Shown piece by piece: positions 1-64,000 of a stretch of 64,000 nt of DNA. The notes under the pieces were generated by a model. The model had not been told where the DNA came from and did no database searches. It saw only the letters and a program-made list of their open reading frames with translations. This stretch comes from Lachnospiraceae bacterium. GTDB lineage: Bacteria; Bacillota; Clostridia; Lachnospirales; Lachnospiraceae. The translations under genes and the position numbers were made by a program. The stretch is taken from contig SVFQ01000017.1 of the NCBI GenBank assembly GCA_015056765.1, positions 1 to 64,000 on the forward strand. The letters run 5' to 3'. Numbering within the stretch: position 1 is the first letter of the stretch; each line of letters opens with the position of its first letter.

Positions 1-341
1 GCCACTTCCCGAACTACGTCTCCTTCTCCATTTTTCCACGGGGAAGATTTCACACTATAATCCGTGTAGGCACTAGGCCATAAGCAAAAGCCGTCATGGT
101 GCTTGCAAGTGAGGATCACGCCTTTCATGCCGGCGGCTTTCATCGCTCTGACCCATTGTAGGGCATCCAGCTTCGTAGGATTAAATAACTTCGGGTCTTC
201 CGAGCCGTCTCCCCACTCCCTACCTGTAAAAGTATTGATGGTGAAGTGGAAGAAGCCGATGAACTCCATGTCTTCGTATGCTAATTGTCTTTCTGATGGC
301 GTAACCGCTACCAATCTTTCGTCTAATTCCTGTTTTGTCAT
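1..341 (-). CDS. Alpha-L-fucosidase (GH29), N-terminal part, cut by window edge
   Basis: Only the first 113 codons are present; the gene runs off the left edge, so this is a partial gene and not a broken one. The translated start ([16 protein letters not shown]) leads into a block typical of GH29 alpha-L-fucosidases: a phenylalanine/histidine-rich strand ([11 protein letters not shown]), then an [16 protein letters not shown] segment and a [10 protein letters not shown] segment that build the fucose pocket in this family. There is no signal peptide, so it should release alpha-fucose inside the cell. The start ATG at 341 has an AAGGA site just upstream, beginning in the stop codon of the preceding gene 8 bases away. 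It is the most distal visible gene of the long minus-strand glycan operon. The nucleophile region lies outside the window, so activity cannot be judged. Confidence 0.85.
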
Positions 342-349
342 ATAGTTCC

Positions 350-2173
350 TTATTCCAAGTATAGATTTCGAAGAAGAATCAAATCATCAAAATCCTTTTC
401 TATCATGTCTAAATCCTGATAGGTTTCCGGGTCCGTTTCCCGGTTAGGAAACCTTCTCACATCGCCTGTCTGTAGCAGTAGACACCCTATCGTATCTACC
501 GCATTGTAGAACCTATAAGAATTCTGCAATATCACATTTTCCTCACGGGTTTCCTTTTGCCCACAAGAAATCCTTGCCACAGTAAGCGTATAACTGTAGG
601 TGCTGCAATCCGCCTCCAAATCTACATGAAAGGCTCTTGCATCCTCTAGGGTAAAAAGCGTAATCCACGCAGTGGTGCGAAGCTGCACGCGACCATCCAC
701 CGTGATGCGAAGCCATATGGCTTCTTCCTGCTTTCTGGTGGTCAGTAGTAGCTGAAAATCTTTTCCTTGCAAACTGTCCACTTCCACATCGAAGTGAAGA
801 GATACCTGTTCACTTTTGGAAAAAGGCTGCATCACCTTGGCATAATCCGTAACGGAAGCATTATGTAGCGCAAAGCTTCTACTCCCATCGTGATTTTCCA
901 CAGCGATATGTGCCCCCACAGGTTGATACAAAATCGGGTCCTGTAATCCTTTCCAGGTTTCTCTCTCCCATGCATCCCCTGGCACATGAGCAATCCAAAT
1001 ATCTTCTTTATTCACAGAGTAGGTCAAGTACGTATACCTGCCATCCGGCCTGTCCGTTTCACCCAGCACATCTTCTTCGATGCCTCGCATATACTGAGGG
1101 CCAAAGTCTTTCCAGAAGCCAGCATACCGCATAGGGGGCACTTCTCCGTGGATGAGACGCATCTGCTCAAAGGTGATACCGTCCCTGCTATGAACTGCTG
1201 CCAGTGGATACCTGTGGGTGGACTCCAATGTGGGATCATAGAACAGTAAGTAGTTATCCACACCCACTTTCTCTCCCCAAATCTTTTGTCCACTCATGAC
1301 AAGACTTGGTTCTTTCACCACCGGGCCAAAGGTCCTTCCTCCATCTGTGCTTCTCGCCACAAAGGAGTGCTTCCAAAGGCCGATTACATTTTCATCATCC
1401 AGGTGATAATAGTTAAAAGCCTGATAGGTACCTTTTTCCGGATGCTTTACCGGGATTCTGTCATCAGCATCTCCGTTTTCTTCCGCAAAGCTTTGCATGG
1501 CTAATGGATTTGCCAGCAGTTCCTCTACAGCGTCTATAAACTCTGCATCCTCTGCCTCTGTATAAAGCGGATACTTCAGCAGCGCATCGGTCCAGCCTGC
1601 CTGGTAGTTGGGAAGCAGGAAATAAATCGGTCCCATACTACCATCTATATAAAGCTCTCTTACCACTCTACCAATGCCATAGGTATCCCAGGGCACCATC
1701 CATTTTTCCGGTGCATAGCCATAGAATCCTAAAAGCAGCATCCTGTCATTTTTCGCTCTGTAAAAGCATCTCCGTTGGTGCATGGTGGCCACCATGCCAT
1801 CTGCGTATACATGCTCCACGCCTCTTGCATCCATCAGCCTGCAAGCAGGAATTTCATAGATTGGAAAAGCTTCTGTAAAGTTATCCCAATGCTTTCCATC
1901 GGCAGAAGAAGCCAGTATACTTTTCCCTGCACCTGCATGCTCATCCACCGGATTCAAGAGATACATCACATAGAACTTTCCATGAAAATATGCCAGGTCC
2001 GGCGCATGCTTATAGGTGGAAGTATCTCCGTCAGCCAGTTCCGGATGCTTCCTGTTTGCTCCCACAATCTGATACAGTTCTACCCCAGGTAAGATGGGAA
2101 GCTGACCATGATGATAATCAGTATTTACTTTTTCTTTCCCCACATAATGCGGGTAGTCTTTTTCCCCTTGCAT
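350..2173 (-). CDS. Sialidase-like beta-propeller protein, probable intracellular exo-glycosidase
   Basis: A 607-residue protein without signal peptide or membrane segment. An Asp-box (STDGGRTF, residues 275-282) and repeated strand blocks such as [12 protein letters not shown] (about 62-73) and [10 protein letters not shown] (329-338) indicate a beta-propeller of the sialidase/BNR type or a related five-bladed fold. From about residue 460 a separate beta-sandwich-like domain follows ([19 protein letters not shown]), like the C-terminal lectin-like sandwiches attached to GH32/GH43-type propellers. I cannot identify the full arginine triad of GH33, so a true sialidase is not established; it may be an unassigned family. 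It lies 4 bases downstream of the GH35 gene and 8 bases upstream of GH29, clearly in the same operon, so a role in trimming the same imported oligosaccharide is likely. Confidence 0.6.
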
Positions 2174-2177
2174 ATTG

Positions 2178-4025
2178 TCAACCTAAGTTATCACAATCTA
2201 AGAAGGCAATTTCAGGTGCTTTGCAGGCATCCGTTTCGAATATCAAAATCTCATTTTCCCCGTGTTTTAAAATAGGAGCTGGTACATATAAAGTCTTTTG
2301 AGGTCCTGCACTGTTGAAGTATCTGCCGAGGCAGAAGCCATTCATCCACACAATCCCTTTTTCAAAACCGGTAGTTTCTATGAATGTGTCTGCACATTCT
2401 TCTATTAGAAGTATGCCACGATAAAAGGTAGGGCGATATCCATCAAGTGCTTTCTTCTTTTCTTCCTTCTCCGATGCGGCTGGTCCTTCTTCCCCGGTCA
2501 CACAAACGCCATCTTCTAGCTTTTTAAATAAACTCTCCAGCTTTTCCAGTCGACACTTATCCACATCTTCCATGCGAATGGGATAGTTTTTCCAATGGTA
2601 ATGATAACGGTTGGCGATGCGAACCCCTTTGGTGATGCCCTTGGCATCTGTGATGTGGCCGCCATAGTTGACACGGCCCATATTTTCTACCAGGATCTGC
2701 ACCTTCCGCTGCTCACCGAAATCTGCAGAAAGTCTCACCGGATCCCAGCGTTTGCCGGTGCTTTCTTTGATGCCGGCAAACTTCCCATCGATGTAGATGA
2801 TGGCTCTATCTGCCAAGCCGTCGATTTCAAAATCCATATCTCCGATGGGACCATCCCACACAGATTCATAGAGGACATAACCGAAGTCCAGCCCCAATTC
2901 TTCAAAAGTCATAGGCTCCACAGAGTCTATCGGTGTACCAAAGACTTCCAAATGAGAAAGTAAATCCACCTGCTCTGTCATCTGCACTTTGCCGTAGGCT
3001 TTCTTCGGTGTATTGCCAACGGTAATAGGAAGCTTTTCTCCTAAAACCTCCTCCATGACGTCATGCACCGCCATGTATTTATCCGTCAAATCCCCGCTTT
3101 CGCTCAGGGGAGCATTATAATCATAACTTGTAATGGTGGGCTCGATATGCTCACCGAAATTTGCTCCATTATGAAGACCAAAGTTGGTGCCTCCGTGGAA
3201 CATATAGAAGTTCACGGAATGACCGCCCTGTAGCATTTCCTTGAATACTTCAGCAGCCTCGCCGCTTTCTCTTTGGTGGTGTTCTTCATACCAATGATCG
3301 AACCATCCATTCCAGTATTCCATACACATGGCAGGCTGATCCGGTCTGAACTTTTTCAAAAGCGCAAAGTTATCTTTGGGATTACTACCAAAATTCACTG
3401 TAGCCAGTCGCCCTTCGATGGTACCTCCGCTTAACATAAAATAACCCGGGCCATCAGAAGTAAACAGCAAACATTCCATTCCCTGTTTTTCATAGATTTC
3501 CTCAACCCGGCGTAAGTATGCTTTGTCATCTCCAAAGCTACCGTATTCATTTTCTATCTGCATGGCAATCACATTGCCGCCATGTTCAATCAGATGCGGT
3601 CTTACCTTCTCAAATAAAACGGTAAGATAGCGCTCTACTTTTTCTATAAAGGCATCATTGTCACAGCGCAGCTGCATGCCCGGAACCTGCATTAACCAGG
3701 AGGGCAAGCCACCCATATCAAATTCCGCACAAATATAAGGGCCGGGACGCAGTATCACATAAAGCCCCAGCTTCTTTGCTGTTTCAATGTATTTTTCTAA
3801 ATCAAGAATTCCGGAGAAATCAAATACTCCTTCTTTTCTTTCGTGGAGATTCCAACATGTCACGGTCTCCACCGTATTAAATCCGCATTGCTTTAATTTC
3901 AGCAAGCGATCTTCCCAGTAACCAGGCACGATTCGAAAGTAGTGCATGGCACCGGATACAATCCGGAAAGGCTCTCCCTTTAGGAGAAAACCTTCCCGAT
4001 TATATTCCAGACTAGACATAATCAT
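2178..4025 (-). CDS. Beta-galactosidase, GH35
   Basis: A 615-residue GH35 enzyme, which removes terminal beta-linked galactose. The N-terminal barrel carries family landmarks: SGAMHYFRI (24-32), NTVETVTCWNLHE (50-62), ILRPGPYICAEF (91-102), the acid/base motif IENEYGSF with Glu150, and the nucleophile region MCMEYWNGWFDHW with Glu226. C-terminal beta-sandwich domains follow, ending with the usual WMNGFCLGRYF block near residue 570. There is no signal peptide, so it is cytoplasmic. ATG codons at 4025 and 4019 are both possible starts. It sits 13 bases after GH130 in the operon. The length is normal for bacterial GH35. The linkage (beta-1,3 or beta-1,4) cannot be read from the sequence. Confidence 0.93.
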   Translation of the reverse strand: MIMSSLEYNREGFLLKGEPFRIVSGAMHYFRIVPGYWEDRLLKLKQCGFNTVETVTCWNLHERKEGVFDFSGILDLEKYIETAKKLGLYVILRPGPYICAEFDMGGLPSWLMQVPGMQLRCDNDAFIEKVERYLTVLFEKVRPHLIEHGGNVIAMQIENEYGSFGDDKAYLRRVEEIYEKQGMECLLFTSDGPGYFMLSGGTIEGRLATVNFGSNPKDNFALLKKFRPDQPAMCMEYWNGWFDHWYEEHHQRESGEAAEVFKEMLQGGHSVNFYMFHGGTNFGLHNGANFGEHIEPTITSYDYNAPLSESGDLTDKYMAVHDVMEEVLGEKLPITVGNTPKKAYGKVQMTEQVDLLSHLEVFGTPIDSVEPMTFEELGLDFGYVLYESVWDGPIGDMDFEIDGLADRAIIYIDGKFAGIKESTGKRWDPVRLSADFGEQRKVQILVENMGRVNYGGHITDAKGITKGVRIANRYHYHWKNYPIRMEDVDKCRLEKLESLFKKLEDGVCVTGEEGPAASEKEEKKKALDGYRPTFYRGILLIEECADTFIETTGFEKGIVWMNGFCLGRYFNSAGPQKTLYVPAPILKHGENEILIFETDACKAPEIAFLDCDNLG

Positions 4026-4038
4026 TCCTCTAAATGAA

Positions 4039-5040
4039 TTATTTGCGATTCATTAAGTCGTGTTCCTTCATCCAGGAAAGAAGCGTATCTACAGTGGTAA
4101 ATGCCAAACCTGTTACAGTATCTGCACAACCATAGTAAATTGCGATTCTACCTGTGTCTGCATCAGTCAGTGCAGCGCAAGGGAATACTACGTTTGGTAC
4201 ATCTCCTGTTAACTCATAGATTTCTCTAGGAGCTAAGATGTAGAACTGAGATCTGTGAAGTACTTTCCAAGGCTCATCTTTGTCTAGGAGAGCACAGCCC
4301 ATACGATATACGAAACCATTACAAGTATTCAATACACCATGATAAATCAGAAGCCATCCCTCATCTGTTTCGATAGGGCAAGGTCCTGGGCCGATTTTGG
4401 TAGCCTGCCATGCGCTGGCATCTCCAGGATAGGTACCCATGACATAACGATGATGTCCCCAGTATTCCAAATCCGGACTCTGGGAATAGAAAATATCACC
4501 AAAAGGTGTGTGGCCTGTATCACTAGGACGGCTCAGCATTGCATATTTGCCGTTTACTTTGCGAGGGAACAGCACACCGTTTCTGTTATATGGCAGGAAT
4601 GCATTCTCAAGCTGTACAAAAGTCTTGAAATCATAGGTATAGGCAATACCGATAGTTGGTCCATGGTAACCATTGCACCATGTCACATAGTAGCGGTCTT
4701 CAATCCATACTACACGTGGATCGTAGCGGTACTCTCTCTTTGCCACTTCTCCATCTTCGCACTGGAACTGAATAGGCTCATGATTGATTTCCCAGTGGAT
4801 ACCGTCTTTACTGAATCCGGCAAAGATGTCCATGCTGATTGCCAGGGAATCACAGCGGAATACGCCTGCAAATCCATCTTCAAAAGGAACTACCGCACTG
4901 TTGAAAATACTGTTGGAGGTAGGAATCTCATTTCTACCAATAATAGGATTTTCAGAGTATCTCCAAACAGGGCCCTGCTCTCCTGCAGGTCTTTCCTGCC
5001 AGGGAATATTGGGAAGTCCTTTTCCAATTATTTTACTCAT
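4039..5040 (-). CDS. GH130 beta-mannoside phosphorylase
   Basis: A 333-residue protein of the GH130 five-bladed propeller family, which cleaves beta-mannosides with inorganic phosphate and yields mannose 1-phosphate. Visible hallmarks are [18 protein letters not shown] with the probable catalytic Asp107, [20 protein letters not shown] (154-173), a [15 protein letters not shown] block and GWLLIYHGV. The short length without an N-terminal extension and the residues around DPRVV resemble the group that includes mannosyl-GlcNAc phosphorylases of N-glycan pathways, though manno-oligosaccharide phosphorylases are also possible; this choice is inference. There is no signal peptide. The gene follows the last permease gene by 41 bases and heads the enzyme part of the operon. 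Phosphorolysis would save ATP during catabolism. Confidence 0.9.
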
Positions 5041-5081
5041 ATTACTTTCTCCTTACCCAAAGTTTCTTATACTAATACTAA

Positions 5082-6071
5082 TTAATCTCCGCCAAGGCCG
5101 CTTCGTTCTACGCCTTGTACAAATCGTTTCTGAACAAACATGTACATAATCAAGAGCGGTAAAATCGTCAGGAATGCACATGCGGATGCAACTGCTGTCT
5201 GTACATATGGGGATTCATACTCCACTACGTACTTGCTTGGAACATATTTCTCAATGTCCATAATCGCCCAGCGCATGTTGTTTTGAATCTGCACCATACG
5301 CAATGGCAGTTGTAACTTATTAGAACTAAGCAGGGATACATAGTAGGTATCCGCATAGTTCCATACGAAGCTCAGAACTCCAACTGTCAACAGGGATGAA
5401 GAAATACCCGGTAAAACAATTCGGAAAAATGTCTTTAAAAATCCTGCCCCGTCCACGTAAGCTGCTTCTTCGATGGAAATCGGGAACTGTCTAAAGCTCT
5501 GTCTTAAAATGTAAATATACAAACCGCCTTTTACACCCATACCGGTAGCTGCCAAAATGTAGATTGCCACAGGTGAACCGATGAGGTTGATAGGGTTTCC
5601 CGTAATCGTCTGTACGATATGGAAGATATCAAAGTTGCGGAATGTAATGTACTGTGCCAGCATAACGGACTGAGGTGGCACAATGATGGTAAATACCACG
5701 ATGCCAAACAGTAAGTTACTACCTTTGAATTTGAGTCTTGCAAAGGAGTATGCCGCAAGGGCTGCGCACAAAGTCTGTAAAAACGCCAGCACTGCCGTGT
5801 TACCAAGGCTGTATAAAAGGCCTTTCCAATAGTCCAGAATCAGAAATGCTTCTGAGAAAGACTGCAGGGATACAGCGGAAGGAATCCACACAGAGTTTTT
5901 TAGTCCTAAAGCATTCTGCGCTGTCAGGGCCTCCTTCAAGGTGCTGAAGATTGGTGTCAAAATCACAAATCCCAAAGAAATGAGAATTGCATATCTTAAG
6001 AATCCCAACAGGAATCCTAAAACTTTTTTGCGAATCGCATAGGGGCTTACATTTTTGTATTTATTTATCAT
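5082..6071 (-). CDS. CUT1 sugar ABC permease (MalG type), permease D of module 1
   Basis: A 329-residue inner-membrane permease with about six transmembrane segments. The cytoplasmic ATPase-docking loop is present as EEAAYVDGAGFLKTFFRIVLP-like sequence near residue 200. A tail of about 25 charged residues precedes the first membrane segment. It overlaps the preceding permease gene by 11 bases, suggesting translational coupling of a heterodimer. Its best match within the window is the permease at 38803-39813, the same position in the paralogous module. No ATPase gene is present nearby, so a shared MsmX/UgpC-type ATPase encoded elsewhere is expected. The substrate cannot be read directly; the downstream enzymes suggest a mannose/galactose/fucose-containing oligosaccharide. 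Confidence 0.93.
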   Translation of the reverse strand: MINKYKNVSPYAIRKKVLGFLLGFLRYAILISLGFVILTPIFSTLKEALTAQNALGLKNSVWIPSAVSLQSFSEAFLILDYWKGLLYSLGNTAVLAFLQTLCAALAAYSFARLKFKGSNLLFGIVVFTIIVPPQSVMLAQYITFRNFDIFHIVQTITGNPINLIGSPVAIYILAATGMGVKGGLYIYILRQSFRQFPISIEEAAYVDGAGFLKTFFRIVLPGISSSLLTVGVLSFVWNYADTYYVSLLSSNKLQLPLRMVQIQNNMRWAIMDIEKYVPSKYVVEYESPYVQTAVASACAFLTILPLLIMYMFVQKRFVQGVERSGLGGD

Positions 6072-6939
6072 AGTAGAACACCCCTTTCGATACGATAGCT
6101 GACAGTACCAGGATGACGAAGATACTTACCAGGAAGTACACTGCACTCATAGCAGCGCCAAGGCCGTACTGTGCATTGGTAAAGGTAGTGGTACTAATCA
6201 TCTGGGAGATGTCTGCTCTGGCAAAGCTATCTGCCAGGGAGTAAATCATACATACCAGGATCATTGGAGAGATCATAGGCAGTGTGATTTTACAGAAGCA
6301 TTCAAACTGACTACAGCCCTCGATTTTTGCCACTTCATACAGGGATGGGGAGATGCTCTGAAGTCCGGATAGGAAAATCAGCATCTGCACACCTGCTGTG
6401 GTAATGACATCAAAGATATCATTGACGAATACCATAATGTAGTTGATGAATACGCTGGGGATTCCGCTACTATTCAGGATATTGGTTACCCCGGCTGTAT
6501 TGACAAAAGATTCGGATGCTTCTTTTGCTAATGTGATATCCGCTAATTCCAGCTTGGTGATTCCCGTAGCCAAGATAATGGGCACGAAGAAAATCAGGCG
6601 GAAAAAGCCTTTTCCCTTGTACTCTCCATTTAGCAGCATAGCCACAAACAAAGAGACAAAGATTTGGATTGGTACGTTGCGTAAGGTCTCCGTCAACGCA
6701 GCCAATAATTTTTGATTAAATGCAGGATCTACGCGTAATGCATATTTGTAATTGCCAAGTCCTGTGAATTTGTAACTAAATCCTCCGGTAGCCAGTTCCA
6801 TCTCAAAAAAGGAATAATAGAAGGTTCTGACTAAAGGTCCCAGGAAGAATACTAAGATTCCGATTGCCCAGGGAAGCAGGAACAGGATGCCCCAGAAGGA
6901 TCGTTTCTGCGCATAGGTCATTTTCTTTTTTTCCTTCAT
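6061..6939 (-). CDS. CUT1 sugar ABC permease (MalF type), permease C of module 1
   Basis: A 292-residue permease with about six transmembrane segments and an ATPase-docking loop starting YEVAKIEGCSQFECFCKITLP near residue 200. The N-terminus (QKRSFWGILFLLPW) resembles its counterpart at 39806-40714, and both share the RVDPxxN segment after the first periplasmic loop and the GCxxxExxxKIT variant of the docking loop. It is 10 bases downstream of the DUF5696-like gene and overlaps the next permease by 11 bases. It presumably pairs with the permease at 5082-6071 as one complete channel, the second channel of this operon. Confidence 0.93.
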   Translation of the reverse strand: MKEKKKMTYAQKRSFWGILFLLPWAIGILVFFLGPLVRTFYYSFFEMELATGGFSYKFTGLGNYKYALRVDPAFNQKLLAALTETLRNVPIQIFVSLFVAMLLNGEYKGKGFFRLIFFVPIILATGITKLELADITLAKEASESFVNTAGVTNILNSSGIPSVFINYIMVFVNDIFDVITTAGVQMLIFLSGLQSISPSLYEVAKIEGCSQFECFCKITLPMISPMILVCMIYSLADSFARADISQMISTTTFTNAQYGLGAAMSAVYFLVSIFVILVLSAIVSKGVFYYDK

Positions 6940-6949
6940 TGGCTCCTCC

Positions 6950-9445
6950 TTACTTCATTAGATAATCATGTGCCGGAACGGTTACGCCGGCAATCTCTGC
7001 ATCTTCATCTCCATAATTCAGATATACCTTTACGCCGTTGTCATAAGTGACAATACGATGTAAGTTATCTCTGTTTTCGATTTCATGGTTTACGATGCTG
7101 GCACCTTTTACCTTTTCGTAGTAGGTGCTGTATTTCTCATAGCAGGTGGCGATACTGTCTTTCCACAGGTCGTATTCTGCGAAGAATACATTCTCCTGCG
7201 TAGTCTCGTTCAGTACAGAAGTATCTCCTGCCATCAATCTAAAGTTCAGCGCACTTCCGGATTCGATGGCTTTCATATAGGAATCTCCCAAAGCCTCTAA
7301 ATCACGGTTGATATAAGCACTGCCATAGACTTTGTGACCGCTTAAGACCATTTGGGTAAATGGCACCCAAGCATCTAAGACTTTCATCTGGCTGTTATCC
7401 AATGGCAGGTCACTGATGATGTCTGCATCTTTATAAGCCGTCACTGCCGGATTGGAAAGCATCAGATTATAGTCTGTAGACAGCTTCTCCAGTCCCGCTG
7501 CATACTCCGTCATAGCCGTTGTAGTTGAGATGTTTGCTTTATTCCGATAATCTCCCTGGAAGAAGGTGTAGAAATCGGAACTTGCCAAATTGTCTATACC
7601 AAGCTTTCCATAAGACTGATCAAACTTTCCAATATAGCTTTGCAGATAAGTAGGTGCTATATAGTAAGTTTTGTATGGGTCATCTTTCTTTGGCTCTCTT
7701 TTTACCAAGTCGAAGCGATTGCGGATTGCCAAGCTTCCTGCCAAAGTGTAGGAGCGCTCTTTCTTGGAAAGATGTTTTGCTGTGCAAGCTGTCTGCAACT
7801 GCACAGATGGGAAAATCTGTGCACCTGTCTCCTGTGCTGTCTTCTGCAGACTCTGTAAACCTTTCTTACCGCCTAACACAGAAGAAACTTTCACAGATTC
7901 TACTGCTCTTTGATTCAGGCCTCCGTTTACCATACCTTCGTATTTGGCCAGTACATTACCGGCGCCTTCTGCAGATAAATCTTTCAGAATCTCTTCTGCC
8001 TGTGCGAAGGTAGTTAGTGCCACAGAGCTCTGATAAGGAACACCAAGGAAGTATTTTTCTTTATCTACTTCGCCTAGGAAATCCACAAAGAGTGGTGCTT
8101 TTTCCGGTGCCTCCAGTTTCTGCAACACGCCCTGATCTACCAGGTATTTCTGGTAGGACTTAGCCATACCACTGTAGTTTGCATCATCCCCTGTCAGGAA
8201 TTTATAACGAAGTCTGATATCTCCTGTGTAGAAATCCGTAGGCACTTTATTCAAAGTAAAGTTATTGGTGGATCCTACGTAAGAAGATAAGGTCTGTTCT
8301 TTGCGTATATAAAAGCTTAAAGATGCTCTGGCATAATCGATTCCGCTAAAGTAGCCTTTCATGTAGGTATTAAGTTCTGCGATTTCTGCGCCGCTTTCGA
8401 TAATACCCAGAGTAGCCATGTCGCCGGATTTCATACCGTAAACCGGAAGCATCATGGAAGTAGGACTTGCATCATATACTTCCGTGTCTGCCAGCACATC
8501 TCCTCCATAATAGAAGGAAGTGTATCGATACTCTGCTAACTTGTCATTATCCAGATACAGGAGAGCACCACTTCCATCCGGTACGAATAGATAACCATCC
8601 TTTTCGTTGGAGGACATGAAATAAGGCAGTACATCCAAAGATCTCATAGGAAAATCTTCATTGGATGTAAGATACTGGGTAGGGATATTCACTACCAGGT
8701 CCCCATTATCCAAAGTGTATTCCACCACCATATGAATGGTCTGTGTACTTGGTAGTTCGTCTAACTTGTCATACTCTGTACAATCCGCTTCCAATTCTTC
8801 GTAGGTATAATGACCAACTTCGTAGAAAAGGTTATACAGTTCCGGTGCTGCCTTACCGGAAAGAGGATTATCCTTGCCTTTCTTTCTGGCAAGTACGCCG
8901 CTCTTTGTTTTACGATACTGTTTCATAACAGTCTTTTGCTGTTTTTCATCGCAGTACTGCAAAACCAAATCTTGTAATCTCTCCGGCGTAATATACGCAG
9001 GGAAGTTTTTATAAGATACGGAATCCGATCCGAGACTATAGACGAATCGTACGCCGTTATCCATTTTTTCGTAGGTTACGGATTCATTTTCAAATCCGTA
9101 GCTGTGGGTATCCATAGAGGTGTAACTGGTGTACTTCTTGGAGTCTTTTCCATCGAAGTAGTAAGCCACTACATCCGACAATGCTGTAGTATCTTTCAGG
9201 TCTGTTTCTGCCTTTGTGGTATCTAAGTACTCTCCCGTCTTTGTATTTTCCCAACGAAGATTTCCCGTGGTAGGCAGAAGCTCTAATTTCATATCGCCGC
9301 TTTCTGCCACCGTCACATATTTCTTTCCGGAGAAATCAGACTCTGCTTTGCCTTCGTAGGCCTGGGTGGTTTTCTGCTCCACCGCGCCGCATCCGGTCAA
9401 AAGAAGGGCAAGGCTCATCAGCAAAAGTATTTTTTTATGTTTCAT
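6950..9445 (-). CDS. DUF5696-like surface lipoprotein, glycosidase-like architecture
   Basis: An 831-residue lipoprotein: signal peptide with lipobox LLLTGC, lipidated Cys19. Residues about 45-300 look like an N-terminal beta-sandwich (MKLELLPTTGNLRWENTKTG), ending in DGYLFVPDGSGALLYLDN (283-300). A mixed alpha/beta stretch from about 450 to 770 contains a conserved NGGLNQ motif (507-512) and a SSDFYTFFQG block, and the end is a small beta domain (NGVKVYLNYGD). Sandwich, barrel-like centre and small beta domain resemble the three-domain layout of several glycoside hydrolase families, but I cannot name catalytic residues. It matches my recollection of DUF5696 proteins, which occur beside Yip1-domain proteins and sugar permeases in Paenibacillus and Lachnospiraceae. 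The paralogue at 40727-43330 shares PxGxGA, NGGxNQ and SSDFY. Function unknown; surface binding or trimming of glycan is inference. Confidence 0.75.
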   Translation of the reverse strand: MKHKKILLLMSLALLLTGCGAVEQKTTQAYEGKAESDFSGKKYVTVAESGDMKLELLPTTGNLRWENTKTGEYLDTTKAETDLKDTTALSDVVAYYFDGKDSKKYTSYTSMDTHSYGFENESVTYEKMDNGVRFVYSLGSDSVSYKNFPAYITPERLQDLVLQYCDEKQQKTVMKQYRKTKSGVLARKKGKDNPLSGKAAPELYNLFYEVGHYTYEELEADCTEYDKLDELPSTQTIHMVVEYTLDNGDLVVNIPTQYLTSNEDFPMRSLDVLPYFMSSNEKDGYLFVPDGSGALLYLDNDKLAEYRYTSFYYGGDVLADTEVYDASPTSMMLPVYGMKSGDMATLGIIESGAEIAELNTYMKGYFSGIDYARASLSFYIRKEQTLSSYVGSTNNFTLNKVPTDFYTGDIRLRYKFLTGDDANYSGMAKSYQKYLVDQGVLQKLEAPEKAPLFVDFLGEVDKEKYFLGVPYQSSVALTTFAQAEEILKDLSAEGAGNVLAKYEGMVNGGLNQRAVESVKVSSVLGGKKGLQSLQKTAQETGAQIFPSVQLQTACTAKHLSKKERSYTLAGSLAIRNRFDLVKREPKKDDPYKTYYIAPTYLQSYIGKFDQSYGKLGIDNLASSDFYTFFQGDYRNKANISTTTAMTEYAAGLEKLSTDYNLMLSNPAVTAYKDADIISDLPLDNSQMKVLDAWVPFTQMVLSGHKVYGSAYINRDLEALGDSYMKAIESGSALNFRLMAGDTSVLNETTQENVFFAEYDLWKDSIATCYEKYSTYYEKVKGASIVNHEIENRDNLHRIVTYDNGVKVYLNYGDEDAEIAGVTVPAHDYLMK

Positions 9446-9462
9446 GGATAGCCCTCCTTTCT

Positions 9463-11541
9463 TTATAGATAATACAAACTAAATTCATTCCAAATGGTCA
9501 TCATGTCATTGATGAAGGAGCTTCCAAGGGTGACAAACAGTACAATGATAAAGATCAAAATACCCATAGCCACGATAGAAAGCAGTACGGATCCGATGCC
9601 CTTCGTAAAGGTGAATTGATGAATCATCAAAAGACCGATGAAGGCATAAAGTACAAACAATACCGTAGGGAATGCAAACAGGAACTGCACAAAAAGCGCT
9701 TCTTCCTGAATAATAATTCTGGATAAAACCGTACCAATCAGGTACAGGTAAATGGATGGATATAAAGAATATGCCGTAACCTTAAAGATATTCTTCATAT
9801 TACCTTTACCGTCGATTAAGGTACCTATTGCCCAGTTACCGATGATAAACAGCAGGTATGGTACCAGTGTGCTGACAAGTACCAATGGTACGTTTACTTT
9901 TTCTGTATTTGCTCTGTTTACCAAGAAACCGGAATACTTGGTCATAATCAGTTTCGACCAGGTAAAGAGGACGAAAATCAATACGCCAAACTTCACACTA
10001 CCGGCATCTTCATATTTCACATCATCAAAGGCTTTGAAAGGATGAGAAATCACATAGCCCGGCCATGTAAATGCCGTGTATTTGATTTTCTTCCATTTCT
10101 TTACGAAACTACTTTCTACATAACCTTCCTGAGAAGCTTTTTTCTGATACTGCTTCTTCAAAACTTTGATGACTACAATCAAAAGGATGATGCCTAAGAG
10201 GATGTACGCAAAGCCTTGATTCAAGGCTTTTTCTCTTACCTGCTCATAGGCAGTGGAGTAGCTTTCTCTTTCGCCGCATGCCTTGAAGTGCTTCATGGCA
10301 TTTTCGAAATCTCCATTACGAAGTTCCCATTTGCCAAGTCCTACATTGGCTGCAATCAAATGTGGATTGATGTCATATACCTGCTGCCAATAGGGATAAG
10401 CAGCCTCATAATCATACTGTCCTTGATGGTCTAACGCAGTATTGATGAGAGCACCATATCCGGTAGGTTCAAAAACTTCGATGGTCTTGGAGACCAGATC
10501 TGCTACCAGGATTTTATCTCCCATAAAGCAGACATCTACCGGGCTGTTTAAGGAGCCGGTCTGCTTGCCGATACCACCTAAGGTATAGAGGAGCAGTGCG
10601 TCTTTACTATAGACGAAGATTCTGCTTCGATTGCTGTCTAAGACAGCGAATCTACCATCTGCTGCAGTGGCGATGTTTACCAGCTGACTGGTGATGCTGG
10701 TACCGATGGTCAAATCACCCATAGCCGGGTAGATGGTATCGTATTCCGGCATGATGTCACTACCACCGGCATTTAGTCTTCGAATGGGGCTGGATGTTTT
10801 ATTATCTTTGACAGTCGCCATGAGGAAACCGTCTGCATCCAAAGCGATATCACTATAGTCTGTAGGGAGCCATAATGCCATACGCGCTTTCTGCTCTTTT
10901 GTGGCAATCAATCTGTAGAATCTGTCGATGAAACTAGGCTCTACCTGATTGGCACCTACGAATCTGGAGTAGTCTCCCTGGGGAGTCAGCTCAATGATAC
11001 CTTCGTATACGCTCTTTGCTTTTACATAGATTCGATCATTTCTGTCCACTACCACTTTAGTAGGCTGGAACTTTAGAGATTCCATGCCGGTGATTTCCGG
11101 GTTGGTGATGGTTCTCTTCCAGGTTCCCTGCTGGTCAAATTCCAAAATCTGACCTTTTGCTTCTTCGCAGACATAGATGCTGCCTTTCTCTGTCACATAG
11201 ACACAGGTAGGACTGGCAATAGATGCCTCGCCCTTGTCTGTCTTATATGCTGTAATGCTTTGAATCAATTGAAAGTCTTCATCCAGGATGGCGATTTCGC
11301 CTGTCATAGCCACATAGATTTTATGATCCCGGTAGAATACATCTGTGATTCCGTCAAATCCACTGATTCCCGCATCGCTGCCTCGTACACTCTTTTTCCA
11401 CTGATAAGCATCCGGTTCCGGCACCGGTCTCATCCAAATGTCATAGCCATAAGACTGGGCATTTGCTTTTACCGGAAAAGCGGTAGCCAAAGTAAAAAGG
11501 CACAATATGAAAATCAGTATTCTTTTTGTCATTTGCTTCAT
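9463..11541 (-). CDS. NHL-propeller/TPR/Yip1 fusion membrane protein of module 1
   Basis: A 692-residue protein with a cleavable signal peptide (residues 1-28, ending in VKANA). Residues about 50-360 form NHL-type propeller repeats (PTKVVVDRNDRIYVKA; SPVDVCFMGDKILVADL). About 364-430 is a TPR-like helical pair (AAYPYWQQVYDINPHLIAANVG and the following helix). A membrane helix lies at 443-461, followed by a basic linker and from about 490 a Yip1-type polytopic domain with about five membrane segments and a GNWAIGTLIDGKG motif (568-580). The sensor-like propeller should be outside and the Yip1 domain in the membrane. In the paralogous module the same protein is encoded as two genes (44010-45524 and 43346-44005), which supports a physical link between the two halves. 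Role unknown; an assembly or sensing role for the importer is inference. Confidence 0.82.
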   Translation of the reverse strand: MKQMTKRILIFILCLFTLATAFPVKANAQSYGYDIWMRPVPEPDAYQWKKSVRGSDAGISGFDGITDVFYRDHKIYVAMTGEIAILDEDFQLIQSITAYKTDKGEASIASPTCVYVTEKGSIYVCEEAKGQILEFDQQGTWKRTITNPEITGMESLKFQPTKVVVDRNDRIYVKAKSVYEGIIELTPQGDYSRFVGANQVEPSFIDRFYRLIATKEQKARMALWLPTDYSDIALDADGFLMATVKDNKTSSPIRRLNAGGSDIMPEYDTIYPAMGDLTIGTSITSQLVNIATAADGRFAVLDSNRSRIFVYSKDALLLYTLGGIGKQTGSLNSPVDVCFMGDKILVADLVSKTIEVFEPTGYGALINTALDHQGQYDYEAAYPYWQQVYDINPHLIAANVGLGKWELRNGDFENAMKHFKACGERESYSTAYEQVREKALNQGFAYILLGIILLIVVIKVLKKQYQKKASQEGYVESSFVKKWKKIKYTAFTWPGYVISHPFKAFDDVKYEDAGSVKFGVLIFVLFTWSKLIMTKYSGFLVNRANTEKVNVPLVLVSTLVPYLLFIIGNWAIGTLIDGKGNMKNIFKVTAYSLYPSIYLYLIGTVLSRIIIQEEALFVQFLFAFPTVLFVLYAFIGLLMIHQFTFTKGIGSVLLSIVAMGILIFIIVLFVTLGSSFINDMMTIWNEFSLYYL

Positions 11542-11546
11542 ATTGC

Positions 11547-12449
11547 TTACTCCTTCATACCGGATGTTGCCATGGTAGAGATTACGTTGGTCTGCATCAT
11601 CAAAAAGACAGATACAGGAATAATAAATACTACTACGGTAGCTGCAGCCAGGACACCTGCTCTGGCGATACCGACTGTGGTACCACTGGCAAGCTGTGAA
11701 AGTGCATAGGCCACGCTCTTTAGCTTCTCTGTGTAAATATATTTGTCACCGGTGTTGGTCCACAGTGCCTGGAATACCAGGATGAATGCTGTAACAGCTG
11801 CCGGTTTTACCAAAGGAAGCATAATCTTCATGTGCACCTGGAACTGACTGGCGCCATCGATTTTCGCTGCCTCTATCAAACTATCCGGAATCTGTTCCAT
11901 GAAGTTGATCATCAGGTAAAGACCCAGTGTAGAAGCAAACTGTGGGAAGATGATGGCCCAATAGCTATCAATCAAATGCAGTTTGGAAATGGTGATAAAG
12001 TTTGGCACCATGGTTACGGTGGCATTGAACATCAAGGAGTACACAATCATCTTGGAGATGAATTTGGATCCCGGGAAGGTGTACTTTGCCAGGGGATACG
12101 CACACATAGATGCGATAAGGATGTGCCCCACCGAGCCGATTCCCACTACAAAGAGGGAGTTAAATAAATAGCGGCTAAAGGGAATCAAAGTGTTGTTCAA
12201 TACGCTGGCCAAATCCCTGAAGTTATTCAAGGTAGGATTTCGTACAAAGAGCTTTGGTGGGAACATATACATTTCATTTAGTGGCTTCAATGCCTGGTTA
12301 AACATATAGATAACCGGGAAGAAGAATAAGAAGCCCAAGATGAAAAGCACAATGCCCATAAGCAGATTGCCCATGAAGCTTCTGCTGCTCTTTCTTGCCG
12401 AACTTTTCATATCCAGTTTGTTATTTCGTCTGTGTATTTTTGCTCGCAT
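11547..12449 (-). CDS. CUT1 sugar ABC permease (MalG type), permease B of module 1
   Basis: A 300-residue permease with six predicted membrane segments and an ATPase-docking loop IEAAKIDGASQFQVHMKIMLP-like near residue 195. The N-terminus has a basic cytoplasmic tail (MRAKIHRRNNKLDMKSSARK). The counterpart at 45543-46418 shares ALKPLNE/ALKPLDE, the PPK(L/I)F segment, NFMEQIP/QFMEGLP and an identical IEAAKIDGA. It ends 5 bases before the NHL-Yip1 gene and begins 14 bases after its partner permease (12464-13369), so the two form the first channel of the operon. Confidence 0.93.
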   Translation of the reverse strand: MRAKIHRRNNKLDMKSSARKSSRSFMGNLLMGIVLFILGFLFFFPVIYMFNQALKPLNEMYMFPPKLFVRNPTLNNFRDLASVLNNTLIPFSRYLFNSLFVVGIGSVGHILIASMCAYPLAKYTFPGSKFISKMIVYSLMFNATVTMVPNFITISKLHLIDSYWAIIFPQFASTLGLYLMINFMEQIPDSLIEAAKIDGASQFQVHMKIMLPLVKPAAVTAFILVFQALWTNTGDKYIYTEKLKSVAYALSQLASGTTVGIARAGVLAAATVVVFIIPVSVFLMMQTNVISTMATSGMKE

Positions 12450-12463
12450 TTTATATCTCCGGA

Positions 12464-13369
12464 TCAGGTTCCTACTTTGGATAAGAACTTTTGGAATACC
12501 AGGTTACAGAAAATCATAATGAGGAACAGGAGCACTGCTATGGCGCTGGCGCGTCCCATCTCCATACGAATCAAACCATAGTCATTTAAGTGGTTTACGA
12601 TGGTATGGCTGGCATATCCCGGGCTTGGGAAGCCTACCAGGGCATCTGCTACACCACCTACGCTGAGTGCGGAAGTGATGGACATAACCGCACCAAACAT
12701 CAGCTGAGGCTTCATGTTTGGCAAAGTAACATACCATAATTCCTGCCAACGGTTACGGATACCATCGATGGCTGCTGCTTCATACTGTGCTTCATCCACG
12801 CCTTTGATACCGGCAACGAAGGACAAGAAGCCTACGCCAAGGCTCATCCAGACGGATACGATGATAACCACCGGGAGAATGTAGTTCTTATCTGCAAGCC
12901 ATAGGATTTTCTCCGAAATGATGCCATTCTTTAGGAGGATACCATTTAAGTAACCGGTAGCATCATTGGAGAAAATGAGGCCAAAGATTACGACTGCATT
13001 TCCAGCCATACTTGGTGCATAGAAAACCACTGTTAAAATCGTTCCAAGCCAGTGTGGAAGTTCATTGATCATCCACGCCAGCAGGAAGGAAAGGATATAT
13101 CCGAAAGGACCTACGAACACGGCGATGATGAAGGTGTTCTGCAGTGCCTTGATGAAGATTGTATCCTCTAAAATCAATTTCTTGTAATTCTCAAGGCCGA
13201 TGAATTTCGCCGGCTCTAAGATGTTGTAATCCGTGAAGCTATACCAGATAGCCTGCAGTACCGGATACACCACAAAGGTAACGAAAAAGAGTAGGAACGG
13301 GAGCATCATCAGATACAAGGTCTTATTCTTTTTCATTTCCAGCCATGTGATTTGTGCTTTCTTTTTCAT
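12464..13369 (-). CDS. CUT1 sugar ABC permease (MalF type), permease A of module 1
   Basis: A 301-residue permease with six predicted membrane segments. The docking loop is unusual: EAAAIDGI is followed by RNRWQELWYVTLPNMKP instead of the common short loop, and the counterpart at 46408-47346 has an almost identical sequence (GIKNRWQELWYITLPNMKP). This shared loop marks both proteins as one sub-type. Other shared blocks are GPLGYILSF/GPFGYILSF, FAWLINELP/LAWMINELP and SLGxGFLSFVAG. The gene begins 12 bases after the giant binding protein gene. As elsewhere in the module there is no ATPase gene. Confidence 0.93.
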   Translation of the reverse strand: MKKKAQITWLEMKKNKTLYLMMLPFLLFFVTFVVYPVLQAIWYSFTDYNILEPAKFIGLENYKKLILEDTIFIKALQNTFIIAVFVGPFGYILSFLLAWMINELPHWLGTILTVVFYAPSMAGNAVVIFGLIFSNDATGYLNGILLKNGIISEKILWLADKNYILPVVIIVSVWMSLGVGFLSFVAGIKGVDEAQYEAAAIDGIRNRWQELWYVTLPNMKPQLMFGAVMSITSALSVGGVADALVGFPSPGYASHTIVNHLNDYGLIRMEMGRASAIAVLLFLIMIFCNLVFQKFLSKVGT

Positions 13370-13381
13370 GCCCGCTCCTTT

Positions 13382-16279
13382 CTATTTGGTAAGTCCAAAT
13401 TCTTTTCGTTTGTTACTTATTTCTTGATCTATGTAGTGAATGTTCTTATACAAGGTATCTACAGGATCTGTTTTGTCGTTATATACCTCTAAGAAAGAGT
13501 TCTCTACATATCGACCGGAGATGTATCCGCCGGGTACCTGAGGTACACCTCTCAGATTCTGCATTGCGCTCTCTACTTCTGCTTTCAGTCCCAGATTATC
13601 CGCTGTCTCCAGTGCAGCCTCTGTATTGGCTACCGGTACAGTACCTGCATCACCCAGTACAGAACGAAGTTCCTTGGAGTATGCGGACTGGGTTTCTTTG
13701 CTGGTCCACCATTTCAGGAAATCCCATGCTTCCTCTGCGGTGCCATTTTTCTCCACGCTGTTTTTCAAAATCATGGAGCCGCTGACAGTAGCAGTAGCGG
13801 TATGATCTACCGTACCATCTGCCTGCTTGGTGCCCGGGATTGGTGCGATACCCCAAAGTCCATCGATTTCCGGTGCTGCCGCCATGATATCCAGAATATA
13901 GGTGTAGTCCTCGATAATCAGTGGTGTCTGTCCGGTACGGAATCTGGTTACCACGCTGATGGTCTGCTCAAAGTTCTGTTTTGTATAGTATTCTGTCCAC
14001 TTCTTGAAGGTCATAAGTGCTTCATTGGAGCTTAAGGTGGACTTGGTGTTATCTTCTGTGTAAAGTTCCATGCCGTTTTGATACAGCAAGGAGTTAAATA
14101 CTGCATTTACCGGTTTGGTGGAAGTAGAACTCTGTCCACCCAGGAGTCTGTAACCTGTCGTGGTAAAGAAGCAGGACATATTGTCAGCCTGTAAGTATGG
14201 AATCATAGCTTCCAAATCTTCCCAGGTTTCCGGCACATCCAGATGCATTTGTTCTAAGATGTCCTTACGGTAAAACAGTACCGGGTAGCTCAACATATCC
14301 GGCAGTGCATAATAACCGCCCTGGTACTCAAAGTACTCCATACCCGCCTTCGGGAATCTGTCTGCTACTTCTTTAAAATCACTAAACTGTGTCAGGTCAT
14401 AGCCTGCATGACGATAGGCAAAGTTGGTAGGCATGGTATAATTTAGCTGCAATGCCACATCCGGACCATTGCCTGTCAAGGTGGCCGGCATAACCGTATC
14501 TGCGCCTACCATCTTCAAATCTACCTGATAAGTGCTTCCATCAAAAGAACGCTCTATGAGTTTTTCCAATACATCGTACTGGTCTCTTGTAGCTGTTGCA
14601 ATCCAGACTTCAATCTTCTTCTGGTCTTTTGTGGTCTTTTTCTCTCCTACCTGATAATCATTGGTAAAGGAACCTATAAAGGCCATAAAACCATGTCCGA
14701 ATTTCTGGAAGAAATTACCTTCTGCTTTCGGAAGCTTCGCACCATCTCCTGTTACAAGAAGATAGTCTAAAGTCAGTGGCTGAGAATCCAGACTCAGCAT
14801 CCACTCACTGATGGCAGTGATATTATCATTGAAGGTCGATAACTGTTTGGAAATCTTATCCGGTGTTTCAATGAGGTCTTCTAACTGAAGCAGCATCTTT
14901 GCGATTTCTCTAGTCTTCGTACTGCTTTCTACCGTATCACCCAAAGACTCTACTATAGTGCTAAGTCTGTAGTACTCTGTTTTCATGACATCTTCCATGT
15001 CTGGCACCATGGTGGTGATGGCATAGTCACGATAGGGGTCAGGGCTGCTTCCCATCACCGCTGTCAATTCTCGATATAAACTATTGAAGGCTTTTACACT
15101 GATTTTGGTCTGCAGATAAGCATAGGACATATCTCCCATGTTTACTGTCATAGACAAGATGTTCTTGCCTTCTTCTAAATAGAAATAAAATGGCTCTCCT
15201 GCTTCATCTGACAGGTAAGACATTTGGAATCCGCTTTTATAAGGGAACTTGCAAAGGCTGGCCTCTGCAAATGGTACTTTTCCATTTACCTTTACTTCAC
15301 GAATGGAATAAAAGTCACGATTCATGGTCTGGGCATATCTGGTGGCAATGTGATACAAGCCGCTCTTTGGCACTGTCACTTCCCAGTTGATGGTAGCTCC
15401 TGCATCTGCCCAACTTTTTCCACCAACAGTGTTCATCACAATGTTGCTGGAATGGTGTGGCATGGTAAGCGGTGAGGTTCGATCATTCTGTGGCACAATC
15501 ATGGATAAGGATGTGCTTGCCAAGTCTTCTGCCTGCACGATGATAGAACCATTTTCTAAATCTGTGCTCTTTATTTTTTCAGCATCCTTGTGTGCTTCCA
15601 AAAAGTCTGCATAGCTTTTTAGTCCGGCGCTACCTTTGACTCTCAGAGTTACCAGTTCCATATCTCCTTCTACTTTGTGAAGGGAAATGGTATTTTCGCC
15701 TTTGTCTAACCACACCAGTAACGGTCCATCTACAGATTTTTCCGCTGCTTCAATGGTTTCGGTCAGCATTTCGCTTCCCTGTACAAGTGCAGGGCTTGCG
15801 TAGTTTCTGTCATTCTTCATTAAGAAGTCTTTGTTTTCCAACACCCAGGCTCTCTGAAAATCTACGCTTTCTGCCTGTGTATAAGGGATTTCCCCGTTGA
15901 TATATAAATCTCTGCGGACGCTTTTATCCGTATCCGTAGAAACATAATAGTCAGCTTCAAGTTCGTAATAGCCGGCTTTTTCCACCTGAATCTTGCAGGT
16001 TGCATCGCCGTTTTCATCAGAAATCAATTCTTCTCCGCCTACTGTGATTACTGCGGAAAGATTATCTGTGGCAGCACCGTGCTGCTCTTTATATTGTTCA
16101 TAAGTGATATGTTTGCTGCTTTTGTCGGTTAAGTCCACCGGTGTGGAAAGCAACGTCTGGCGCAGCACCTTGTTTCCCTGTTTATGGGAAATGGAGTTTG
16201 CTACTATAACCAGCACGATAATTGCTGCTATGAGTGATACCACTATTTTTTGAATTCGTTCTTTTTTCTTCGTAGTCAT
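13382..16279 (-). CDS. Giant membrane-anchored solute-binding protein with two CBM-like domains, module 1
   Basis: A 965-residue protein, about twice the normal size of a sugar-binding protein. Residues 11-30 form one hydrophobic anchor and no lipobox cysteine is present, so it should be held by an uncleaved N-terminal helix. Two beta-sandwich domains resembling CBM6/CBM35-type modules lie at about 65-215 and 245-395 (GYYELEADYYVS; GLYHIATRYAQT; each with an INGEIPY or VNGKVPF turn). A helical linker starts with SSPDPYRDYAI (411-421). From about 553 to 940 is a family 1 solute-binding domain (PDVALQLNY; YALPDMLSYPVLFYRKDIL; PETWEDL; the WDFLKWW block). The homologue at 47371-50319 has the same layout. 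It probably captures polysaccharide chains through the CBM-like domains and presents them to the channel; that is inference. Confidence 0.88.
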   Translation of the reverse strand: MTTKKKERIQKIVVSLIAAIIVLVIVANSISHKQGNKVLRQTLLSTPVDLTDKSSKHITYEQYKEQHGAATDNLSAVITVGGEELISDENGDATCKIQVEKAGYYELEADYYVSTDTDKSVRRDLYINGEIPYTQAESVDFQRAWVLENKDFLMKNDRNYASPALVQGSEMLTETIEAAEKSVDGPLLVWLDKGENTISLHKVEGDMELVTLRVKGSAGLKSYADFLEAHKDAEKIKSTDLENGSIIVQAEDLASTSLSMIVPQNDRTSPLTMPHHSSNIVMNTVGGKSWADAGATINWEVTVPKSGLYHIATRYAQTMNRDFYSIREVKVNGKVPFAEASLCKFPYKSGFQMSYLSDEAGEPFYFYLEEGKNILSMTVNMGDMSYAYLQTKISVKAFNSLYRELTAVMGSSPDPYRDYAITTMVPDMEDVMKTEYYRLSTIVESLGDTVESSTKTREIAKMLLQLEDLIETPDKISKQLSTFNDNITAISEWMLSLDSQPLTLDYLLVTGDGAKLPKAEGNFFQKFGHGFMAFIGSFTNDYQVGEKKTTKDQKKIEVWIATATRDQYDVLEKLIERSFDGSTYQVDLKMVGADTVMPATLTGNGPDVALQLNYTMPTNFAYRHAGYDLTQFSDFKEVADRFPKAGMEYFEYQGGYYALPDMLSYPVLFYRKDILEQMHLDVPETWEDLEAMIPYLQADNMSCFFTTTGYRLLGGQSSTSTKPVNAVFNSLLYQNGMELYTEDNTKSTLSSNEALMTFKKWTEYYTKQNFEQTISVVTRFRTGQTPLIIEDYTYILDIMAAAPEIDGLWGIAPIPGTKQADGTVDHTATATVSGSMILKNSVEKNGTAEEAWDFLKWWTSKETQSAYSKELRSVLGDAGTVPVANTEAALETADNLGLKAEVESAMQNLRGVPQVPGGYISGRYVENSFLEVYNDKTDPVDTLYKNIHYIDQEISNKRKEFGLTK

Positions 16280-16306
16280 TAGCCTTAACCCTTGTTCTCT
16301 TTCTTC

Positions 16307-16348
16307 AAAAAAGGACTACGCCTTATTCCGCGGAATGAAGACGTAGCC
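16307..16348 (-). terminator. Hairpin with T-tract between binding-protein genes (attenuator)
   Basis: In the 89-base gap between the small and giant binding-protein genes, an imperfect stem pairs 16313-16320 with about 16341-16348, and an inner perfect palindrome (ATTCCGCGGAAT) forms the top. On the minus strand the stem is followed by six T residues (16312-16307). This is a Rho-independent terminator. Because the downstream genes have no other visible promoter, it probably acts as a partial terminator giving the small binding protein more transcript than the rest. Confidence 0.8.
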
Positions 16349-16368
16349 CCTCTTACTACTTCAAATCT

Positions 16369-17829
16369 TTAAAATCCAGCATCTTTCAGTTTAGCTTTAC
16401 CTTCATTTTCATAGGATTCCATAGTAGATCTAGCATCCTTGAATCCTGCTAAAACATCCTGTACACCATCCCAAGCTTTGATCAGTTCAGCAGAGTCCAT
16501 GCACCAGCTTAAGTCTGGCTGGAATCTGGAGTGTGCCCAGTCATAAAGCTCGATATCTTCATCTGTATAGAAGCTTCTGGATTCACCGTATTCTTTACCG
16601 TATACTGTGTAGTTACCTTCTTTTTCTTTCTCGTATGCTTCGTGCATCCAGTCGATACCATCATCTGTTACAAGTGCTCTGTAATCATAAGCGATTTTGG
16701 TAAGCACTTCACCAGGGATACCTGTTTTGTCTACAGATGCTTTTACTACACAGTCAACACCCCAGTAAGAAGTATTTACTTTGTAGTTATCGCTTAACGT
16801 AGTATAGTCGCCATCGCATGTTACGTTGGAGCCCCAAGGCCAGTAGCAGATACCATAGTTGAATTCAAGTCCGCCAAGCTGCCAGGATTCTGCTCTCTTT
16901 AATACGATTCTGTCATCATCTACTGCGTAAGCTGTATCCAGTTCTTCTTCCCCTTCTTCATTAGTACCTACAGACTGAGGATAAGCAAGACCTTCTTTTT
17001 CCAGTTTCTGATAGAACTCAAGCGCTTCGATTGTTGCATCGTTTGTTAAGTTTAAGTTACCTTCATTGTCTGCCAAAGCTACGCCGTTTGCACCAGCTGC
17101 CATGGAAGCCCAGTGATATGGGTAGTTACCGATAGGATATACACCATCAGGAAGTTTGGATTTCATTTCTGTCAGATAAGCTTCAAAGCTATCGTAATCC
17201 CATTTACCTTCCATAAACATTTCAGTAGGAGTTTTCTCCATACCGATTTCTTTTAACAAATCTCTGTCGTAAACAAGTACCCAAGAATCACCCAAGTTAT
17301 CATAAGAAATACCATAGCATCTTCCCTGCCAAGTTCCAGCGTTAGTATAGATAGAGCCTACCTGGATTTCGTCCAGATAATCTGTGATATCAAAAAGGAT
17401 ATCGCCGGTATAGCAAGCGATGAGGGATTCCGGATTTAGAGTGATGATATCTGCTGCAGGATCGCCTGCTGCTACAGAAGCGATCAAAAGATCGTCATCA
17501 TTGTATCCGTCATAACCATCCATAGCTGCTTTTTCCAACTTGATGTTGTACTTTTCTTCGATTTCAGCTTTTGCGTCTACGTATTTCTGATCTTCACTGT
17601 CTAAGTTGTTCCATTCACTACCGAATGCTTTTACAGTTACCCCGCCGAAGTCATAGGTTTCTTCCTCTGCTTCAGTTGTTTCAGCTTCAGCAACTTCTGT
17701 TGCAGGAGCTTCTTCAGACGCTGCAGGAGTATCTTCTGCAGGAGCCTGAGTTGTTGTATTGCCGCAAGCTACCAGACCAAGAGTCATGGAAGCAGCCAGT
17801 AATACAGATGCTACTTTCTTTAACTTCAT
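16369..17829 (-). CDS. Lipoprotein sugar-binding protein of ABC importer, module 1
   Basis: A 486-residue extracellular solute-binding protein with a signal peptide and lipobox GLVAC (lipidated Cys22), followed by an acidic, alanine/threonine/glutamate-rich linker (about 25-60). The rest fits family 1 binding proteins: LIASVAAGDPAADIITLNPE, FDITDYLDE and AYDYRALVTDDGIDWMHEAY. It should bind an oligosaccharide and deliver it to permeases of the operon. It is the first gene behind a strong promoter (17915-17943) and has an optimal ribosome site (GAAGGAGGG, 6 bases before the ATG). A terminator-like hairpin follows, consistent with a higher copy number than the downstream proteins. Confidence 0.93.
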   Translation of the reverse strand: MKLKKVASVLLAASMTLGLVACGNTTTQAPAEDTPAASEEAPATEVAEAETTEAEEETYDFGGVTVKAFGSEWNNLDSEDQKYVDAKAEIEEKYNIKLEKAAMDGYDGYNDDDLLIASVAAGDPAADIITLNPESLIACYTGDILFDITDYLDEIQVGSIYTNAGTWQGRCYGISYDNLGDSWVLVYDRDLLKEIGMEKTPTEMFMEGKWDYDSFEAYLTEMKSKLPDGVYPIGNYPYHWASMAAGANGVALADNEGNLNLTNDATIEALEFYQKLEKEGLAYPQSVGTNEEGEEELDTAYAVDDDRIVLKRAESWQLGGLEFNYGICYWPWGSNVTCDGDYTTLSDNYKVNTSYWGVDCVVKASVDKTGIPGEVLTKIAYDYRALVTDDGIDWMHEAYEKEKEGNYTVYGKEYGESRSFYTDEDIELYDWAHSRFQPDLSWCMDSAELIKAWDGVQDVLAGFKDARSTMESYENEGKAKLKDAGF

Positions 17830-17870
17830 AATAACCCTCCTTCGTTTTCACGAAATGAATCTTTTGATAT

Positions 17871-17895
17871 GGTGTTAACAATCTTTCTTAACACC
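17871..17895. promoter_or_regulatory. Probable LacI operator, inverted repeat GGTGTTAA-N9-TTAACACC
   Basis: Perfect 8-base arms (GGTGTTAA at 17871-17878, TTAACACC at 17888-17895) lie between the promoter and the ribosome site of the binding-protein gene, about 20-45 bases after the -10 box. A third TTAACA copy is at 17907-17912, next to the -10 box. Placement suits repression by a LacI-type protein; the same TGTTAA half-site recurs upstream of other genes of regions A and B. Confidence 0.6.
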
Positions 17896-17914
17896 TCTTT
17901 ATCAATTTAACATA

Positions 17915-17943
17915 ATGATAACTTTCTTTCCTATTTGTGTCAA
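17915..17943 (-). promoter_or_regulatory. Sigma-A promoter of the module 1 operon
   Basis: On the minus strand a perfect -35 box TTGACA (17943-17938) is followed after exactly 17 bases by TATCAT (17920-17915), one mismatch from consensus. Transcription would start about 80 bases upstream of the binding-protein ATG at 17829, leaving a leader that carries the TGTTAA inverted repeat. Confidence 0.8.
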
Positions 17944-18005
17944 TTGTACAAGTTTGCCATAATTGGACAAACACTTTTGTTTACTCTGATTTTAGTTTTT
18001 TAACA

Positions 18006-19898
18006 CTAGTTAACATTTTCTTTTGAACGAAGGAAATCTGCATACCAGTAGAAAACATCTGCATTTCGGTACAGTTCGCTTTCTCTACTGTCTTTGCGCC
18101 AAATCTTCTTATAGTCTGCCATCCAGTTTTCTAATTCTGTTGCCAGACCAAAGCGCTCTTCCTTGCTTAAGGCCGCTGCTTTCTCATCTGCCAAGTATGC
18201 TGACATGGCGTACATGACGCGATCGATTAACTGCTGCCCTCTGGTAAAGAGCAAAATTCTGGATGCGTAGTCTTTACCGGTCTCATTCAAATCTGCCCAA
18301 AGTGCTCTTACAGCATTCAGCTCGGTTTCCATTTTCTGGTGGTTTTCAGTAGGATTGCCCCATTTGATTTTGGTAAAGAATTCCTTTTGCTTTTCTACAT
18401 CTGCTTCCCTTTCGCAGGTTTCTTTTACCTGTACAAAGGCTTCCCAGCTAATCTGCTCAAGCATCCCCAGCGCTCTCACATGGGTCAAAAGTTCTTCCTC
18501 TCCATCTCCAAAAAGAAGGTAGGAGATTCTGCGGTTTAATTCTGCCTCGTCACCCTCGCCGCTCCATGCAAAGTTCGCTGCATAGACCATACCGGGAATG
18601 GCAAACATCGGGTCCTGAAGATGACCATAGTCACCCCAGTCCGTATTTAACACACCTTCTGCCTGATACTTCAGGGCGTAACCACACATGAGGGAGATAT
18701 TGGCATATGCCATCTCGATATGAGACAGTACATGTCTCCAGCCGTGCACGCCCGGGCACAGATACTGACGCATGGGAATCTCCGCCAGTTTTCTGGTGTT
18801 GTCTTCGGATTCGTTGTCGCAGTAGCCCCAGTTTAAGCAAATGATATCTTTCGGAAGCTGCTTACCGAATTCGGGACAACCGGTAATGATATCTCCCCAG
18901 AACATGGGCTCTTTTCCTCTTGCTTTGCAGTGGGCCACGATTTTATTGACGAAGTCCACATACATCTGGTTCACGCCTACCTTTTCAGCCAATTCTTTGC
19001 TGGCGCCTTTTCCAAGGTCAAAGGTTTCATCAGCACAGATATTCACATGGTTAGATCTAAACAGTGGTAAGAACTCATCCAAAAGTCCTGTTACAAAAGC
19101 TTCCGCTCTGTCATCTGCTACATTTAAGGTATGATGCAACATTCTCTCATCAAAGGAGAATCGTCTGTCTGCATCCTCCGGTAATTCTCCCAGGTCTCTA
19201 AAGCTTCTGGTACGAAGGACTTTGTAGAAGTGTCCAAAGGTAGACATGGACGGTACCAGTTCAATATGTAGTTTTGCACAATACTGATCCAGCTCCAGGA
19301 TATCTTCTGCTGTCAGCGGCGTATCGTCTCTGCACACTTCGGAATATCCTTCAAAAAGGAAACTGTGCTCAATATTTAACTGCATCTGGTTGTACTTTAA
19401 GTAGCTGCATAAGTCTGCTAATTTCTTATAAGAAGAAAGTTTTCTGACACGGCATCTGGTCGCGTCTTGAATAAATCCTCTGTTTTCGATAGAAGGTGCA
19501 TCTTCTATGATGACGCCGGGAAGGCTTACACCGCCTATGGCAATCAACTGTTTTAAAGTCTGCAGGCCATACAAAAGGCCTGCTCCTGTGGATGCTGTCA
19601 CTGCCACATAGTCCTTTTGAATTGCCAAGGTGTAGCCTTCTTTGTGTGCAACTTTCTTGCTTCTGCGAAGCACAATATCTCCTTTATGAAGACAGCTTTT
19701 TCTATCAATAGCCAGGTCTAAATGGCACTTTTCTAAAATCCAGTTTTTCAGGTTCAAAGCCGCATCATAATCCTCCGGTTCTGTCCCTTCCTCTAAAAGG
19801 ATTTTGGTACCAAACTCCATGTGAAATACTTCTTCTAATTTGGTCAGTTTCTTTGGACTTGGCAGTAAATAATCACGTGCATCTTTCTTCATTTTCAT
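18006..19898 (-). CDS. Beta-N-acetylhexosaminidase, GH20
   Basis: A 630-residue GH20 enzyme. An N-terminal alpha/beta domain (about 10-135, GLLYGLQTLKQLI) precedes the barrel, which starts at about 140 (NRGFIQDATRCRV). The catalytic Asp-Glu pair is in NICADETFDLGKG (Asp290, Glu291), and later landmarks are MFWGDII, NWGYCDNE and a helical C-terminal region from about 480. The enzyme uses the substrate's acetamido group and removes terminal GlcNAc or GalNAc. No signal peptide is present, so it acts inside the cell, unlike most GH20 enzymes of Bacteroidetes. It lies 39 bases downstream of the GH3 gene. Its stop codon is 62 bases from the -35 box of the next operon, and I saw no terminator in between, so read-through is possible. 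Confidence 0.92.
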   Translation of the reverse strand: MKMKKDARDYLLPSPKKLTKLEEVFHMEFGTKILLEEGTEPEDYDAALNLKNWILEKCHLDLAIDRKSCLHKGDIVLRRSKKVAHKEGYTLAIQKDYVAVTASTGAGLLYGLQTLKQLIAIGGVSLPGVIIEDAPSIENRGFIQDATRCRVRKLSSYKKLADLCSYLKYNQMQLNIEHSFLFEGYSEVCRDDTPLTAEDILELDQYCAKLHIELVPSMSTFGHFYKVLRTRSFRDLGELPEDADRRFSFDERMLHHTLNVADDRAEAFVTGLLDEFLPLFRSNHVNICADETFDLGKGASKELAEKVGVNQMYVDFVNKIVAHCKARGKEPMFWGDIITGCPEFGKQLPKDIICLNWGYCDNESEDNTRKLAEIPMRQYLCPGVHGWRHVLSHIEMAYANISLMCGYALKYQAEGVLNTDWGDYGHLQDPMFAIPGMVYAANFAWSGEGDEAELNRRISYLLFGDGEEELLTHVRALGMLEQISWEAFVQVKETCEREADVEKQKEFFTKIKWGNPTENHQKMETELNAVRALWADLNETGKDYASRILLFTRGQQLIDRVMYAMSAYLADEKAAALSKEERFGLATELENWMADYKKIWRKDSRESELYRNADVFYWYADFLRSKENVN

Positions 19899-19937
19899 TT
19901 CACTTTCATACCTATCTTTACAATTGTATTTCTTTAC

Positions 19938-22202
19938 TTATCTCTTAAACTGTACTTCCTGTCTTAAGAGTTCCTGTCCTTGGTCTTTGATGATCAATTC
20001 AAACAGGTCAGCTCCGGCAGTGTATTGCATTTCCTGATTCCAAAAGCAGAAGGCTTCCTTGGTGAGTTCTATCTGCATTTCTTTTCCTTCACCGGGGTTT
20101 AGCATCTCTCTGGAAAAGCCTTTCAGTTCCAATACTCTGGCTGTCACGTTACCATTCTTTCTGGACAGATACACCTGTGGTATGGCAGCCACTTCATAGG
20201 CTCCGGTATTTTCTGCTTCTATCCGGCAGGTTAGTACCGGCTGATTCAGCTGAATATTTTGAAGGGTCTGATATCCGGTTACCCTCTGCTCTACTTTTGC
20301 CTGATATGCCACTTCGCTGTACTGCAAACCATCTCCAAAAACGTATTTCGGTTTCTCTTTTTGGTCGCAGTATTTCATACCTGCATAGGAATTCTTGTAA
20401 TTGTAGTACGCCGGAAGCTGTCCTTCCCTGCTGGGAAGAGACGCCGGCATTCTACCTGTTGGACTGCACTTGCCTGCAAGGATTTCCGCAATGGCCCGTC
20501 CGCCAAAAGGTCCCGGATAAAAGGCATACAGGAATGCATCGCACACCTCTGCAGCCGGTTCCACGATGTATGGTCTACCTGCAATAGCGATTCCCACTAC
20601 CGGGACATGTCCCTTTAAATACTTTTCTACGAATTTCACATCTATGCCGGGCAGCATCAGGTCTGCCTTATCCATACCTTCGCCGCACTCCATGGCTGTG
20701 GCAGAAGATAAGGCCGCTCCGTTTCGATCAAACTCTGCACCTTCAAATCTGGAGGAAGAACCACCTCCTACCAGCACTGCCAGGTCATAGTCCTCCACCT
20801 TCTTTTCTCCTCTGGCAAAGTCGATGGTAAGTTTCTCATAATCAGCACCTGCAAAGGTGATTTCCGCATCCGGATAGACTTCCTGCAAGCCCTTTAAAAC
20901 GCTACAGGTATCTTCCTCCTTACGAGGTGGAGAATAATCTCCCATCAGCGCATAGTAAGACTCTGCATTGGGTCCCAATACCAAAATGCGCTTTGGCATT
21001 TTTTGTGGGAGAACTTTTTCATTCTTTAAAAGCACCACAGATTCTCTGGCCATCTTAAGGCTCATCTGATCTACGCCGCTTTCCTTCTCCGTCAAAGCAT
21101 CTTCTTCCATGTAAGGATGTTCAAAAAGACCTCTTTCGAATTTCAAAGTCAGAACTTTACGAACGGACGCATCCACCAGTTCTTCCGCTACAAGGCCTTC
21201 CTTTACAGCTTCCTCCAACAAGGTAAATCCTTTGTCCCATAGGCTTACATCCACACCGCTCTTTAGAGCTAATGCCCCTGAGCGCATGGTATCCGCCGTC
21301 ACCACATTGAGACTGTCTACCGCAAATCCATCCGCCATGACGATACCATCAAAGCCAAATTCCTCTCGTAACACACCTTGAAGAAGCTTTGGATTTCCGT
21401 GGCAATAGATACCATCGATTTCGTTATAAGCTGCCATGATTCCTTCTGTGCCGGCCTCTACACTTTTCTTTGCCGGACGCAAATGAATCTCTCGAAGTTC
21501 TCTTTCTCCGATACGAGCAGCACTGGCATTGACGCCGCCGGTGCCTTCCCCCTGGGCACAGAAATGTTTCGCCACCACTGCTGTGCCGCTTTTACGCATA
21601 CCCTTGGTAGCTGCATACGCCATCTCGCCGGATAAATACGGGTCCTCGGAATAGCATTCTTCGCATCTGCCCCATCTGGGATCTCGCATCACATCCAGCA
21701 TAGACATCAGGGCCAAATCCACACGGCTACTTTTCAGCTGCTTGCCGCAGGCCTCATAAGCTTTTTCTAAAAGGGCCAAATCAAAAGTCGCTCCTGCCGC
21801 TGCGTTCACAGGCAGCAGCCCGCCGTCTAAGCTCTGATGTCCGTGGGGACATTCTGTAGACATAAGAACCGGAATCCCTAATCTGGAATGCTCCAGCACA
21901 TACTTCTGAACCGCATTATAGGCATCCTTCATTCTGGATGCTGTAATGCCGTTTTCTTCTGTCCTGCCGGACCAAGGGTCTGCTCGGTACAGTCCATAGA
22001 GCACACCAAGTCCGCTCCAGCGATTCACTTCCTGTTCAAACTCTTCCTTTAAATGGAAAGAGCCGTCCTTGTCATATTCATAAATAGAGAAGCCGTACAG
22101 TCTCTGATTCAGCTGTCCCACCTTCTCCTGCAATGTCATTTTGGATAGTAAGTCTTCTACTCTCTCCTCTATAGGCGCCGTAGAATCTAAATATCGTTCC
22201 AT
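19938..22202 (-). CDS. GH3 beta-glycosidase
   Basis: A 754-residue GH3 enzyme when started at the ATG at 22202, which has a GAAAGGGA ribosome site 5 bases upstream; an in-frame ATG at 22232 lacks one. Domain order is the GH3 barrel (KMTLQEKVGQL; LDVMRDPRWGRCEE; KHFCAQGEG), the nucleophile motif GIVMADGFAVDSL with Asp291, the sandwich domain (ESVVLLKNEKVLP; RILVLGPNAESYYALMGDY) and a fibronectin-III-like C-terminus. GH3 enzymes remove beta-glucose, beta-xylose or beta-GlcNAc; beside GH20 the substrate is open. No signal peptide, so intracellular. It is first in the GH3-GH20 pair, divergent from the CBM9-LacI genes. Confidence 0.92.
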   Translation of the reverse strand: MERYLDSTAPIEERVEDLLSKMTLQEKVGQLNQRLYGFSIYEYDKDGSFHLKEEFEQEVNRWSGLGVLYGLYRADPWSGRTEENGITASRMKDAYNAVQKYVLEHSRLGIPVLMSTECPHGHQSLDGGLLPVNAAAGATFDLALLEKAYEACGKQLKSSRVDLALMSMLDVMRDPRWGRCEECYSEDPYLSGEMAYAATKGMRKSGTAVVAKHFCAQGEGTGGVNASAARIGERELREIHLRPAKKSVEAGTEGIMAAYNEIDGIYCHGNPKLLQGVLREEFGFDGIVMADGFAVDSLNVVTADTMRSGALALKSGVDVSLWDKGFTLLEEAVKEGLVAEELVDASVRKVLTLKFERGLFEHPYMEEDALTEKESGVDQMSLKMARESVVLLKNEKVLPQKMPKRILVLGPNAESYYALMGDYSPPRKEEDTCSVLKGLQEVYPDAEITFAGADYEKLTIDFARGEKKVEDYDLAVLVGGGSSSRFEGAEFDRNGAALSSATAMECGEGMDKADLMLPGIDVKFVEKYLKGHVPVVGIAIAGRPYIVEPAAEVCDAFLYAFYPGPFGGRAIAEILAGKCSPTGRMPASLPSREGQLPAYYNYKNSYAGMKYCDQKEKPKYVFGDGLQYSEVAYQAKVEQRVTGYQTLQNIQLNQPVLTCRIEAENTGAYEVAAIPQVYLSRKNGNVTARVLELKGFSREMLNPGEGKEMQIELTKEAFCFWNQEMQYTAGADLFELIIKDQGQELLRQEVQFKR

Positions 22203-22225
22203 AGTTTCCCTTTCCGTAAAAGGTT

Positions 22226-22241
22226 TTAACATTTCTGTTAA
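22226..22241. promoter_or_regulatory. TTAACA-N4-TGTTAA inverted repeat in GH3 leader
   Basis: A perfect 6-base inverted repeat (22226-22231 and 22236-22241) lies about 25-40 bases before the GH3 start, the same position as the operator-like repeat at 17871-17895. A 12-base block GTTATCATTATG (22262-22251 on the minus strand) upstream is identical to the -10 region of the module 1 promoter. Probably a LacI binding site. Confidence 0.5.
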
Positions 22242-22362
22242 TTATTGTTGCATAATGATAACATCATATAAACACATTACTCCTTTTTCGAAACTTATGC
22301 AATTCGGCATTTTTACTGAATTTTCGAATCATTTTTCTCACTATACAAAACATTAAAATCCA

Positions 22363-22391
22363 TTGCTTTTGTTAACAGTAAATGCTATACT
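22363..22391 (+). promoter_or_regulatory. Promoter of the CBM9-LacI genes with GTTAAC in the spacer
   Basis: An extended -10 box TGCTATACT (22383-22391) stands 17 bases after a weak -35 box TTGCTT (22363-22368). The spacer contains TGTTAACAG (22370-22378), where a bound repressor would block RNA polymerase; this points to autoregulation by the LacI protein encoded downstream. Confidence 0.55.
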
Positions 22392-22439
22392 CCAAACAAA
22401 CTAGTAGTATTGTGCTTAAAATTAAGGAGAATTTTGACT

Positions 22440-23504
22440 ATGAATGCGAAACCGGAAATACGAATTCCGATTCCAAAAGTGGGGTTTACACCACCTGTTT
22501 ATTATTGTAAACGAGCAACCATGCCGCACACTTTAGACGGCAGATTGGATAAAGATTTCTGGAAGGACGCCCCCTTCACCGAGTACTTCCAAGACATCGA
22601 AGGACCCACCTTACCGGAGCCTCGTTTCCGTACCAGAACCAAGATGCTTTGGGATGACGAGAACCTGTACATTGGCGCCATCTTAGAGGGGGATGAAATC
22701 TGGGGACACCAGACAGAACATGACTGTGTCATCTTCCACGACAATGATTTTGAGATATTTCTGGATACCAATTCCGACACCCAGGAATATATCGAATATG
22801 AAATGAATGCCAAAAACACCACCTGGGACTTACTTCTAACCAAGGCGTATCGCGACCAGGGTAGTCCTATCAACGGACTGGAAGTAAAAGGACTAAAGAG
22901 TGCCGTACATATCGATGGCACATTAAACGACTCTACCGCCCAAAACAAATACTGGTCTGTAGAAGTGGTCATTCCTTTCACCACTCTGGCCGAAACTGCA
23001 GACTCCAGAAAGGCACCTGTCTCCGGAGACTTCTATCGTTTGAATTTCTCCAGAGTGCAATGGGATGTCACTAAAGAAAACGGTACCTATCAGAAAGTTT
23101 GTGACCCAACTACCGGCAAACCGAATCCGGAAAGTAACTGGGTATGGGCTCCAACCGGCGTCATCAACATCCATTACCCGGAATTATGGGGTTTCCTTTT
23201 CTTCTGTACAGGAGATGAGACACCATCAATACCGGAAACCGAACTCGTAAAATGGGAGCTTCGTAAGCTCTATTATGCTGAGCAAATCTACTTTGACTAT
23301 CACGGAGGTTACACCGACGATGTGAACACCCTTGCTAAAATCCTCCAGGATTTTGCTCCTGCATCGGAAAATCAGTCTTATCATCTTCGCCGCTTAAAGG
23401 TGCAGGTAACAGACCATTTCTTCGAACTATCAGCAACTACTAAGGATCACACTCGCACCGTTTTGCTTTTTGCTGACGGAAAAACTCAAGTAAAGGAAGG
23501 ATAG
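22440..23504 (+). CDS. CBM9-like carbohydrate-binding protein, cytoplasmic
   Basis: A 354-residue protein. The ATG at 22440 is preferred over an upstream in-frame ATG at 22410 because AAGGAG lies 9 bases before it. The sequence fits the CBM9-like family (Pfam PF06452) found in carbohydrate-related proteins: GRLDKDFWKDAPFTEYF (about 30-46), TKMLWDDENLYIGAIL, DNDFEIFLDTN, YWSVEVVIPFTTL and WAPTGVINIHYPELWGFL. There is no signal peptide or lipobox although CBM9 domains usually sit on secreted enzymes. It is the first gene of a plus-strand unit and its end (GAAGGATAG) supplies the ribosome site of the LacI gene 2 bases later. Its partner is unknown: a cytoplasmic sugar-binding accessory is possible, or export by a non-classical route. 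Confidence 0.75.
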   Translation: MNAKPEIRIPIPKVGFTPPVYYCKRATMPHTLDGRLDKDFWKDAPFTEYFQDIEGPTLPEPRFRTRTKMLWDDENLYIGAILEGDEIWGHQTEHDCVIFHDNDFEIFLDTNSDTQEYIEYEMNAKNTTWDLLLTKAYRDQGSPINGLEVKGLKSAVHIDGTLNDSTAQNKYWSVEVVIPFTTLAETADSRKAPVSGDFYRLNFSRVQWDVTKENGTYQKVCDPTTGKPNPESNWVWAPTGVINIHYPELWGFLFFCTGDETPSIPETELVKWELRKLYYAEQIYFDYHGGYTDDVNTLAKILQDFAPASENQSYHLRRLKVQVTDHFFELSATTKDHTRTVLLFADGKTQVKEG

Positions 23505-23506
23505 AC

Positions 23507-24532
23507 ATGAAAAAAGTTACCATGCAAGATATTGCAGATGCGTTAAACATTTCCCGTGTTTCCGTTTGGAAGGTATTCACCGGCAGACCCGGTGTGTCTC
23601 CCGCTCTACGAAATCAGATCATCGCCAAAGCTCTAGAAATGAATTATGCGTTGCCTTCTGATTTACGAGCAGAAGCCAACGAAAAACACGAAGCGTTAAA
23701 GAAAACCATTGCCATTGCAGTGTCCAGTCCGGAAACCTCCGTTTTCTGGATTAACCTGATTCATGAAATTGCCAAGGAAGCCAGTGCACATAACGCCAAC
23801 ATCATGTACACCTATCTGCCGAAAGAAATCGACAGTACTTACACATTGCCCAGCTTTTTAACCGATGGAACTGTAAATGGCATGATCGTGCTGAATGTGT
23901 ATGATGACGCTTTGATTAAAATGCTGGCCTCTCTGAATCTGCCAAAGGTATTTATGGATACTTCCACCACCATTCCCTTTGCGCAGCTAAACGGAGATTT
24001 GCTTTTAATCGAAGGTAGATCCAGTGTCGCACAGATTACAGAAAGCATTATCGCCCAGGGTAAAAAACGTATCGGATTCATCGGAGACATCAAATACGCC
24101 CAGACCAACTTCGAACGTTATTACGGTTTCAAGTCTGCTATGAAAGAACATGGCATCAGTGTAGAATCCGACTATTGCCTTACAGGCCCCATCGGTGCCG
24201 ACACATACAAAGAAGAAATCGAAAGATTCCTGAACAAGCTAGCACCTCTTCCGGATGCCTTTATCTGCGTCAGCGATTTCGTTGCCAATATTGTATGTAA
24301 CAGTTTAGTAACCAAAGGCATTCAGATTCCAAAGGACATTATGGTAAGTGGTTTCGATGAGCAGGCCGACTTATCCTTCCCTACTCCTCTTACCACCGTG
24401 CGGGTAAACAGTGTCACCTTCGGTTGCAAACTTGCTCGTCAGATTCTTTATCGCTTAGAATGTCCTAACGCCGGCAGAGAATTGATTTACGTTTCTCCAG
24501 AGGTAGTCCTTAGGGAGTCAACTAAGCTATAA
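23507..24532 (+). CDS. LacI-family transcriptional regulator of region A
   Basis: A 341-residue LacI-type protein: helix-turn-helix at residues 3-25 (TMQDIADALNISRVSVWKVF), then a periplasmic-binding-like effector domain (IMYTYLPKE; NGMIVLNVYD; KKRIGFIGD; PDAFICVSDFVA; GFDEQADLSF). The recognition helix reads SVWKVF where most LacI proteins have TVSRVL. The hinge helix region (PSDLRAEANEKH) lacks the usual ARxLxxxxT signature. Gene order suggests it controls the divergent GH3-GH20 genes and module 1 operon through the TGTTAA/GTTAAC sites. It is a clear paralogue, of the same length, of the regulator at 34706-35731. Confidence 0.93.
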   Translation: MKKVTMQDIADALNISRVSVWKVFTGRPGVSPALRNQIIAKALEMNYALPSDLRAEANEKHEALKKTIAIAVSSPETSVFWINLIHEIAKEASAHNANIMYTYLPKEIDSTYTLPSFLTDGTVNGMIVLNVYDDALIKMLASLNLPKVFMDTSTTIPFAQLNGDLLLIEGRSSVAQITESIIAQGKKRIGFIGDIKYAQTNFERYYGFKSAMKEHGISVESDYCLTGPIGADTYKEEIERFLNKLAPLPDAFICVSDFVANIVCNSLVTKGIQIPKDIMVSGFDEQADLSFPTPLTTVRVNSVTFGCKLARQILYRLECPNAGRELIYVSPEVVLRESTKL

Positions 24533-24571
24533 TAAAAGAAAAAGAATAGGTATTTAGGACGGTATACAAAA

Positions 24572-25531
24572 ATGACAGAAGTACGTTTTCACTTGCCAGG
24601 GCTTAGATATAACTTTCCCCTGAACATGTATTGGCTCAATCTGCAAAAGCAGTATCCTGACTACTTTCGAGATGGGGTAAAAGTAGTATCTTTCTTCGGT
24701 TCCTTTCCATTCTCTTTATGGAACGGCGGCCGTCTCATCGTAAACGATCAATGCGATGCAGAATTTGTAAAAAGGGTTGTTTCTTCCATTAACGGAAAAG
24801 GCATCCCGGTCCGTTACACCTTCACCAATCCTCTCATCAAAGAGGAAGATTTAGACGATGCCTTTTGTAATTACTGCATGAAGGTAGCAGACAATGGCAT
24901 GAATGAAGTATTGGTATTCTCTCCTCTCTTGGAGGAATACATCAGGGAGAAGTATCCTTCTTTCAAGATTGATTCTTCTACCTGCAAGGAGCTTCGAGAT
25001 GTAGACCAGCTGAATGCGGAACTCGAAAAAGATTACCGCTACGTAGTCCTTGACTACAACATGAACAATAACTGGGACCTTTTAGAAAACATCCATCACA
25101 AAGAAAAAATCGAAGTTTTGGTCAATGCCTTGTGCATTCCAAACTGTCCAAGACGAGGCGATCATTATAAAAACATCGCCATCAACCAGAAAATCATGGA
25201 GCAGAACAAAAAGTTGCCGAAAGAACGTCAAAAGAAAATCGTTCCATGGACTTGCGAATACGGCGACCGTAACTGCATCCATACCATTCAAGACTACAGC
25301 ACTTACGTATCTCCGGAAATGATTTGGGAAAAATACGTCCCCATGGGAATTAACAACTTCAAGATAGAAGGACGTACCGCCAACATCTTCTCTCTGGTAG
25401 AGACTTATGCACACTATATGATCAAGCCGGAACACCAGGGCGAAGTTCGCGTATTGATGCTGAAGAACTTAGAGCTTGCCGGAGTCATTTCCGAGAACAA
25501 GCCTAGACCTGCTGTTTTCAAAGAACCTTAA
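24572..25531 (+). CDS. U32-like protein with four conserved-looking cysteines
   Basis: A 319-residue soluble protein. The C-terminal part has features of the peptidase U32 group: GINNFKIEGR (259-268) followed by an LVETYAHYMIK helix, and four cysteines spaced as CIPNC (Cys188, Cys192) and CEYGDRNC (Cys228, Cys235), which could hold an iron-sulfur cluster as in UbiU/RlhA/TrhP-type U32 proteins. The N-terminal half (FFGSFPFSLWNGGRL; VRYTFTNPLIKEEDL) fits a TIM-barrel-like start. It lacks clear membrane or secretion signals. It follows the LacI gene by 39 bases and ends at a strong terminator, so it belongs to the CBM9-LacI unit. A role in glycan use is not known for this family, and the assignment rests on motif similarity only. 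Confidence 0.6.
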   Translation: MTEVRFHLPGLRYNFPLNMYWLNLQKQYPDYFRDGVKVVSFFGSFPFSLWNGGRLIVNDQCDAEFVKRVVSSINGKGIPVRYTFTNPLIKEEDLDDAFCNYCMKVADNGMNEVLVFSPLLEEYIREKYPSFKIDSSTCKELRDVDQLNAELEKDYRYVVLDYNMNNNWDLLENIHHKEKIEVLVNALCIPNCPRRGDHYKNIAINQKIMEQNKKLPKERQKKIVPWTCEYGDRNCIHTIQDYSTYVSPEMIWEKYVPMGINNFKIEGRTANIFSLVETYAHYMIKPEHQGEVRVLMLKNLELAGVISENKPRPAVFKEP

Positions 25532-25543
25532 TTTTTTACATGG

Positions 25544-25575
25544 AAAAACGGGATGGCATTTGCCATCCCGTTTTT
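25544..25575. terminator. Bidirectional Rho-independent terminator
   Basis: A near-perfect stem (AAAAACGGGATGGCA paired with its complement, two-base loop) flanked by A5 and T5 lies 12 bases after the U32-like stop codon and 37 bases from the stop of the convergent GH38 gene. It can serve both strands. Confidence 0.93.
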
Positions 25576-25612
25576 GGGTGATATTGGATTGTATTCCAAA
25601 GTCTGAGGAGAC

Positions 25613-28600
25613 TTAGAATGTAATTCTAAAGGTCTTGATTTCATAAGGCAGAATCGTAAAGCTTGCTTTATCTCCTTCTACCTTCAGACCTGTCTTACCA
25701 AACTCTGCATCTTCTTCGATCAGGTTGGTTTCCTTCATGGTAGCAATCTGGGCATTTGCCTGCAGAGTCACTTTGGTTCTCTTATTCGCTACTTCATAAA
25801 GTCTTACGATGATACCATTTCCATCTTCTGCTGCCTTTACAGTTTCAAGCACAACATTCTTCTGATCTACAGAAAGGAAGGAGAAGACATCTCCTGCTTT
25901 GCCACCTTTTACTGCATGTGCAGCCACATTCAGGTCAAAGCTTTCCTGTACGGTATCTGCTTCTTTCCAAGTACCCATGTGTGGATACAATGCATAAGTA
26001 AATACATGACGCTCTAAGTCTGCCTTTTCAAATGGTTCTGTACCGGCTTTGAAAAGGGTGATGGACATATTGCGATTCAGTGCAGAATGGCCATACTTGC
26101 AATCGTTCATCAGGCTGACGCCATAACCACCTTCGGATAAATCCATCCACTTCTGGGCGCAGCTTTCAAATCTGGCTTCATCCCAGCTGGTGTTCTGGTG
26201 AATCTTACGAGTTAAGTTACCAAACTGAATATCAAAAGTAGCTTCATCTGTATGAATTTCTACAGGGAAGTGTACCTTGCATAAGTGCTGGCTCAGCTTC
26301 CAATCTACTTCTGTTTCGAAATCAATTCTTCTGCTGTCTGCATAGAAATGAATCAACTGTACAAAAGGATTGTCCAGTAAGTTCTTGGTTACTTTTAAGG
26401 TAGCACGAACAGGACCTTTTTCAATCCATTCACATACTGCGTTTTCTACTACAGGGTAGGATTTCTCTGTATAGTAAGCATCCACATTCCAGTTATCGAA
26501 ATTACGAGGCTTATCTTCGTATACGCGAAGCTCATTACCAATCTCACCCTCCTGCAGAATTTCTCTTCCTGCTTCTTTATCAAAGATAGAAGTGAACTGT
26601 CCCTTATCATCAATCTTAATGATGTAGTGAGGTGTTATAATTCCTTCCGCTGTAATGGCAAATGGATTCTCTACATTTGCTGCTTCCGTAGCTTCTAAAG
26701 CTTTATAACCTTTAGACGGCACATTCTTTACATAAGCGATAGCGCCCTTTTCTGTCTTCTGTACAGGATAAACTTCGCTACCATCGGTAAGTGCAGAAGC
26801 TGTACAGTCACCAAGTTCTACTACTGTATTTCTGTCAAAGCCTAAGGTGTTCCATACGCTGACGCCTTCTCCAGCAGGAGTAGCGCTTGCAAGTCTTTCC
26901 TCCAGCATCTTCTCTGTTTCAGCAAAGATTTCAGCATATTCTTTATCTGTTACTTCATAGACCTCACCGATAGAAGAACCAGGCAGAATATCATGGAACT
27001 GGTTACGAAGAATGGTGCGCCACATTTCGTCCATTTCTGCCTTTGGATAAGCCAGTGCTTTCTGAGCCAGTACAGACAGAAGCTCAAGTTCCATCATACG
27101 ATACTCAGCCTTACGGTTGTTTCTCTTATTCTTTGCCATAGAAGTATAGGTACCTCTGTGGAACTCAAAATATAATTCTCCAACCCAGGATGGCAGTCTC
27201 TTATTATCTTTTACACGATCTAATAATTCATCGAAATACTTCTTGGAGAATTCCTGACGAACCTTTGGGATACCTTTGATACCCTTTTTCATTCTGTCAG
27301 AAGTTTCCAACATTTCTCTGGTTGGGCCGCCGCCACCATCACCAAAGCCGAAGGATACTAAGATATCATTGTTGATATCCTTCTGCTGATATCTGGTCCA
27401 TCCACCCATGATGGAATCAGGATGTAACATACCGTTATAGGTAGTGAAGTAATCCTGGATATTCTGGCCTACGCCTAAAGTAGTAATCAGGTGTGTAAAG
27501 ACACGGCTGCCGTCGATACCTTCCCACCAGAATGTATCCATAGGTACTTTATTGTACTCATTCCAAGCAAGCTTGGTGGTCATGAAGTAGTCGATACCAC
27601 TCTTTTTCATAATCTGAGGAAGGGCTGCAGAGTAACCAAATACATCCGGTAACCACAGTTCTTTGTTATCTACGCCAAACTCTTCTTTGAAGAACTTCTT
27701 ACCAACTAAGAACTGACGAACAAGAGACTCACCACTTGTCAGGTTGCAGTCTGCTTCTACCCACATACCGCCTTCCGGCTCCCAGCGTCCTTCTTTGACA
27801 CGATCTTTGATACGCTGATACAGGTCAGGATGACGTTCTTTTACGAACTGATATAACTGAGGCTGGCTGGACATAAACTTGTAATCCGGATACTCTTCCA
27901 TCAGTTTTAATACGGTAGCAAAGCTACGGCAGGATTTCTGACGAACCTGTGCTACAGTCCAAAGCCAAGCTACGTCAATATGGGTGTGGCCGATACATGT
28001 TGCGATTACATCATCGAAGCCGCCCATTTCTTCGCTTTCATATAAGTTTTCTCTGATATACTCTCTGGCTGCTTTACAAGAAGCATAGAAAGCCTCAGAG
28101 CCCACTTCTCTCATATCGATGAGGTTGATGGTTTCATTGACGATTTCCAGAATGCGAAGTCTTGTACGATCGTTTTCTTCCATTCTGTTGGTGCCCCAAA
28201 TAGGTACCTGGATATCATAGTACAGGTCTTTGATCAGATCATCACGTTCCTCTAAGTCTACCAGAAGTTTGAACTCAGAATGCAAAGTACCTGTGTAGCT
28301 CTGCATATCCACGCGCATCTTGGTGCCTGCTTTCGCCTTTTCAAACAACAGAATCTCTCTATGGTTGATATCCAGACCCTGTACCGGCTTACCATCGATA
28401 AATACCAGGAACTGAGGATTACGTCCATCATCCCACTCCTCTAACTGAGTGCGGATATGGATCCATACTTTTTTACCATCTAATGCTTCCGGAATCTCTA
28501 AGTCAGTACGGAACCAATAATGTTTATCTTTTCCATACCATCTTTCTGTCTCTCCGTCGAATTTTTCCCACTTTTCAGGAGCAGCGTCTGCCTCTTCCGG

Positions 28601-28714
28601 TGTGATATAGCAGCCTTCTTTTTTCTGCCAGTCATATACCGGAACCTGTTGTCTTACGATAGATGATTTCAGCTGATTGCAAATCACCAACGCTCTGTCT
28701 TTTAAGAATTTCAT
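25613..28714 (-). CDS. Alpha-mannosidase, GH38
   Basis: A 1033-residue GH38 enzyme, which hydrolyses alpha-mannosides and needs a divalent metal. The start at 28714 is chosen for its AAGGAGAGG site; an in-frame ATG nine codons upstream lacks one. An N-terminal beta domain (about 1-230) precedes the catalytic domain with the metal-binding motif GHTHIDVAWLWT (His243, Asp247 region), the nucleophile motif GGMWVEADCNL (Asp322), WLPDVFGYSAALPQI and the FHDILPGSS histidine block, then the usual beta-sandwich C-terminus. No signal peptide is present. Its ATG overlaps the stop of the GH42-like gene by four bases (ATGA), so the two are translationally coupled. It belongs to the operon of the second importer and suggests alpha-mannose-containing substrates. 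Confidence 0.94.
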   Translation of the reverse strand: MKFLKDRALVICNQLKSSIVRQQVPVYDWQKKEGCYITPEEADAAPEKWEKFDGETERWYGKDKHYWFRTDLEIPEALDGKKVWIHIRTQLEEWDDGRNPQFLVFIDGKPVQGLDINHREILLFEKAKAGTKMRVDMQSYTGTLHSEFKLLVDLEERDDLIKDLYYDIQVPIWGTNRMEENDRTRLRILEIVNETINLIDMREVGSEAFYASCKAAREYIRENLYESEEMGGFDDVIATCIGHTHIDVAWLWTVAQVRQKSCRSFATVLKLMEEYPDYKFMSSQPQLYQFVKERHPDLYQRIKDRVKEGRWEPEGGMWVEADCNLTSGESLVRQFLVGKKFFKEEFGVDNKELWLPDVFGYSAALPQIMKKSGIDYFMTTKLAWNEYNKVPMDTFWWEGIDGSRVFTHLITTLGVGQNIQDYFTTYNGMLHPDSIMGGWTRYQQKDINNDILVSFGFGDGGGGPTREMLETSDRMKKGIKGIPKVRQEFSKKYFDELLDRVKDNKRLPSWVGELYFEFHRGTYTSMAKNKRNNRKAEYRMMELELLSVLAQKALAYPKAEMDEMWRTILRNQFHDILPGSSIGEVYEVTDKEYAEIFAETEKMLEERLASATPAGEGVSVWNTLGFDRNTVVELGDCTASALTDGSEVYPVQKTEKGAIAYVKNVPSKGYKALEATEAANVENPFAITAEGIITPHYIIKIDDKGQFTSIFDKEAGREILQEGEIGNELRVYEDKPRNFDNWNVDAYYTEKSYPVVENAVCEWIEKGPVRATLKVTKNLLDNPFVQLIHFYADSRRIDFETEVDWKLSQHLCKVHFPVEIHTDEATFDIQFGNLTRKIHQNTSWDEARFESCAQKWMDLSEGGYGVSLMNDCKYGHSALNRNMSITLFKAGTEPFEKADLERHVFTYALYPHMGTWKEADTVQESFDLNVAAHAVKGGKAGDVFSFLSVDQKNVVLETVKAAEDGNGIIVRLYEVANKRTKVTLQANAQIATMKETNLIEEDAEFGKTGLKVEGDKASFTILPYEIKTFRITF

Positions 28715-30837
28715 TCTTCCTCTCCTTCTTTTGGAATCCATGCCGTACTATGCGGCATCAACACCTCATCTTTGCTATATGTACTACAGTATTTCATCTT
28801 ATCATTCTCAGGTATTGTCACCGATGTTGAACGATGATTTACTACTACATAACCATTTTCAAATTCTCCCACTTCTATGCCCTTGCCGTAAAGCGGAACT
28901 TTTCTCTCTAAATGTTTTAAGAGAATTTCTTCCATCACTTTGGTACCGGACATGGTCCATGGGTACATTTCTTTGTTACCCTGATTATATGGTACATGGG
29001 GAATGTTCTTTGCACAATAGCTGGCTCCCGCCATGACACCAAAGGAATACACTTTCCCTTTTCCACATGTTTTTGATCCGATGCAGGTCTTCCCATCATC
29101 GATGTAAGAGGAAATGGTTTCCTCTTCTTCATATTCGCTAAAGCAAATACCTTGGGGAATGATGATGTCCTCCCCCGGTTTTCTAAACGGCCGTTTCTCA
29201 CACGACTTCTCTACCACCCCAAATACTTTCTTTGCAATGGCATCTTTTGGTCCATGGAGATAGACACCGCCATCTTCTACCCAGGCCTTTAGAAGTTTCT
29301 CTTCTTCCTCATGGTCCATGGCATGATAGCAATCATTCATGGGGGCGATTAAAACTTTGTATTTCTTAAGGCACCCTTCCCGGATTTCTTTTTTGCTGAT
29401 GACATCCGGTCTGAATCCTAAGTCGCAGCACATTTTGTAGAAGCCTAAAAGGTCCATCCTGCGGATTTCATTTCCCTCTACTTCGAACTGCTCAAAGAGA
29501 GACATCTCCGCCGGGAATAGCAGCGCAATTTCACTTTGTTGCACTTTCCCTCTTTCCGGAATCATATCACAAAGCCAGGCATTTCCTCTTGTCAGAGAAT
29601 CGCAGAACACATCGTCCATACGATTTACCAGGCCTCCGTCATCCAAGCCATTGGCGCCATAGGATGTGTAACCATCTATGCCGCAGGCTGCCATGGAGCC
29701 GATGATTTCTTCCGGTGTCAAAAATTCATACAGGTCTCGATAGATGTATCTACCCCAATAGATACCTCCTATCCATTCTCTGCCGGCATTCATCACCCGC
29801 ATCATACTGTGCTGGCAAGATACCACATAAGGGTCCGGATAGGCATCCCAGTTAGTCGGCACCGTAATAAAGTGAGTAGCATCCAGGAAAGGCGACAGCT
29901 CATACATGTCGATGCCTCGAATAGCGGTATCCCATAAGTCTGAATAGTCATTATCATGGTCCACCTGGCTACGTCCATAGATATTCAGGAAGTATCCCCA
30001 CTGGGACAAATCCGGGCAAAGGTATAAATCCGGGTTTTCTTCCTTTAAAAGTTTCTGCATGGCTGCAAAATACTCTTTTAATTCGTACTGTCTCCAAAGA
30101 AGATTATCTCTTCGCACCACAAACTTCGCTGTGAGTTTTTCAATATCTTCCGGAGTGATTTCTTTCTCTTTTTCAAAGCGAACTTCAAACCAGTATTCCT
30201 CCGGTTCTAGTTCCTCAAAGGAACTTGCTTGAAGTCCATAGGCTTTGTTTACTGCATTTATATCATCACGGTACTGCCTTTTCAAAAAAGCACGGTACCT
30301 GTTTTTTCCCTCTTCATCGAAACTGGCAGCTACCACAGGATCCCACATACTGCAAACAGGTTTTACCGGCTTGCCATCCACCAGGCAAGTTGTATGGCCT
30401 TTGCCGTAGGCTTTCATAATCTGATCCACATGTTCCTTTTGTACCTGCCGAGCCTTGTCGCTCCAGTACTTATACCAGTTTCCTTCTCTTCCGTCGATGT
30501 AACGGATGCTTTCTCCCAGCACCGGTTTGCTGGTTCTGATGTGGGGATATAAGTTATCGCCACACATGTATAAAACTAAATAGTTATAGGTAAGTCCATA
30601 CTTTTTTGCAGCCTGTTGCATATACTCTTGCATAGCTACATAGATGGACTTCTCTCCTCCCGCAAAGCACTCGCGAAAGTCTTCTGAGTCTTTGGTATCC
30701 AGCATGACGCTAGTATACCCAAGTCGACTGATCCACTTCATGGTCTCTTCCACGGATGCTTTATCCGAGTAAGCAGGCTCATAGAAGTTTCCATATATGA
30801 TATTGATGTAAGGTTTCTTTGTGTTTTGATCTATCAT
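28711..30837 (-). CDS. GH42-like TIM-barrel protein, intracellular
   Basis: A 708-residue protein without signal peptide. Residues about 10-420 look like a (beta/alpha)8 barrel (TMKWISRLGYTSVMLDTKD; LYLCPDLSQWGYF; REWIGGIYWGRYIY; ACGIDGYTSYGANGLDDGG), followed at about 435-560 by a domain like the trimerisation/glutamine-amidotransferase-like domain of GH42 beta-galactosidases (EIALLFPAEMSLFEQF; YKVLIAPMNDCYHAM; WVEDGGVYLHGP), then a small beta domain. The canonical GH42 motifs around both catalytic glutamates are not obvious, so the substrate may not be galactose; other clan-A families share this layout. The downstream GH38 gene overlaps it by 4 bases, and a hairpin separates it from the binding-protein gene upstream. 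Confident as an enzyme-like protein, not as a named activity. Confidence 0.6.
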   Translation of the reverse strand: MIDQNTKKPYINIIYGNFYEPAYSDKASVEETMKWISRLGYTSVMLDTKDSEDFRECFAGGEKSIYVAMQEYMQQAAKKYGLTYNYLVLYMCGDNLYPHIRTSKPVLGESIRYIDGREGNWYKYWSDKARQVQKEHVDQIMKAYGKGHTTCLVDGKPVKPVCSMWDPVVAASFDEEGKNRYRAFLKRQYRDDINAVNKAYGLQASSFEELEPEEYWFEVRFEKEKEITPEDIEKLTAKFVVRRDNLLWRQYELKEYFAAMQKLLKEENPDLYLCPDLSQWGYFLNIYGRSQVDHDNDYSDLWDTAIRGIDMYELSPFLDATHFITVPTNWDAYPDPYVVSCQHSMMRVMNAGREWIGGIYWGRYIYRDLYEFLTPEEIIGSMAACGIDGYTSYGANGLDDGGLVNRMDDVFCDSLTRGNAWLCDMIPERGKVQQSEIALLFPAEMSLFEQFEVEGNEIRRMDLLGFYKMCCDLGFRPDVISKKEIREGCLKKYKVLIAPMNDCYHAMDHEEEEKLLKAWVEDGGVYLHGPKDAIAKKVFGVVEKSCEKRPFRKPGEDIIIPQGICFSEYEEEETISSYIDDGKTCIGSKTCGKGKVYSFGVMAGASYCAKNIPHVPYNQGNKEMYPWTMSGTKVMEEILLKHLERKVPLYGKGIEVGEFENGYVVVNHRSTSVTIPENDKMKYCSTYSKDEVLMPHSTAWIPKEGEEE

Positions 30838-30848
30838 AACTTCTTTTC

Positions 30849-30889
30849 AAAAAGGGAGCAGGATTACCAAAATCCCCGTAATCCTGCTC
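30849..30889 (-). terminator. Hairpin attenuator after the binding-protein gene of region B
   Basis: A perfect 12-base stem (GAGCAGGATTAC at 30856-30867 paired with 30878-30889, ten-base loop) is followed on the minus strand by CCTTTTTG (30855-30848). It lies between the binding-protein stop and the GH42-like start, so it should reduce transcription of the enzymes relative to the transporter. Confidence 0.85.
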
Positions 30890-30910
30890 TATTCTTTTCT
30901 TTGTGACGAA

Positions 30911-32395
30911 TTATTTTGCAGCGATGAAAGCATCAACCTGAGCCTGCGCTTCATCGATAACATCCTGAAGACCTGCTGCTTCTAATTCAGCTTTCATTTC
31001 AGGAATTGCTTTTTCAGGATCACTGGTACCTGTTGTGATTTCACTCTTGTATCTGGACCAGATTTCTGTGCAGTTAGCCAGCTGATCTGCTACATTTGTA
31101 GAATCAAAGGTAAAGCCAAGAAGAACAGAAGGAACTGCTTTCTCGTTTAATTCTTTTACTTCATCCCACTGATTGAATTCATCACTTGCAAGTGGTGTTA
31201 CAGTAAAGAAGGAACCCTGCGTATAACCAGCCATTGTCCAAGGATTGGTTTCGGTGTTGATTTTCTCTACCTTGCCATCTGCTGTGTACTGGAAGTTTAC
31301 GCCTTCTTCACCATAGTAGAATAAGTCTCTCATCTTAGGATCTGTGTTTACTAAGTCAAGGAACTGCAAGCATTTCTCAGGATACTGAGTATTAGCGGAT
31401 ACCATGTTCAAGGAACCTCTAACTGTATCGTTGGAAAGGATCGTCTCACCAACCTGAGATACAACTACCTCTTTGCCCATGTCAGGACCCCAAGCTGTCT
31501 TAGCAGCACTTGGCCAGCCCTGCGCAACTCTCCACATGTTGTAAGAACGGCCTTCTGTTGCTGTAGCAGCATCTGTGTTGATGATACCGTCTGTATACCA
31601 TTCGTGAATTGTCTTTAATTCGTTCATGATGTCTTCCTGTTCTACGTTGAGAACAACTTTTGCATCCTTGTCATCATAACGAACACCAAGGATCTGAAGA
31701 CCTGCACCCATCTGATCGTATTTATCAAAGATGTAGTATAAACCATCATTCTTTACAAATACAGGATAATCATTTTTGTCAGCTTTTAAAGTTTTGAAGA
31801 TTTCTGTCTTTGCATCCAGAGATTTTGCCATAGCATCGATATCGATGTTGTACTCATCTACCAGTTCTTTATCCCAAATATCATAGTTGGATAAGGAAGA
31901 ATCCTTGTAAGTAGGTACGCCGTAGATTTTGCCATCTACCGTAACTGCCTGCCAGTATTCTTCCGGCATCAGCTGCATTAAGCCAGGCATATTGTCTTTT
32001 ACTAAATCTGTGATGTCGTAGTAAGCGCCAAGCTGAATATCAGATACGAAATTGTTACCATTACCGAAGATGATATCGTATGGCTCGTTGGTGCTGATAA
32101 CGATGTTTCTTCTGTTATCCCAATCACCCCAAGAGATAACTTCCATGTCGATGTTGACACCGATTTTTTCTCCCGCATAGTCATTGACCTGTTTTACCCA
32201 GGAATCATAGTTGTCAGGCATACCGGATCCGATGGTTACCCACTTCAATGTAACGATGTCTCCGTTGTCTGCAGCAGTTGCCTGAGCATCTGTTCCTGCA
32301 TTTCCGGTCTGCTCAGCAGCGCCGGTGTTGCCGCATCCTGCCAAGCTAGATACAGTCATAGCTGCAGCAAGAAGCAATGCGATTTTCTTTTTCAT
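30911..32395 (-). CDS. Lipoprotein sugar-binding protein of the region B importer
   Basis: A 494-residue solute-binding lipoprotein. The start at 32395 is chosen because a full AAGGAGG site lies 9 bases upstream; the in-frame ATG at 32416 is itself just before that site. The signal peptide (KKKIALLLAAAMTVSS) ends in LAGC. The mature part has family features (LKWVTIGSG; NDYAGEKIGVNIDMEVISWGDWDNRR; YDIIFGNGNNFVSD; YWQAVTVDGKIYGVPTY; CLQFLDLVNTD), closest in style to the YtcQ/LplA-type binding proteins that pair with YteP/YtcP permeases. It is the third gene after the promoter, followed by an attenuator hairpin. Substrate unknown; the co-transcribed alpha-mannosidase suggests a mannose-containing glycan. 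Confidence 0.93.
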   Translation of the reverse strand: MKKKIALLLAAAMTVSSLAGCGNTGAAEQTGNAGTDAQATAADNGDIVTLKWVTIGSGMPDNYDSWVKQVNDYAGEKIGVNIDMEVISWGDWDNRRNIVISTNEPYDIIFGNGNNFVSDIQLGAYYDITDLVKDNMPGLMQLMPEEYWQAVTVDGKIYGVPTYKDSSLSNYDIWDKELVDEYNIDIDAMAKSLDAKTEIFKTLKADKNDYPVFVKNDGLYYIFDKYDQMGAGLQILGVRYDDKDAKVVLNVEQEDIMNELKTIHEWYTDGIINTDAATATEGRSYNMWRVAQGWPSAAKTAWGPDMGKEVVVSQVGETILSNDTVRGSLNMVSANTQYPEKCLQFLDLVNTDPKMRDLFYYGEEGVNFQYTADGKVEKINTETNPWTMAGYTQGSFFTVTPLASDEFNQWDEVKELNEKAVPSVLLGFTFDSTNVADQLANCTEIWSRYKSEITTGTSDPEKAIPEMKAELEAAGLQDVIDEAQAQVDAFIAAK

Positions 32396-32463
32396 AAGAA
32401 AAATCCTCCTTTTCATACCTTCCTTTTATCTATTGAATCAGCAAAGCTGTTCAATTCTTTTTG

Positions 32464-33378
32464 TTAACCCTTTACAGAACCGATGGTAAGACCGGTAATG
32501 AAATACTTCTGGAAGAATGGATATACACAGGCAATCGGTAAAATGATGACGATTGCGATGGCCATTCTCACGCTCTCCGTCGGCATGCTTGCTTTGTACT
32601 GCTGTAAGGACAAGCCGCCGTATGGATTGTTGGCGATATACTCGATATTGTTCTGAATATTATTCAGCAAAGACTGCAGAGACTGCAGATTCTGTTTGGA
32701 GATATACAAGGATGCCTGGAACCAATCATTCCAATATCCAAAGGCTGCAAACAGTCCGATGGTTGCCAAAATCGGTTTGGAAATCGGCAACACAATCTGC
32801 AGGAAAATTCTAAGCTGGCTTGCGCCGTCCATCTTAGCCGATTCCACGATGGAATCCGGGATGGTGGTTTTAAAGAATGTCTTACAGATGACTACGTTGA
32901 AAGAGGATACAGCCAGAGGCAAAATAAGCGCCCAAATGGTATCTCTTAAATGCAAGATATTTGCATTCACGACGTAGCTTGCCAGCATACCGCCGTTGAA
33001 AATCATAGGAATGAATACCACCCAGGTATAAAACCCTTTCAAAGCGTAGGTATTTCTGGAAAGTACATATCCCATACTGGTGGTCAAAAGAACCGAAATC
33101 ACAATACCGATGGCGGTTACCAGCACGGAGATGAAAAGCGCATGTAAAATGGTACCTCTCTCATTCCACAGGAACTGATACGCAGATGCAGATAGTTCTG
33201 TCGGAATGATCTGATATCCGTATTTCTGAATCCCCGCCTCGCTGGAGATGGAAATGGAGAAAACGAATACTACTGGGAATATACATAACAGGGAAAGCAG
33301 GATAAACACCAGGTTAAAGAATGCATCCGTTCCCTTACTGATCTGATTTAAATTTCTGACTTTTTCCGGTTTACTCAT
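32464..33378 (-). CDS. CUT1 ABC permease (YtcP/LplC type)
   Basis: A 304-residue permease with six predicted membrane segments, a long extracytoplasmic loop after the first one (GYQIIPTELSASAYQFLW) and the docking loop VESAKMDGASQLRIFLQIVLP near residue 205. The large loop and the GxxxxxGSVKG-like C-terminus (TGLTIGSVKG) fit the YtcP/LplC group. It lies between its partner permease and the binding-protein gene (68 bases upstream of the latter). Confidence 0.93.
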   Translation of the reverse strand: MSKPEKVRNLNQISKGTDAFFNLVFILLSLLCIFPVVFVFSISISSEAGIQKYGYQIIPTELSASAYQFLWNERGTILHALFISVLVTAIGIVISVLLTTSMGYVLSRNTYALKGFYTWVVFIPMIFNGGMLASYVVNANILHLRDTIWALILPLAVSSFNVVICKTFFKTTIPDSIVESAKMDGASQLRIFLQIVLPISKPILATIGLFAAFGYWNDWFQASLYISKQNLQSLQSLLNNIQNNIEYIANNPYGGLSLQQYKASMPTESVRMAIAIVIILPIACVYPFFQKYFITGLTIGSVKG

Positions 33379-33406
33379 ATTGAATCCTTCTTTATTTCTG
33401 ACTGAC

Positions 33407-34372
33407 TTAGATAATGGCGCTGTCGTCGTCCACCTTCTTTACAACCCAGTTAGCAAACAGGATTGTGCAGCAGCAGCATACGGACTGGAAGAAAGATGCC
33501 GCAGCAGTTTTTCCAATAGGTGCTGTAGACTGAATCGCTTTGTAAATGTAAGTATCAAAGGTAGATACCGTGGTGTATAAGGACTGTGGAATGGCTCCTG
33601 TTACCTGGTAGAACAAACCAAAGTCTGAGTAGAAAATCTTACCGGTATCCAGAATCAGCATCATAATCAATACTGTTTTGATGCAAGGCATGGTAATGTA
33701 TTTTGCCTGTTGCCATTTGGTAGCGCCGTCCATGACAGCTGCTTCATATAAAGATGGGTCGATGCCCGTAATGGCTGCCAGGTAGATAACCATACCATAT
33801 CCCATGCCCTTCCAAATCTTCATAAAGGTTAGGAAGAAAGGCCAGTACTGCGGAGACTGATACCACATCACTTTCTCGTGTCCGAAGAAAGTAAGTAGTG
33901 CATTCAAGTAGCCTTTGTCCGGTGTCAGGATGGCGTACACGATGTAACTAACCACTACCCAGGACATAAAGTGCGGGAAGAACATCATGGTCTGATATAC
34001 TTTAGAAACCTTTTTGCTTCTTAAGTTACTCAGCATCAAGGCAAATCCCACCGCTACCGTTGCTCCTAATATAATGAACACGATGTTGTACAGGATGGTA
34101 TTTCGAAGCAACATCATAAAGGCATTGGATTTAAAGAAGTAGTTGAAGTTGGACCAGCCCACCCACTTACTATGGAATAAGCTGTACAGAAAGCCATGGC
34201 GTCCTGATAACTTATACTCCTTAAAAGCAATGATGATACCAAACATGGGTAAATAAGAGAAAAGCACAAACCATATAAAGGTAGGTAGTGAGATTAGGGT
34301 TAAGTCCAAATCATCTCTGGTAAATTTCTTTTTCTTGCTTTTAGGTCGTGCCATTGCTGTTGTTTTCTGCAT
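33407..34372 (-). CDS. CUT1 ABC permease (YteP/LplB type)
   Basis: A 321-residue permease, first gene of the region B operon. The signature of the YteP/LplB group is clear: LISLPTFIWFVLFSYLPMFG (residues 27-46), IIAFKEYKL, FFPHFMSWVVVSYIVYAIL and the docking loop YEAAVMDGATKWQQAKYITMP. A basic N-terminus (KTTAMARPKSKKKKFT) precedes the membrane part. A consensus promoter and GTTAAC motifs lie upstream, and the ribosome site GGAGGAAG is 2 bases from the ATG. Confidence 0.93.
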   Translation of the reverse strand: MQKTTAMARPKSKKKKFTRDDLDLTLISLPTFIWFVLFSYLPMFGIIIAFKEYKLSGRHGFLYSLFHSKWVGWSNFNYFFKSNAFMMLLRNTILYNIVFIILGATVAVGFALMLSNLRSKKVSKVYQTMMFFPHFMSWVVVSYIVYAILTPDKGYLNALLTFFGHEKVMWYQSPQYWPFFLTFMKIWKGMGYGMVIYLAAITGIDPSLYEAAVMDGATKWQQAKYITMPCIKTVLIMMLILDTGKIFYSDFGLFYQVTGAIPQSLYTTVSTFDTYIYKAIQSTAPIGKTAAASFFQSVCCCCTILFANWVVKKVDDDSAII

Positions 34373-34705
34373 TTCTTCCTCCGTTTTAACATTTAGTTAA
34401 CATTTTCGAGGTGTTTTCTTTAGGAAAATTACTAATTGTTAACTTTTCGTTATACTTCTTTTATACGTTTTTATCTTATCAAAGTCAACCAGAATATTAC
34501 ATTTTTGCTATTTTATATAGACTTTGTCATGTGTTTTTGGTGGTTTTTACTAATTTCGATTTTCTTTTTTGTGAGAAAGTCCCATTTTTCAAGGTTTTCC
34601 AAGTTCGATTCTATTGTTAACCTCAAAATACTTTTTGCTTTACAAAGTTAACTACTCATGTTACCTTTATAGTAATAACATGTATCATCACAGATGGGGG
34701 ATGCT
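34373..34705. promoter_or_regulatory. Divergent control region with four GTTAAC sites
   Basis: This 333-base AT-rich gap separates the region B importer operon (minus) from the LacI gene (plus). It holds GTTAAC at 34396-34401, 34438-34443, 34616-34621 and 34647-34652, and an extra TTAACA at 34386-34391. The first two lie in the leader of the importer mRNA, downstream of its promoter; the last two lie close upstream of the LacI start, the second within 60 bases. The stretch TAGTTAACATTTTC also occurs at 18007-18020. No ORF or RNA gene is evident here. The arrangement suggests that the LacI protein represses both directions. Confidence 0.55.
34460..34488 (-). promoter_or_regulatory. Sigma-A promoter of the region B importer operon
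   Basis: On the minus strand TTGACT (34488-34483) and TATAAA (34465-34460) are separated by exactly 17 bases. A GTTAAC site (34443-34438) starts 16 bases after the -10 box, at the expected beginning of the transcript. Confidence 0.82.
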
Positions 34706-35731
34706 ATGAAAAAGATTACAATGCAGGATATCGCCGACCAGGTGGGAGTTTCCAGAATCACAGTATGGAAAGCCTTCAACAAACCGGACCAGGTATCCGA
34801 TGAGTGTAGAGAGCAAATCTATAAGACCGCTTCCGACCTTGGCTACAACAAAGCTGTGTCAGGAGCACCGGCCTTCTTTTCAGAAGAAAAAGAAAATCTG
34901 ACGGTGTCCGTTATCGTATCCCGTCCGGATTCTTCTATTTTCTGGACCAACATCATTCACCACATAGCAAAAGAACTATCCAAGCACAACATCAACCTGC
35001 TGTATACCTATGCCCCATCTGTTTATAGCAGCACCTACCACTTACCTCCTATTCTTTCCAACGGGACTGTGGACGGTGTCATTGTGTTGAATATCTATGA
35101 CCCTGATTTGATTCGGATGATTAGCGCGCTGCCTGTACCAAAGGTATTCTATGATACGGTTTCCTCTGTCTCCTTCTCTGAATTAAACGGAGACCTGGTG
35201 ATGGTGGAAGGAACCGGCGCTGTGAAAGAACTGACCATGCATTTGATAGAAAAAGGTAAGACAAAGATTGGTTTCGTAGGAGATATCGATTATGCCCGAA
35301 CCAACTACGACCGTTTTGATGGTTATAGACAAGCCATGCTGGACGCAGGCCTGGAGATAAATCCTGCCCTGAGTTTCACCGGCAACATCGCCATCGCCGA
35401 CTATGAAGAGACCTTGAATCACTTCGTAGACACCATGAAGACTTTGCCGGACGCCTTCGTCTGTGCCAGCGACTATGTCGCAAACTTCCTGTATCAAAAT
35501 CTGGAAAAGAAAGGTCTCACTGTTCCGGGCGATTTGATGATGACCGGTTTTGACTGCAATAGTGAGTACGCCAGTGTGGCCGGCAAGCTGACCAGTGTTC
35601 AGGTAGATACCTCTTACTTAGGAAAGCGTCTCACCAGAGAACTTTTGCAGCGAATTCAGAATCCTGCAGACCCTTACGAGACTGTATACCTCTCTACCAC
35701 CCCTATCTACAGCCTTTCTACAGAAGACTAA
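34706..35731 (+). CDS. LacI-family transcriptional regulator of region B
   Basis: A 341-residue LacI-type regulator when started at the ATG at 34706, which has GGGGGA upstream and aligns with the start of its paralogue at 23507 (MKKITMQDIAD against MKKVTMQDIAD). The recognition helix is again atypical (SRITVWKAF). The effector domain matches the paralogue block by block: LLYTYAPSV, DGVIVLNIYD, KTKIGFVGDIDYARTNYDRF, LPDAFVCASDYVANF. It faces the importer operon across a region with four GTTAAC motifs and is probably its repressor. Because both paralogues share recognition-helix residues and similar sites, cross-talk between regions A and B is likely. Confidence 0.93.
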   Translation: MKKITMQDIADQVGVSRITVWKAFNKPDQVSDECREQIYKTASDLGYNKAVSGAPAFFSEEKENLTVSVIVSRPDSSIFWTNIIHHIAKELSKHNINLLYTYAPSVYSSTYHLPPILSNGTVDGVIVLNIYDPDLIRMISALPVPKVFYDTVSSVSFSELNGDLVMVEGTGAVKELTMHLIEKGKTKIGFVGDIDYARTNYDRFDGYRQAMLDAGLEINPALSFTGNIAIADYEETLNHFVDTMKTLPDAFVCASDYVANFLYQNLEKKGLTVPGDLMMTGFDCNSEYASVAGKLTSVQVDTSYLGKRLTRELLQRIQNPADPYETVYLSTTPIYSLSTED

Positions 35732-35739
35732 GCCCCCTC

Positions 35740-35774
35740 ACCCGACTTTCGGTTTATCCGAAGCCGGGTTTTTT
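35740..35774 (+). terminator. Rho-independent terminator after LacI gene
   Basis: An imperfect stem (ACCCGACTTTCGG with CCGAAGCCGGGT, loop TTTAT) is followed by six T residues, starting 9 bases after the LacI stop codon. Confidence 0.8.
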
Positions 35775-35852
35775 ATGGTCTTTTTTCACAAAAACCGATC
35801 TGTTATTTTGTCAGATAATTCAACACTTTTCTCCTTCTTTATCAGTCTTTTA

Positions 35853-35861
35853 TGCTATACT
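35853..35861 (+). promoter_or_regulatory. Extended -10 promoter element of the phosphofructokinase gene
   Basis: TGCTATACT is an extended -10 box, identical to the one upstream of the CBM9-LacI genes (22383-22391). No good -35 box is seen, as is common with extended -10 promoters. It lies about 40 bases upstream of the start codon at 35900. Confidence 0.5.
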
Positions 35862-35899
35862 TGTACTAGCAGTATTTCAGTCTTAGAAAGGGGACAATT

Positions 35900-37159
35900 A
35901 TGAGCAAAAAAGGCAAACGCAACGTCATCGTGGGTCAGTCAGGCGGTCCTACCGCAGCCATTAATTCATCCTTGGCCGGGGTATTTCGCACCGCAAAAGA
36001 CAGAGGTTACAAAAAGGTTTATGGTATGTTGCATGGAGTGCAGGGGTTATTGGAAGGGCGCTACATCGACTTATCAGACCACATTCGTACAGGCTTGGAC
36101 GCAGAGCTTCTGAAGCGTACACCATCTGCATACTTGGGGTCTTGCAGATATAAGCTTCCGAACATCAGCGATGACAAAGAAGTGTACGAGAAGATTTTCA
36201 AGATTCTAGATGAGCTTGAAATCGACTGCTTCATCTACATCGGTGGTAACGATTCTATGGATACCATCAAAAAGCTTTCTGATTATGCTATCATTTCCGG
36301 TTCCGAGATCCGATTTGTAGGATGCCCGAAGACCATCGACAATGACTTAGCACTTACAGATCACACGCCGGGATACGGATCTGCTGCCAAATATATCGGT
36401 ACTTCCGTAAAAGAAATCATACGAGACGGCTGGAGCTTAGAGACAAAGAACGGGCAGATTATCGTAGTGGAAATCATGGGCCGAAATGCAGGCTGGCTTA
36501 CAGGCGCTTCTGCTCTGTCTAAAGGTGAAGACTGTGATGGTCCGGATGCCATCTATCTGCCGGAGCTTGACTTCGATGTAGATAAATTTATCAAGAAATG
36601 CAAAGACTTACTGAAGAAAAAGAGATCTGTGGTAGTCGCAGTATCCGAAGGTATCCACACCAAAGATGGTACCTACATCAGTGAGCTGGGTAACACCACA
36701 GAATATGTAGATGCTTTCGGTCACAAGCAGTTGACCGGTACAGCAAGATACTTATGTAACATCCTTTCTCAGGAAATCGGATGTAAGACCAGATCCATTG
36801 AACTATCTACACTGCAGAGAGCTGCCAGCCATTGTGCCAGCCGTGTAGATATCCTGGAAGCTTATGAAGTAGGTGGTGCTGCCATGAAAGCTGCCGATGA
36901 AGGCGACAGTGGCAAGATGGTAGTCATCCAGAGACTTTCCGACGATCCGTATCAGGCAGGTACAGAAGTAAAAGATGTGCATAAGATTGCCAACGATGAG
37001 CGTCTGGTACCTCGTGAGTGGATTACCAAAGACGGTACTTACGTAACCCCGGAATTCATCACTTATGTACGCCCGCTGATTCAAGGCGACGTAGGTCCAA
37101 TCATGGTAGACGGTATCCCTCGTCACCTTTTCGTTCCTGGCTATCAGGAGCTACTATAA
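35900..37159 (+). CDS. pfp: Pyrophosphate-dependent 6-phosphofructokinase
   Basis: A 419-residue phosphofructokinase of the PPi-dependent type, converting fructose 6-phosphate to fructose 1,6-bisphosphate, reversibly. Family motifs are GQSGGPTAAINSSLAG (12-27), IGGNDSMDT with Asp118 where ATP enzymes have glycine, PKTIDNDL with Lys144 where ATP enzymes usually have glycine, and MGRNAGWLTGASAL. The Asp and Lys together favour pyrophosphate as the phosphate donor. It is a single-gene unit with its own promoter (extended -10) and ribosome site (AAAGGGG), ending in a strong terminator. It joins the sugar-catabolic loci to glycolysis, but nothing shows co-regulation with them. Confidence 0.93.
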   Translation: MSKKGKRNVIVGQSGGPTAAINSSLAGVFRTAKDRGYKKVYGMLHGVQGLLEGRYIDLSDHIRTGLDAELLKRTPSAYLGSCRYKLPNISDDKEVYEKIFKILDELEIDCFIYIGGNDSMDTIKKLSDYAIISGSEIRFVGCPKTIDNDLALTDHTPGYGSAAKYIGTSVKEIIRDGWSLETKNGQIIVVEIMGRNAGWLTGASALSKGEDCDGPDAIYLPELDFDVDKFIKKCKDLLKKKRSVVVAVSEGIHTKDGTYISELGNTTEYVDAFGHKQLTGTARYLCNILSQEIGCKTRSIELSTLQRAASHCASRVDILEAYEVGGAAMKAADEGDSGKMVVIQRLSDDPYQAGTEVKDVHKIANDERLVPREWITKDGTYVTPEFITYVRPLIQGDVGPIMVDGIPRHLFVPGYQELL

Positions 37160-37186
37160 AATCAGTTCTTATTTTTACAAATCTAA

Positions 37187-37214
37187 AGAGGCTCTCGCAT
37201 AAGCGAGAGCCTCT
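37187..37214. terminator. Bidirectional Rho-independent terminator
   Basis: A perfect 12-base stem (AGAGGCTCTCGC with its complement, loop ATAA) followed by TCTTTT on the plus strand, between the convergent phosphofructokinase gene and the binding-protein gene. Confidence 0.9.
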
Positions 37215-37246
37215 CTTTTAAGAAGGAAAACTAAACCAGTAGCTGA

Positions 37247-38722
37247 TTATTTGTTTGCTTCGTCAATATAAGCCTTCCATGTATCACGGATTGCTTCAAT
37301 CTGCTCGGATACTACGTTACCGGCAGCGATGTTGTATACAAGGTCTGGACCAAGGTCAAGGTTTGGAACCATGGACTGGAAGCCGATTGTACCTTTTTCG
37401 CTCATCATAGTGATGGTTTCATCTACTGCACGGCTATCGAAGATACCGTTACGAGCTGTGGACAGATATCCGTTGTAATCTTTGTATTCAGCACTTGGAG
37501 CCTGAGTATACAGATTCCATGCGAATGCGATCTTCCAAGCTTTGTCTGCGTCATAGCAAGCAGGAATAGCTACAGCGTTGTTTGTCCATACGTTTACATA
37601 GTCAGTACCTTTAGGTCCCTTAGGGAACATAACGAAACCAACTTCGTCTTTCATATCTTCAAGGAAGTTACCAGGTGTACCGCAATACTCATCATCTGGC
37701 ATAAATGCAGCCATACCGTTTAAGAAAGCTTCTTTGTAGTAATCCCACTCAGCGCCTTCTGGATCTGGCATATCATAGGTATCATACATATGAGTTACCC
37801 ACTCTAAAGCTTCCAGAGTTTCAGGTTTCTCAAGGTCATAGGTATATTTACCGTTTGCATCTTTACCTACATAGTCACCATTGTTGGAGAATACAGCTGC
37901 TGTTGTCATGATACCTTCGTTCAGAGTCATACCCCAAACATCGTTTGTACCATCGTTATCTTTATCTACCTGTACTTTTTGGCAAAGTTCTTCGAATTTA
38001 TCCCAAGTCCAAGAACCATCTGCCTGCATATCATAGATGGATTCAGGATCGATACCTGCATCCTGCAGAATACGTTTGTTGAAGTATACACCACTACGTG
38101 CTTCAGAGTAACCAGCGAACATACCATAGATGCTATCACCCTTGGAGTACTGTTCGTGAGTTTTGTTTCTCTGGAATTTCTCATCATTGAAGTCAAGGCA
38201 GTCTAATGTAGCAAGGTCATACATAAGGCCATTTGCCATAGCGCTTGTGATAGCCGGATCGCTACGAAGTGTGAACAGATAGTAGTTGTCATCACCTGTT
38301 GTAGCATAGTCAACGAAATCTGTTGGGTTGGTTCCCCAATCGCCGAATGCCTGAGATTTGATTGTGAAGTTGTAGGTTTCCTGGATCCAATCTCTGTAAT
38401 CCTGTACTGCTTCTTCATAATCGTTAGCAGGTGCTGCTGGTTCTTCAGGAGACCACCAGTCACGTACGATGACTTCGATACCGCCAAGGTCTACAGGATT
38501 GCCATCTGCATCTGTAATCACCTGGTAAGGATCATATTCGTCACCTGCTGCTTCTGCTTCTGTACCTTCTGTGGTAGCTTCTGCAGCTGCTTCAGTTGTT
38601 TCGGCAGTTGCTTTGTCGCCTGCCTGTTCAGGAGCTGCCTGGTTGCCGCATCCTGTTGCGCTCAGTAACATAGCTGCGGATAATGTAGCTGCTGTTACTT
38701 TTGCTGATAGAGACTTTCTCAT
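37247..38722 (-). CDS. Lipoprotein sugar-binding protein of ABC importer, module 2
   Basis: A 491-residue solute-binding lipoprotein with signal peptide and lipobox-like SATGC (Cys25), then an alanine/glutamate/threonine-rich linker to about residue 60. The mature part has the features of family 1 sugar-binding proteins: WSWDKFEELCQKVQVDKD (WTWDKFEELC), GTNDVWGMTLNEG, VTHMYDTYDMPDPEG, FPKGPKGTDYVNVWTNNAVAIPA. The ATG follows an optimal AAGGAGG site. It is the last gene of module 2, 80 bases after permease D, whereas the corresponding gene in module 1 comes first. No strong promoter is evident in the 80-base gap. The neighbouring xylanase suggests xylo-oligosaccharides as ligand (inference). 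Confidence 0.93.
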   Translation of the reverse strand: MRKSLSAKVTAATLSAAMLLSATGCGNQAAPEQAGDKATAETTEAAAEATTEGTEAEAAGDEYDPYQVITDADGNPVDLGGIEVIVRDWWSPEEPAAPANDYEEAVQDYRDWIQETYNFTIKSQAFGDWGTNPTDFVDYATTGDDNYYLFTLRSDPAITSAMANGLMYDLATLDCLDFNDEKFQRNKTHEQYSKGDSIYGMFAGYSEARSGVYFNKRILQDAGIDPESIYDMQADGSWTWDKFEELCQKVQVDKDNDGTNDVWGMTLNEGIMTTAAVFSNNGDYVGKDANGKYTYDLEKPETLEALEWVTHMYDTYDMPDPEGAEWDYYKEAFLNGMAAFMPDDEYCGTPGNFLEDMKDEVGFVMFPKGPKGTDYVNVWTNNAVAIPACYDADKAWKIAFAWNLYTQAPSAEYKDYNGYLSTARNGIFDSRAVDETITMMSEKGTIGFQSMVPNLDLGPDLVYNIAAGNVVSEQIEAIRDTWKAYIDEANK

Positions 38723-38802
38723 ACTCTATTCCTCCTTTTTTCGTAATCCCCCTTATTGGGATATATATGTCACAGGTTTACCCTGATCCATATCACAACT
38801 TG

Positions 38803-39813
38803 TTACATCTTGATACCGGACATACTGATACTTTCTACGAACGCTCTTTGCGCGAAAAGGTAGAGAATAATCAGCGGAGCCACAATCATCAAGGTTCCTG
38901 TAGATAGAATACAGTTGGAATACGCTACAGAGATGGTGGTCTTTACACCGTTGATTCTCTGAATGTAAGCACCTAAACTATCTACGATTCTGGATAATGA
39001 AGTACTCAGTAACTTCGTGTTTCCTAGGAACAATCTGGAATAGAATCCATCTGTCCACTGCCATACAAAGGCAAACAGGAAACAGGATGTTAAAATCGGT
39101 TTTGCCTGTGGAAGCATGATGCGGATAAAGGTTTTAAAAGTACCGCATCCATCTACATAAGCCGCTTCTTCTAAGTCTACCGGAATATTTCTAAAGAACT
39201 GTCTAATCATGTAGATGTACAAACCGTTCTTTAATCCCATACAACCGGCGCTCATCAGGAAGTAAGGAATCTTAGATCCTCGGAGGTTAATCCCTTCTCC
39301 CTTGATCAATGTGATAATGCCCAGCACATCGAAATATCTGAAGTGTAAGTGCAAAGAGCTGGCAATGGTCTGGGGTGGTACTAAGATCACAAGCAGTACG
39401 CAAGCAAACCAAAACTTTTTCAAAGGAAACTCAAATCTGGCAAATCCATAACCCACGATGGTACACATGGCAATCTGCAACAGTGCAATGGCAAGGGAAA
39501 TGGTAAAAGAGTTAAAAAGGGATGTCTTATAACTCATCAGTTCCGCTGCCAGATTGTAATTCGCTGTTGTAAAATGCTGTGGAATCGAGATGACAACCGG
39601 ATTGTATAAATCCTGCTCTGTCATAAAGCTGACGGAAATCTTATTCAGTAATGGCTGTAAAATCATAAAGCACATACCAAAGAGCAGGATAAATCTTAAA
39701 ATGCTGGCTGCTCTTTTGCTGACTTCTTTTTTCAGCAAATATCCGCCGGAAGCTTTATTCCTTTCCCAGAATCCAAGCTGGGTGTATGTACGCTGCTTTT
39801 CTGCTTTAGTCAT
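38803..39813 (-). CDS. CUT1 sugar ABC permease (MalG type), permease D of module 2
   Basis: A 336-residue permease with an N-terminal cytoplasmic tail of about 35 residues, six predicted membrane segments and the docking loop EEAAYVDGCGTFKTFIRIMLP near residue 215, nearly the same as in the module 1 counterpart (5082-6071). It overlaps the preceding permease gene by 8 bases. Shared blocks with the counterpart include LVPPQTIAS/IVPPQSVML and the GLKNGLYIYMIRQFFR/GVKGGLYIYILRQSFR region. Confidence 0.93.
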   Translation of the reverse strand: MTKAEKQRTYTQLGFWERNKASGGYLLKKEVSKRAASILRFILLFGMCFMILQPLLNKISVSFMTEQDLYNPVVISIPQHFTTANYNLAAELMSYKTSLFNSFTISLAIALLQIAMCTIVGYGFARFEFPLKKFWFACVLLVILVPPQTIASSLHLHFRYFDVLGIITLIKGEGINLRGSKIPYFLMSAGCMGLKNGLYIYMIRQFFRNIPVDLEEAAYVDGCGTFKTFIRIMLPQAKPILTSCFLFAFVWQWTDGFYSRLFLGNTKLLSTSLSRIVDSLGAYIQRINGVKTTISVAYSNCILSTGTLMIVAPLIILYLFAQRAFVESISMSGIKM

Positions 39814-40714
39814 AGTAGTAAACCCTCTTCGAAATAAAATAAGATGTTATGCCCACAAAGGCCAAAACCAAGGCGAAGTAAATCCAGGACATAGCGGAAG
39901 CATTACCGTACTGCTGCTGTTCTACCATGACCTTTTGAATCTTCTCAATCACGCCATTATCAGAACGCATGCAGAAATCCACTACGGTATAAATCCAATT
40001 CACCAGGAAAAGAGAACTGATCATAGGGAAGGTAATCTTCCAAAGGCTTTCCCAAGAGGTACAGCCCTCAATGTCTGCCGCTTCGTACATACTGCCCGGA
40101 ATCGTCTGTAATCCAGACAGGAAAATGATAATCTGAATACCGGAAGCCAAGGCCACATCATAAATGTTATCAATGACTTCGAATACTTTCTCATAGGCTC
40201 TTACGCCTACGCCTGCAGTTCGGAGAATGGTCTCCATGGCTGCTGTCATGCTGACACCGCTGGTGGTTTCTTCAATCATCTGATTGAGGGATGCCATCAG
40301 TTCGTTGTTGCTTTCCAAACCGACGATTACACCGGAGGAAAGGATAACCGGCAAGAAGAAAATCGCTCTTACCAAGGCTCTTCCACGGAACTTCTGATTC
40401 AGAATCAGAGCCACGAAGAAACTAAATACGATAATTGCCAGGGAGTACACCATCATTCTGGTGAGTTCTTCCCAAAGTAGTCTGTTATATTCCGGGTCTA
40501 CACGGAATGCAAATACATAGTTTACAAGGCCATGAAAGGTTTTGGTGATGCTACCCGCTGCCAGGCTTACATCGCAAAAGCTCATGTAGAAACTGTCAAG
40601 CAACGGTTTTACCATAAACACCAAAAATCCGATGATAAAGGGAGAAATGAATAAGTATCCCGATATGGCTTTCCGTTTTTGCAATCCGGCTATTTTGTTC
40701 TTTTGTTTACTCAT
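39806..40714 (-). CDS. CUT1 sugar ABC permease (MalF type), permease C of module 2
   Basis: A 302-residue permease with six predicted membrane segments and docking loop YEAADIEGCTSWESLWKITFP, carrying the same IEGC variant as the module 1 counterpart (6061-6939). The first extracytoplasmic loop again contains RVDPEYN. It starts 12 bases after the DUF5696-like gene and overlaps permease D by 8 bases. Confidence 0.93.
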   Translation of the reverse strand: MSKQKNKIAGLQKRKAISGYLFISPFIIGFLVFMVKPLLDSFYMSFCDVSLAAGSITKTFHGLVNYVFAFRVDPEYNRLLWEELTRMMVYSLAIIVFSFFVALILNQKFRGRALVRAIFFLPVILSSGVIVGLESNNELMASLNQMIEETTSGVSMTAAMETILRTAGVGVRAYEKVFEVIDNIYDVALASGIQIIIFLSGLQTIPGSMYEAADIEGCTSWESLWKITFPMISSLFLVNWIYTVVDFCMRSDNGVIEKIQKVMVEQQQYGNASAMSWIYFALVLAFVGITSYFISKRVYYYD

Positions 40715-40726
40715 GTATCATTCCTC

Positions 40727-43330
40727 TTATCTAGTCACCGTATAATCTCTTGCAGGAACTTTCACACCATCTTCTGTGGTGAAATCCTGGTAGCCAAAGT
40801 TTACATATACCTTGGTACCATCTGCGTATTCTGTCTTGGAAACTGTTCCGGAAAGATTCTCATAATCTGTCATTTCCTGATTGAAGGTATGTCCAAGCTC
40901 TGTATTATATCTCTTGTAGATTTCCAAAGCTTTGTCTTTCCAGGAATCATAGTTTGCACCATAGTATTGGCTGTACAGAGTCTTCTGTGTGATGAAGCTG
41001 CTTTCCTTCATGAAGGTAAACTGCAGGCCTGCACCATACTGTGCACTGGCCAGAAGCTCCTGCCCCGGATTACCGCAGATATTCAGTGAATCTCCGGTAT
41101 AATCTACCTTTCCATGTACCGCAAGCTGGAAGAATGGAATGCATTCATCCAAAATGGTGTATTCGCTACCTCTAAGGTCTACATCTGTCACCATAGTGGC
41201 AAAAGGTACTGCATAGTCATTACCCATGTTAATCATGACAGGGGTTTTGTCTGCAAACTCCGCAAGTTTTGCTGTCTGTTTGTTCAGCACTGCCTGTCTG
41301 CTGTATGGTGCTTTTTTATAAAAGTCAGAGGATAAATCCTTTCCTAAATCCTGGAAGGAAGCTCCTGCCTGATACTTTCCTGCTGTCTTTACCAGTTCAT
41401 CTTCCAACTTCTCAGCAAGCCCTGTATGAAGCAGATAGTAAGCGTTGTCTGAGTTTTCTCTTTCGCCGTAGGTTACGTGGCTGTATACGTGAAGCAGTGC
41501 GCGTTCCTTGCTAAGCTTCTTTGCTGCATCTCTGAAAGAGAAAAATCCGTTGGTTAAATTAGAATCAAATGCGTACTGTGTGATACCGTTCAGATATAAA
41601 GTAGAACCGGTACTTTCTGCAGTCTGGGCAAGTTTCTGTAAATCCTTTTTGCTGCCCAAATCTCTGACAGGTTTTACCTTCTTTAGAATCTTCTGGTTCA
41701 CACCGCCGTTACACCAACCGCTTAACTTCACATGCATGTTGCTTACGCCATTGTCGCTTAAATCCTGCACTATGCCGGAAGCTTCTGCGAAACTTGTGAG
41801 TTTCAGTGGTCTGGAAACAGGCACACCGCAAATCTGTTTTACTTTATCAATACTTCCGATGATCTCTACCGCAACAGGAGTGCTTGCATCCTGTACCGGA
41901 GTCAGCTCATTGGGATACTTCTTGTCTAAATAGGAGCCATAGCATTTTGCCATGTCTACATAATCGCCGGAATCTACGAAGGTGTATCTCTGTTTTAAGA
42001 TTTCATCCGGAAGGGTATCTACATATTCGTAAATCTCACTGTTGGCGATATCACCTACGTCGTATTTCTCTCTCTGACAAATGCTGTAGATGCTGTTGAC
42101 GTAGTTGTAATTGTTTTTCTTCCCTGCGATATCTGCCTGAATGGATGCGTAGGAACTGCCATCCTCCAGCATGCAGACAAAGGAATCTTCTCCTTCCGCA
42201 ATACCATATGCGCCAAAGTATGCTCTGGTATTATGTACCACTGCCTCACGGCTGATACACATATCCCAACCATACAGGTTGGTGTAATAACTACTCTGAG
42301 ATACTTTTCCATTGTTGAAATGGATGGTAGCACCACCGCCTTCCGGCACTACCATGTAGCCATCTGTATCACCGTTTCCTGCACCAAAGTAAGGAAGAGG
42401 TGTGATGGTGTAAATCGGTGTTTCTTTGTCATACTGCAGATCCTGAAGCGGTACTTCCACCACCAGGTCCTTGCCCTCTAACTTGTAGATGACACTCACA
42501 TTGAACACCGGATTTTCGTTGATTTTTTCTGCCAAATCCAGCTCTTTGCTTGCCAGGTAATCATCATAGGTGAATCCTACTCCTGCAAAGAGATCCTGAA
42601 TCTGTTTCTTTACGTTCTCCTTAGTAGAAGGACGAAGTACAAAGGTAATATTATCTGCCATGCAAGGATAGCTTGCAAGGAGTTCTTCTTCACTATCTTT
42701 TGGACTCAGTTTATGGATGTCGTATTTCTTATAGTACTGACCTACCAGGTCTGCATCCTTTTTGTCCATCTTACTCATCCACTCTTTGAAATCACTTTCA
42801 ATCATAACCGGAGGTACTACATATTCTTTTTCTACGTTACCAAGAGAGTAATTCACTCTGATTTCCTTGTCCCCGGGTACTATTTCATAGATTCCGTTCT
42901 GGGTACTGTAAGCGTAGGAATTATAGGTGGTCTCCAAACCCTGGGTTACAGAGTAGCTCATGACCAGTGGAGACTGTAAGAGTGCTATTTCATCCGGTAA
43001 AGCAATGGGATCTTCTGCCACATCCTGTGGATTGGAGTACCAGATTTTTCCTGTGTCTTTTACTTCCAATGCAAACTGTGTTGTCAAAGGATCCATGGTA
43101 AGTTTTAGTTCGTCATTTTCTACGATAACCGGATCTTCGCCCCCGTCATATGCGTAAGGAGCGATGGCTTCCTGTTCCTCCTGCGGGGTAACAGTATGAG
43201 CGATTTTCCATCCGGCGAAAAGAATCAGCAGAGCTATAAGGATAACCGGCAGCTTATGTAAAAACCATTTGCCGAATTTCCTTCCTAATTCTTTTCCCTG
43301 TGCTTTATTTTCTGTCTTCAAGTTATTCAC
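40727..43330 (-). CDS. DUF5696-like surface protein, membrane-helix anchored, module 2
   Basis: An 867-residue paralogue of the lipoprotein at 6950-9445. Instead of a lipobox it has a basic N-terminus followed by one hydrophobic helix at about 28-47 (LPVILIALLILFAGWKIA), so it should be held by an uncleaved membrane anchor. The N-terminal beta-rich part ends in DGYMVVPEGGGATIHFNNGK, the centre has SGWCNGGVNQ and DLGKDLSSDFY, and the last residues (GVKVPARDYTVTR) mirror the other copy's VTVPAHDYLMK. The architecture is again compatible with a glycosidase-like fold, but no catalytic residues can be assigned. It lies between the Yip1 and permease C genes exactly as in module 1. Confidence 0.75.
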   Translation of the reverse strand: MNNLKTENKAQGKELGRKFGKWFLHKLPVILIALLILFAGWKIAHTVTPQEEQEAIAPYAYDGGEDPVIVENDELKLTMDPLTTQFALEVKDTGKIWYSNPQDVAEDPIALPDEIALLQSPLVMSYSVTQGLETTYNSYAYSTQNGIYEIVPGDKEIRVNYSLGNVEKEYVVPPVMIESDFKEWMSKMDKKDADLVGQYYKKYDIHKLSPKDSEEELLASYPCMADNITFVLRPSTKENVKKQIQDLFAGVGFTYDDYLASKELDLAEKINENPVFNVSVIYKLEGKDLVVEVPLQDLQYDKETPIYTITPLPYFGAGNGDTDGYMVVPEGGGATIHFNNGKVSQSSYYTNLYGWDMCISREAVVHNTRAYFGAYGIAEGEDSFVCMLEDGSSYASIQADIAGKKNNYNYVNSIYSICQREKYDVGDIANSEIYEYVDTLPDEILKQRYTFVDSGDYVDMAKCYGSYLDKKYPNELTPVQDASTPVAVEIIGSIDKVKQICGVPVSRPLKLTSFAEASGIVQDLSDNGVSNMHVKLSGWCNGGVNQKILKKVKPVRDLGSKKDLQKLAQTAESTGSTLYLNGITQYAFDSNLTNGFFSFRDAAKKLSKERALLHVYSHVTYGERENSDNAYYLLHTGLAEKLEDELVKTAGKYQAGASFQDLGKDLSSDFYKKAPYSRQAVLNKQTAKLAEFADKTPVMINMGNDYAVPFATMVTDVDLRGSEYTILDECIPFFQLAVHGKVDYTGDSLNICGNPGQELLASAQYGAGLQFTFMKESSFITQKTLYSQYYGANYDSWKDKALEIYKRYNTELGHTFNQEMTDYENLSGTVSKTEYADGTKVYVNFGYQDFTTEDGVKVPARDYTVTR

Positions 43331-43345
43331 CTCTACTTGCCCCTA

Positions 43346-44005
43346 CTATATTCGGAACATAAATTCCTTGGCCAGAGAAACAAAGTAAGCAATTCCCTGG
43401 GTAATCATGCTAAAGAACACCATCAGGATAAAGATCATGACCAGCATGGCGAACAGGCTGGCTATGGTAAACAGGATATTCTTTCCTGCGGAAAACTCAT
43501 GAATCTGTCCCATGGCTACGACGATGAGAATGCCGGCGTATATGACACTCAGCGTGCTGAGCACGGAGTAAAACGCCCCCTCTTCCACCGTGACGAAATT
43601 ACTTAGAATCATCAGCGGCAATTGCACCAGCGGATAAATCGCAAGGGCGTAACAGGTAGCCATGTATACCTGACCAAGTTTTCCTTTTCCATCAAAGAGT
43701 GTGGTCAGGCCCCAGTTTCCCACTACCCACAAAGAAAGTGGGAACAAGATACTGGCTATGTACAGGAAGATATTGATGCCTTCCCAGTACACTGCTAAAA
43801 ACAGAAAGCTGGTATAACGAAGCTTTAGAATTCTAATCAATATGGTGGCAAATAAAATGGTGTTCGCAGCCGCCATGGTGCCTCTTTTTTCATGGGTTAA
43901 ATCCCAAAATCCATCCAGGGGATGGGAGATACAATATAACGCAAATTTCAAAGAGTCTACGTATTTTGCTCTTCCGGTAAGCGCCTTACTTTTATTCGCT
44001 ATCAT
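43346..44005 (-). CDS. Yip1-domain membrane protein, module 2
   Basis: A 219-residue polytopic membrane protein with about five hydrophobic segments from residue 45 on, preceded by an amphipathic start containing CISHPLDGFWDL. It has the motif GNWGLTTLFDGKG (96-108), which matches GNWAIGTLIDGKG in the C-terminal domain of the fusion protein at 9463-11541; the ISHP(L/F) segment upstream matches too. This places it in the Yip1 family (Pfam PF04893), integral membrane proteins without a settled function in bacteria. Its ATG is only 4 bases after the stop of the NHL gene, with a GGTGAG ribosome site, so the two are translated together. Confidence 0.8.
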   Translation of the reverse strand: MIANKSKALTGRAKYVDSLKFALYCISHPLDGFWDLTHEKRGTMAAANTILFATILIRILKLRYTSFLFLAVYWEGINIFLYIASILFPLSLWVVGNWGLTTLFDGKGKLGQVYMATCYALAIYPLVQLPLMILSNFVTVEEGAFYSVLSTLSVIYAGILIVVAMGQIHEFSAGKNILFTIASLFAMLVMIFILMVFFSMITQGIAYFVSLAKEFMFRI

Positions 44006-44009
44006 AATC

Positions 44010-45524
44010 TCACCTGTCTTTGTTAAAAATGTCTGCTGTATCGATTTCGTGTTTGATTCGCTTTGTCCGTCCGATTGTCATCGGTACAAGGAATAATGCC
44101 AGAATCACGAAAACAATGATGCCGATATGCTCTTCCACCCAAATCTTTCGATACTGCTTAAAGGCTTTGGAATAATTATCTCTGTCATATTTCAGTTCAA
44201 AGTACTTCAAAGCTTCTTTGTATTTTTCCTGACGCATCAGTGCTCTACCGATACCGATATAAGCCAGGTCATAGTTGCCGTTTTCCTTCATGACCTTCTG
44301 CCAGGATGCGCCGGAAGCTTCATAGTCACCTTGGTCAAATTCATCGATGGCCTGATATACAGTCTGTCCAAAATCAGTAGGAACCATGGCTGTGATGGCG
44401 CAGTCCAAACTGTCTAATACATACAGTTCATTGCCGATGTGTTCGATGGCTTCCGGACGTCTGAAGTATCCGTCCATGTTACCGCTACCACCGCAGGCAA
44501 ATACCATATGACCCTGGTCATCATAACCGAAGATACGACCTCTTTTTTTATCTACACAGATGTAAATGTCATTATCTAAAACTGTGACATCTGTGAAGTA
44601 GGATGGTCCGTCGTAACCTGCTACGTTACCGTTATATAAGTCACCGCCGGTACCAAAGTTACCGTTCTGTACCAGGATATTGTTTCCCATCAGGTTCAGC
44701 TTGCGCACTGCATCTGCAGGGCCTTCATCCGGTACATCTTCTACTGCGCCGGTACACGCATAGATGAATCCTTCTTTATCGATGAATATGTTGTCATATT
44801 CTGTCGGTACGAAAGACTGCATCTTCGCTCTTTGTTCCTGGCTGGCCAGTTTCTTCCATACATAATCGGCGAAATCAAATTTTACAGGAGTTGCTCCGAT
44901 AAAACCTGAGAAAGAGCCGTCTTCTTCGTATTTCACCAAACCTTTGTTGATACCACTGGCAATGCAGTACATACGCTCTGCTGTATCGATGACCAGCTTC
45001 GTTGGCTGGAACTCCAAAGATTTGTCCAAAGTAGCATCATCCGGTTTATCAAACTGCATCAGATACTTCCGGTCCGGACTCAATTTCAAAACTCTGTGGC
45101 TGCCATTATCTGCTACGAAAATGTTGCCTTCTTCTGAGATTGCCACATCCGTAGGATTATTGAATTCTTCCGGTCCGTTTGGTCCTTCAAATCCGGTCCA
45201 CTCTTCTTCTACCTGAATGGACTCGGCAGATTCTTTATTCAGCACTAAGATTCTGTTATTGCCGCTATCACACAGATAGAGCTTATTTCCCTGTGCAAAG
45301 AGTCCCTGGGGATTTCTTAGATGGGTACTAAGGCCTAAATCTGCGGATGTAAATACTTTGCTGACATGATATAAGTCCGGAGACTCAATGGTATCAAACC
45401 AGAAATCGTAGTTGTATGTATATCCGTACTCTTCTGTGGCATAAGCTTCCATCGGGCTTGTCAGGGTAATGCCGGCAATGGTCAAAGCCACAAGAGCTTT
45501 TTTCAGTAAATTCTTTTTTTGCAT
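44010..45524 (-). CDS. NHL-propeller/TPR surface protein, module 2
   Basis: A 504-residue protein with a signal peptide (cut after about residue 29, PMEAYA). NHL-type repeats follow (NPQGLFAQGNKLYLCDSGNN; NPTDVAISEEGNIFVADNGS; RPEAIEHIGNELYVLDSLD), then a TPR-like helical pair (YEASGASWQKVMKENGNYDL and the following DLAYIGIGRALM), and one membrane helix at about 468-484 ending in a short basic tail. Segments such as FQPTKLVIDTAERMY and SQEQRAKMQ align with the N-terminal part of the fusion protein at 9463-11541. The propeller should face outward. Function unknown; its constant linkage to Yip1, DUF5696 and permease genes argues for a structural or sensing partner of the importer. Confidence 0.82.
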   Translation of the reverse strand: MQKKNLLKKALVALTIAGITLTSPMEAYATEEYGYTYNYDFWFDTIESPDLYHVSKVFTSADLGLSTHLRNPQGLFAQGNKLYLCDSGNNRILVLNKESAESIQVEEEWTGFEGPNGPEEFNNPTDVAISEEGNIFVADNGSHRVLKLSPDRKYLMQFDKPDDATLDKSLEFQPTKLVIDTAERMYCIASGINKGLVKYEEDGSFSGFIGATPVKFDFADYVWKKLASQEQRAKMQSFVPTEYDNIFIDKEGFIYACTGAVEDVPDEGPADAVRKLNLMGNNILVQNGNFGTGGDLYNGNVAGYDGPSYFTDVTVLDNDIYICVDKKRGRIFGYDDQGHMVFACGGSGNMDGYFRRPEAIEHIGNELYVLDSLDCAITAMVPTDFGQTVYQAIDEFDQGDYEASGASWQKVMKENGNYDLAYIGIGRALMRQEKYKEALKYFELKYDRDNYSKAFKQYRKIWVEEHIGIIVFVILALFLVPMTIGRTKRIKHEIDTADIFNKDR

Positions 45525-45542
45525 GTCCCTTATCCTTTCGGC

Positions 45543-46418
45543 TTAGTCCTTCAAACCGGAGCTTGCCATGGTTTCCAAAATCTGACTTTCAGAGAATATG
45601 AAAATCAAAATCGGTACGATCATAACAACTACCAGTACCGCAGCACCTTGTCCTGTTCTGGCAATACCACCGCTCTGAATCTGCTGCAGGGCATATACAA
45701 GAGTCTTACGTTCTTCAGAATAGATATAAGTGGATGCTTTGTTATTCCACAGTGCTTGTACAGAAAAGATAATCAGGGTCATCCAAGCAGGTTTAACGTT
45801 TGGCATTACGATTTTGGAAAATACTCTCCACTCATTGGCACCATCGATTTTGGCTGCTTCAATCAAGGATGTAGGTAAGCCTTCCATAAACTGCTTCATC
45901 AGGAAGAATCCCATAGGAGATGCGAAAGCCGGGATGATAATAGCCCAATAGGTATCGATCCAGCCAAGCTTATTTAAAATCAGGTAGTTAGGAATCTGTG
46001 TTACATAACCGGTAAACATCATGGCTACGGTAACGATTTTGAAGAACGTCTGGTTACCGGGGAACTCATATTTTGCCAGTACAAAAGCACCCATAGACGC
46101 AATAATCAAATGTCCTGCAGTGCCCACCGCTGTAATGAATACGGTATTGAATAAATATCTGGAAAAGGTAACCCAGGATTTACCCATGGTAACAAACAAA
46201 TCCGAAAAGTTATCCATGGTAGGATGCTGGGCAAAAATCTTTGGCGGGAACTTAAACAGTTCATCCAAAGGCTTTAATGCTGAGCTCACCGCATAGATAA
46301 TAGGGAAAGCCATAATGAATGCTACCAAAATCAAAAACAGGTATAATACAATATCTCCGCCAACTGATCTGTTTGGTTTTCGTCTTTTTATTAGTGCTTT
46401 GCTCATATCAGGTTCCAA
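45543..46418 (-). CDS. CUT1 sugar ABC permease (MalG type), permease B of module 2
   Basis: A 291-residue permease with six predicted membrane segments and docking loop IEAAKIDGANEWRVFSKIVMP. It shares SSALKPLDELFKFPPKIF and the FSRYLFN(T/S)(V/L)F segment with the module 1 counterpart (11547-12449). It overlaps permease A by 11 bases and ends 18 bases before the NHL gene. Confidence 0.93.
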   Translation of the reverse strand: MEPDMSKALIKRRKPNRSVGGDIVLYLFLILVAFIMAFPIIYAVSSALKPLDELFKFPPKIFAQHPTMDNFSDLFVTMGKSWVTFSRYLFNTVFITAVGTAGHLIIASMGAFVLAKYEFPGNQTFFKIVTVAMMFTGYVTQIPNYLILNKLGWIDTYWAIIIPAFASPMGFFLMKQFMEGLPTSLIEAAKIDGANEWRVFSKIVMPNVKPAWMTLIIFSVQALWNNKASTYIYSEERKTLVYALQQIQSGGIARTGQGAAVLVVVMIVPILIFIFSESQILETMASSGLKD

Positions 46419-47346
46419 CTCTCCTTAGCAGACTTTGTATCGCTTTGTTGCAAAGTATCATCATTAAGAACAAAATGGTTGCGATGGCGCAAGCATAACC
46501 CATCTCAAATCTGGAAAAACCATAGTCAAACAAGTGGGTTACGATGGTGCGGGCCGCATAGTCTGTACTTGGGTAGCCGCAAAGTGCCATGGTCACATCA
46601 CACACACCAAAGGCCTGGGTGATAGACATAACCGCACCGAACATCAACATAGGTTTCATATTCGGCAATGTAATGTACCAAAGTTCCTGCCATCTGTTTT
46701 TGATACCATCCATGTATCCTGCTTCAAATTGTGCCCTATCGACACCCTGAAGACCTGCTACGAAGGACAGGAATCCGGTTCCCAAACTCATCCACAAAAT
46801 AACCAGCATACAGATTGGAAGCATGTACTTCGGATCGATGAGCCATAGTTTCGGTGCATTGATGACACCGATGTTCATCAGGAACGCATTTACATAACCG
46901 TATGCATCACCTCGGAAGAACACAGAGAAGATGACATAGCAGTTACCTGCAATGGATGGTGCATAAAATACGATAACCGCGATACTTCTGATCCATCTTG
47001 GCAGCTCATTAATCAGCCACGCAAACAGGAAGGATAAGATGTATCCAAGGGGTCCTGTAATCAACGCAATCAATAAGGTGTTTTTCACACCCAGCAGGAA
47101 AATATCATCCTGCAAGATAAGGCTGGTATAGTTTGCCAGACCGATAAATCTGGGTTTCTCCAAAATATTGTAGTATGTAAAGCTGAAGTAGATACTTGCC
47201 ACTACAGGAAATACATAAAACATGGTAAAGAGAATGGCATAAGGTGCCAGGAAGAGGTAACACATTTTCGCGTTTTTCGCCTTCTTCCAGGCAACCTGCA
47301 TATTATGTTTTCTCAGGATGAAATATTTCTGCAGATATTCCTTCAT
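46408..47346 (-). CDS. CUT1 sugar ABC permease (MalF type), permease A of module 2
   Basis: A 312-residue permease with six predicted membrane segments. The docking loop begins FEAGYMDGI and continues KNRWQELWYITLPNMKP, the sub-type loop shared only with permease A of module 1 (12464-13369). It follows the giant binding-protein gene by 24 bases, with a GGAG ribosome site (AAAAGGAGAACAATAG) before the ATG. Confidence 0.93.
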   Translation of the reverse strand: MKEYLQKYFILRKHNMQVAWKKAKNAKMCYLFLAPYAILFTMFYVFPVVASIYFSFTYYNILEKPRFIGLANYTSLILQDDIFLLGVKNTLLIALITGPLGYILSFLFAWLINELPRWIRSIAVIVFYAPSIAGNCYVIFSVFFRGDAYGYVNAFLMNIGVINAPKLWLIDPKYMLPICMLVILWMSLGTGFLSFVAGLQGVDRAQFEAGYMDGIKNRWQELWYITLPNMKPMLMFGAVMSITQAFGVCDVTMALCGYPSTDYAARTIVTHLFDYGFSRFEMGYACAIATILFLMMILCNKAIQSLLRRVGT

Positions 47347-47370
47347 CTATTGTTCTCCTTTTGACAAGCC

Positions 47371-50319
47371 TTAGTAGACAGGCATGCCAAATTCAATTCT
47401 CTTCTTCTTAATTTCTTCATCAATCAGAATTGAGTAGTCTATGATGGTTTCTCTGGAATCTACTTTCTCATTGATTACTTTACGGATTGCATTGGAAATA
47501 TGTCTTCCGGTGAAGTAACCACCCGGTACCTCTCGGATACCTCTTGTCTGATCCCACTGTTCGTCTAATACTTTCAAATCTTCCGTGCTCCAAGACAGAT
47601 TCGAGAAGGCATCTCGATTGGCTGTTGCATATCTTGCGGAAGACCCAAGCAATGCTTCGATTTCACGTCCAAAGCGTACCTGTGTATCTGCATTTGCCCA
47701 CCATTTCATAAATTCCCAGGACTTCTGTCTTAAGGCTTCATCTTCTGTCTTAATCATCATGGTTGCATTACCTGTGATGAAATCGGAACGGTCGATGTAA
47801 GTCTTACCGTTTTCATCTACTCGTTCTGTACCCGGGATTACTGTGAAGTCCCAAAGGCCTCTAATCTCCGGTGCAGATACCATCAAGGTATTGTATGTGC
47901 TGTATGGGCTGATACCTACCGGCATTTCACCGGAACGGAATCTGCTGACAAAGTCATAAATGGTAGGAATGCCATAGTCATTGAAGTATCTGACATAATC
48001 ATCAAAAGCTTCTACACCGGCCTCGGTGTTGACCGTGGTCTTAATACCATCCGGTGTGTACATATCTCCGCCATACTGGAACAGTAATGTGAAGTACATG
48101 GACAAATCCGGAACATTACTCATGATAGAAGTAGATGCTGTTGCAGCACCACTGCTACCTGCTGCCGTAGGAATCGCTACGGATAAGTTGTTACCCTGAA
48201 TGGTAGGTAACATTTCAATTAAGTCTTGCCATGTATTTGGAACTTCCAGTCCAAGTTCTTCTAACACGTCTTTACGATAGAACATCACGTTGAAGGTCTG
48301 GGTTTCCGGAATACCGTAGATGTGATCATCTAAGCGGTACTGCTCATAGGAGCTTTCGGAGTAGTGACTCATCACTTCCTGCCAACCTTCAAACTGTGTC
48401 AGATCTTCTGCCGCACCACGAAGTGCATAGTTGACAGGCTGATCTGCACCTACGGAAAGTACCACATTCGGTCCTCTGCCTGCCAAAACGGCATTCAAAA
48501 GTGCTCCGGGATCGACGATTTCCACGTTGACCTTTACGCCACTGTTTGGTGTAAAGTCATCATCCACCATGGATTTTAGGATGGTACCCTGATCACGACC
48601 GGTCAGTACCCATACTTTGACTACATCATCATTGTCGTTTTCGTCGTACACATCACCCACGGAGTTGTAATCTACGAAGAAGGATGCAAAGAAGGATTTG
48701 GTCTCATGCGCAGTTTTGGTAAAGAAGTTTGCCTTATCCTTTTTCACCTTTGCATCTGTACCGGATACCACCAAGTAATCGATATCCAATTTGGTCTCGC
48801 TCATTTTTAAGGAAGCGGTACCAAGTGCTGTAATGTTATCTTTGAAGGATACAAATTCTGTGGTAATCTTCTGTGGTTTCTCGCAGAATCTTTCCAGCTG
48901 CTGTGCGATAGTCTGGGCCGTGGCGATATTGTCCGCCATCTGTCCGGAGTAAGCTACCATCTCGTCCACGATTTTATATAGTCTCTTGGACTCGAGATCC
49001 ATGGCTTCCATGATTTCCGGATAAGTGGTATCGATATGATAGTCACGATATACATCCGGGCTGGCTCCTGTATATACCAAAAGTCTTCTGTAAATCTGAT
49101 TCAGTCTGTAAGTAGAGTCTTCCATCTCTTCCAAAATGCTACCCATGCCGCCAAGTGTCGCCTCTAAGCGAATGCTGTGGGTACCTTTGGTGAGATAGAT
49201 ATCATAAGGATTTCCTTCACTATCCTGCAAGTCTATAGAATCCCAATCATTACTATAGTCAAAGGAGATTTCGGAAAGTTCTGCAAAAGGGACTTCTCCG
49301 TCAATCATGACTTTTCGGTTGGAAACAGAACCTCTGGCATAGTTCTGACGACCTTTCACACGAATGTGATAGTATCCGTCAGACGGTACTTCGAAGTTCC
49401 ATTCAATCCACTGACCGGAACTTCTCCAGGTCTCACCACCTACGTAGTTCAGTACCGTGTGGGTTACGCTGTTTGGTACTGTGGTAGGGGAGGAACGATC
49501 GTATTTTGCATAGAGAGAAGATTCGGAACGTAAGCTGGAATCTTCGCCCTGGATAATCTGTACGTATTCCTTGTCGCCTTCTGCTTTTGGCTGAGCTGCA
49601 AGGTAAGTCTGATAATCCGGAATTTCTTCTACTGCTTTGGCGGTTACTTCTCCTAAAAGCATTGGCTCATTATCTGCCTGGAAGGTGATGGTGTTTTCGC
49701 CGCTTGTCAGATGGAAGAGATAAGGCTCTACGATAAAGCCCATATCATCTCTAAAGTAAGCACTCTGCCAGTCGAAGTATTCTACCTGACGAGGTCTGAT
49801 CTCATTTCCCTGGTTATCTACCTTTACTTCACCGCCGTCCATCCACATTCTGGTGAAGGCCACATTTCTGGCATCCTCAAAAGGAAGTTCTCCATTGATG
49901 AGAACAGTTCTTTCTGCCGGTACCCCTCTGGATTCCGGAATCATGTAGCGAATGAAAAGTCTGTACATACCTTCTTTTGGTACGTTCACTTTCCAGGTAA
50001 CTTCAGATCCTGTACCGGTATAAACCGCATCTTCCTTTTCCGGCGTAGCTGCTTTTTCTACATGTACATCACCGGTGGAAGTATAGTCCAGTAAGTCTAC
50101 GGTTACATCTTCTGTAGCTGCTGCCACTTTTTCATTTTCTAATAAGTATCCGGTGTAGGTTCCCATGCGTTCCATGCCTTCGATTTCCGCATTCAGGTCT
50201 ACTCCGGCATATTTTTCATGAAAGTCTTTTCTATCCCGGTGTGCAAGCAATACCAGCAAGCCGATACAAGCTGCCAGTACCACCACAACGATGATAATCT
50301 TTTTCCAAGTCTTATTCAT
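47371..50319 (-). CDS. Giant membrane-anchored solute-binding protein with two CBM-like domains, module 2
   Basis: A 982-residue homologue of the protein at 13382-16279. One hydrophobic anchor lies at residues 7-26 with no lipobox in the usual position. Two beta-sandwich domains lie at about 60-228 (GMYRLFIRYMIPES; INGELPFEDA) and 250-395 (GYYHIRVKGRQNYA; IDGEVPFAEL), then a helical linker beginning ASPDVYRDYHI (419-429), then a solute-binding domain from about 565 to 955 (GPNVVLSVGADQ; IYGIPETQTFNVMFYRKDVL; PNTWQDL; WEFMKWWANADTQ). The paired domains suggest capture of a long polysaccharide close to the membrane. It starts 24 bases after the GH10 xylanase gene, so xylan or arabinoxylan fragments are the likely ligand (inference). 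Confidence 0.88.
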   Translation of the reverse strand: MNKTWKKIIIVVVVLAACIGLLVLLAHRDRKDFHEKYAGVDLNAEIEGMERMGTYTGYLLENEKVAAATEDVTVDLLDYTSTGDVHVEKAATPEKEDAVYTGTGSEVTWKVNVPKEGMYRLFIRYMIPESRGVPAERTVLINGELPFEDARNVAFTRMWMDGGEVKVDNQGNEIRPRQVEYFDWQSAYFRDDMGFIVEPYLFHLTSGENTITFQADNEPMLLGEVTAKAVEEIPDYQTYLAAQPKAEGDKEYVQIIQGEDSSLRSESSLYAKYDRSSPTTVPNSVTHTVLNYVGGETWRSSGQWIEWNFEVPSDGYYHIRVKGRQNYARGSVSNRKVMIDGEVPFAELSEISFDYSNDWDSIDLQDSEGNPYDIYLTKGTHSIRLEATLGGMGSILEEMEDSTYRLNQIYRRLLVYTGASPDVYRDYHIDTTYPEIMEAMDLESKRLYKIVDEMVAYSGQMADNIATAQTIAQQLERFCEKPQKITTEFVSFKDNITALGTASLKMSETKLDIDYLVVSGTDAKVKKDKANFFTKTAHETKSFFASFFVDYNSVGDVYDENDNDDVVKVWVLTGRDQGTILKSMVDDDFTPNSGVKVNVEIVDPGALLNAVLAGRGPNVVLSVGADQPVNYALRGAAEDLTQFEGWQEVMSHYSESSYEQYRLDDHIYGIPETQTFNVMFYRKDVLEELGLEVPNTWQDLIEMLPTIQGNNLSVAIPTAAGSSGAATASTSIMSNVPDLSMYFTLLFQYGGDMYTPDGIKTTVNTEAGVEAFDDYVRYFNDYGIPTIYDFVSRFRSGEMPVGISPYSTYNTLMVSAPEIRGLWDFTVIPGTERVDENGKTYIDRSDFITGNATMMIKTEDEALRQKSWEFMKWWANADTQVRFGREIEALLGSSARYATANRDAFSNLSWSTEDLKVLDEQWDQTRGIREVPGGYFTGRHISNAIRKVINEKVDSRETIIDYSILIDEEIKKKRIEFGMPVY

Positions 50320-50343
50320 ATCTCTTGTCCTTATCAGGCGTTT

Positions 50344-51720
50344 TTATTCCGTTTGTGTAAACACATAGAAGCAAGGCTTCGGTTCGTAATTTCCATCAAA
50401 GAGTAATGGGCATTGGCTGGCATCTTTTTTGCTACCGCCACCTACATCTGATCTGAAGTTCAGCCAGGAGTACTTATCCACGGTTCCCCAGAAGGTAATG
50501 CCGCTGACTTTGACACCGGCGTTTTGTGCGCTCTGCAGTGCCATATACATCAGATTGTATGTCTTGCGCTGTTTCTCATACTCTTCTTCTTTGGATTCTG
50601 CAGATCCATCATATCCATCCGATGCTCGCAGGTCCCATTCCGTAATCTGCACGCTACCTACTACTTTACCATACGCTTTGGCAGATACTTCCACATCATT
50701 TGCACTTGGACCATCTACACCGTAGTGTCCTTGCATGCCCATGGCATCGATTCTGGTGCCATCAGCTGCCAGAACTGTCTCAAGCAGTTTGATGATGCCT
50801 TCACGTTTCTTTGCCTGGCATTCATTGTAGTCATTGTAGTAAAGCTCTAAGCTGGCAGGTGCGTATTTATTGGCATACTGGAAAGCGTGTATGATGAAGT
50901 CCTCGTTTCCGTATACATGCCACCAGCTGGAGTTGTTACCATGTCTATCTTCCAGCAAATCCTCGTTTGGATTTTCTTTGTCTGTTCGATAAGAGCCTGT
51001 GGCATCGCTTATGGCTTCGTTTACCACATCCCATCCGTAGAACATGTCTTTATAAGGGCTGTCTTCTCCGGTGAAGTGTGTCAGCACTTCTCTTATGTAC
51101 CATTCCAGTCTCTTGTCCATTTCCTCCGGTGTTACATAAGGTTTTGTCTTATCGTAGTCTTCATGGAAAAACCACTCCGGTGTCTGGGAGTGCCATACCA
51201 GCACATGTCCTCTTACCATAATGGTGCGATCCGGATTGGCATCGTTCCACTGTTTGATTTTATTTAGGATTTTTTCCGGTCCGTCGTAGTTCAATACCGG
51301 TACCGTAATGGTTTCGCCGTTTAACTCTGCCTCTTGTGTACCTGGGCAGGTACTTACGCTATAACCAAATAAAGAATCCGGTTTTAGCTCATTACCTAAA
51401 GTCACTGCATTGAAGTGAGTCGTTACCAGATTCCATAAAGGAATATCCCATGGCTCTTTGCCTGTTACAGCGCAACCAACTCTGCAGCCCATCTTCTGCT
51501 CTACGCAGTCCCTAAGGGCGGGAACTTCTTCTGTCAAAGCTTCTTGTGTTTCAGTCATTTCTGTTTCCTCGTTTGTCTCTGTCTGAGATTGGGTTTCCTG
51601 CACAGCTGCCACCGGCATGTCTGCACTTTCCTGCGTCTTGGTTGAATTACCGCAAGCCGTCAGTGCAACCAGTGATGCTGCAGTCAGAATCGCTGCAAGG
51701 GATTTTCCGTATCTTCGCAT
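50344..51720 (-). CDS. Endo-1,4-beta-xylanase, GH10 lipoprotein
   Basis: A 458-residue lipoprotein: signal peptide, lipobox LTAC (Cys23) and an acidic Thr/Glu/Gln-rich linker to about residue 65. The GH10 barrel has FNAVTLGNELKPDSLF (103-118), MVRGHVLVWHSQTPEWF, the acid/base motif WDVVNEAISD (Glu235), the nucleophile motif QITEWDLR (Glu361) and the closing ITFWGTVDKYSWL. It cleaves xylan at the cell surface and is the first gene of the module 2 operon, directly before the giant binding protein, so hydrolysis and uptake are coupled in one transcript. AraC-type box candidates lie upstream. Confidence 0.95.
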   Translation of the reverse strand: MRRYGKSLAAILTAASLVALTACGNSTKTQESADMPVAAVQETQSQTETNEETEMTETQEALTEEVPALRDCVEQKMGCRVGCAVTGKEPWDIPLWNLVTTHFNAVTLGNELKPDSLFGYSVSTCPGTQEAELNGETITVPVLNYDGPEKILNKIKQWNDANPDRTIMVRGHVLVWHSQTPEWFFHEDYDKTKPYVTPEEMDKRLEWYIREVLTHFTGEDSPYKDMFYGWDVVNEAISDATGSYRTDKENPNEDLLEDRHGNNSSWWHVYGNEDFIIHAFQYANKYAPASLELYYNDYNECQAKKREGIIKLLETVLAADGTRIDAMGMQGHYGVDGPSANDVEVSAKAYGKVVGSVQITEWDLRASDGYDGSAESKEEEYEKQRKTYNLMYMALQSAQNAGVKVSGITFWGTVDKYSWLNFRSDVGGGSKKDASQCPLLFDGNYEPKPCFYVFTQTE

Positions 51721-52040
51721 ATGAATTTCTTACCCCCATTTTTTGATGCTCAATATTTGCTAGTTTGTTCCCCCTAGACAATTACTAGCATATCCTTTTC
51801 TCCATCTATACTCCTATCATTTTTTGCTTTTTGGCTTTCACATTTTGCTAGTAGGCGCCAAAAATCGCCCCTATTTTTTTGTTACATTTGCACAAAGGCA
51901 CCTTCAAAACCCTTGTAAATTAAGAACTTTTGTATACCCTTACAAAAGTGAATCGCAAAATTTGGGCAGACTTATTGTGCAAATCGTGTTATCATTCACT
52001 TTGAGTTCATTTGTCTCATAATTAGAAAAAGGGGTAAAAC
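51721..52040. promoter_or_regulatory. Divergent control region xylanase operon/AraC gene with TTTGCTAGT boxes
   Basis: The 320-base gap has no ORF. TTTGCTAGT occurs at 51756-51764 and 51844-51852, and the inverted form ACTAGCA at 51784-51790. The two direct copies are 88 bases apart. On the minus strand a TATAGA -10 candidate (about 51811-51806) lies between the boxes with no good -35 box, as expected for an activator-dependent promoter. On the plus strand TATCAT (51990-51995) is a -10 candidate for the AraC gene, again without a clear -35. Related TTTTGCTANT boxes occur at 54669-54678 and 60881-60890 next to other enzyme genes, so these may be the AraC-protein sites. Confidence 0.5.
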
Positions 52041-53027
52041 ATGACTAAGACGATAGACAATAGTAAACTGAACTACTACAACCAAAATACAGACTATCGG
52101 TCTCGTACCTTGGACGGAAATAATGAGAAGCAGATTTTCCCATTAAATAGCACCATTCGTATCTGGCACAATCAGGAAACACAGGATTATCCGACTCATT
52201 GGCATAATGCTTTGGAAATCATCGTGCCTATGGAGAACTATTACGATGTAGAAGTGGAAAACGAAATGTATCATTTGATGCCGGGAGATATCCTCTTCAT
52301 TCCGCCGCGCAAGACCCACTTTCTCCACGCGCCGGAGTCAGGCTATCGTTTTGTGTGCCTATTCGACATCGACTTTTTCTCTTCCGTAAGAGGATACTCC
52401 AGTCTGATTACCATGTTGCAGGACGCTATCCATATTACGCCCGTAGATTATGCGCCGGTGTACAATGACTTATATAATGAGTTTTCCCAGATTTGGAACG
52501 AGTACTTCACAGAGACGGAATTCTACGAATTCTCCATCTACTCACACCTGTTCCAGATCATGACCATACTATCCAGGCACAGGCTAAACCGCATCCAGTT
52601 CTTCACCGACTCTACTCCGGTTAAACGGAAAGAGTACTTTGAACGTCTGAACAACGCGATTACTTATATCGATGAAAACTACACCAACAATATCACCCTA
52701 GAAGATGCAGCTGCTTACAGCGGCTTCTCCAAATTCCATTTTTCCAGATTATTCAAGGAATACATGGGATGCACCTTCTACGACTATTTGGTAGGTCAAA
52801 GATTAAAAGCCACGGAGCATCTCCTCACCAAAGCCGATTTGTCCATTACGGATATCGCATTGCAGGCTGGGTTCTCCAGTATCTCTACTTTTAACCGAAC
52901 CTTCAAAGAAAAAAAGGGCTGTACCCCTGGTGAGTACCGCGCCCTTTTCTCTGCGTCAGCCGATAGCGTATATAAGCTTCAGACCTCTTCCCCAGAAGAC
53001 CTTATGAAACAGCCTTCCAGGAAATAA
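52041..53027 (+). CDS. AraC-family transcriptional activator
   Basis: A 328-residue regulator. The N-terminal cupin domain has the sugar-pocket histidines (PTHWHNALEIIVP; MPGDILFIPPRKTHFL) and the C-terminal part carries two helix-turn-helix units typical of AraC (ITLEDAAAYSGFSKFHFSRLFKEYMG; LSITDIALQAGFSSISTFNRTFKE). It lies between the divergent GH10 operon and the enzyme genes and is the only regulator of region C, so it probably activates the xylan locus in response to an imported pentose or oligosaccharide. The ribosome site AAAGGGGT precedes the ATG. Its last 26 bases overlap the end of the convergent GH43 gene. Confidence 0.94.
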   Translation: MTKTIDNSKLNYYNQNTDYRSRTLDGNNEKQIFPLNSTIRIWHNQETQDYPTHWHNALEIIVPMENYYDVEVENEMYHLMPGDILFIPPRKTHFLHAPESGYRFVCLFDIDFFSSVRGYSSLITMLQDAIHITPVDYAPVYNDLYNEFSQIWNEYFTETEFYEFSIYSHLFQIMTILSRHRLNRIQFFTDSTPVKRKEYFERLNNAITYIDENYTNNITLEDAAAYSGFSKFHFSRLFKEYMGCTFYDYLVGQRLKATEHLLTKADLSITDIALQAGFSSISTFNRTFKEKKGCTPGEYRALFSASADSVYKLQTSSPEDLMKQPSRK

Positions 53028-54576
53028 ATCTGTAATCCTTACCGGAGAATACAAAGAATACATTGTGTTCTCCGGTTATTTTTTTGTCACATTCTGCTTT
53101 GATTTCCGTTGCATCAGAAGGTGCTTCCACCTTCAGTACTGCCACGTCTTCTCCTGCAGGAGAATCCAAACGTACATGGATTTCGCCGGTACCTTTTCCG
53201 TCTACTTTGGCAAGGAAGCTTCCGGCACCTTCTGTGCCAAAGTCCACACCTGATACTTCACTAAAGCCGCCCTCTTCAAAAGGTACCAGTACCTGATCCG
53301 GGCAATCTGTCTCCTTGCCGGCTTCTACAGGTTTGGTTAAAATGCCTGCCTGGTTTGCCATGGTGACAGCGCTGATTTCCTCATAAGGATTTACCGTATG
53401 CAACTGTGCCACGCCTGCTTTGGTTCCCTTTGTGGCAATAGGTGCCCCATTTTCATCCTGCACAAGCAAATCGATATTGGTGCTGCGATAGCCACCATCG
53501 ATATCCATTTCTTCCTCCAGGATTCTGGAGTGATATGCCATGTAATACTTTCCTTCGAATTCAAACATGCAGTGGTGATTATTACCGGATCTGCCGAAGA
53601 AATCCCCCGGGTTGCGTAAAACCGGGTTAGCCACTGTAAAGCCTTCCATAGGTTTGTCGGAGGAAAGAGTCATAATCTCGCCATTGTGGAAGCCATATTT
53701 TTCCGTAGCCTCCCCGGTTACGTTGAAATTGGTGCAGTAAGAATAATAATAGGTATCCCCGATACGATTGATACCGGAATCCTCAAATAAATAAGGCACA
53801 TTATCCATGATTACCGGATCTCCATCCAAGTGGATCATGTCTTCAGAAAGCTTTGCTACTCTGGCTGTACCCGGGTTATCTGCTTTTTCCGGTGCAGGTA
53901 CGCCACCACCAAAGTAAATGTAGCACTGTCCATCCTCATCCATCAGCACGGCCGGGTCAAAAAGCCAGGTAACTTCTGCACAAGTAGGCGTCTCTCTGGA
54001 AATCAATGCTTCCCCTAAAGGATCTGTAAAAGGTCCTGCCGGATTATCTGCTGTCAGTACCGCAATGCCATTTCCGCTGTTTGCAAAGTATAAGAAAAAT
54101 TTGTCCTTCCCATCGATGTTCTTATAGGCTGCTGCCGGAGCCCAGGAATTGCCGCCCCACTTAGCTGCGCCCTGCTTTCCTGCTGCATGAATGATACCGT
54201 GATCTGTCCAGTTCACTAAGTCATCGGAAGAAATCACATGGATGCAATCGATATTGCCATAGGTGTTTTCTTTGATGGTTTTGTCCGGATTGTAGCTGAC
54301 CTTATCCCCGGTCATATATAAATACACTCTGCCACCATATACCAAAGCATAAGGGTCTGCCCCAAATCTTTGCGTCATCACCGGATTATGATCCGTAATA
54401 GGCTTAATTGGTTTTAAAGCTTCTAATTTTGTTTCCATTTCTACACTCTCCTGTATTGCTGTTTCTGTAGTTTCCGCAGGGACATTGTTTTCTCCGGCAG
54501 AGCTGCACCCAGTCAGTCCTGCAAGTAACAAAAGTTGCCCACATATTGCGATTTGAAAGCCGCCTAGTTTACCCAT
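53002..54576 (-). CDS. GH43 lipoprotein with C-terminal CBM6-like domain
   Basis: A 524-residue lipoprotein (lipobox LTGC, Cys24) with a short Glu/Thr-rich linker. The five-bladed GH43 propeller shows the three acidic sites: GADPYALVY (Asp74), LFDPAVLMDEDG (Asp207) and LFEDSGINR (Glu265). A beta-sandwich of CBM6 type follows from about 430 (FSEVSGVDFGTEGAGSF; GEIHVRLDSPAGEDVAVL). GH43 enzymes with CBM6 are mostly arabinoxylan arabinofuranohydrolases or beta-xylosidases; arabinoxylan side-chain removal at the surface is likely here. It is divergent from the esterase-GH43 gene and its stop lies within the AraC gene, giving a 26-base convergent overlap. Confidence 0.9.
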   Translation of the reverse strand: MGKLGGFQIAICGQLLLLAGLTGCSSAGENNVPAETTETAIQESVEMETKLEALKPIKPITDHNPVMTQRFGADPYALVYGGRVYLYMTGDKVSYNPDKTIKENTYGNIDCIHVISSDDLVNWTDHGIIHAAGKQGAAKWGGNSWAPAAAYKNIDGKDKFFLYFANSGNGIAVLTADNPAGPFTDPLGEALISRETPTCAEVTWLFDPAVLMDEDGQCYIYFGGGVPAPEKADNPGTARVAKLSEDMIHLDGDPVIMDNVPYLFEDSGINRIGDTYYYSYCTNFNVTGEATEKYGFHNGEIMTLSSDKPMEGFTVANPVLRNPGDFFGRSGNNHHCMFEFEGKYYMAYHSRILEEEMDIDGGYRSTNIDLLVQDENGAPIATKGTKAGVAQLHTVNPYEEISAVTMANQAGILTKPVEAGKETDCPDQVLVPFEEGGFSEVSGVDFGTEGAGSFLAKVDGKGTGEIHVRLDSPAGEDVAVLKVEAPSDATEIKAECDKKITGEHNVFFVFSGKDYRFISWKAVS

Positions 54577-54668
54577 ATTTTGACCTTCCTTTTCCCGAGA
54601 ACTCTGCTTTTCCCTCGGTTATAAACACGTTTACTATATCCGAAACACCAGTCTTCCCGCCACTTCCT

Positions 54669-54737
54669 TTTTGCTATTTACCTCCCAGTAATTGCGAGGC
54701 ATTTTCAGTTCGCAACAGCTGATGAAACAATAGCAAT
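54669..54737. promoter_or_regulatory. Paired TTGCTATT/AATAGCAA boxes between divergent enzyme genes
   Basis: In the 215-base gap between the GH43 and esterase-GH43 genes, TTGCTATT (54671-54678) and its exact inverse AATAGCAA (54729-54736) face each other. A second inverted repeat, TTGCGA (54692-54697) and TCGCAA (54710-54715), lies between them. The outer boxes resemble the TTTGCTAGT boxes upstream of the xylanase gene and may bind the same AraC protein. No consensus promoter could be assigned with confidence. Confidence 0.45.
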
Positions 54738-54791
54738 AATTGATTAGTATGAAAGACCGGAAAAAGCTACATTACAAATGAAGGAAACTAT

Positions 54792-57590
54792 ATGTATTGG
54801 AGAACAACTATGCTTAGACAAACAAAAGTAAAAAACGGTCTGCTACAGGGCATTCCCGGTGCAGATCCTCGTATTACCATTTATCGCAAAATCCCTTTTG
54901 CAGCACCTCCTGTAGGTGAAAACAGATTCCGTGCCCCGCAGCCTGCAGCTGACTGGGAAGGTGTCAGAGACTGTGCTCGCTTTGGAGCCTTATCCGTGCA
55001 GGATCGTCCAAGCGGTGGGGATGGACTCTATGACAGAGAATGGCATGTAGATAACGGTGTGGAGATTTCCGAAGACTGTCTGTATCTGAATGTATGGACT
55101 CCGGCCAAATCCACTGACGAGAAATTGCCGGTTCTGGTTTGGTTCTTCGGTGGTGGCTTCCAATGGGGCTATCCTTCCGAAATGGAATTTGATGGGGAAC
55201 ACCTGGCAAGACGTGGTGTCATCGTAGTCAATGTGAATTACAGATTAAACTGCTTTGGCTTTTTAGCCCATCCGGACATCACCAAAGAAGCACCGCAGGC
55301 ACCATCAAACTTCGGTCTTTTAGATCAGGAAGCTGGCCTTCACTGGGTATACGAAAATATCGAAGCCTTTGGCGGCGATAAGGAACGTATCACCATCGCA
55401 GGTCAATCTGCCGGTGGTTCCAGCACCATGCACCAGCTGGTAAATGAAAAGAACAGACACATTGTAAAAGGCGCCATCATCCTAAGCGGTATCATTCGCC
55501 ATCCGGACGAAGGAGCAGATATCTTCAAACCACTTTCTTTAGCAGAAGCAGAAAAAAGAGGGGAAGATTTCTTTGCCAGCTTAGGCGTCAAGACCCTGGC
55601 AGAAGCAAGAAGCCTTCCTGCTGATGAAATCCTGCAGGGCTACAACCGTTACGTCCAGGATCATCCACGTATGTTCCCTATCGAAGACGGACAGTTCTGT
55701 ACAGGAGAACCGGTGGAGCGCTTTATCAAAGGAGATTGTGCACAGGCTCCTGTTATCTCCGGAAACACCGCAGATGAATTTATCGATCATCGTGTCAACA
55801 TCGTAGAGCGCTCCGTCAAGAGTGCCTTTACGGATGCTTTAAAAGAAAATCCTTCCAGAAAGCTCTACTACTATCGCTTCGATCCGGACATTCCGGGAGA
55901 CGGCGTAGATATGCCCGGCACATTCCACTCCTGCGACCTTTGGTTCTTCTTTGAAACCCTAGGAAAATGCCACAGGCCTTATGCCGGCAGACACTTTGAT
56001 TTGGCCAGACAGATGTGCGATTATATCGCCAACTTCATTAAGACAGGGAATCCAAATGGTACCGGTAGAGACTTTGAAAACTTGCCAACCTGGAATCCTT
56101 ATAGCAACTCCGTAAAAGACGAAATGGAATTCACCAGTCACGGTGCTGTTCCAAAAAGAGAAGGCGGCATCCGCCAGAATTCCATCAAGCAGGCTGTCAA
56201 TCCCTACCTGCCGGGTTGGGAAACCATTCCGGACGGCGAGCCTTATGTATTTAACGGCAGAGTCTATATCTACGGCTCCCACGATATCTTTGGCGGCGAG
56301 ACTTTTTGCCAGGATAATTATGTATGCTGGTCTGCTCCTGTAGATGACCTGGGCAACTGGCACTACGAAGGCATCAGCTATCACACCAACACAGACCCGC
56401 TAAATAAGAATGGAGAAATGTGCCTCTATGCACCGGATGTAACCAGGGGTCCCGATGGCAGATACTATCTCTACTATGTACTGGACAAAGTTTGCATCGT
56501 ATCCGTAGCGGTATCCGATACCCCTGCCGGCCCATTTGAGTTCTACGGCTACGTACATTATGAAGATGGTACCAAGCTAGGCGAAAAAGAAGGAGATGAG
56601 CCACAGTTCGATCCCGGTGTCCTGACAGAAGGAGATGAAACTTACCTCTACACCGGCTTCTGTGGGCAGGGAGATAAATCCCGTCACGGAGCTATGTTCA
56701 CCGTCCTTGGTCCTGATATGCTGACAGTGAAAAAAGCACCGGAAATCATTGTGCCGGGCTCCTGCTACAGTGAAGGCACAGGCTATAAAGGACATGCCTT
56801 CTTCGAAGCGCCTTCCATCAGAAAACATGGAGACACTTACTACTTTGTATACTCCTCCGAAGTGATGCATGAGCTTTGCTATGCTACATCCAAATCCCCG
56901 GCGGGACCTTTCACCTACGGTGGCGTCATCGTCAGCAACTGTGATATGCATATAGACACCTACAAACCTGCCGACAAGCCTACTGCTCCCGGCGCCAATA
57001 ATCACGGTAGCATCGTAGAAATCGGCGACGACTGGTACATCTTCTACCATCGTCATACCAATGGCAACTGGTTCAGCAGACAAGGCTGTGCTGAAAAGAT
57101 TCAGATTTTGGAAGACGGCAGCATCCCTCAGGTAGAGATCACCTCTTGCGGATTAAACCAGGGACCTCTTTCCGACAAAGGAGAGTATCCTTCCTATATC
57201 GCCTGCAACCTCTTTAGTGACCACACCGGCACCTATGTGGCTCCAAGCGACGCCCGCATCGTACAGGACATCACTCAGGCAAGTCACAGAGACTCTTACA
57301 TCAAAGATATTCAGGATACCTGCGTCATTGGCTTTAAGTATTTCGACATGCAGCATGTCACAGGCATCCGTGTTCGTACCAGAGGCTACTTTAACGGCAC
57401 TTTCGATGTACTGACTGACCTAAATAAAGCGCCGGAAGGACACGTTTCTCCTGCAGGTTCCAATATTTGGACCTCTCATGAGGGAGACTTTACTCCGGAA
57501 AATGGCGTACACGCTTTATATTTGCGCTATAATGGTAGTGGAAGTTGCAATTTAGCTTCTATTGAACTACTACACAAAGAAGGAGAGTAA
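54792..57590 (+). CDS. Type-B carboxylesterase fused to GH43, intracellular
   Basis: A 932-residue two-enzyme fusion without signal peptide. Residues about 8-465 are a complete type-B carboxylesterase: IPFAAPPVGENRF, SEDCLYLNVW, GGGFQWG oxyanion loop, nucleophile GQSAGGS (Ser206), the acidic residue in SGNTADEF and His379 in GTFHSCDLW. From residue 470 (NPYLPGWETIPDGEPYVF, Asp481) a full GH43 enzyme begins at what is the normal N-terminus of this GH43 type, with QFDPGVL (Asp607), FFEAPSIRK (Glu672) and a C-terminal beta-sandwich from about 810. Expected role is to remove acetyl or aromatic esters and arabinose or xylose from imported xylo-oligosaccharides. ATGs at 54792 and 54810 both have ribosome sites. 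The GH5 gene follows after one base. Confidence 0.92.
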   Translation: MYWRTTMLRQTKVKNGLLQGIPGADPRITIYRKIPFAAPPVGENRFRAPQPAADWEGVRDCARFGALSVQDRPSGGDGLYDREWHVDNGVEISEDCLYLNVWTPAKSTDEKLPVLVWFFGGGFQWGYPSEMEFDGEHLARRGVIVVNVNYRLNCFGFLAHPDITKEAPQAPSNFGLLDQEAGLHWVYENIEAFGGDKERITIAGQSAGGSSTMHQLVNEKNRHIVKGAIILSGIIRHPDEGADIFKPLSLAEAEKRGEDFFASLGVKTLAEARSLPADEILQGYNRYVQDHPRMFPIEDGQFCTGEPVERFIKGDCAQAPVISGNTADEFIDHRVNIVERSVKSAFTDALKENPSRKLYYYRFDPDIPGDGVDMPGTFHSCDLWFFFETLGKCHRPYAGRHFDLARQMCDYIANFIKTGNPNGTGRDFENLPTWNPYSNSVKDEMEFTSHGAVPKREGGIRQNSIKQAVNPYLPGWETIPDGEPYVFNGRVYIYGSHDIFGGETFCQDNYVCWSAPVDDLGNWHYEGISYHTNTDPLNKNGEMCLYAPDVTRGPDGRYYLYYVLDKVCIVSVAVSDTPAGPFEFYGYVHYEDGTKLGEKEGDEPQFDPGVLTEGDETYLYTGFCGQGDKSRHGAMFTVLGPDMLTVKKAPEIIVPGSCYSEGTGYKGHAFFEAPSIRKHGDTYYFVYSSEVMHELCYATSKSPAGPFTYGGVIVSNCDMHIDTYKPADKPTAPGANNHGSIVEIGDDWYIFYHRHTNGNWFSRQGCAEKIQILEDGSIPQVEITSCGLNQGPLSDKGEYPSYIACNLFSDHTGTYVAPSDARIVQDITQASHRDSYIKDIQDTCVIGFKYFDMQHVTGIRVRTRGYFNGTFDVLTDLNKAPEGHVSPAGSNIWTSHEGDFTPENGVHALYLRYNGSGSCNLASIELLHKEGE

Positions 57591-57591
57591 C

Positions 57592-58872
57592 ATGAAACAC
57601 AAATGGACAAAACAAAGCTTGGCCCTTGTTTTATGCGGCCTGCTTTTGACAGGATGCGGAGCGGGAGCCCCTGCAGCGGAAAGTGAATCTGTGGCTGCAG
57701 AAACCACTGCTTCCTCCGAAGTAGAAGAATCTACCACTGTAGCAGAATCCACAGTGGCGGCAGAAACCGAAGAAACTGCCGGTACAGAAGAAGCTACTGC
57801 CAGCGTTCCTACCAAAGGAATCAAAGAAAGGACAGATGAAATGCGTGATATCACCCCTATGGAACTGGTATCCGAGATGACCACCGGTTGGAATCTGGGT
57901 AACACTTTCGACGCTTTCGGTACTTCCGGTGTAGCTGCAGAAACCTCCTGGGGTAACCCTACTACCACAAAAGAAATGATTGACACAGTCTGCGAAGCAG
58001 GATTTGACTCTATTCGTATCCCTGTGACTTGGGCGGATCATATGGGTCCTGCACCGGACTATACGGTAGATGAAGCCTGGATGGCTCGTGTAGAGGAAGT
58101 CATCAACTACGCATTGGATGACGGTATGTATGTCATCCTGAATTCCCATCACGAAGAAGAATGGAGAATTCCGGACGATGCTCACATCGATGCTGTGGAT
58201 GCTCAGGTAGGTGTCCTGTGGACCCAGATTGCAGAGCACTTCAAAGACTATGGCGATCACCTGATTTTCGAAGGTTTGAACGAGCCTCGTGTCAAAGGTG
58301 GCCAGAATGAATGGAGCGGTGGTACAACCGAAACCAGAAAATGCTTAGATCGTTTGAACCAGACCTTCGTAGACAGCGTACGTGCTACCGGTGGAAATAA
58401 TGAAAAGAGACTTCTGCTGATTACCAGTTATGCCAGCTCCCATGTGGTACCTACCATCGGTTGCCTGAAGATTCCGGAGGACGACCATATCGCAGTATCC
58501 ATCCACGCTTACACGCCTTATTACTTTACTTACAATGGAACTGACGGATCCTTCTATGATACCTGGGATGGTTCCCACAGAGGTGACATCGATGGTGTCA
58601 TGAGAGACTTAAAGCGTGTCTTCATCGACAAAGGTATTCCGGTACTGCTGACCGAATACGGTGCAGAAGACAAAAACGGCAATACTTCCGATGTATGCAC
58701 TTGGGTAACCTACTACCTGACCAAGGCAAAAGAATTAAACATGCCTTGCTTCTGGTGGGACAACGGCCTCTTCGAAGACGGTAACGAACACTTCGCCATC
58801 TTCAATCGTCGCGACTTAACCTGGTATCGTCAGGATGTAGTAGACGCCATTATGTCCGTTTATTACGAATAA
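57592..58872 (+). CDS. Endo-beta-1,4-glucanase-like GH5 (subfamily 4 type) lipoprotein
   Basis: A 426-residue lipoprotein starting at the ATG at 57592 (AAGGAGAG just upstream, one base after the preceding stop). Signal peptide with lipobox LLTGC (Cys22), then an acidic Ala/Glu/Thr/Ser linker to about 75. The GH5 barrel has TTGWNLGNTFDAF (97-109), RIPVTWADH, LNSHHEEEW, the acid/base in FEGLNEPR (Glu231), IHAYTPYYF, the nucleophile in LLTEYGAE (Glu355) and FWWDNG. These features fit GH5 subfamily 4, which acts on xyloglucan, glucomannan or beta-glucan. It would cut hemicellulose at the cell surface while its upstream partner acts inside. A terminator follows. Confidence 0.93.
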   Translation: MKHKWTKQSLALVLCGLLLTGCGAGAPAAESESVAAETTASSEVEESTTVAESTVAAETEETAGTEEATASVPTKGIKERTDEMRDITPMELVSEMTTGWNLGNTFDAFGTSGVAAETSWGNPTTTKEMIDTVCEAGFDSIRIPVTWADHMGPAPDYTVDEAWMARVEEVINYALDDGMYVILNSHHEEEWRIPDDAHIDAVDAQVGVLWTQIAEHFKDYGDHLIFEGLNEPRVKGGQNEWSGGTTETRKCLDRLNQTFVDSVRATGGNNEKRLLLITSYASSHVVPTIGCLKIPEDDHIAVSIHAYTPYYFTYNGTDGSFYDTWDGSHRGDIDGVMRDLKRVFIDKGIPVLLTEYGAEDKNGNTSDVCTWVTYYLTKAKELNMPCFWWDNGLFEDGNEHFAIFNRRDLTWYRQDVVDAIMSVYYE

Positions 58873-58883
58873 TCTTTACAGGC

Positions 58884-58918
58884 AAAGAGCCCGGCTCCCA
58901 TAAGGAGCCAGGCTCTTT
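58884..58918. terminator. Rho-independent terminator after GH5
   Basis: Stem AAAGAGCC-C-GGCTCC with its complement (one C/A mismatch, loop CATAA) ending in TTTT, 12 bases after the GH5 stop and before the convergent GH36 stop at 58975. Confidence 0.9.
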
Positions 58919-58974
58919 TAATGATTGTCGCCGGCTTGTCATACCACAAACTCATGTTGTCCATTTCGCTCACT

Positions 58975-60819
58975 TTACTCCTGCACGATGCATGCATATG
59001 CAGAGAAGTCCCTTTCTGCTTCGCCAAATTCTGCTATGATTTTGCCTTTCGGCATAGCACTCTGTTCTAAAGCTTTTGAATTCTCAAATCGGTGGAAAAT
59101 CACCAGTTTCTTATTCTTATATTCTCGGATTACAAGCTGCTGTCCTTGCGGCTTGTTATAGCCCTTTGTACTGCAGTCTATCAGCGTCGTCTTTCCGTTT
59201 TTGATAATATCTGCAGCCTGTCTGTAAAAGGCGATAGCCTGATCTACGATTTCCATCTGCTCACCTGATAAATCATATATATCTCCACTTAAGCACATTC
59301 TTCCAAGAAAGGTAGATACCAGGGAATAGTGCAGGCGATCCGCATCATCCTTTGCACGAAGCACCGCCCAAATCTGACTCTGTCTAGGCTGAATCACCCG
59401 GTGCATATTCGCTGCAATCACAGGAATCGATTTCTCCTCATGAGCATCGGAAAAGCTGGCCTGACTGGCTAATTCCATCATGGAATACACAAGTCTGTGT
59501 CCACCGCTGGAACAGTTCTCGATGACGATATCCGGAATCTCCTCTTTGATTTTGCGTATAAACTTCTGGCTGGCACGTACTTTCCGATACAGTGCCTCTC
59601 CCAAACTATCTCCACCATCGCATCCCATACCAATGGTATCGTTATAATCAATCTTCAGATAGCCAAAGCCACCTTCTTTTAAGGTTCCAATCACATCTTT
59701 GGACAAATGCTCAATCACCCAGGGGTCTTCCATATCCAAAAGGCGTCTTCCACCCACCGTAAGAGGATAACCATCTTTTTTGAGAAGATGATCTGTCTCA
59801 TGAAAATACTTGCTGTGAGGGCCTGCAAATTCTAATTCAAACCAAAGTCCCGGAATCATCCCCTTCGACTTAATGTAATCTGCCGCCTCTTTTAAACCCT
59901 TTGGAAATCTCTCTTTATTAGTCTCCCAGTTACCCACACTACAAGCCCAATCCTGTGGCAGACCATACCAACCGGAATCAATCACCAGGTACTGGATGCC
60001 ACGACCTTCTAATCTATCCGCCAGTTTTCGAATGCTATTGATGTCAGGATTTCCCCAGCTGGTGCAATACTCATTGAACATGATGCCCATCTTCTCATCC
60101 ACCGGGGAGATATCCGGGTGCTGTGCTTTCACCAGCTTATGGCATACTTCTGCCAGGGAATGGCCTGTAGCTATGAGTGCATCCGGTGTACAGAAAGATT
60201 CTCCTGCTGCCAGTTTCTTCATCCACTGTCCAAAGTCTCGATCAGCGATACCACCCAGCACCTCAAAATTCTGACTTTCTCTGCAAGAAAACTCAATCTG
60301 CCAGGAAGATGCAAGTCCCAATAGAATACCTAAGAATTCACCGGTTTCTGTATTTTCCATGGCGAGGAATGGGAAATACTTTCGTACCGGCATAGAACCC
60401 ACATTGCCAAACTTCTCAATTCTCTTAGCGCATCCATTCCAGGATTTTTCCAAATGTAAATCTTCTATCGTCTCAGTTCTCAGTTTGCCTTCTTCGCTCC
60501 AGAAGCTTTGCAGTCTGTGAAATCTATCTGCTTTCACATCCTTAAGTGCAAAGCTGGCCAGCATCTCCAAGGTCACTTCCTGATTACTGTTATTTTCAAA
60601 TTCAGTGTACACACGAAGGGCTTCTCCATCCCTTCTTTCGTGTAATCTGGCTTGATACCCTCTTTCATCCACAAAGAGCGTAATCTTTTCTCCATCTTTT
60701 TCTGTTACTTCTGTCTTTTTCAGACTGTGATAAGTCTGACTTGCGGACATACTCATGCCACAAGAAAAGCCTCCGTCATATTCGTCCCCTACCAGTTTCG
60801 CCTCTACTACGAATTCCAT
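58975..60819 (-). CDS. Alpha-galactosidase, GH36
   Basis: A 614-residue GH36 enzyme. An N-terminal beta domain (about 1-230) precedes the barrel: FNEYCTSWGNPD, YLVIDSGWYG, IPGLWFELE, the nucleophile motif LKIDYND (Asp391), ENCSSGGHRL and the acid/base region SFSDAHE (Asp458), then WAVLRAKDDADRL. It releases alpha-galactose, for example from galactomannan, galactosyl-xyloglucan or raffinose-type sugars. No signal peptide, so intracellular. It is shorter than the 720-residue GH36 type found in many Firmicutes and lacks part of the N-terminal extension. It is a single gene on the minus strand, with a TTTTGCTACT box 61 bases upstream that may link it to the AraC regulator. Confidence 0.92.
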   Translation of the reverse strand: MEFVVEAKLVGDEYDGGFSCGMSMSASQTYHSLKKTEVTEKDGEKITLFVDERGYQARLHERRDGEALRVYTEFENNSNQEVTLEMLASFALKDVKADRFHRLQSFWSEEGKLRTETIEDLHLEKSWNGCAKRIEKFGNVGSMPVRKYFPFLAMENTETGEFLGILLGLASSWQIEFSCRESQNFEVLGGIADRDFGQWMKKLAAGESFCTPDALIATGHSLAEVCHKLVKAQHPDISPVDEKMGIMFNEYCTSWGNPDINSIRKLADRLEGRGIQYLVIDSGWYGLPQDWACSVGNWETNKERFPKGLKEAADYIKSKGMIPGLWFELEFAGPHSKYFHETDHLLKKDGYPLTVGGRRLLDMEDPWVIEHLSKDVIGTLKEGGFGYLKIDYNDTIGMGCDGGDSLGEALYRKVRASQKFIRKIKEEIPDIVIENCSSGGHRLVYSMMELASQASFSDAHEEKSIPVIAANMHRVIQPRQSQIWAVLRAKDDADRLHYSLVSTFLGRMCLSGDIYDLSGEQMEIVDQAIAFYRQAADIIKNGKTTLIDCSTKGYNKPQGQQLVIREYKNKKLVIFHRFENSKALEQSAMPKGKIIAEFGEAERDFSAYACIVQE

Positions 60820-60880
60820 CTCTTTTCCCTGTCCTTTTTAAATTAGGCGGGCACTGCTTCATCCGCGTACCCGCCTATGT

Positions 60881-60890
60881 TTTTGCTACT
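60881..60890. promoter_or_regulatory. TTTTGCTACT box upstream of GH36
   Basis: Third promoter-region occurrence of the TTTTGCTANT pattern of region C. On the minus strand it is read as AGTAGCAAAA just after a TATGAT -10 candidate (60901-60896), and AAAGAAGTAG is repeated on both sides of that candidate. Confidence 0.35.
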
Positions 60891-60927
60891 TCTTTATCAT
60901 ACTACTTCTTTAAGCTTTCTTGGTATC

Positions 60928-60974
60928 AAAAAACCGACCTTTTCGCCGGTTTTTCCAGCGAATCAAGTCGGTTT
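60928..60974 (-). terminator. Terminator after the HD-GYP gene, with two alternative stems
   Basis: On the minus strand AAAAACCG pairs with CGGTTTTTT (60954-60928, loop of ten), giving a classic terminator. An outer AAACCGAC (60974-60967) can instead pair with GTCGGTTT (60938-60931), using the same 3' arm. Only one of the two stems can form at a time. It starts about 35 bases after the HD-GYP stop. Confidence 0.7.
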
Positions 60975-61009
60975 ATAAATCCTTATTTTTATGAATAACT
61001 TGCAAAATA

Positions 61010-62329
61010 TTATTTATCCAGATATGCAAGTCTTGCTTTCTCGATTTCCTCGTACATGTCTATGAAAGCATCTACCACTCTTGGAGAAAACTGTTTTCCT
61101 CTTTGATTGATGATTTCTTCTCTGGCTTCTTCCGGTGGCCATGCCTTCTTGTAGCATCGCTCACTGGTAAGGGCATCATACACATCTGCCACAGATACAA
61201 TCTGCGCGCACAGATTGATTTCGTCTTCTTTCAGACCGTTAGGATAACCTTTTCCATCCCAGCGCTCATGATGCTGCAACGCAATGGTTCTGGCCAGTAC
61301 CATGATGCTACCTTCTGAATTGGACAAAAGCTCGCCACCATAAGTGGTATGGGTCTTTACAATCTCATACTCTGCCTCTGTCAGCTTACCCGGCTTCTCC
61401 AGAATATCAGGAGAAATCATCAACTTACCCACGTCATGCATCATCGCAGCAATACGCAAATACTCTGTATCCTTATCATCTAACCCTAAGCGCAAGCCCA
61501 GAATCTTGGAATACTCTGCCACACGACGTACATGCTGACCCGTCTCACCGGACTTGGCTTCGGACAGCTCTGCAAAGGTCTGGATAATGTGTTCTTGTCC
61601 CTCCTGGAACTTCTGCATATAGGAAATCTTGGAGTCGTGCTGCTTCGCTTCAGACACACACATCTTGATGAATCCGGCGATAAAAATAGAAGTGATCAGG
61701 GCCACGCCATCTAACCAAAAGACGTTCACCAAGTCAAGACCGTCTGCATTAAATTGCGGGAACAGGATATAAGTTCCATACATTGCATCCAGTACATAAA
61801 GAAGGCCAATCAGATAGACCATAACATTCTTCCACTGAATGGTATTCTTCGTCAGGATATACTGCAAATCCCTCTTCTGCATCAGGAAAAACAGAATCTG
61901 GATTACGATATAGCAAATCAGGTATGTCACCTGGTCTACTGCCAAAATCATGCACAGATGCTCAATGCAGGCATATTCCAAATACACCGCTAAGCCATCC
62001 GCATACTTCATCTGCGCTATATAGACAAAGGCTAGGCCACCCAAAAAGGTAACCAAAAAGTCTGTCACAATGCTCCAGCCTACATACAGAAGATGCCTAT
62101 CGTCTGCTATATGAAGCGTCTTAGTGACAGCTTCCAATAAGGATATGCCTATCAGTTCTCCTAAGATAGCCAGGAATGCACTGGATATAAAGAACATTGC
62201 GATGGCATGTCCAATGTGAAGCTTCTTTTTGTGCGCCTTTCGTAAAACATTAAAGTTGAATATCGCAAACCAAGCTCCGGCTATGAGCTTTGGCCAATAA
62301 TACACTGCGATTTCAAAAAAACTTGTCAT
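61010..62329 (-). CDS. Membrane-bound HD-GYP domain protein, probable cyclic-di-nucleotide phosphodiesterase
   Basis: A 439-residue protein. Residues 1-225 contain seven or so hydrophobic segments (AMFFISSAFLAILGELIGI; ITSIFIAGFIKMCV), a 7TM-type sensor region. The C-terminal HD-GYP domain is complete: ETGQHVRRVAEYS, MMHDVGKLMI (His298-Asp299), KTHTTYGGELL, QHHERWDGKGYPNGL with the GYP signature at 361-363, and VADVYDALTSER. These proteins usually hydrolyse cyclic di-GMP. The start overlaps the stop of the hydrolase gene by 4 bases (ATGA), so the two are co-translated. The signal sensed is unknown. Confidence 0.93.
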   Translation of the reverse strand: MTSFFEIAVYYWPKLIAGAWFAIFNFNVLRKAHKKKLHIGHAIAMFFISSAFLAILGELIGISLLEAVTKTLHIADDRHLLYVGWSIVTDFLVTFLGGLAFVYIAQMKYADGLAVYLEYACIEHLCMILAVDQVTYLICYIVIQILFFLMQKRDLQYILTKNTIQWKNVMVYLIGLLYVLDAMYGTYILFPQFNADGLDLVNVFWLDGVALITSIFIAGFIKMCVSEAKQHDSKISYMQKFQEGQEHIIQTFAELSEAKSGETGQHVRRVAEYSKILGLRLGLDDKDTEYLRIAAMMHDVGKLMISPDILEKPGKLTEAEYEIVKTHTTYGGELLSNSEGSIMVLARTIALQHHERWDGKGYPNGLKEDEINLCAQIVSVADVYDALTSERCYKKAWPPEEAREEIINQRGKQFSPRVVDAFIDMYEEIEKARLAYLDK

Positions 62330-63294
62330 GTAAGGTCCTCTAAACTCTGTAAAACATCCTGGTAATATCGTAATCTTGTGTCTACTGTAGCATTAAAAAT
62401 CTCATGTCTGGAAGTCTCATAATCCCGTCTTATGATTCTGGGATTACGCTGCAAGACTTCATCATATCCTGCAGGATCCACCAAATGATCCTGTCCCGCT
62501 GTCATGAGATATATCTTCCCTTGCATCCTATCTGCATGCTTTCGAAGCTTTCTGGTGGCATCCATACTGGCAAGTGCCCAGCCAAGAGAAGCGCCGTAGG
62601 TCTGATAATGCTCATCTTCTAAACGCAAATCAAATAAGTAATCATATCTGGGTTTTGATAGAGTACTGCTGGTTTCAAAAACCCTGATTCCGTCAAAGCG
62701 TTTCTGTCCCGGTGCGATTTTACGATACTTCCCAGCAATTTTTGAAAGTAACCTTATACACAATACCACACTTTTAGAATACTCGCCAGCCTTCATCTTC
62801 CACATAGGTGACGAAAGAATAGCGCTGTCAAAATACTGAGGATACTTTTCCAGAAAAAGAGCGGAAACGGCGCCGCCCATGGAGTGGGCAAACAAAACCT
62901 TCTTTAAGCCTTCTGTATCCGGTAATACAATCTGATCCAAAAAGCTTTTGAAATCTTCTACATATACATCATAGGAATCGATATGTACCACATCTACTTC
63001 CGGAAGCTTTCCTTCGGAATAGCCGTGGCCTCTTTGTTCCAGGAAATATACTGCATATCCGGCCTGATAATAGTACCAGGCCATCTCGTGATACTTACCC
63101 CAAAACTCACAAAATCCGTGGACAATGGTAATGGCCGCCCTTGGATGTTCCGGCTTTGCGATATAGTAGTGCATATTTTTTCCATCATAGGTTTTGAAAT
63201 AGCCGCTTGTCACACATGCTTCCCGCCAGGCTTTATTCTCCGTGGCCATGGCGGGCAGGAAATCCTCTTCTCCCAGGAAATGAATTTGTTCCAT
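62326..63294 (-). CDS. Alpha/beta hydrolase, lysophospholipase/monoglyceride-lipase type
   Basis: A 322-residue hydrolase when started at the ATG at 63294, which has AGAGGTGG upstream; a longer frame from 63354 would overlap the end of the preceding gene by 50 bases and lacks a ribosome site. Motifs: oxyanion HGFCEFWGKY, EQRGHGYSEG (typical of lysophospholipase L2 and monoglyceride lipases), nucleophile FAHSMGGAVS (Ser138), then AGQDHLVDPAG with the Asp and the conserved His in SRHEIFNA. Cytoplasmic. Between a glycerophosphodiesterase and an HD-GYP gene, it suggests membrane-lipid turnover. Confidence 0.9.
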   Translation of the reverse strand: MEQIHFLGEEDFLPAMATENKAWREACVTSGYFKTYDGKNMHYYIAKPEHPRAAITIVHGFCEFWGKYHEMAWYYYQAGYAVYFLEQRGHGYSEGKLPEVDVVHIDSYDVYVEDFKSFLDQIVLPDTEGLKKVLFAHSMGGAVSALFLEKYPQYFDSAILSSPMWKMKAGEYSKSVVLCIRLLSKIAGKYRKIAPGQKRFDGIRVFETSSTLSKPRYDYLFDLRLEDEHYQTYGASLGWALASMDATRKLRKHADRMQGKIYLMTAGQDHLVDPAGYDEVLQRNPRIIRRDYETSRHEIFNATVDTRLRYYQDVLQSLEDLT

Positions 63295-63304
63295 ATCCAC
63301 CTCT

Positions 63305-64000
63305 TTAACCAAGTAGTTTTCTTGCTTTGTCCGGATAATTCGTAATGATGGCATGTACGCCCCACTGCTCCGCCATCTTCATGTAAGCTTCTTCATTGAC
63401 AGTCCACACGTTGATGTCGATACCTTTGTCGTGGCACTCCTGTACGAAGCCCGGGAACTGCAGATTATACAGGGCCGGATGCAGTGCGTCTGCTCCCACC
63501 TTTTGGCAATAGCCAGGCATATCGATAGGGCCATCTGCATAGAGAAGTCCCGTCTTTGCTTCCGGATTTAACTCTTTGATTTTCTTGACAGAGTAGTGAT
63601 TAAAGGAAGAATAGATGGCTCTATCATTCCATCCTTTTTTATTTGTCAGCTCCACGATTTTTTCTTCCAGCTGTGGATACATGACGATTCCTGTCTTCAT
63701 CTCGATATTGATGGTAAGCCCTGTAGGCTCCAGTAAATCGAATACTTCTTCCATGGTAGGAATCTGTACCCCTTCATAAGCCAGATTACCATAAGAGAAA
63801 TCCATCTTGCGAAGTTCTTCAAAGGTATAGTCTTTGATCCAACCTTTGGCATTGGCAGTACGGTCTACTTTTTCATCATGGCATACCACCAGTACGCCAT
63901 CTTTTGTCAGCTGTACATCCAGCTCGACGCCGTCAGCTCCCATGTCTGCTGCCAACTGAAAAGCAGGTAATGTATTTTCCGGCGCATGGCCGCTGGCACC
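63305..64000 (-). CDS. Glycerophosphodiester phosphodiesterase, partial at right edge
   Basis: The frame is open to the last base of the window and starts inside the family's N-terminal motif (GASGHAPENTLPAFQ, right after the usual HR), so only a few residues are missing. Further motifs are GADGVELDVQLTKDG, VVCHDEKVDRT, TINIEMKTG and the C-terminal VNVWTVNEEAYM-like block (NVWTVNEEAY). It hydrolyses glycerophosphodiesters to glycerol 3-phosphate and an alcohol. No signal peptide can be judged because the start is absent. It is followed after 10 bases by the alpha/beta hydrolase gene, giving a three-gene operon. Confidence 0.92.
   Translation of the reverse strand, partial: GASGHAPENTLPAFQLAADMGADGVELDVQLTKDGVLVVCHDEKVDRTANAKGWIKDYTFEELRKMDFSYGNLAYEGVQIPTMEEVFDLLEPTGLTINIEMKTGIVMYPQLEEKIVELTNKKGWNDRAIYSSFNHYSVKKIKELNPEAKTGLLYADGPIDMPGYCQKVGADALHPALYNLQFPGFVQECHDKGIDINVWTVNEEAYMKMAEQWGVHAIITNYPDKARKLLG

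Follow-up and report, generated by a model that had tools for sequence, protein, structure and literature searches.

Two long sugar-binding proteins share one architecture

To our knowledge, Gram-positive bacteria of the gut and rumen lack a SusCD system, and less is understood of the way in which they retain and import large glycans. The stretch of DNA analyzed here, a 64,000-nucleotide window of a Lachnospiraceae genome (contig SVFQ01000017.1, positions 1 to 64,000), encodes two solute-binding proteins (SBPs) of about 970 residues, and the question is what such proteins do and with which genes they belong. Both open reading frames were present with ATG starts, at 13382 to 16279 (965 amino acids [aa]; operon 1) and at 47371 to 50319 (982 aa; operon 2), and these, like all operon features located below, lie on the minus strand. 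The two proteins are full-length paralogues with 33% identity in an end-to-end alignment (31% by BLASTP), and each begins with a hydrophobic helix, continues with two CBM35/CBM6-type sandwiches and a four-helix region that bears a conserved motif, and ends in a CUT1-type SBP domain. Pfam, profile and model data thus agreed with the first-pass annotation, which had read both loci as encoding an SBP of about 970 residues with two CBM-like domains.

The C-terminal part of each protein matched SBP_bac_8 in Pfam, with E values of 5.6e-17 in operon 1 (residues 552 to 963; 13391 to 14626) and 4.3e-23 in operon 2 (47374 to 48603), and the SBP_bac_1/8 scores were 62.9 and 82.9 bits, respectively, versus a curated cut-off of 27. 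When the modeled SBP part of the operon 1 protein, a model of modest confidence, was compared with solved sugar-binding proteins, VIA Z scores reached at most 26.1 (365 residues, 3.7 Å), the best match being the two-lobed SBP fold of 5ysb. Domain score and adjoining BPD_transp_1 permeases with an EAA loop, together with the two-lobed fold of the operon 1 model, place both long proteins among the CUT1-type SBPs. They resemble CUT1 oligosaccharide-binding proteins such as Lin1841 (PDB 5ysb) in this C-terminal fold and in the two neighboring permeases, but differ from them in length (about 970 versus 400 to 550 residues, with about 550 extra N-terminal residues), in the absence of a lipobox in Lachnospiraceae and in having fixed companion genes.

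For the N-terminal domains, the annotation had allowed that some fold other than that of a CBM might emerge; they were predicted to form CBM35/CBM6-type sandwiches. In Pfam, CBM_35 matched one sandwich of the operon 2 protein above the gathering score (29.8 bits versus 28) and the second sandwich of the operon 1 protein below it (23.5 bits; E = 7.5e-5), and all further CBM35/CBM6 matches in the two proteins also scored below it; CBM_35 matches at E ≤ 0.01 were found in 20 of 21 family members. A family profile built from the N-terminal part matched CBM35 chains of known structure where each of the two sandwiches lies. An AlphaFold model of residues 30 to 560 of the operon 2 protein, built with 70 relatives, had a mean pLDDT of 86 and a pTM of 0.82, and its first sandwich (residues 68 to 231; 49627 to 50118) matched the CBM35/CBM6 structures 4qb2 and 4qaw with a VIA Z of 13.9 (123 residues, 2.2 Å); the second (residues 253 to 389; 49153 to 49563) was placed by family profile and model. 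The full-length model of the operon 1 protein was weak (mean pLDDT, 62.9; pTM, 0.45) but still repeated the strand pattern of both sandwiches, the helical region and the order of elements. Because of this low confidence, the first sandwich of the operon 1 protein (about residues 77 to 216; 15632 to 16051) was assigned mainly by homology to the operon 2 protein, and the second (about residues 245 to 381; 15137 to 15547) was placed by the CBM_35 match and the model. The predicted fold is of the CBM35/CBM6 type, firmly so for the operon 2 protein and less firmly for the operon 1 protein, and on the strength of that fold the sandwiches may bind glycans. Likeness to CBM35/CBM6 members (4qb2, 2w47, 2vzp and 2cdp) extends to the sandwich fold, with Z scores of 13 to 14 over about 120 residues, and to profile matches; unlike those members, the sandwiches described here, known from fold and sequence, are fused to an importer receptor instead of an enzyme, and the first of them carries a long conserved insert. 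Comparison with a viral structure library gave no usable match.

The helical linker with an SPDxYRDYxI motif that had been noted earlier was recovered as a four-helix region in both proteins, spanning about residues 384 to 498 in operon 1 (14786 to 15130; motif SPDPYRDYAI at 15017 to 15046) and 48799 to 49146 in operon 2 (motif SPDVYRDYHI at 49033 to 49062). The family form of the motif is T(G/S)xxPDxxRDYx(L/I), and PDxxRxY was present in 47 of 55 diverse sequences.

The N-terminal helix looks like a membrane anchor in Lachnospiraceae

In the 80 Lachnospiraceae relatives compared, the N terminus consisted of 19 to 21 apolar residues flanked by K/R; in the operon 1 protein, the sequence places this helix at about residues 10 to 28 (16196 to 16252). 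A lipobox occurred in 1 of the 80 and was absent from the operon 1 protein, and no AxA cleavage site was found C-terminal to the hydrophobic helix among the 80 N termini. A regular expression for AxA did match in 23 of them, and these matches were not counted as cleavage sites, since the examples inspected lay inside the hydrophobic core. Likewise, LAAC in the operon 2 protein was not accepted as a lipobox, its cysteine being located within the helix and not conserved. Judged by sequence, then, the Lachnospiraceae helix looks like an uncleaved membrane anchor. Outside this set, 43 homologues were compared, of which nearly all belong to other families of the phylum; 34 of them had a signal-peptidase-I-like AxA site close to where the helix ends, and tethering is therefore probably a local, lineage-specific variation and not a family trait. 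As the N terminus looks cleavable in most other lineages, the tether would not be essential to the design, and the protein would need some other means of staying at the cell there. The fixed membrane arm on an uncleaved helix, as first annotated, accordingly fits Lachnospiraceae and does not fit most homologues from elsewhere.

Each operon encodes two permease pairs and two SBPs

Reading from each long SBP gene, the order was permease A, permease B, NHL/TPR, Yip1, DUF5696, permease C and permease D. In operon 1, Pfam identified permeases A (12464 to 13369) and B (11547 to 12449); these are followed by a 692-aa fusion of NHL propeller, TPR, transmembrane (TM) segment and Yip1 found by domain search (9463 to 11541), a DUF5696 lipoprotein recognized by Pfam and profile (6950 to 9445), permease C (6061 to 6939) and permease D (5082 to 6071). 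In operon 2, permeases A (46408 to 47346) and B (45543 to 46418) are followed by separate genes for an NHL propeller protein with TPR and a C-terminal TM segment (44010 to 45524) and a Yip1-family membrane protein (43346 to 44005), then by DUF5696 with an N-terminal helix anchor (40727 to 43330), permease C (39806 to 40714) and permease D (38803 to 39813). Fusion of NHL/TPR with Yip1 was found again elsewhere in Bacillota and supports the view that the two form a physical pair. EAA-type loops, present in all eight permeases although degenerate in permease C of operon 1 (EVAKIEG), mark them as importers.

A lipoprotein SBP adjacent to the long one, as originally annotated, was seen in operon 1 (16369 to 17829; 486 aa; Pfam; lipobox LVAC), where it lies upstream of the long SBP gene. 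In operon 2, that direct neighbor is a GH10 enzyme with the lipobox LTAC, and the lipoprotein SBP (37247 to 38722; TGC lipobox) belongs to the same operon but lies at the downstream end of the cassette. The gap between the two SBP genes of operon 1 contains a terminator-like hairpin with a T run (16306 to 16352; −24.8 kcal/mol; z = −4.6), likely an expression valve that would let the mobile lipoprotein SBP be made in excess; such excess is a feature of many SBP-permease operons. A third CUT1 importer, comprising a DUF3502 SBP and two permeases, was located at 30911 to 34372, without cassette partners.

The cassette is conserved as a unit across Bacillota

In Lachnospiraceae, the eight genes kept order and strand at all 64 loci for which 9 kb or more of downstream sequence was available. 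All eight genes were also found in 17 of 26 distant Bacillota stretches; most of the remaining stretches either met a contig or stretch edge or had the permuted order C-D-SBP-A-B, and two (L126 and L127) had SBP-A-B without other cassette genes alongside. In a phylum sample of 398 genomes, 45 were matched and 40 had a long SBP after removal of five genomes of family f18, whose short SBPs match the SBP part alone and were dropped from the long-SBP counts. DUF5696 was present in 37 genomes of this sample, all 37 within the 40 with a long SBP. In a family sample of 250 genomes, 51 had a long SBP and 54 had DUF5696, with all 51 shared. The naive hypergeometric probability of this co-occurrence, which ignores shared ancestry, was about 1e-49. 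The cassette was thus carried by roughly one tenth of the sampled phylum genomes and one fifth of the sampled family genomes, named carriers being Butyrivibrio fibrisolvens D1 (plasmid pNP243) and Paenibacillus cellulosilyticus, in which the ATPase gene ugpC lies directly 5′ of the long SBP gene. The unit is not a single protein beside an importer, as first proposed, but a cassette of eight to nine genes, recurrent across Bacillota, in which two sugar importers are combined with a protein resembling glycosidases and with a putative scaffold in the membrane.

Two side observations concern these samples. Genomes of family f18 encode several clustered SBPs of about 430 to 510 aa without DUF5696 (for instance, at 621 to 16260 of L137 [G007]). 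In P. cellulosilyticus, the cassette is followed by several genes for flavin oxidoreductases of the LLM class and by a further SBP gene (L156, 23933 to 28556), so that the substrate in this species may be something other than a plain plant glycan.

The cassette divides into two modules

Covariation was assessed by partial correlation of pairwise protein distances at 59 complete loci. The genomes concerned are related, all belonging to a single family, and the pairwise distances are not independent. At these loci, the long SBP correlated with permease A (partial r = 0.30) and permease A with permease B (0.37), while permease C correlated with D (0.30) and the lipoprotein SBP with both D (0.49) and C (0.28); between the long and the lipoprotein SBP the value was −0.03. 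The cassette thus divides into one module of long SBP and permeases A and B and another, separately evolving, of permeases C and D and lipoprotein SBP. The NHL/TPR-Yip1 and DUF5696 genes are placed between the two, and DUF5696 distances followed those of the long SBP (0.33), NHL (0.47) and permease C (0.27). That the two SBPs might be rivals for one permease pair did not hold, since each operon has a second pair, C/D, with which, and not with A/B, the lipoprotein SBP covaries.

We also compared loci with and without a GH10 xylanase gene as a neighbor. Conservation of the long SBP (75% versus 73%) and of permeases A and B (about 89% versus 88%) hardly differed, whereas that of the lipoprotein SBP fell from 64% to 49%. 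Substrate-related change therefore appears concentrated in the C/D module.

DUF5696 is a probable distant relative of GH129-like glycosidases

The DUF5696 profile matched GH129-like DagB (5opq and the 8rzg series) with an E value of about 1e-13 in three collinear blocks (N-terminal, barrel and C-terminal) and, weakly, the GH129 enzyme NagBb (E = 0.12). Among Pfam enzyme families, PF18952 was the sole match of DUF5696 proteins, with none to GH129; a search of 199 genomes for GH129 (PF11308) sequences on which DUF5696 catalytic residues might be mapped gave no match, nor did its control, and so carries no weight either way. Residues conserved over 39 DUF5696 sequences were mostly glycines and aromatics, D356 being the only acidic residue above 93%. 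DUF5696 would, on this profile evidence, be distantly related to GH129-like glycosidases and a putative enzyme. DagB is a GH129-like 3,6-anhydro-D-galactosidase (PDB 5opq) that its authors proposed as a family of its own (PMC5698469). DUF5696 differs from it in being membrane anchored and linked to importers and in lacking a Pfam GH129 match.

Neighboring genes point to different glycans for the two operons

The neighbors of operon 2 include GH10, GH43, GH5 and esterase-GH43 genes, from which its substrate class was read as xylan. A carboxylesterase-GH43 fusion is encoded in this neighborhood at 54792 to 57590. Around operon 1 (350 to 30837) we found genes for GH130, GH35, a BT_1020-like propeller, GH20, GH3, a CBM9 protein and GH38. 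The glycosidases of this set (GH130, GH35, GH20, GH3 and GH38) make an N-glycan-like or other complex glycan a possible target of operon 1, and the set as a whole suggests a mannose/galactose/hexosamine-rich glycan such as an N-glycan.

The long SBP as a candidate receptor of importer A/B

The long SBP, whose gene invariably sits immediately ahead of those for permeases A and B, is probably an extracellular sugar receptor dedicated to importer A/B within a double CUT1 ABC-importer cassette. In Lachnospiraceae, the N-terminal helix would keep it in the membrane, where its SBP domain, possibly aided by the sandwiches, would catch oligosaccharides and pass them to permeases A/B, while the lipoprotein SBP would serve permeases C/D and a shared MsmX/UgpC-type ATPase would power both importers. 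NHL/TPR-Yip1 and DUF5696 may join the two importers at the surface; we infer such an envelope assembly, which would handle one glycan class per operon: xylan in operon 2 and a mannose/galactose/hexosamine-containing glycan in operon 1. Counting against this reading are the two stretches with SBP-A-B alone (L126 and L127), the cleavable-looking N termini of most other lineages, the relatedness of the genomes behind the distance correlations and the weak model of the operon 1 protein. A bolder and more tentative version makes the cassette a single stable surface machine, in which a pair of ABC importers, a CBM-bearing receptor fixed to the membrane, a second, mobile receptor and a GH129-like enzyme would share an NHL/TPR-Yip1 platform, as a possible Gram-positive counterpart in purpose of the SusCD-type complexes for glycan uptake in Bacteroidota.

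The sandwiches and helical region might instead bind no glycan and act as a scaffold for assembly, docking the SBP to DUF5696, to NHL/TPR or to the permeases, so that the SBP domain alone would meet sugar. Long SBP conservation that is independent of GH10, beside the drop in the lipoprotein SBP, would suit a scaffold, as would the close tracking of DUF5696 distances and the equal conservation of the second sandwich and the SBP domain across the phylum (42% versus 43% identity); lineages with a signal peptide would, moreover, need a partner that holds the long SBP at the cell. We nevertheless consider a pure scaffold somewhat unlikely, since the fold is CBM35/6, known members of which bind sugars, and fold-forming residues are expected to be conserved under either role. 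Much less credible is the narrow form of the original proposal, a free-standing tethered glycan-catching arm next to an ordinary importer, in which NHL, Yip1 and DUF5696 would be passengers unrelated to it: architecture and tether were indeed seen in Lachnospiraceae, but the fixed gene order throughout the phylum and the near-perfect co-occurrence with DUF5696 argue strongly against it.

The cassette is of more interest than the long SBP alone: a receptor that carries CBM-like domains of its own and is tied to an eight-gene block points to an undescribed uptake machine, and the cassette offers a testable job for DUF5696 and the Yip1/NHL proteins. Literature searches, covering mainly open papers and no preprints, returned no published account of the eight-gene block, no paper on DUF5696 and nothing relevant on Yip1/NHL together with importers. 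A related arrangement is Athe_0595-0598 of Anaerocellum bescii, a CUT1 importer with one permease pair for two SBPs and its ATPase, MsmK, encoded elsewhere (PMC12838199). The cassette shares with it two SBPs per glycan locus and an ATPase encoded elsewhere, but here the two SBPs covary with separate permease pairs, and NHL/TPR, Yip1 and DUF5696 are present in addition.
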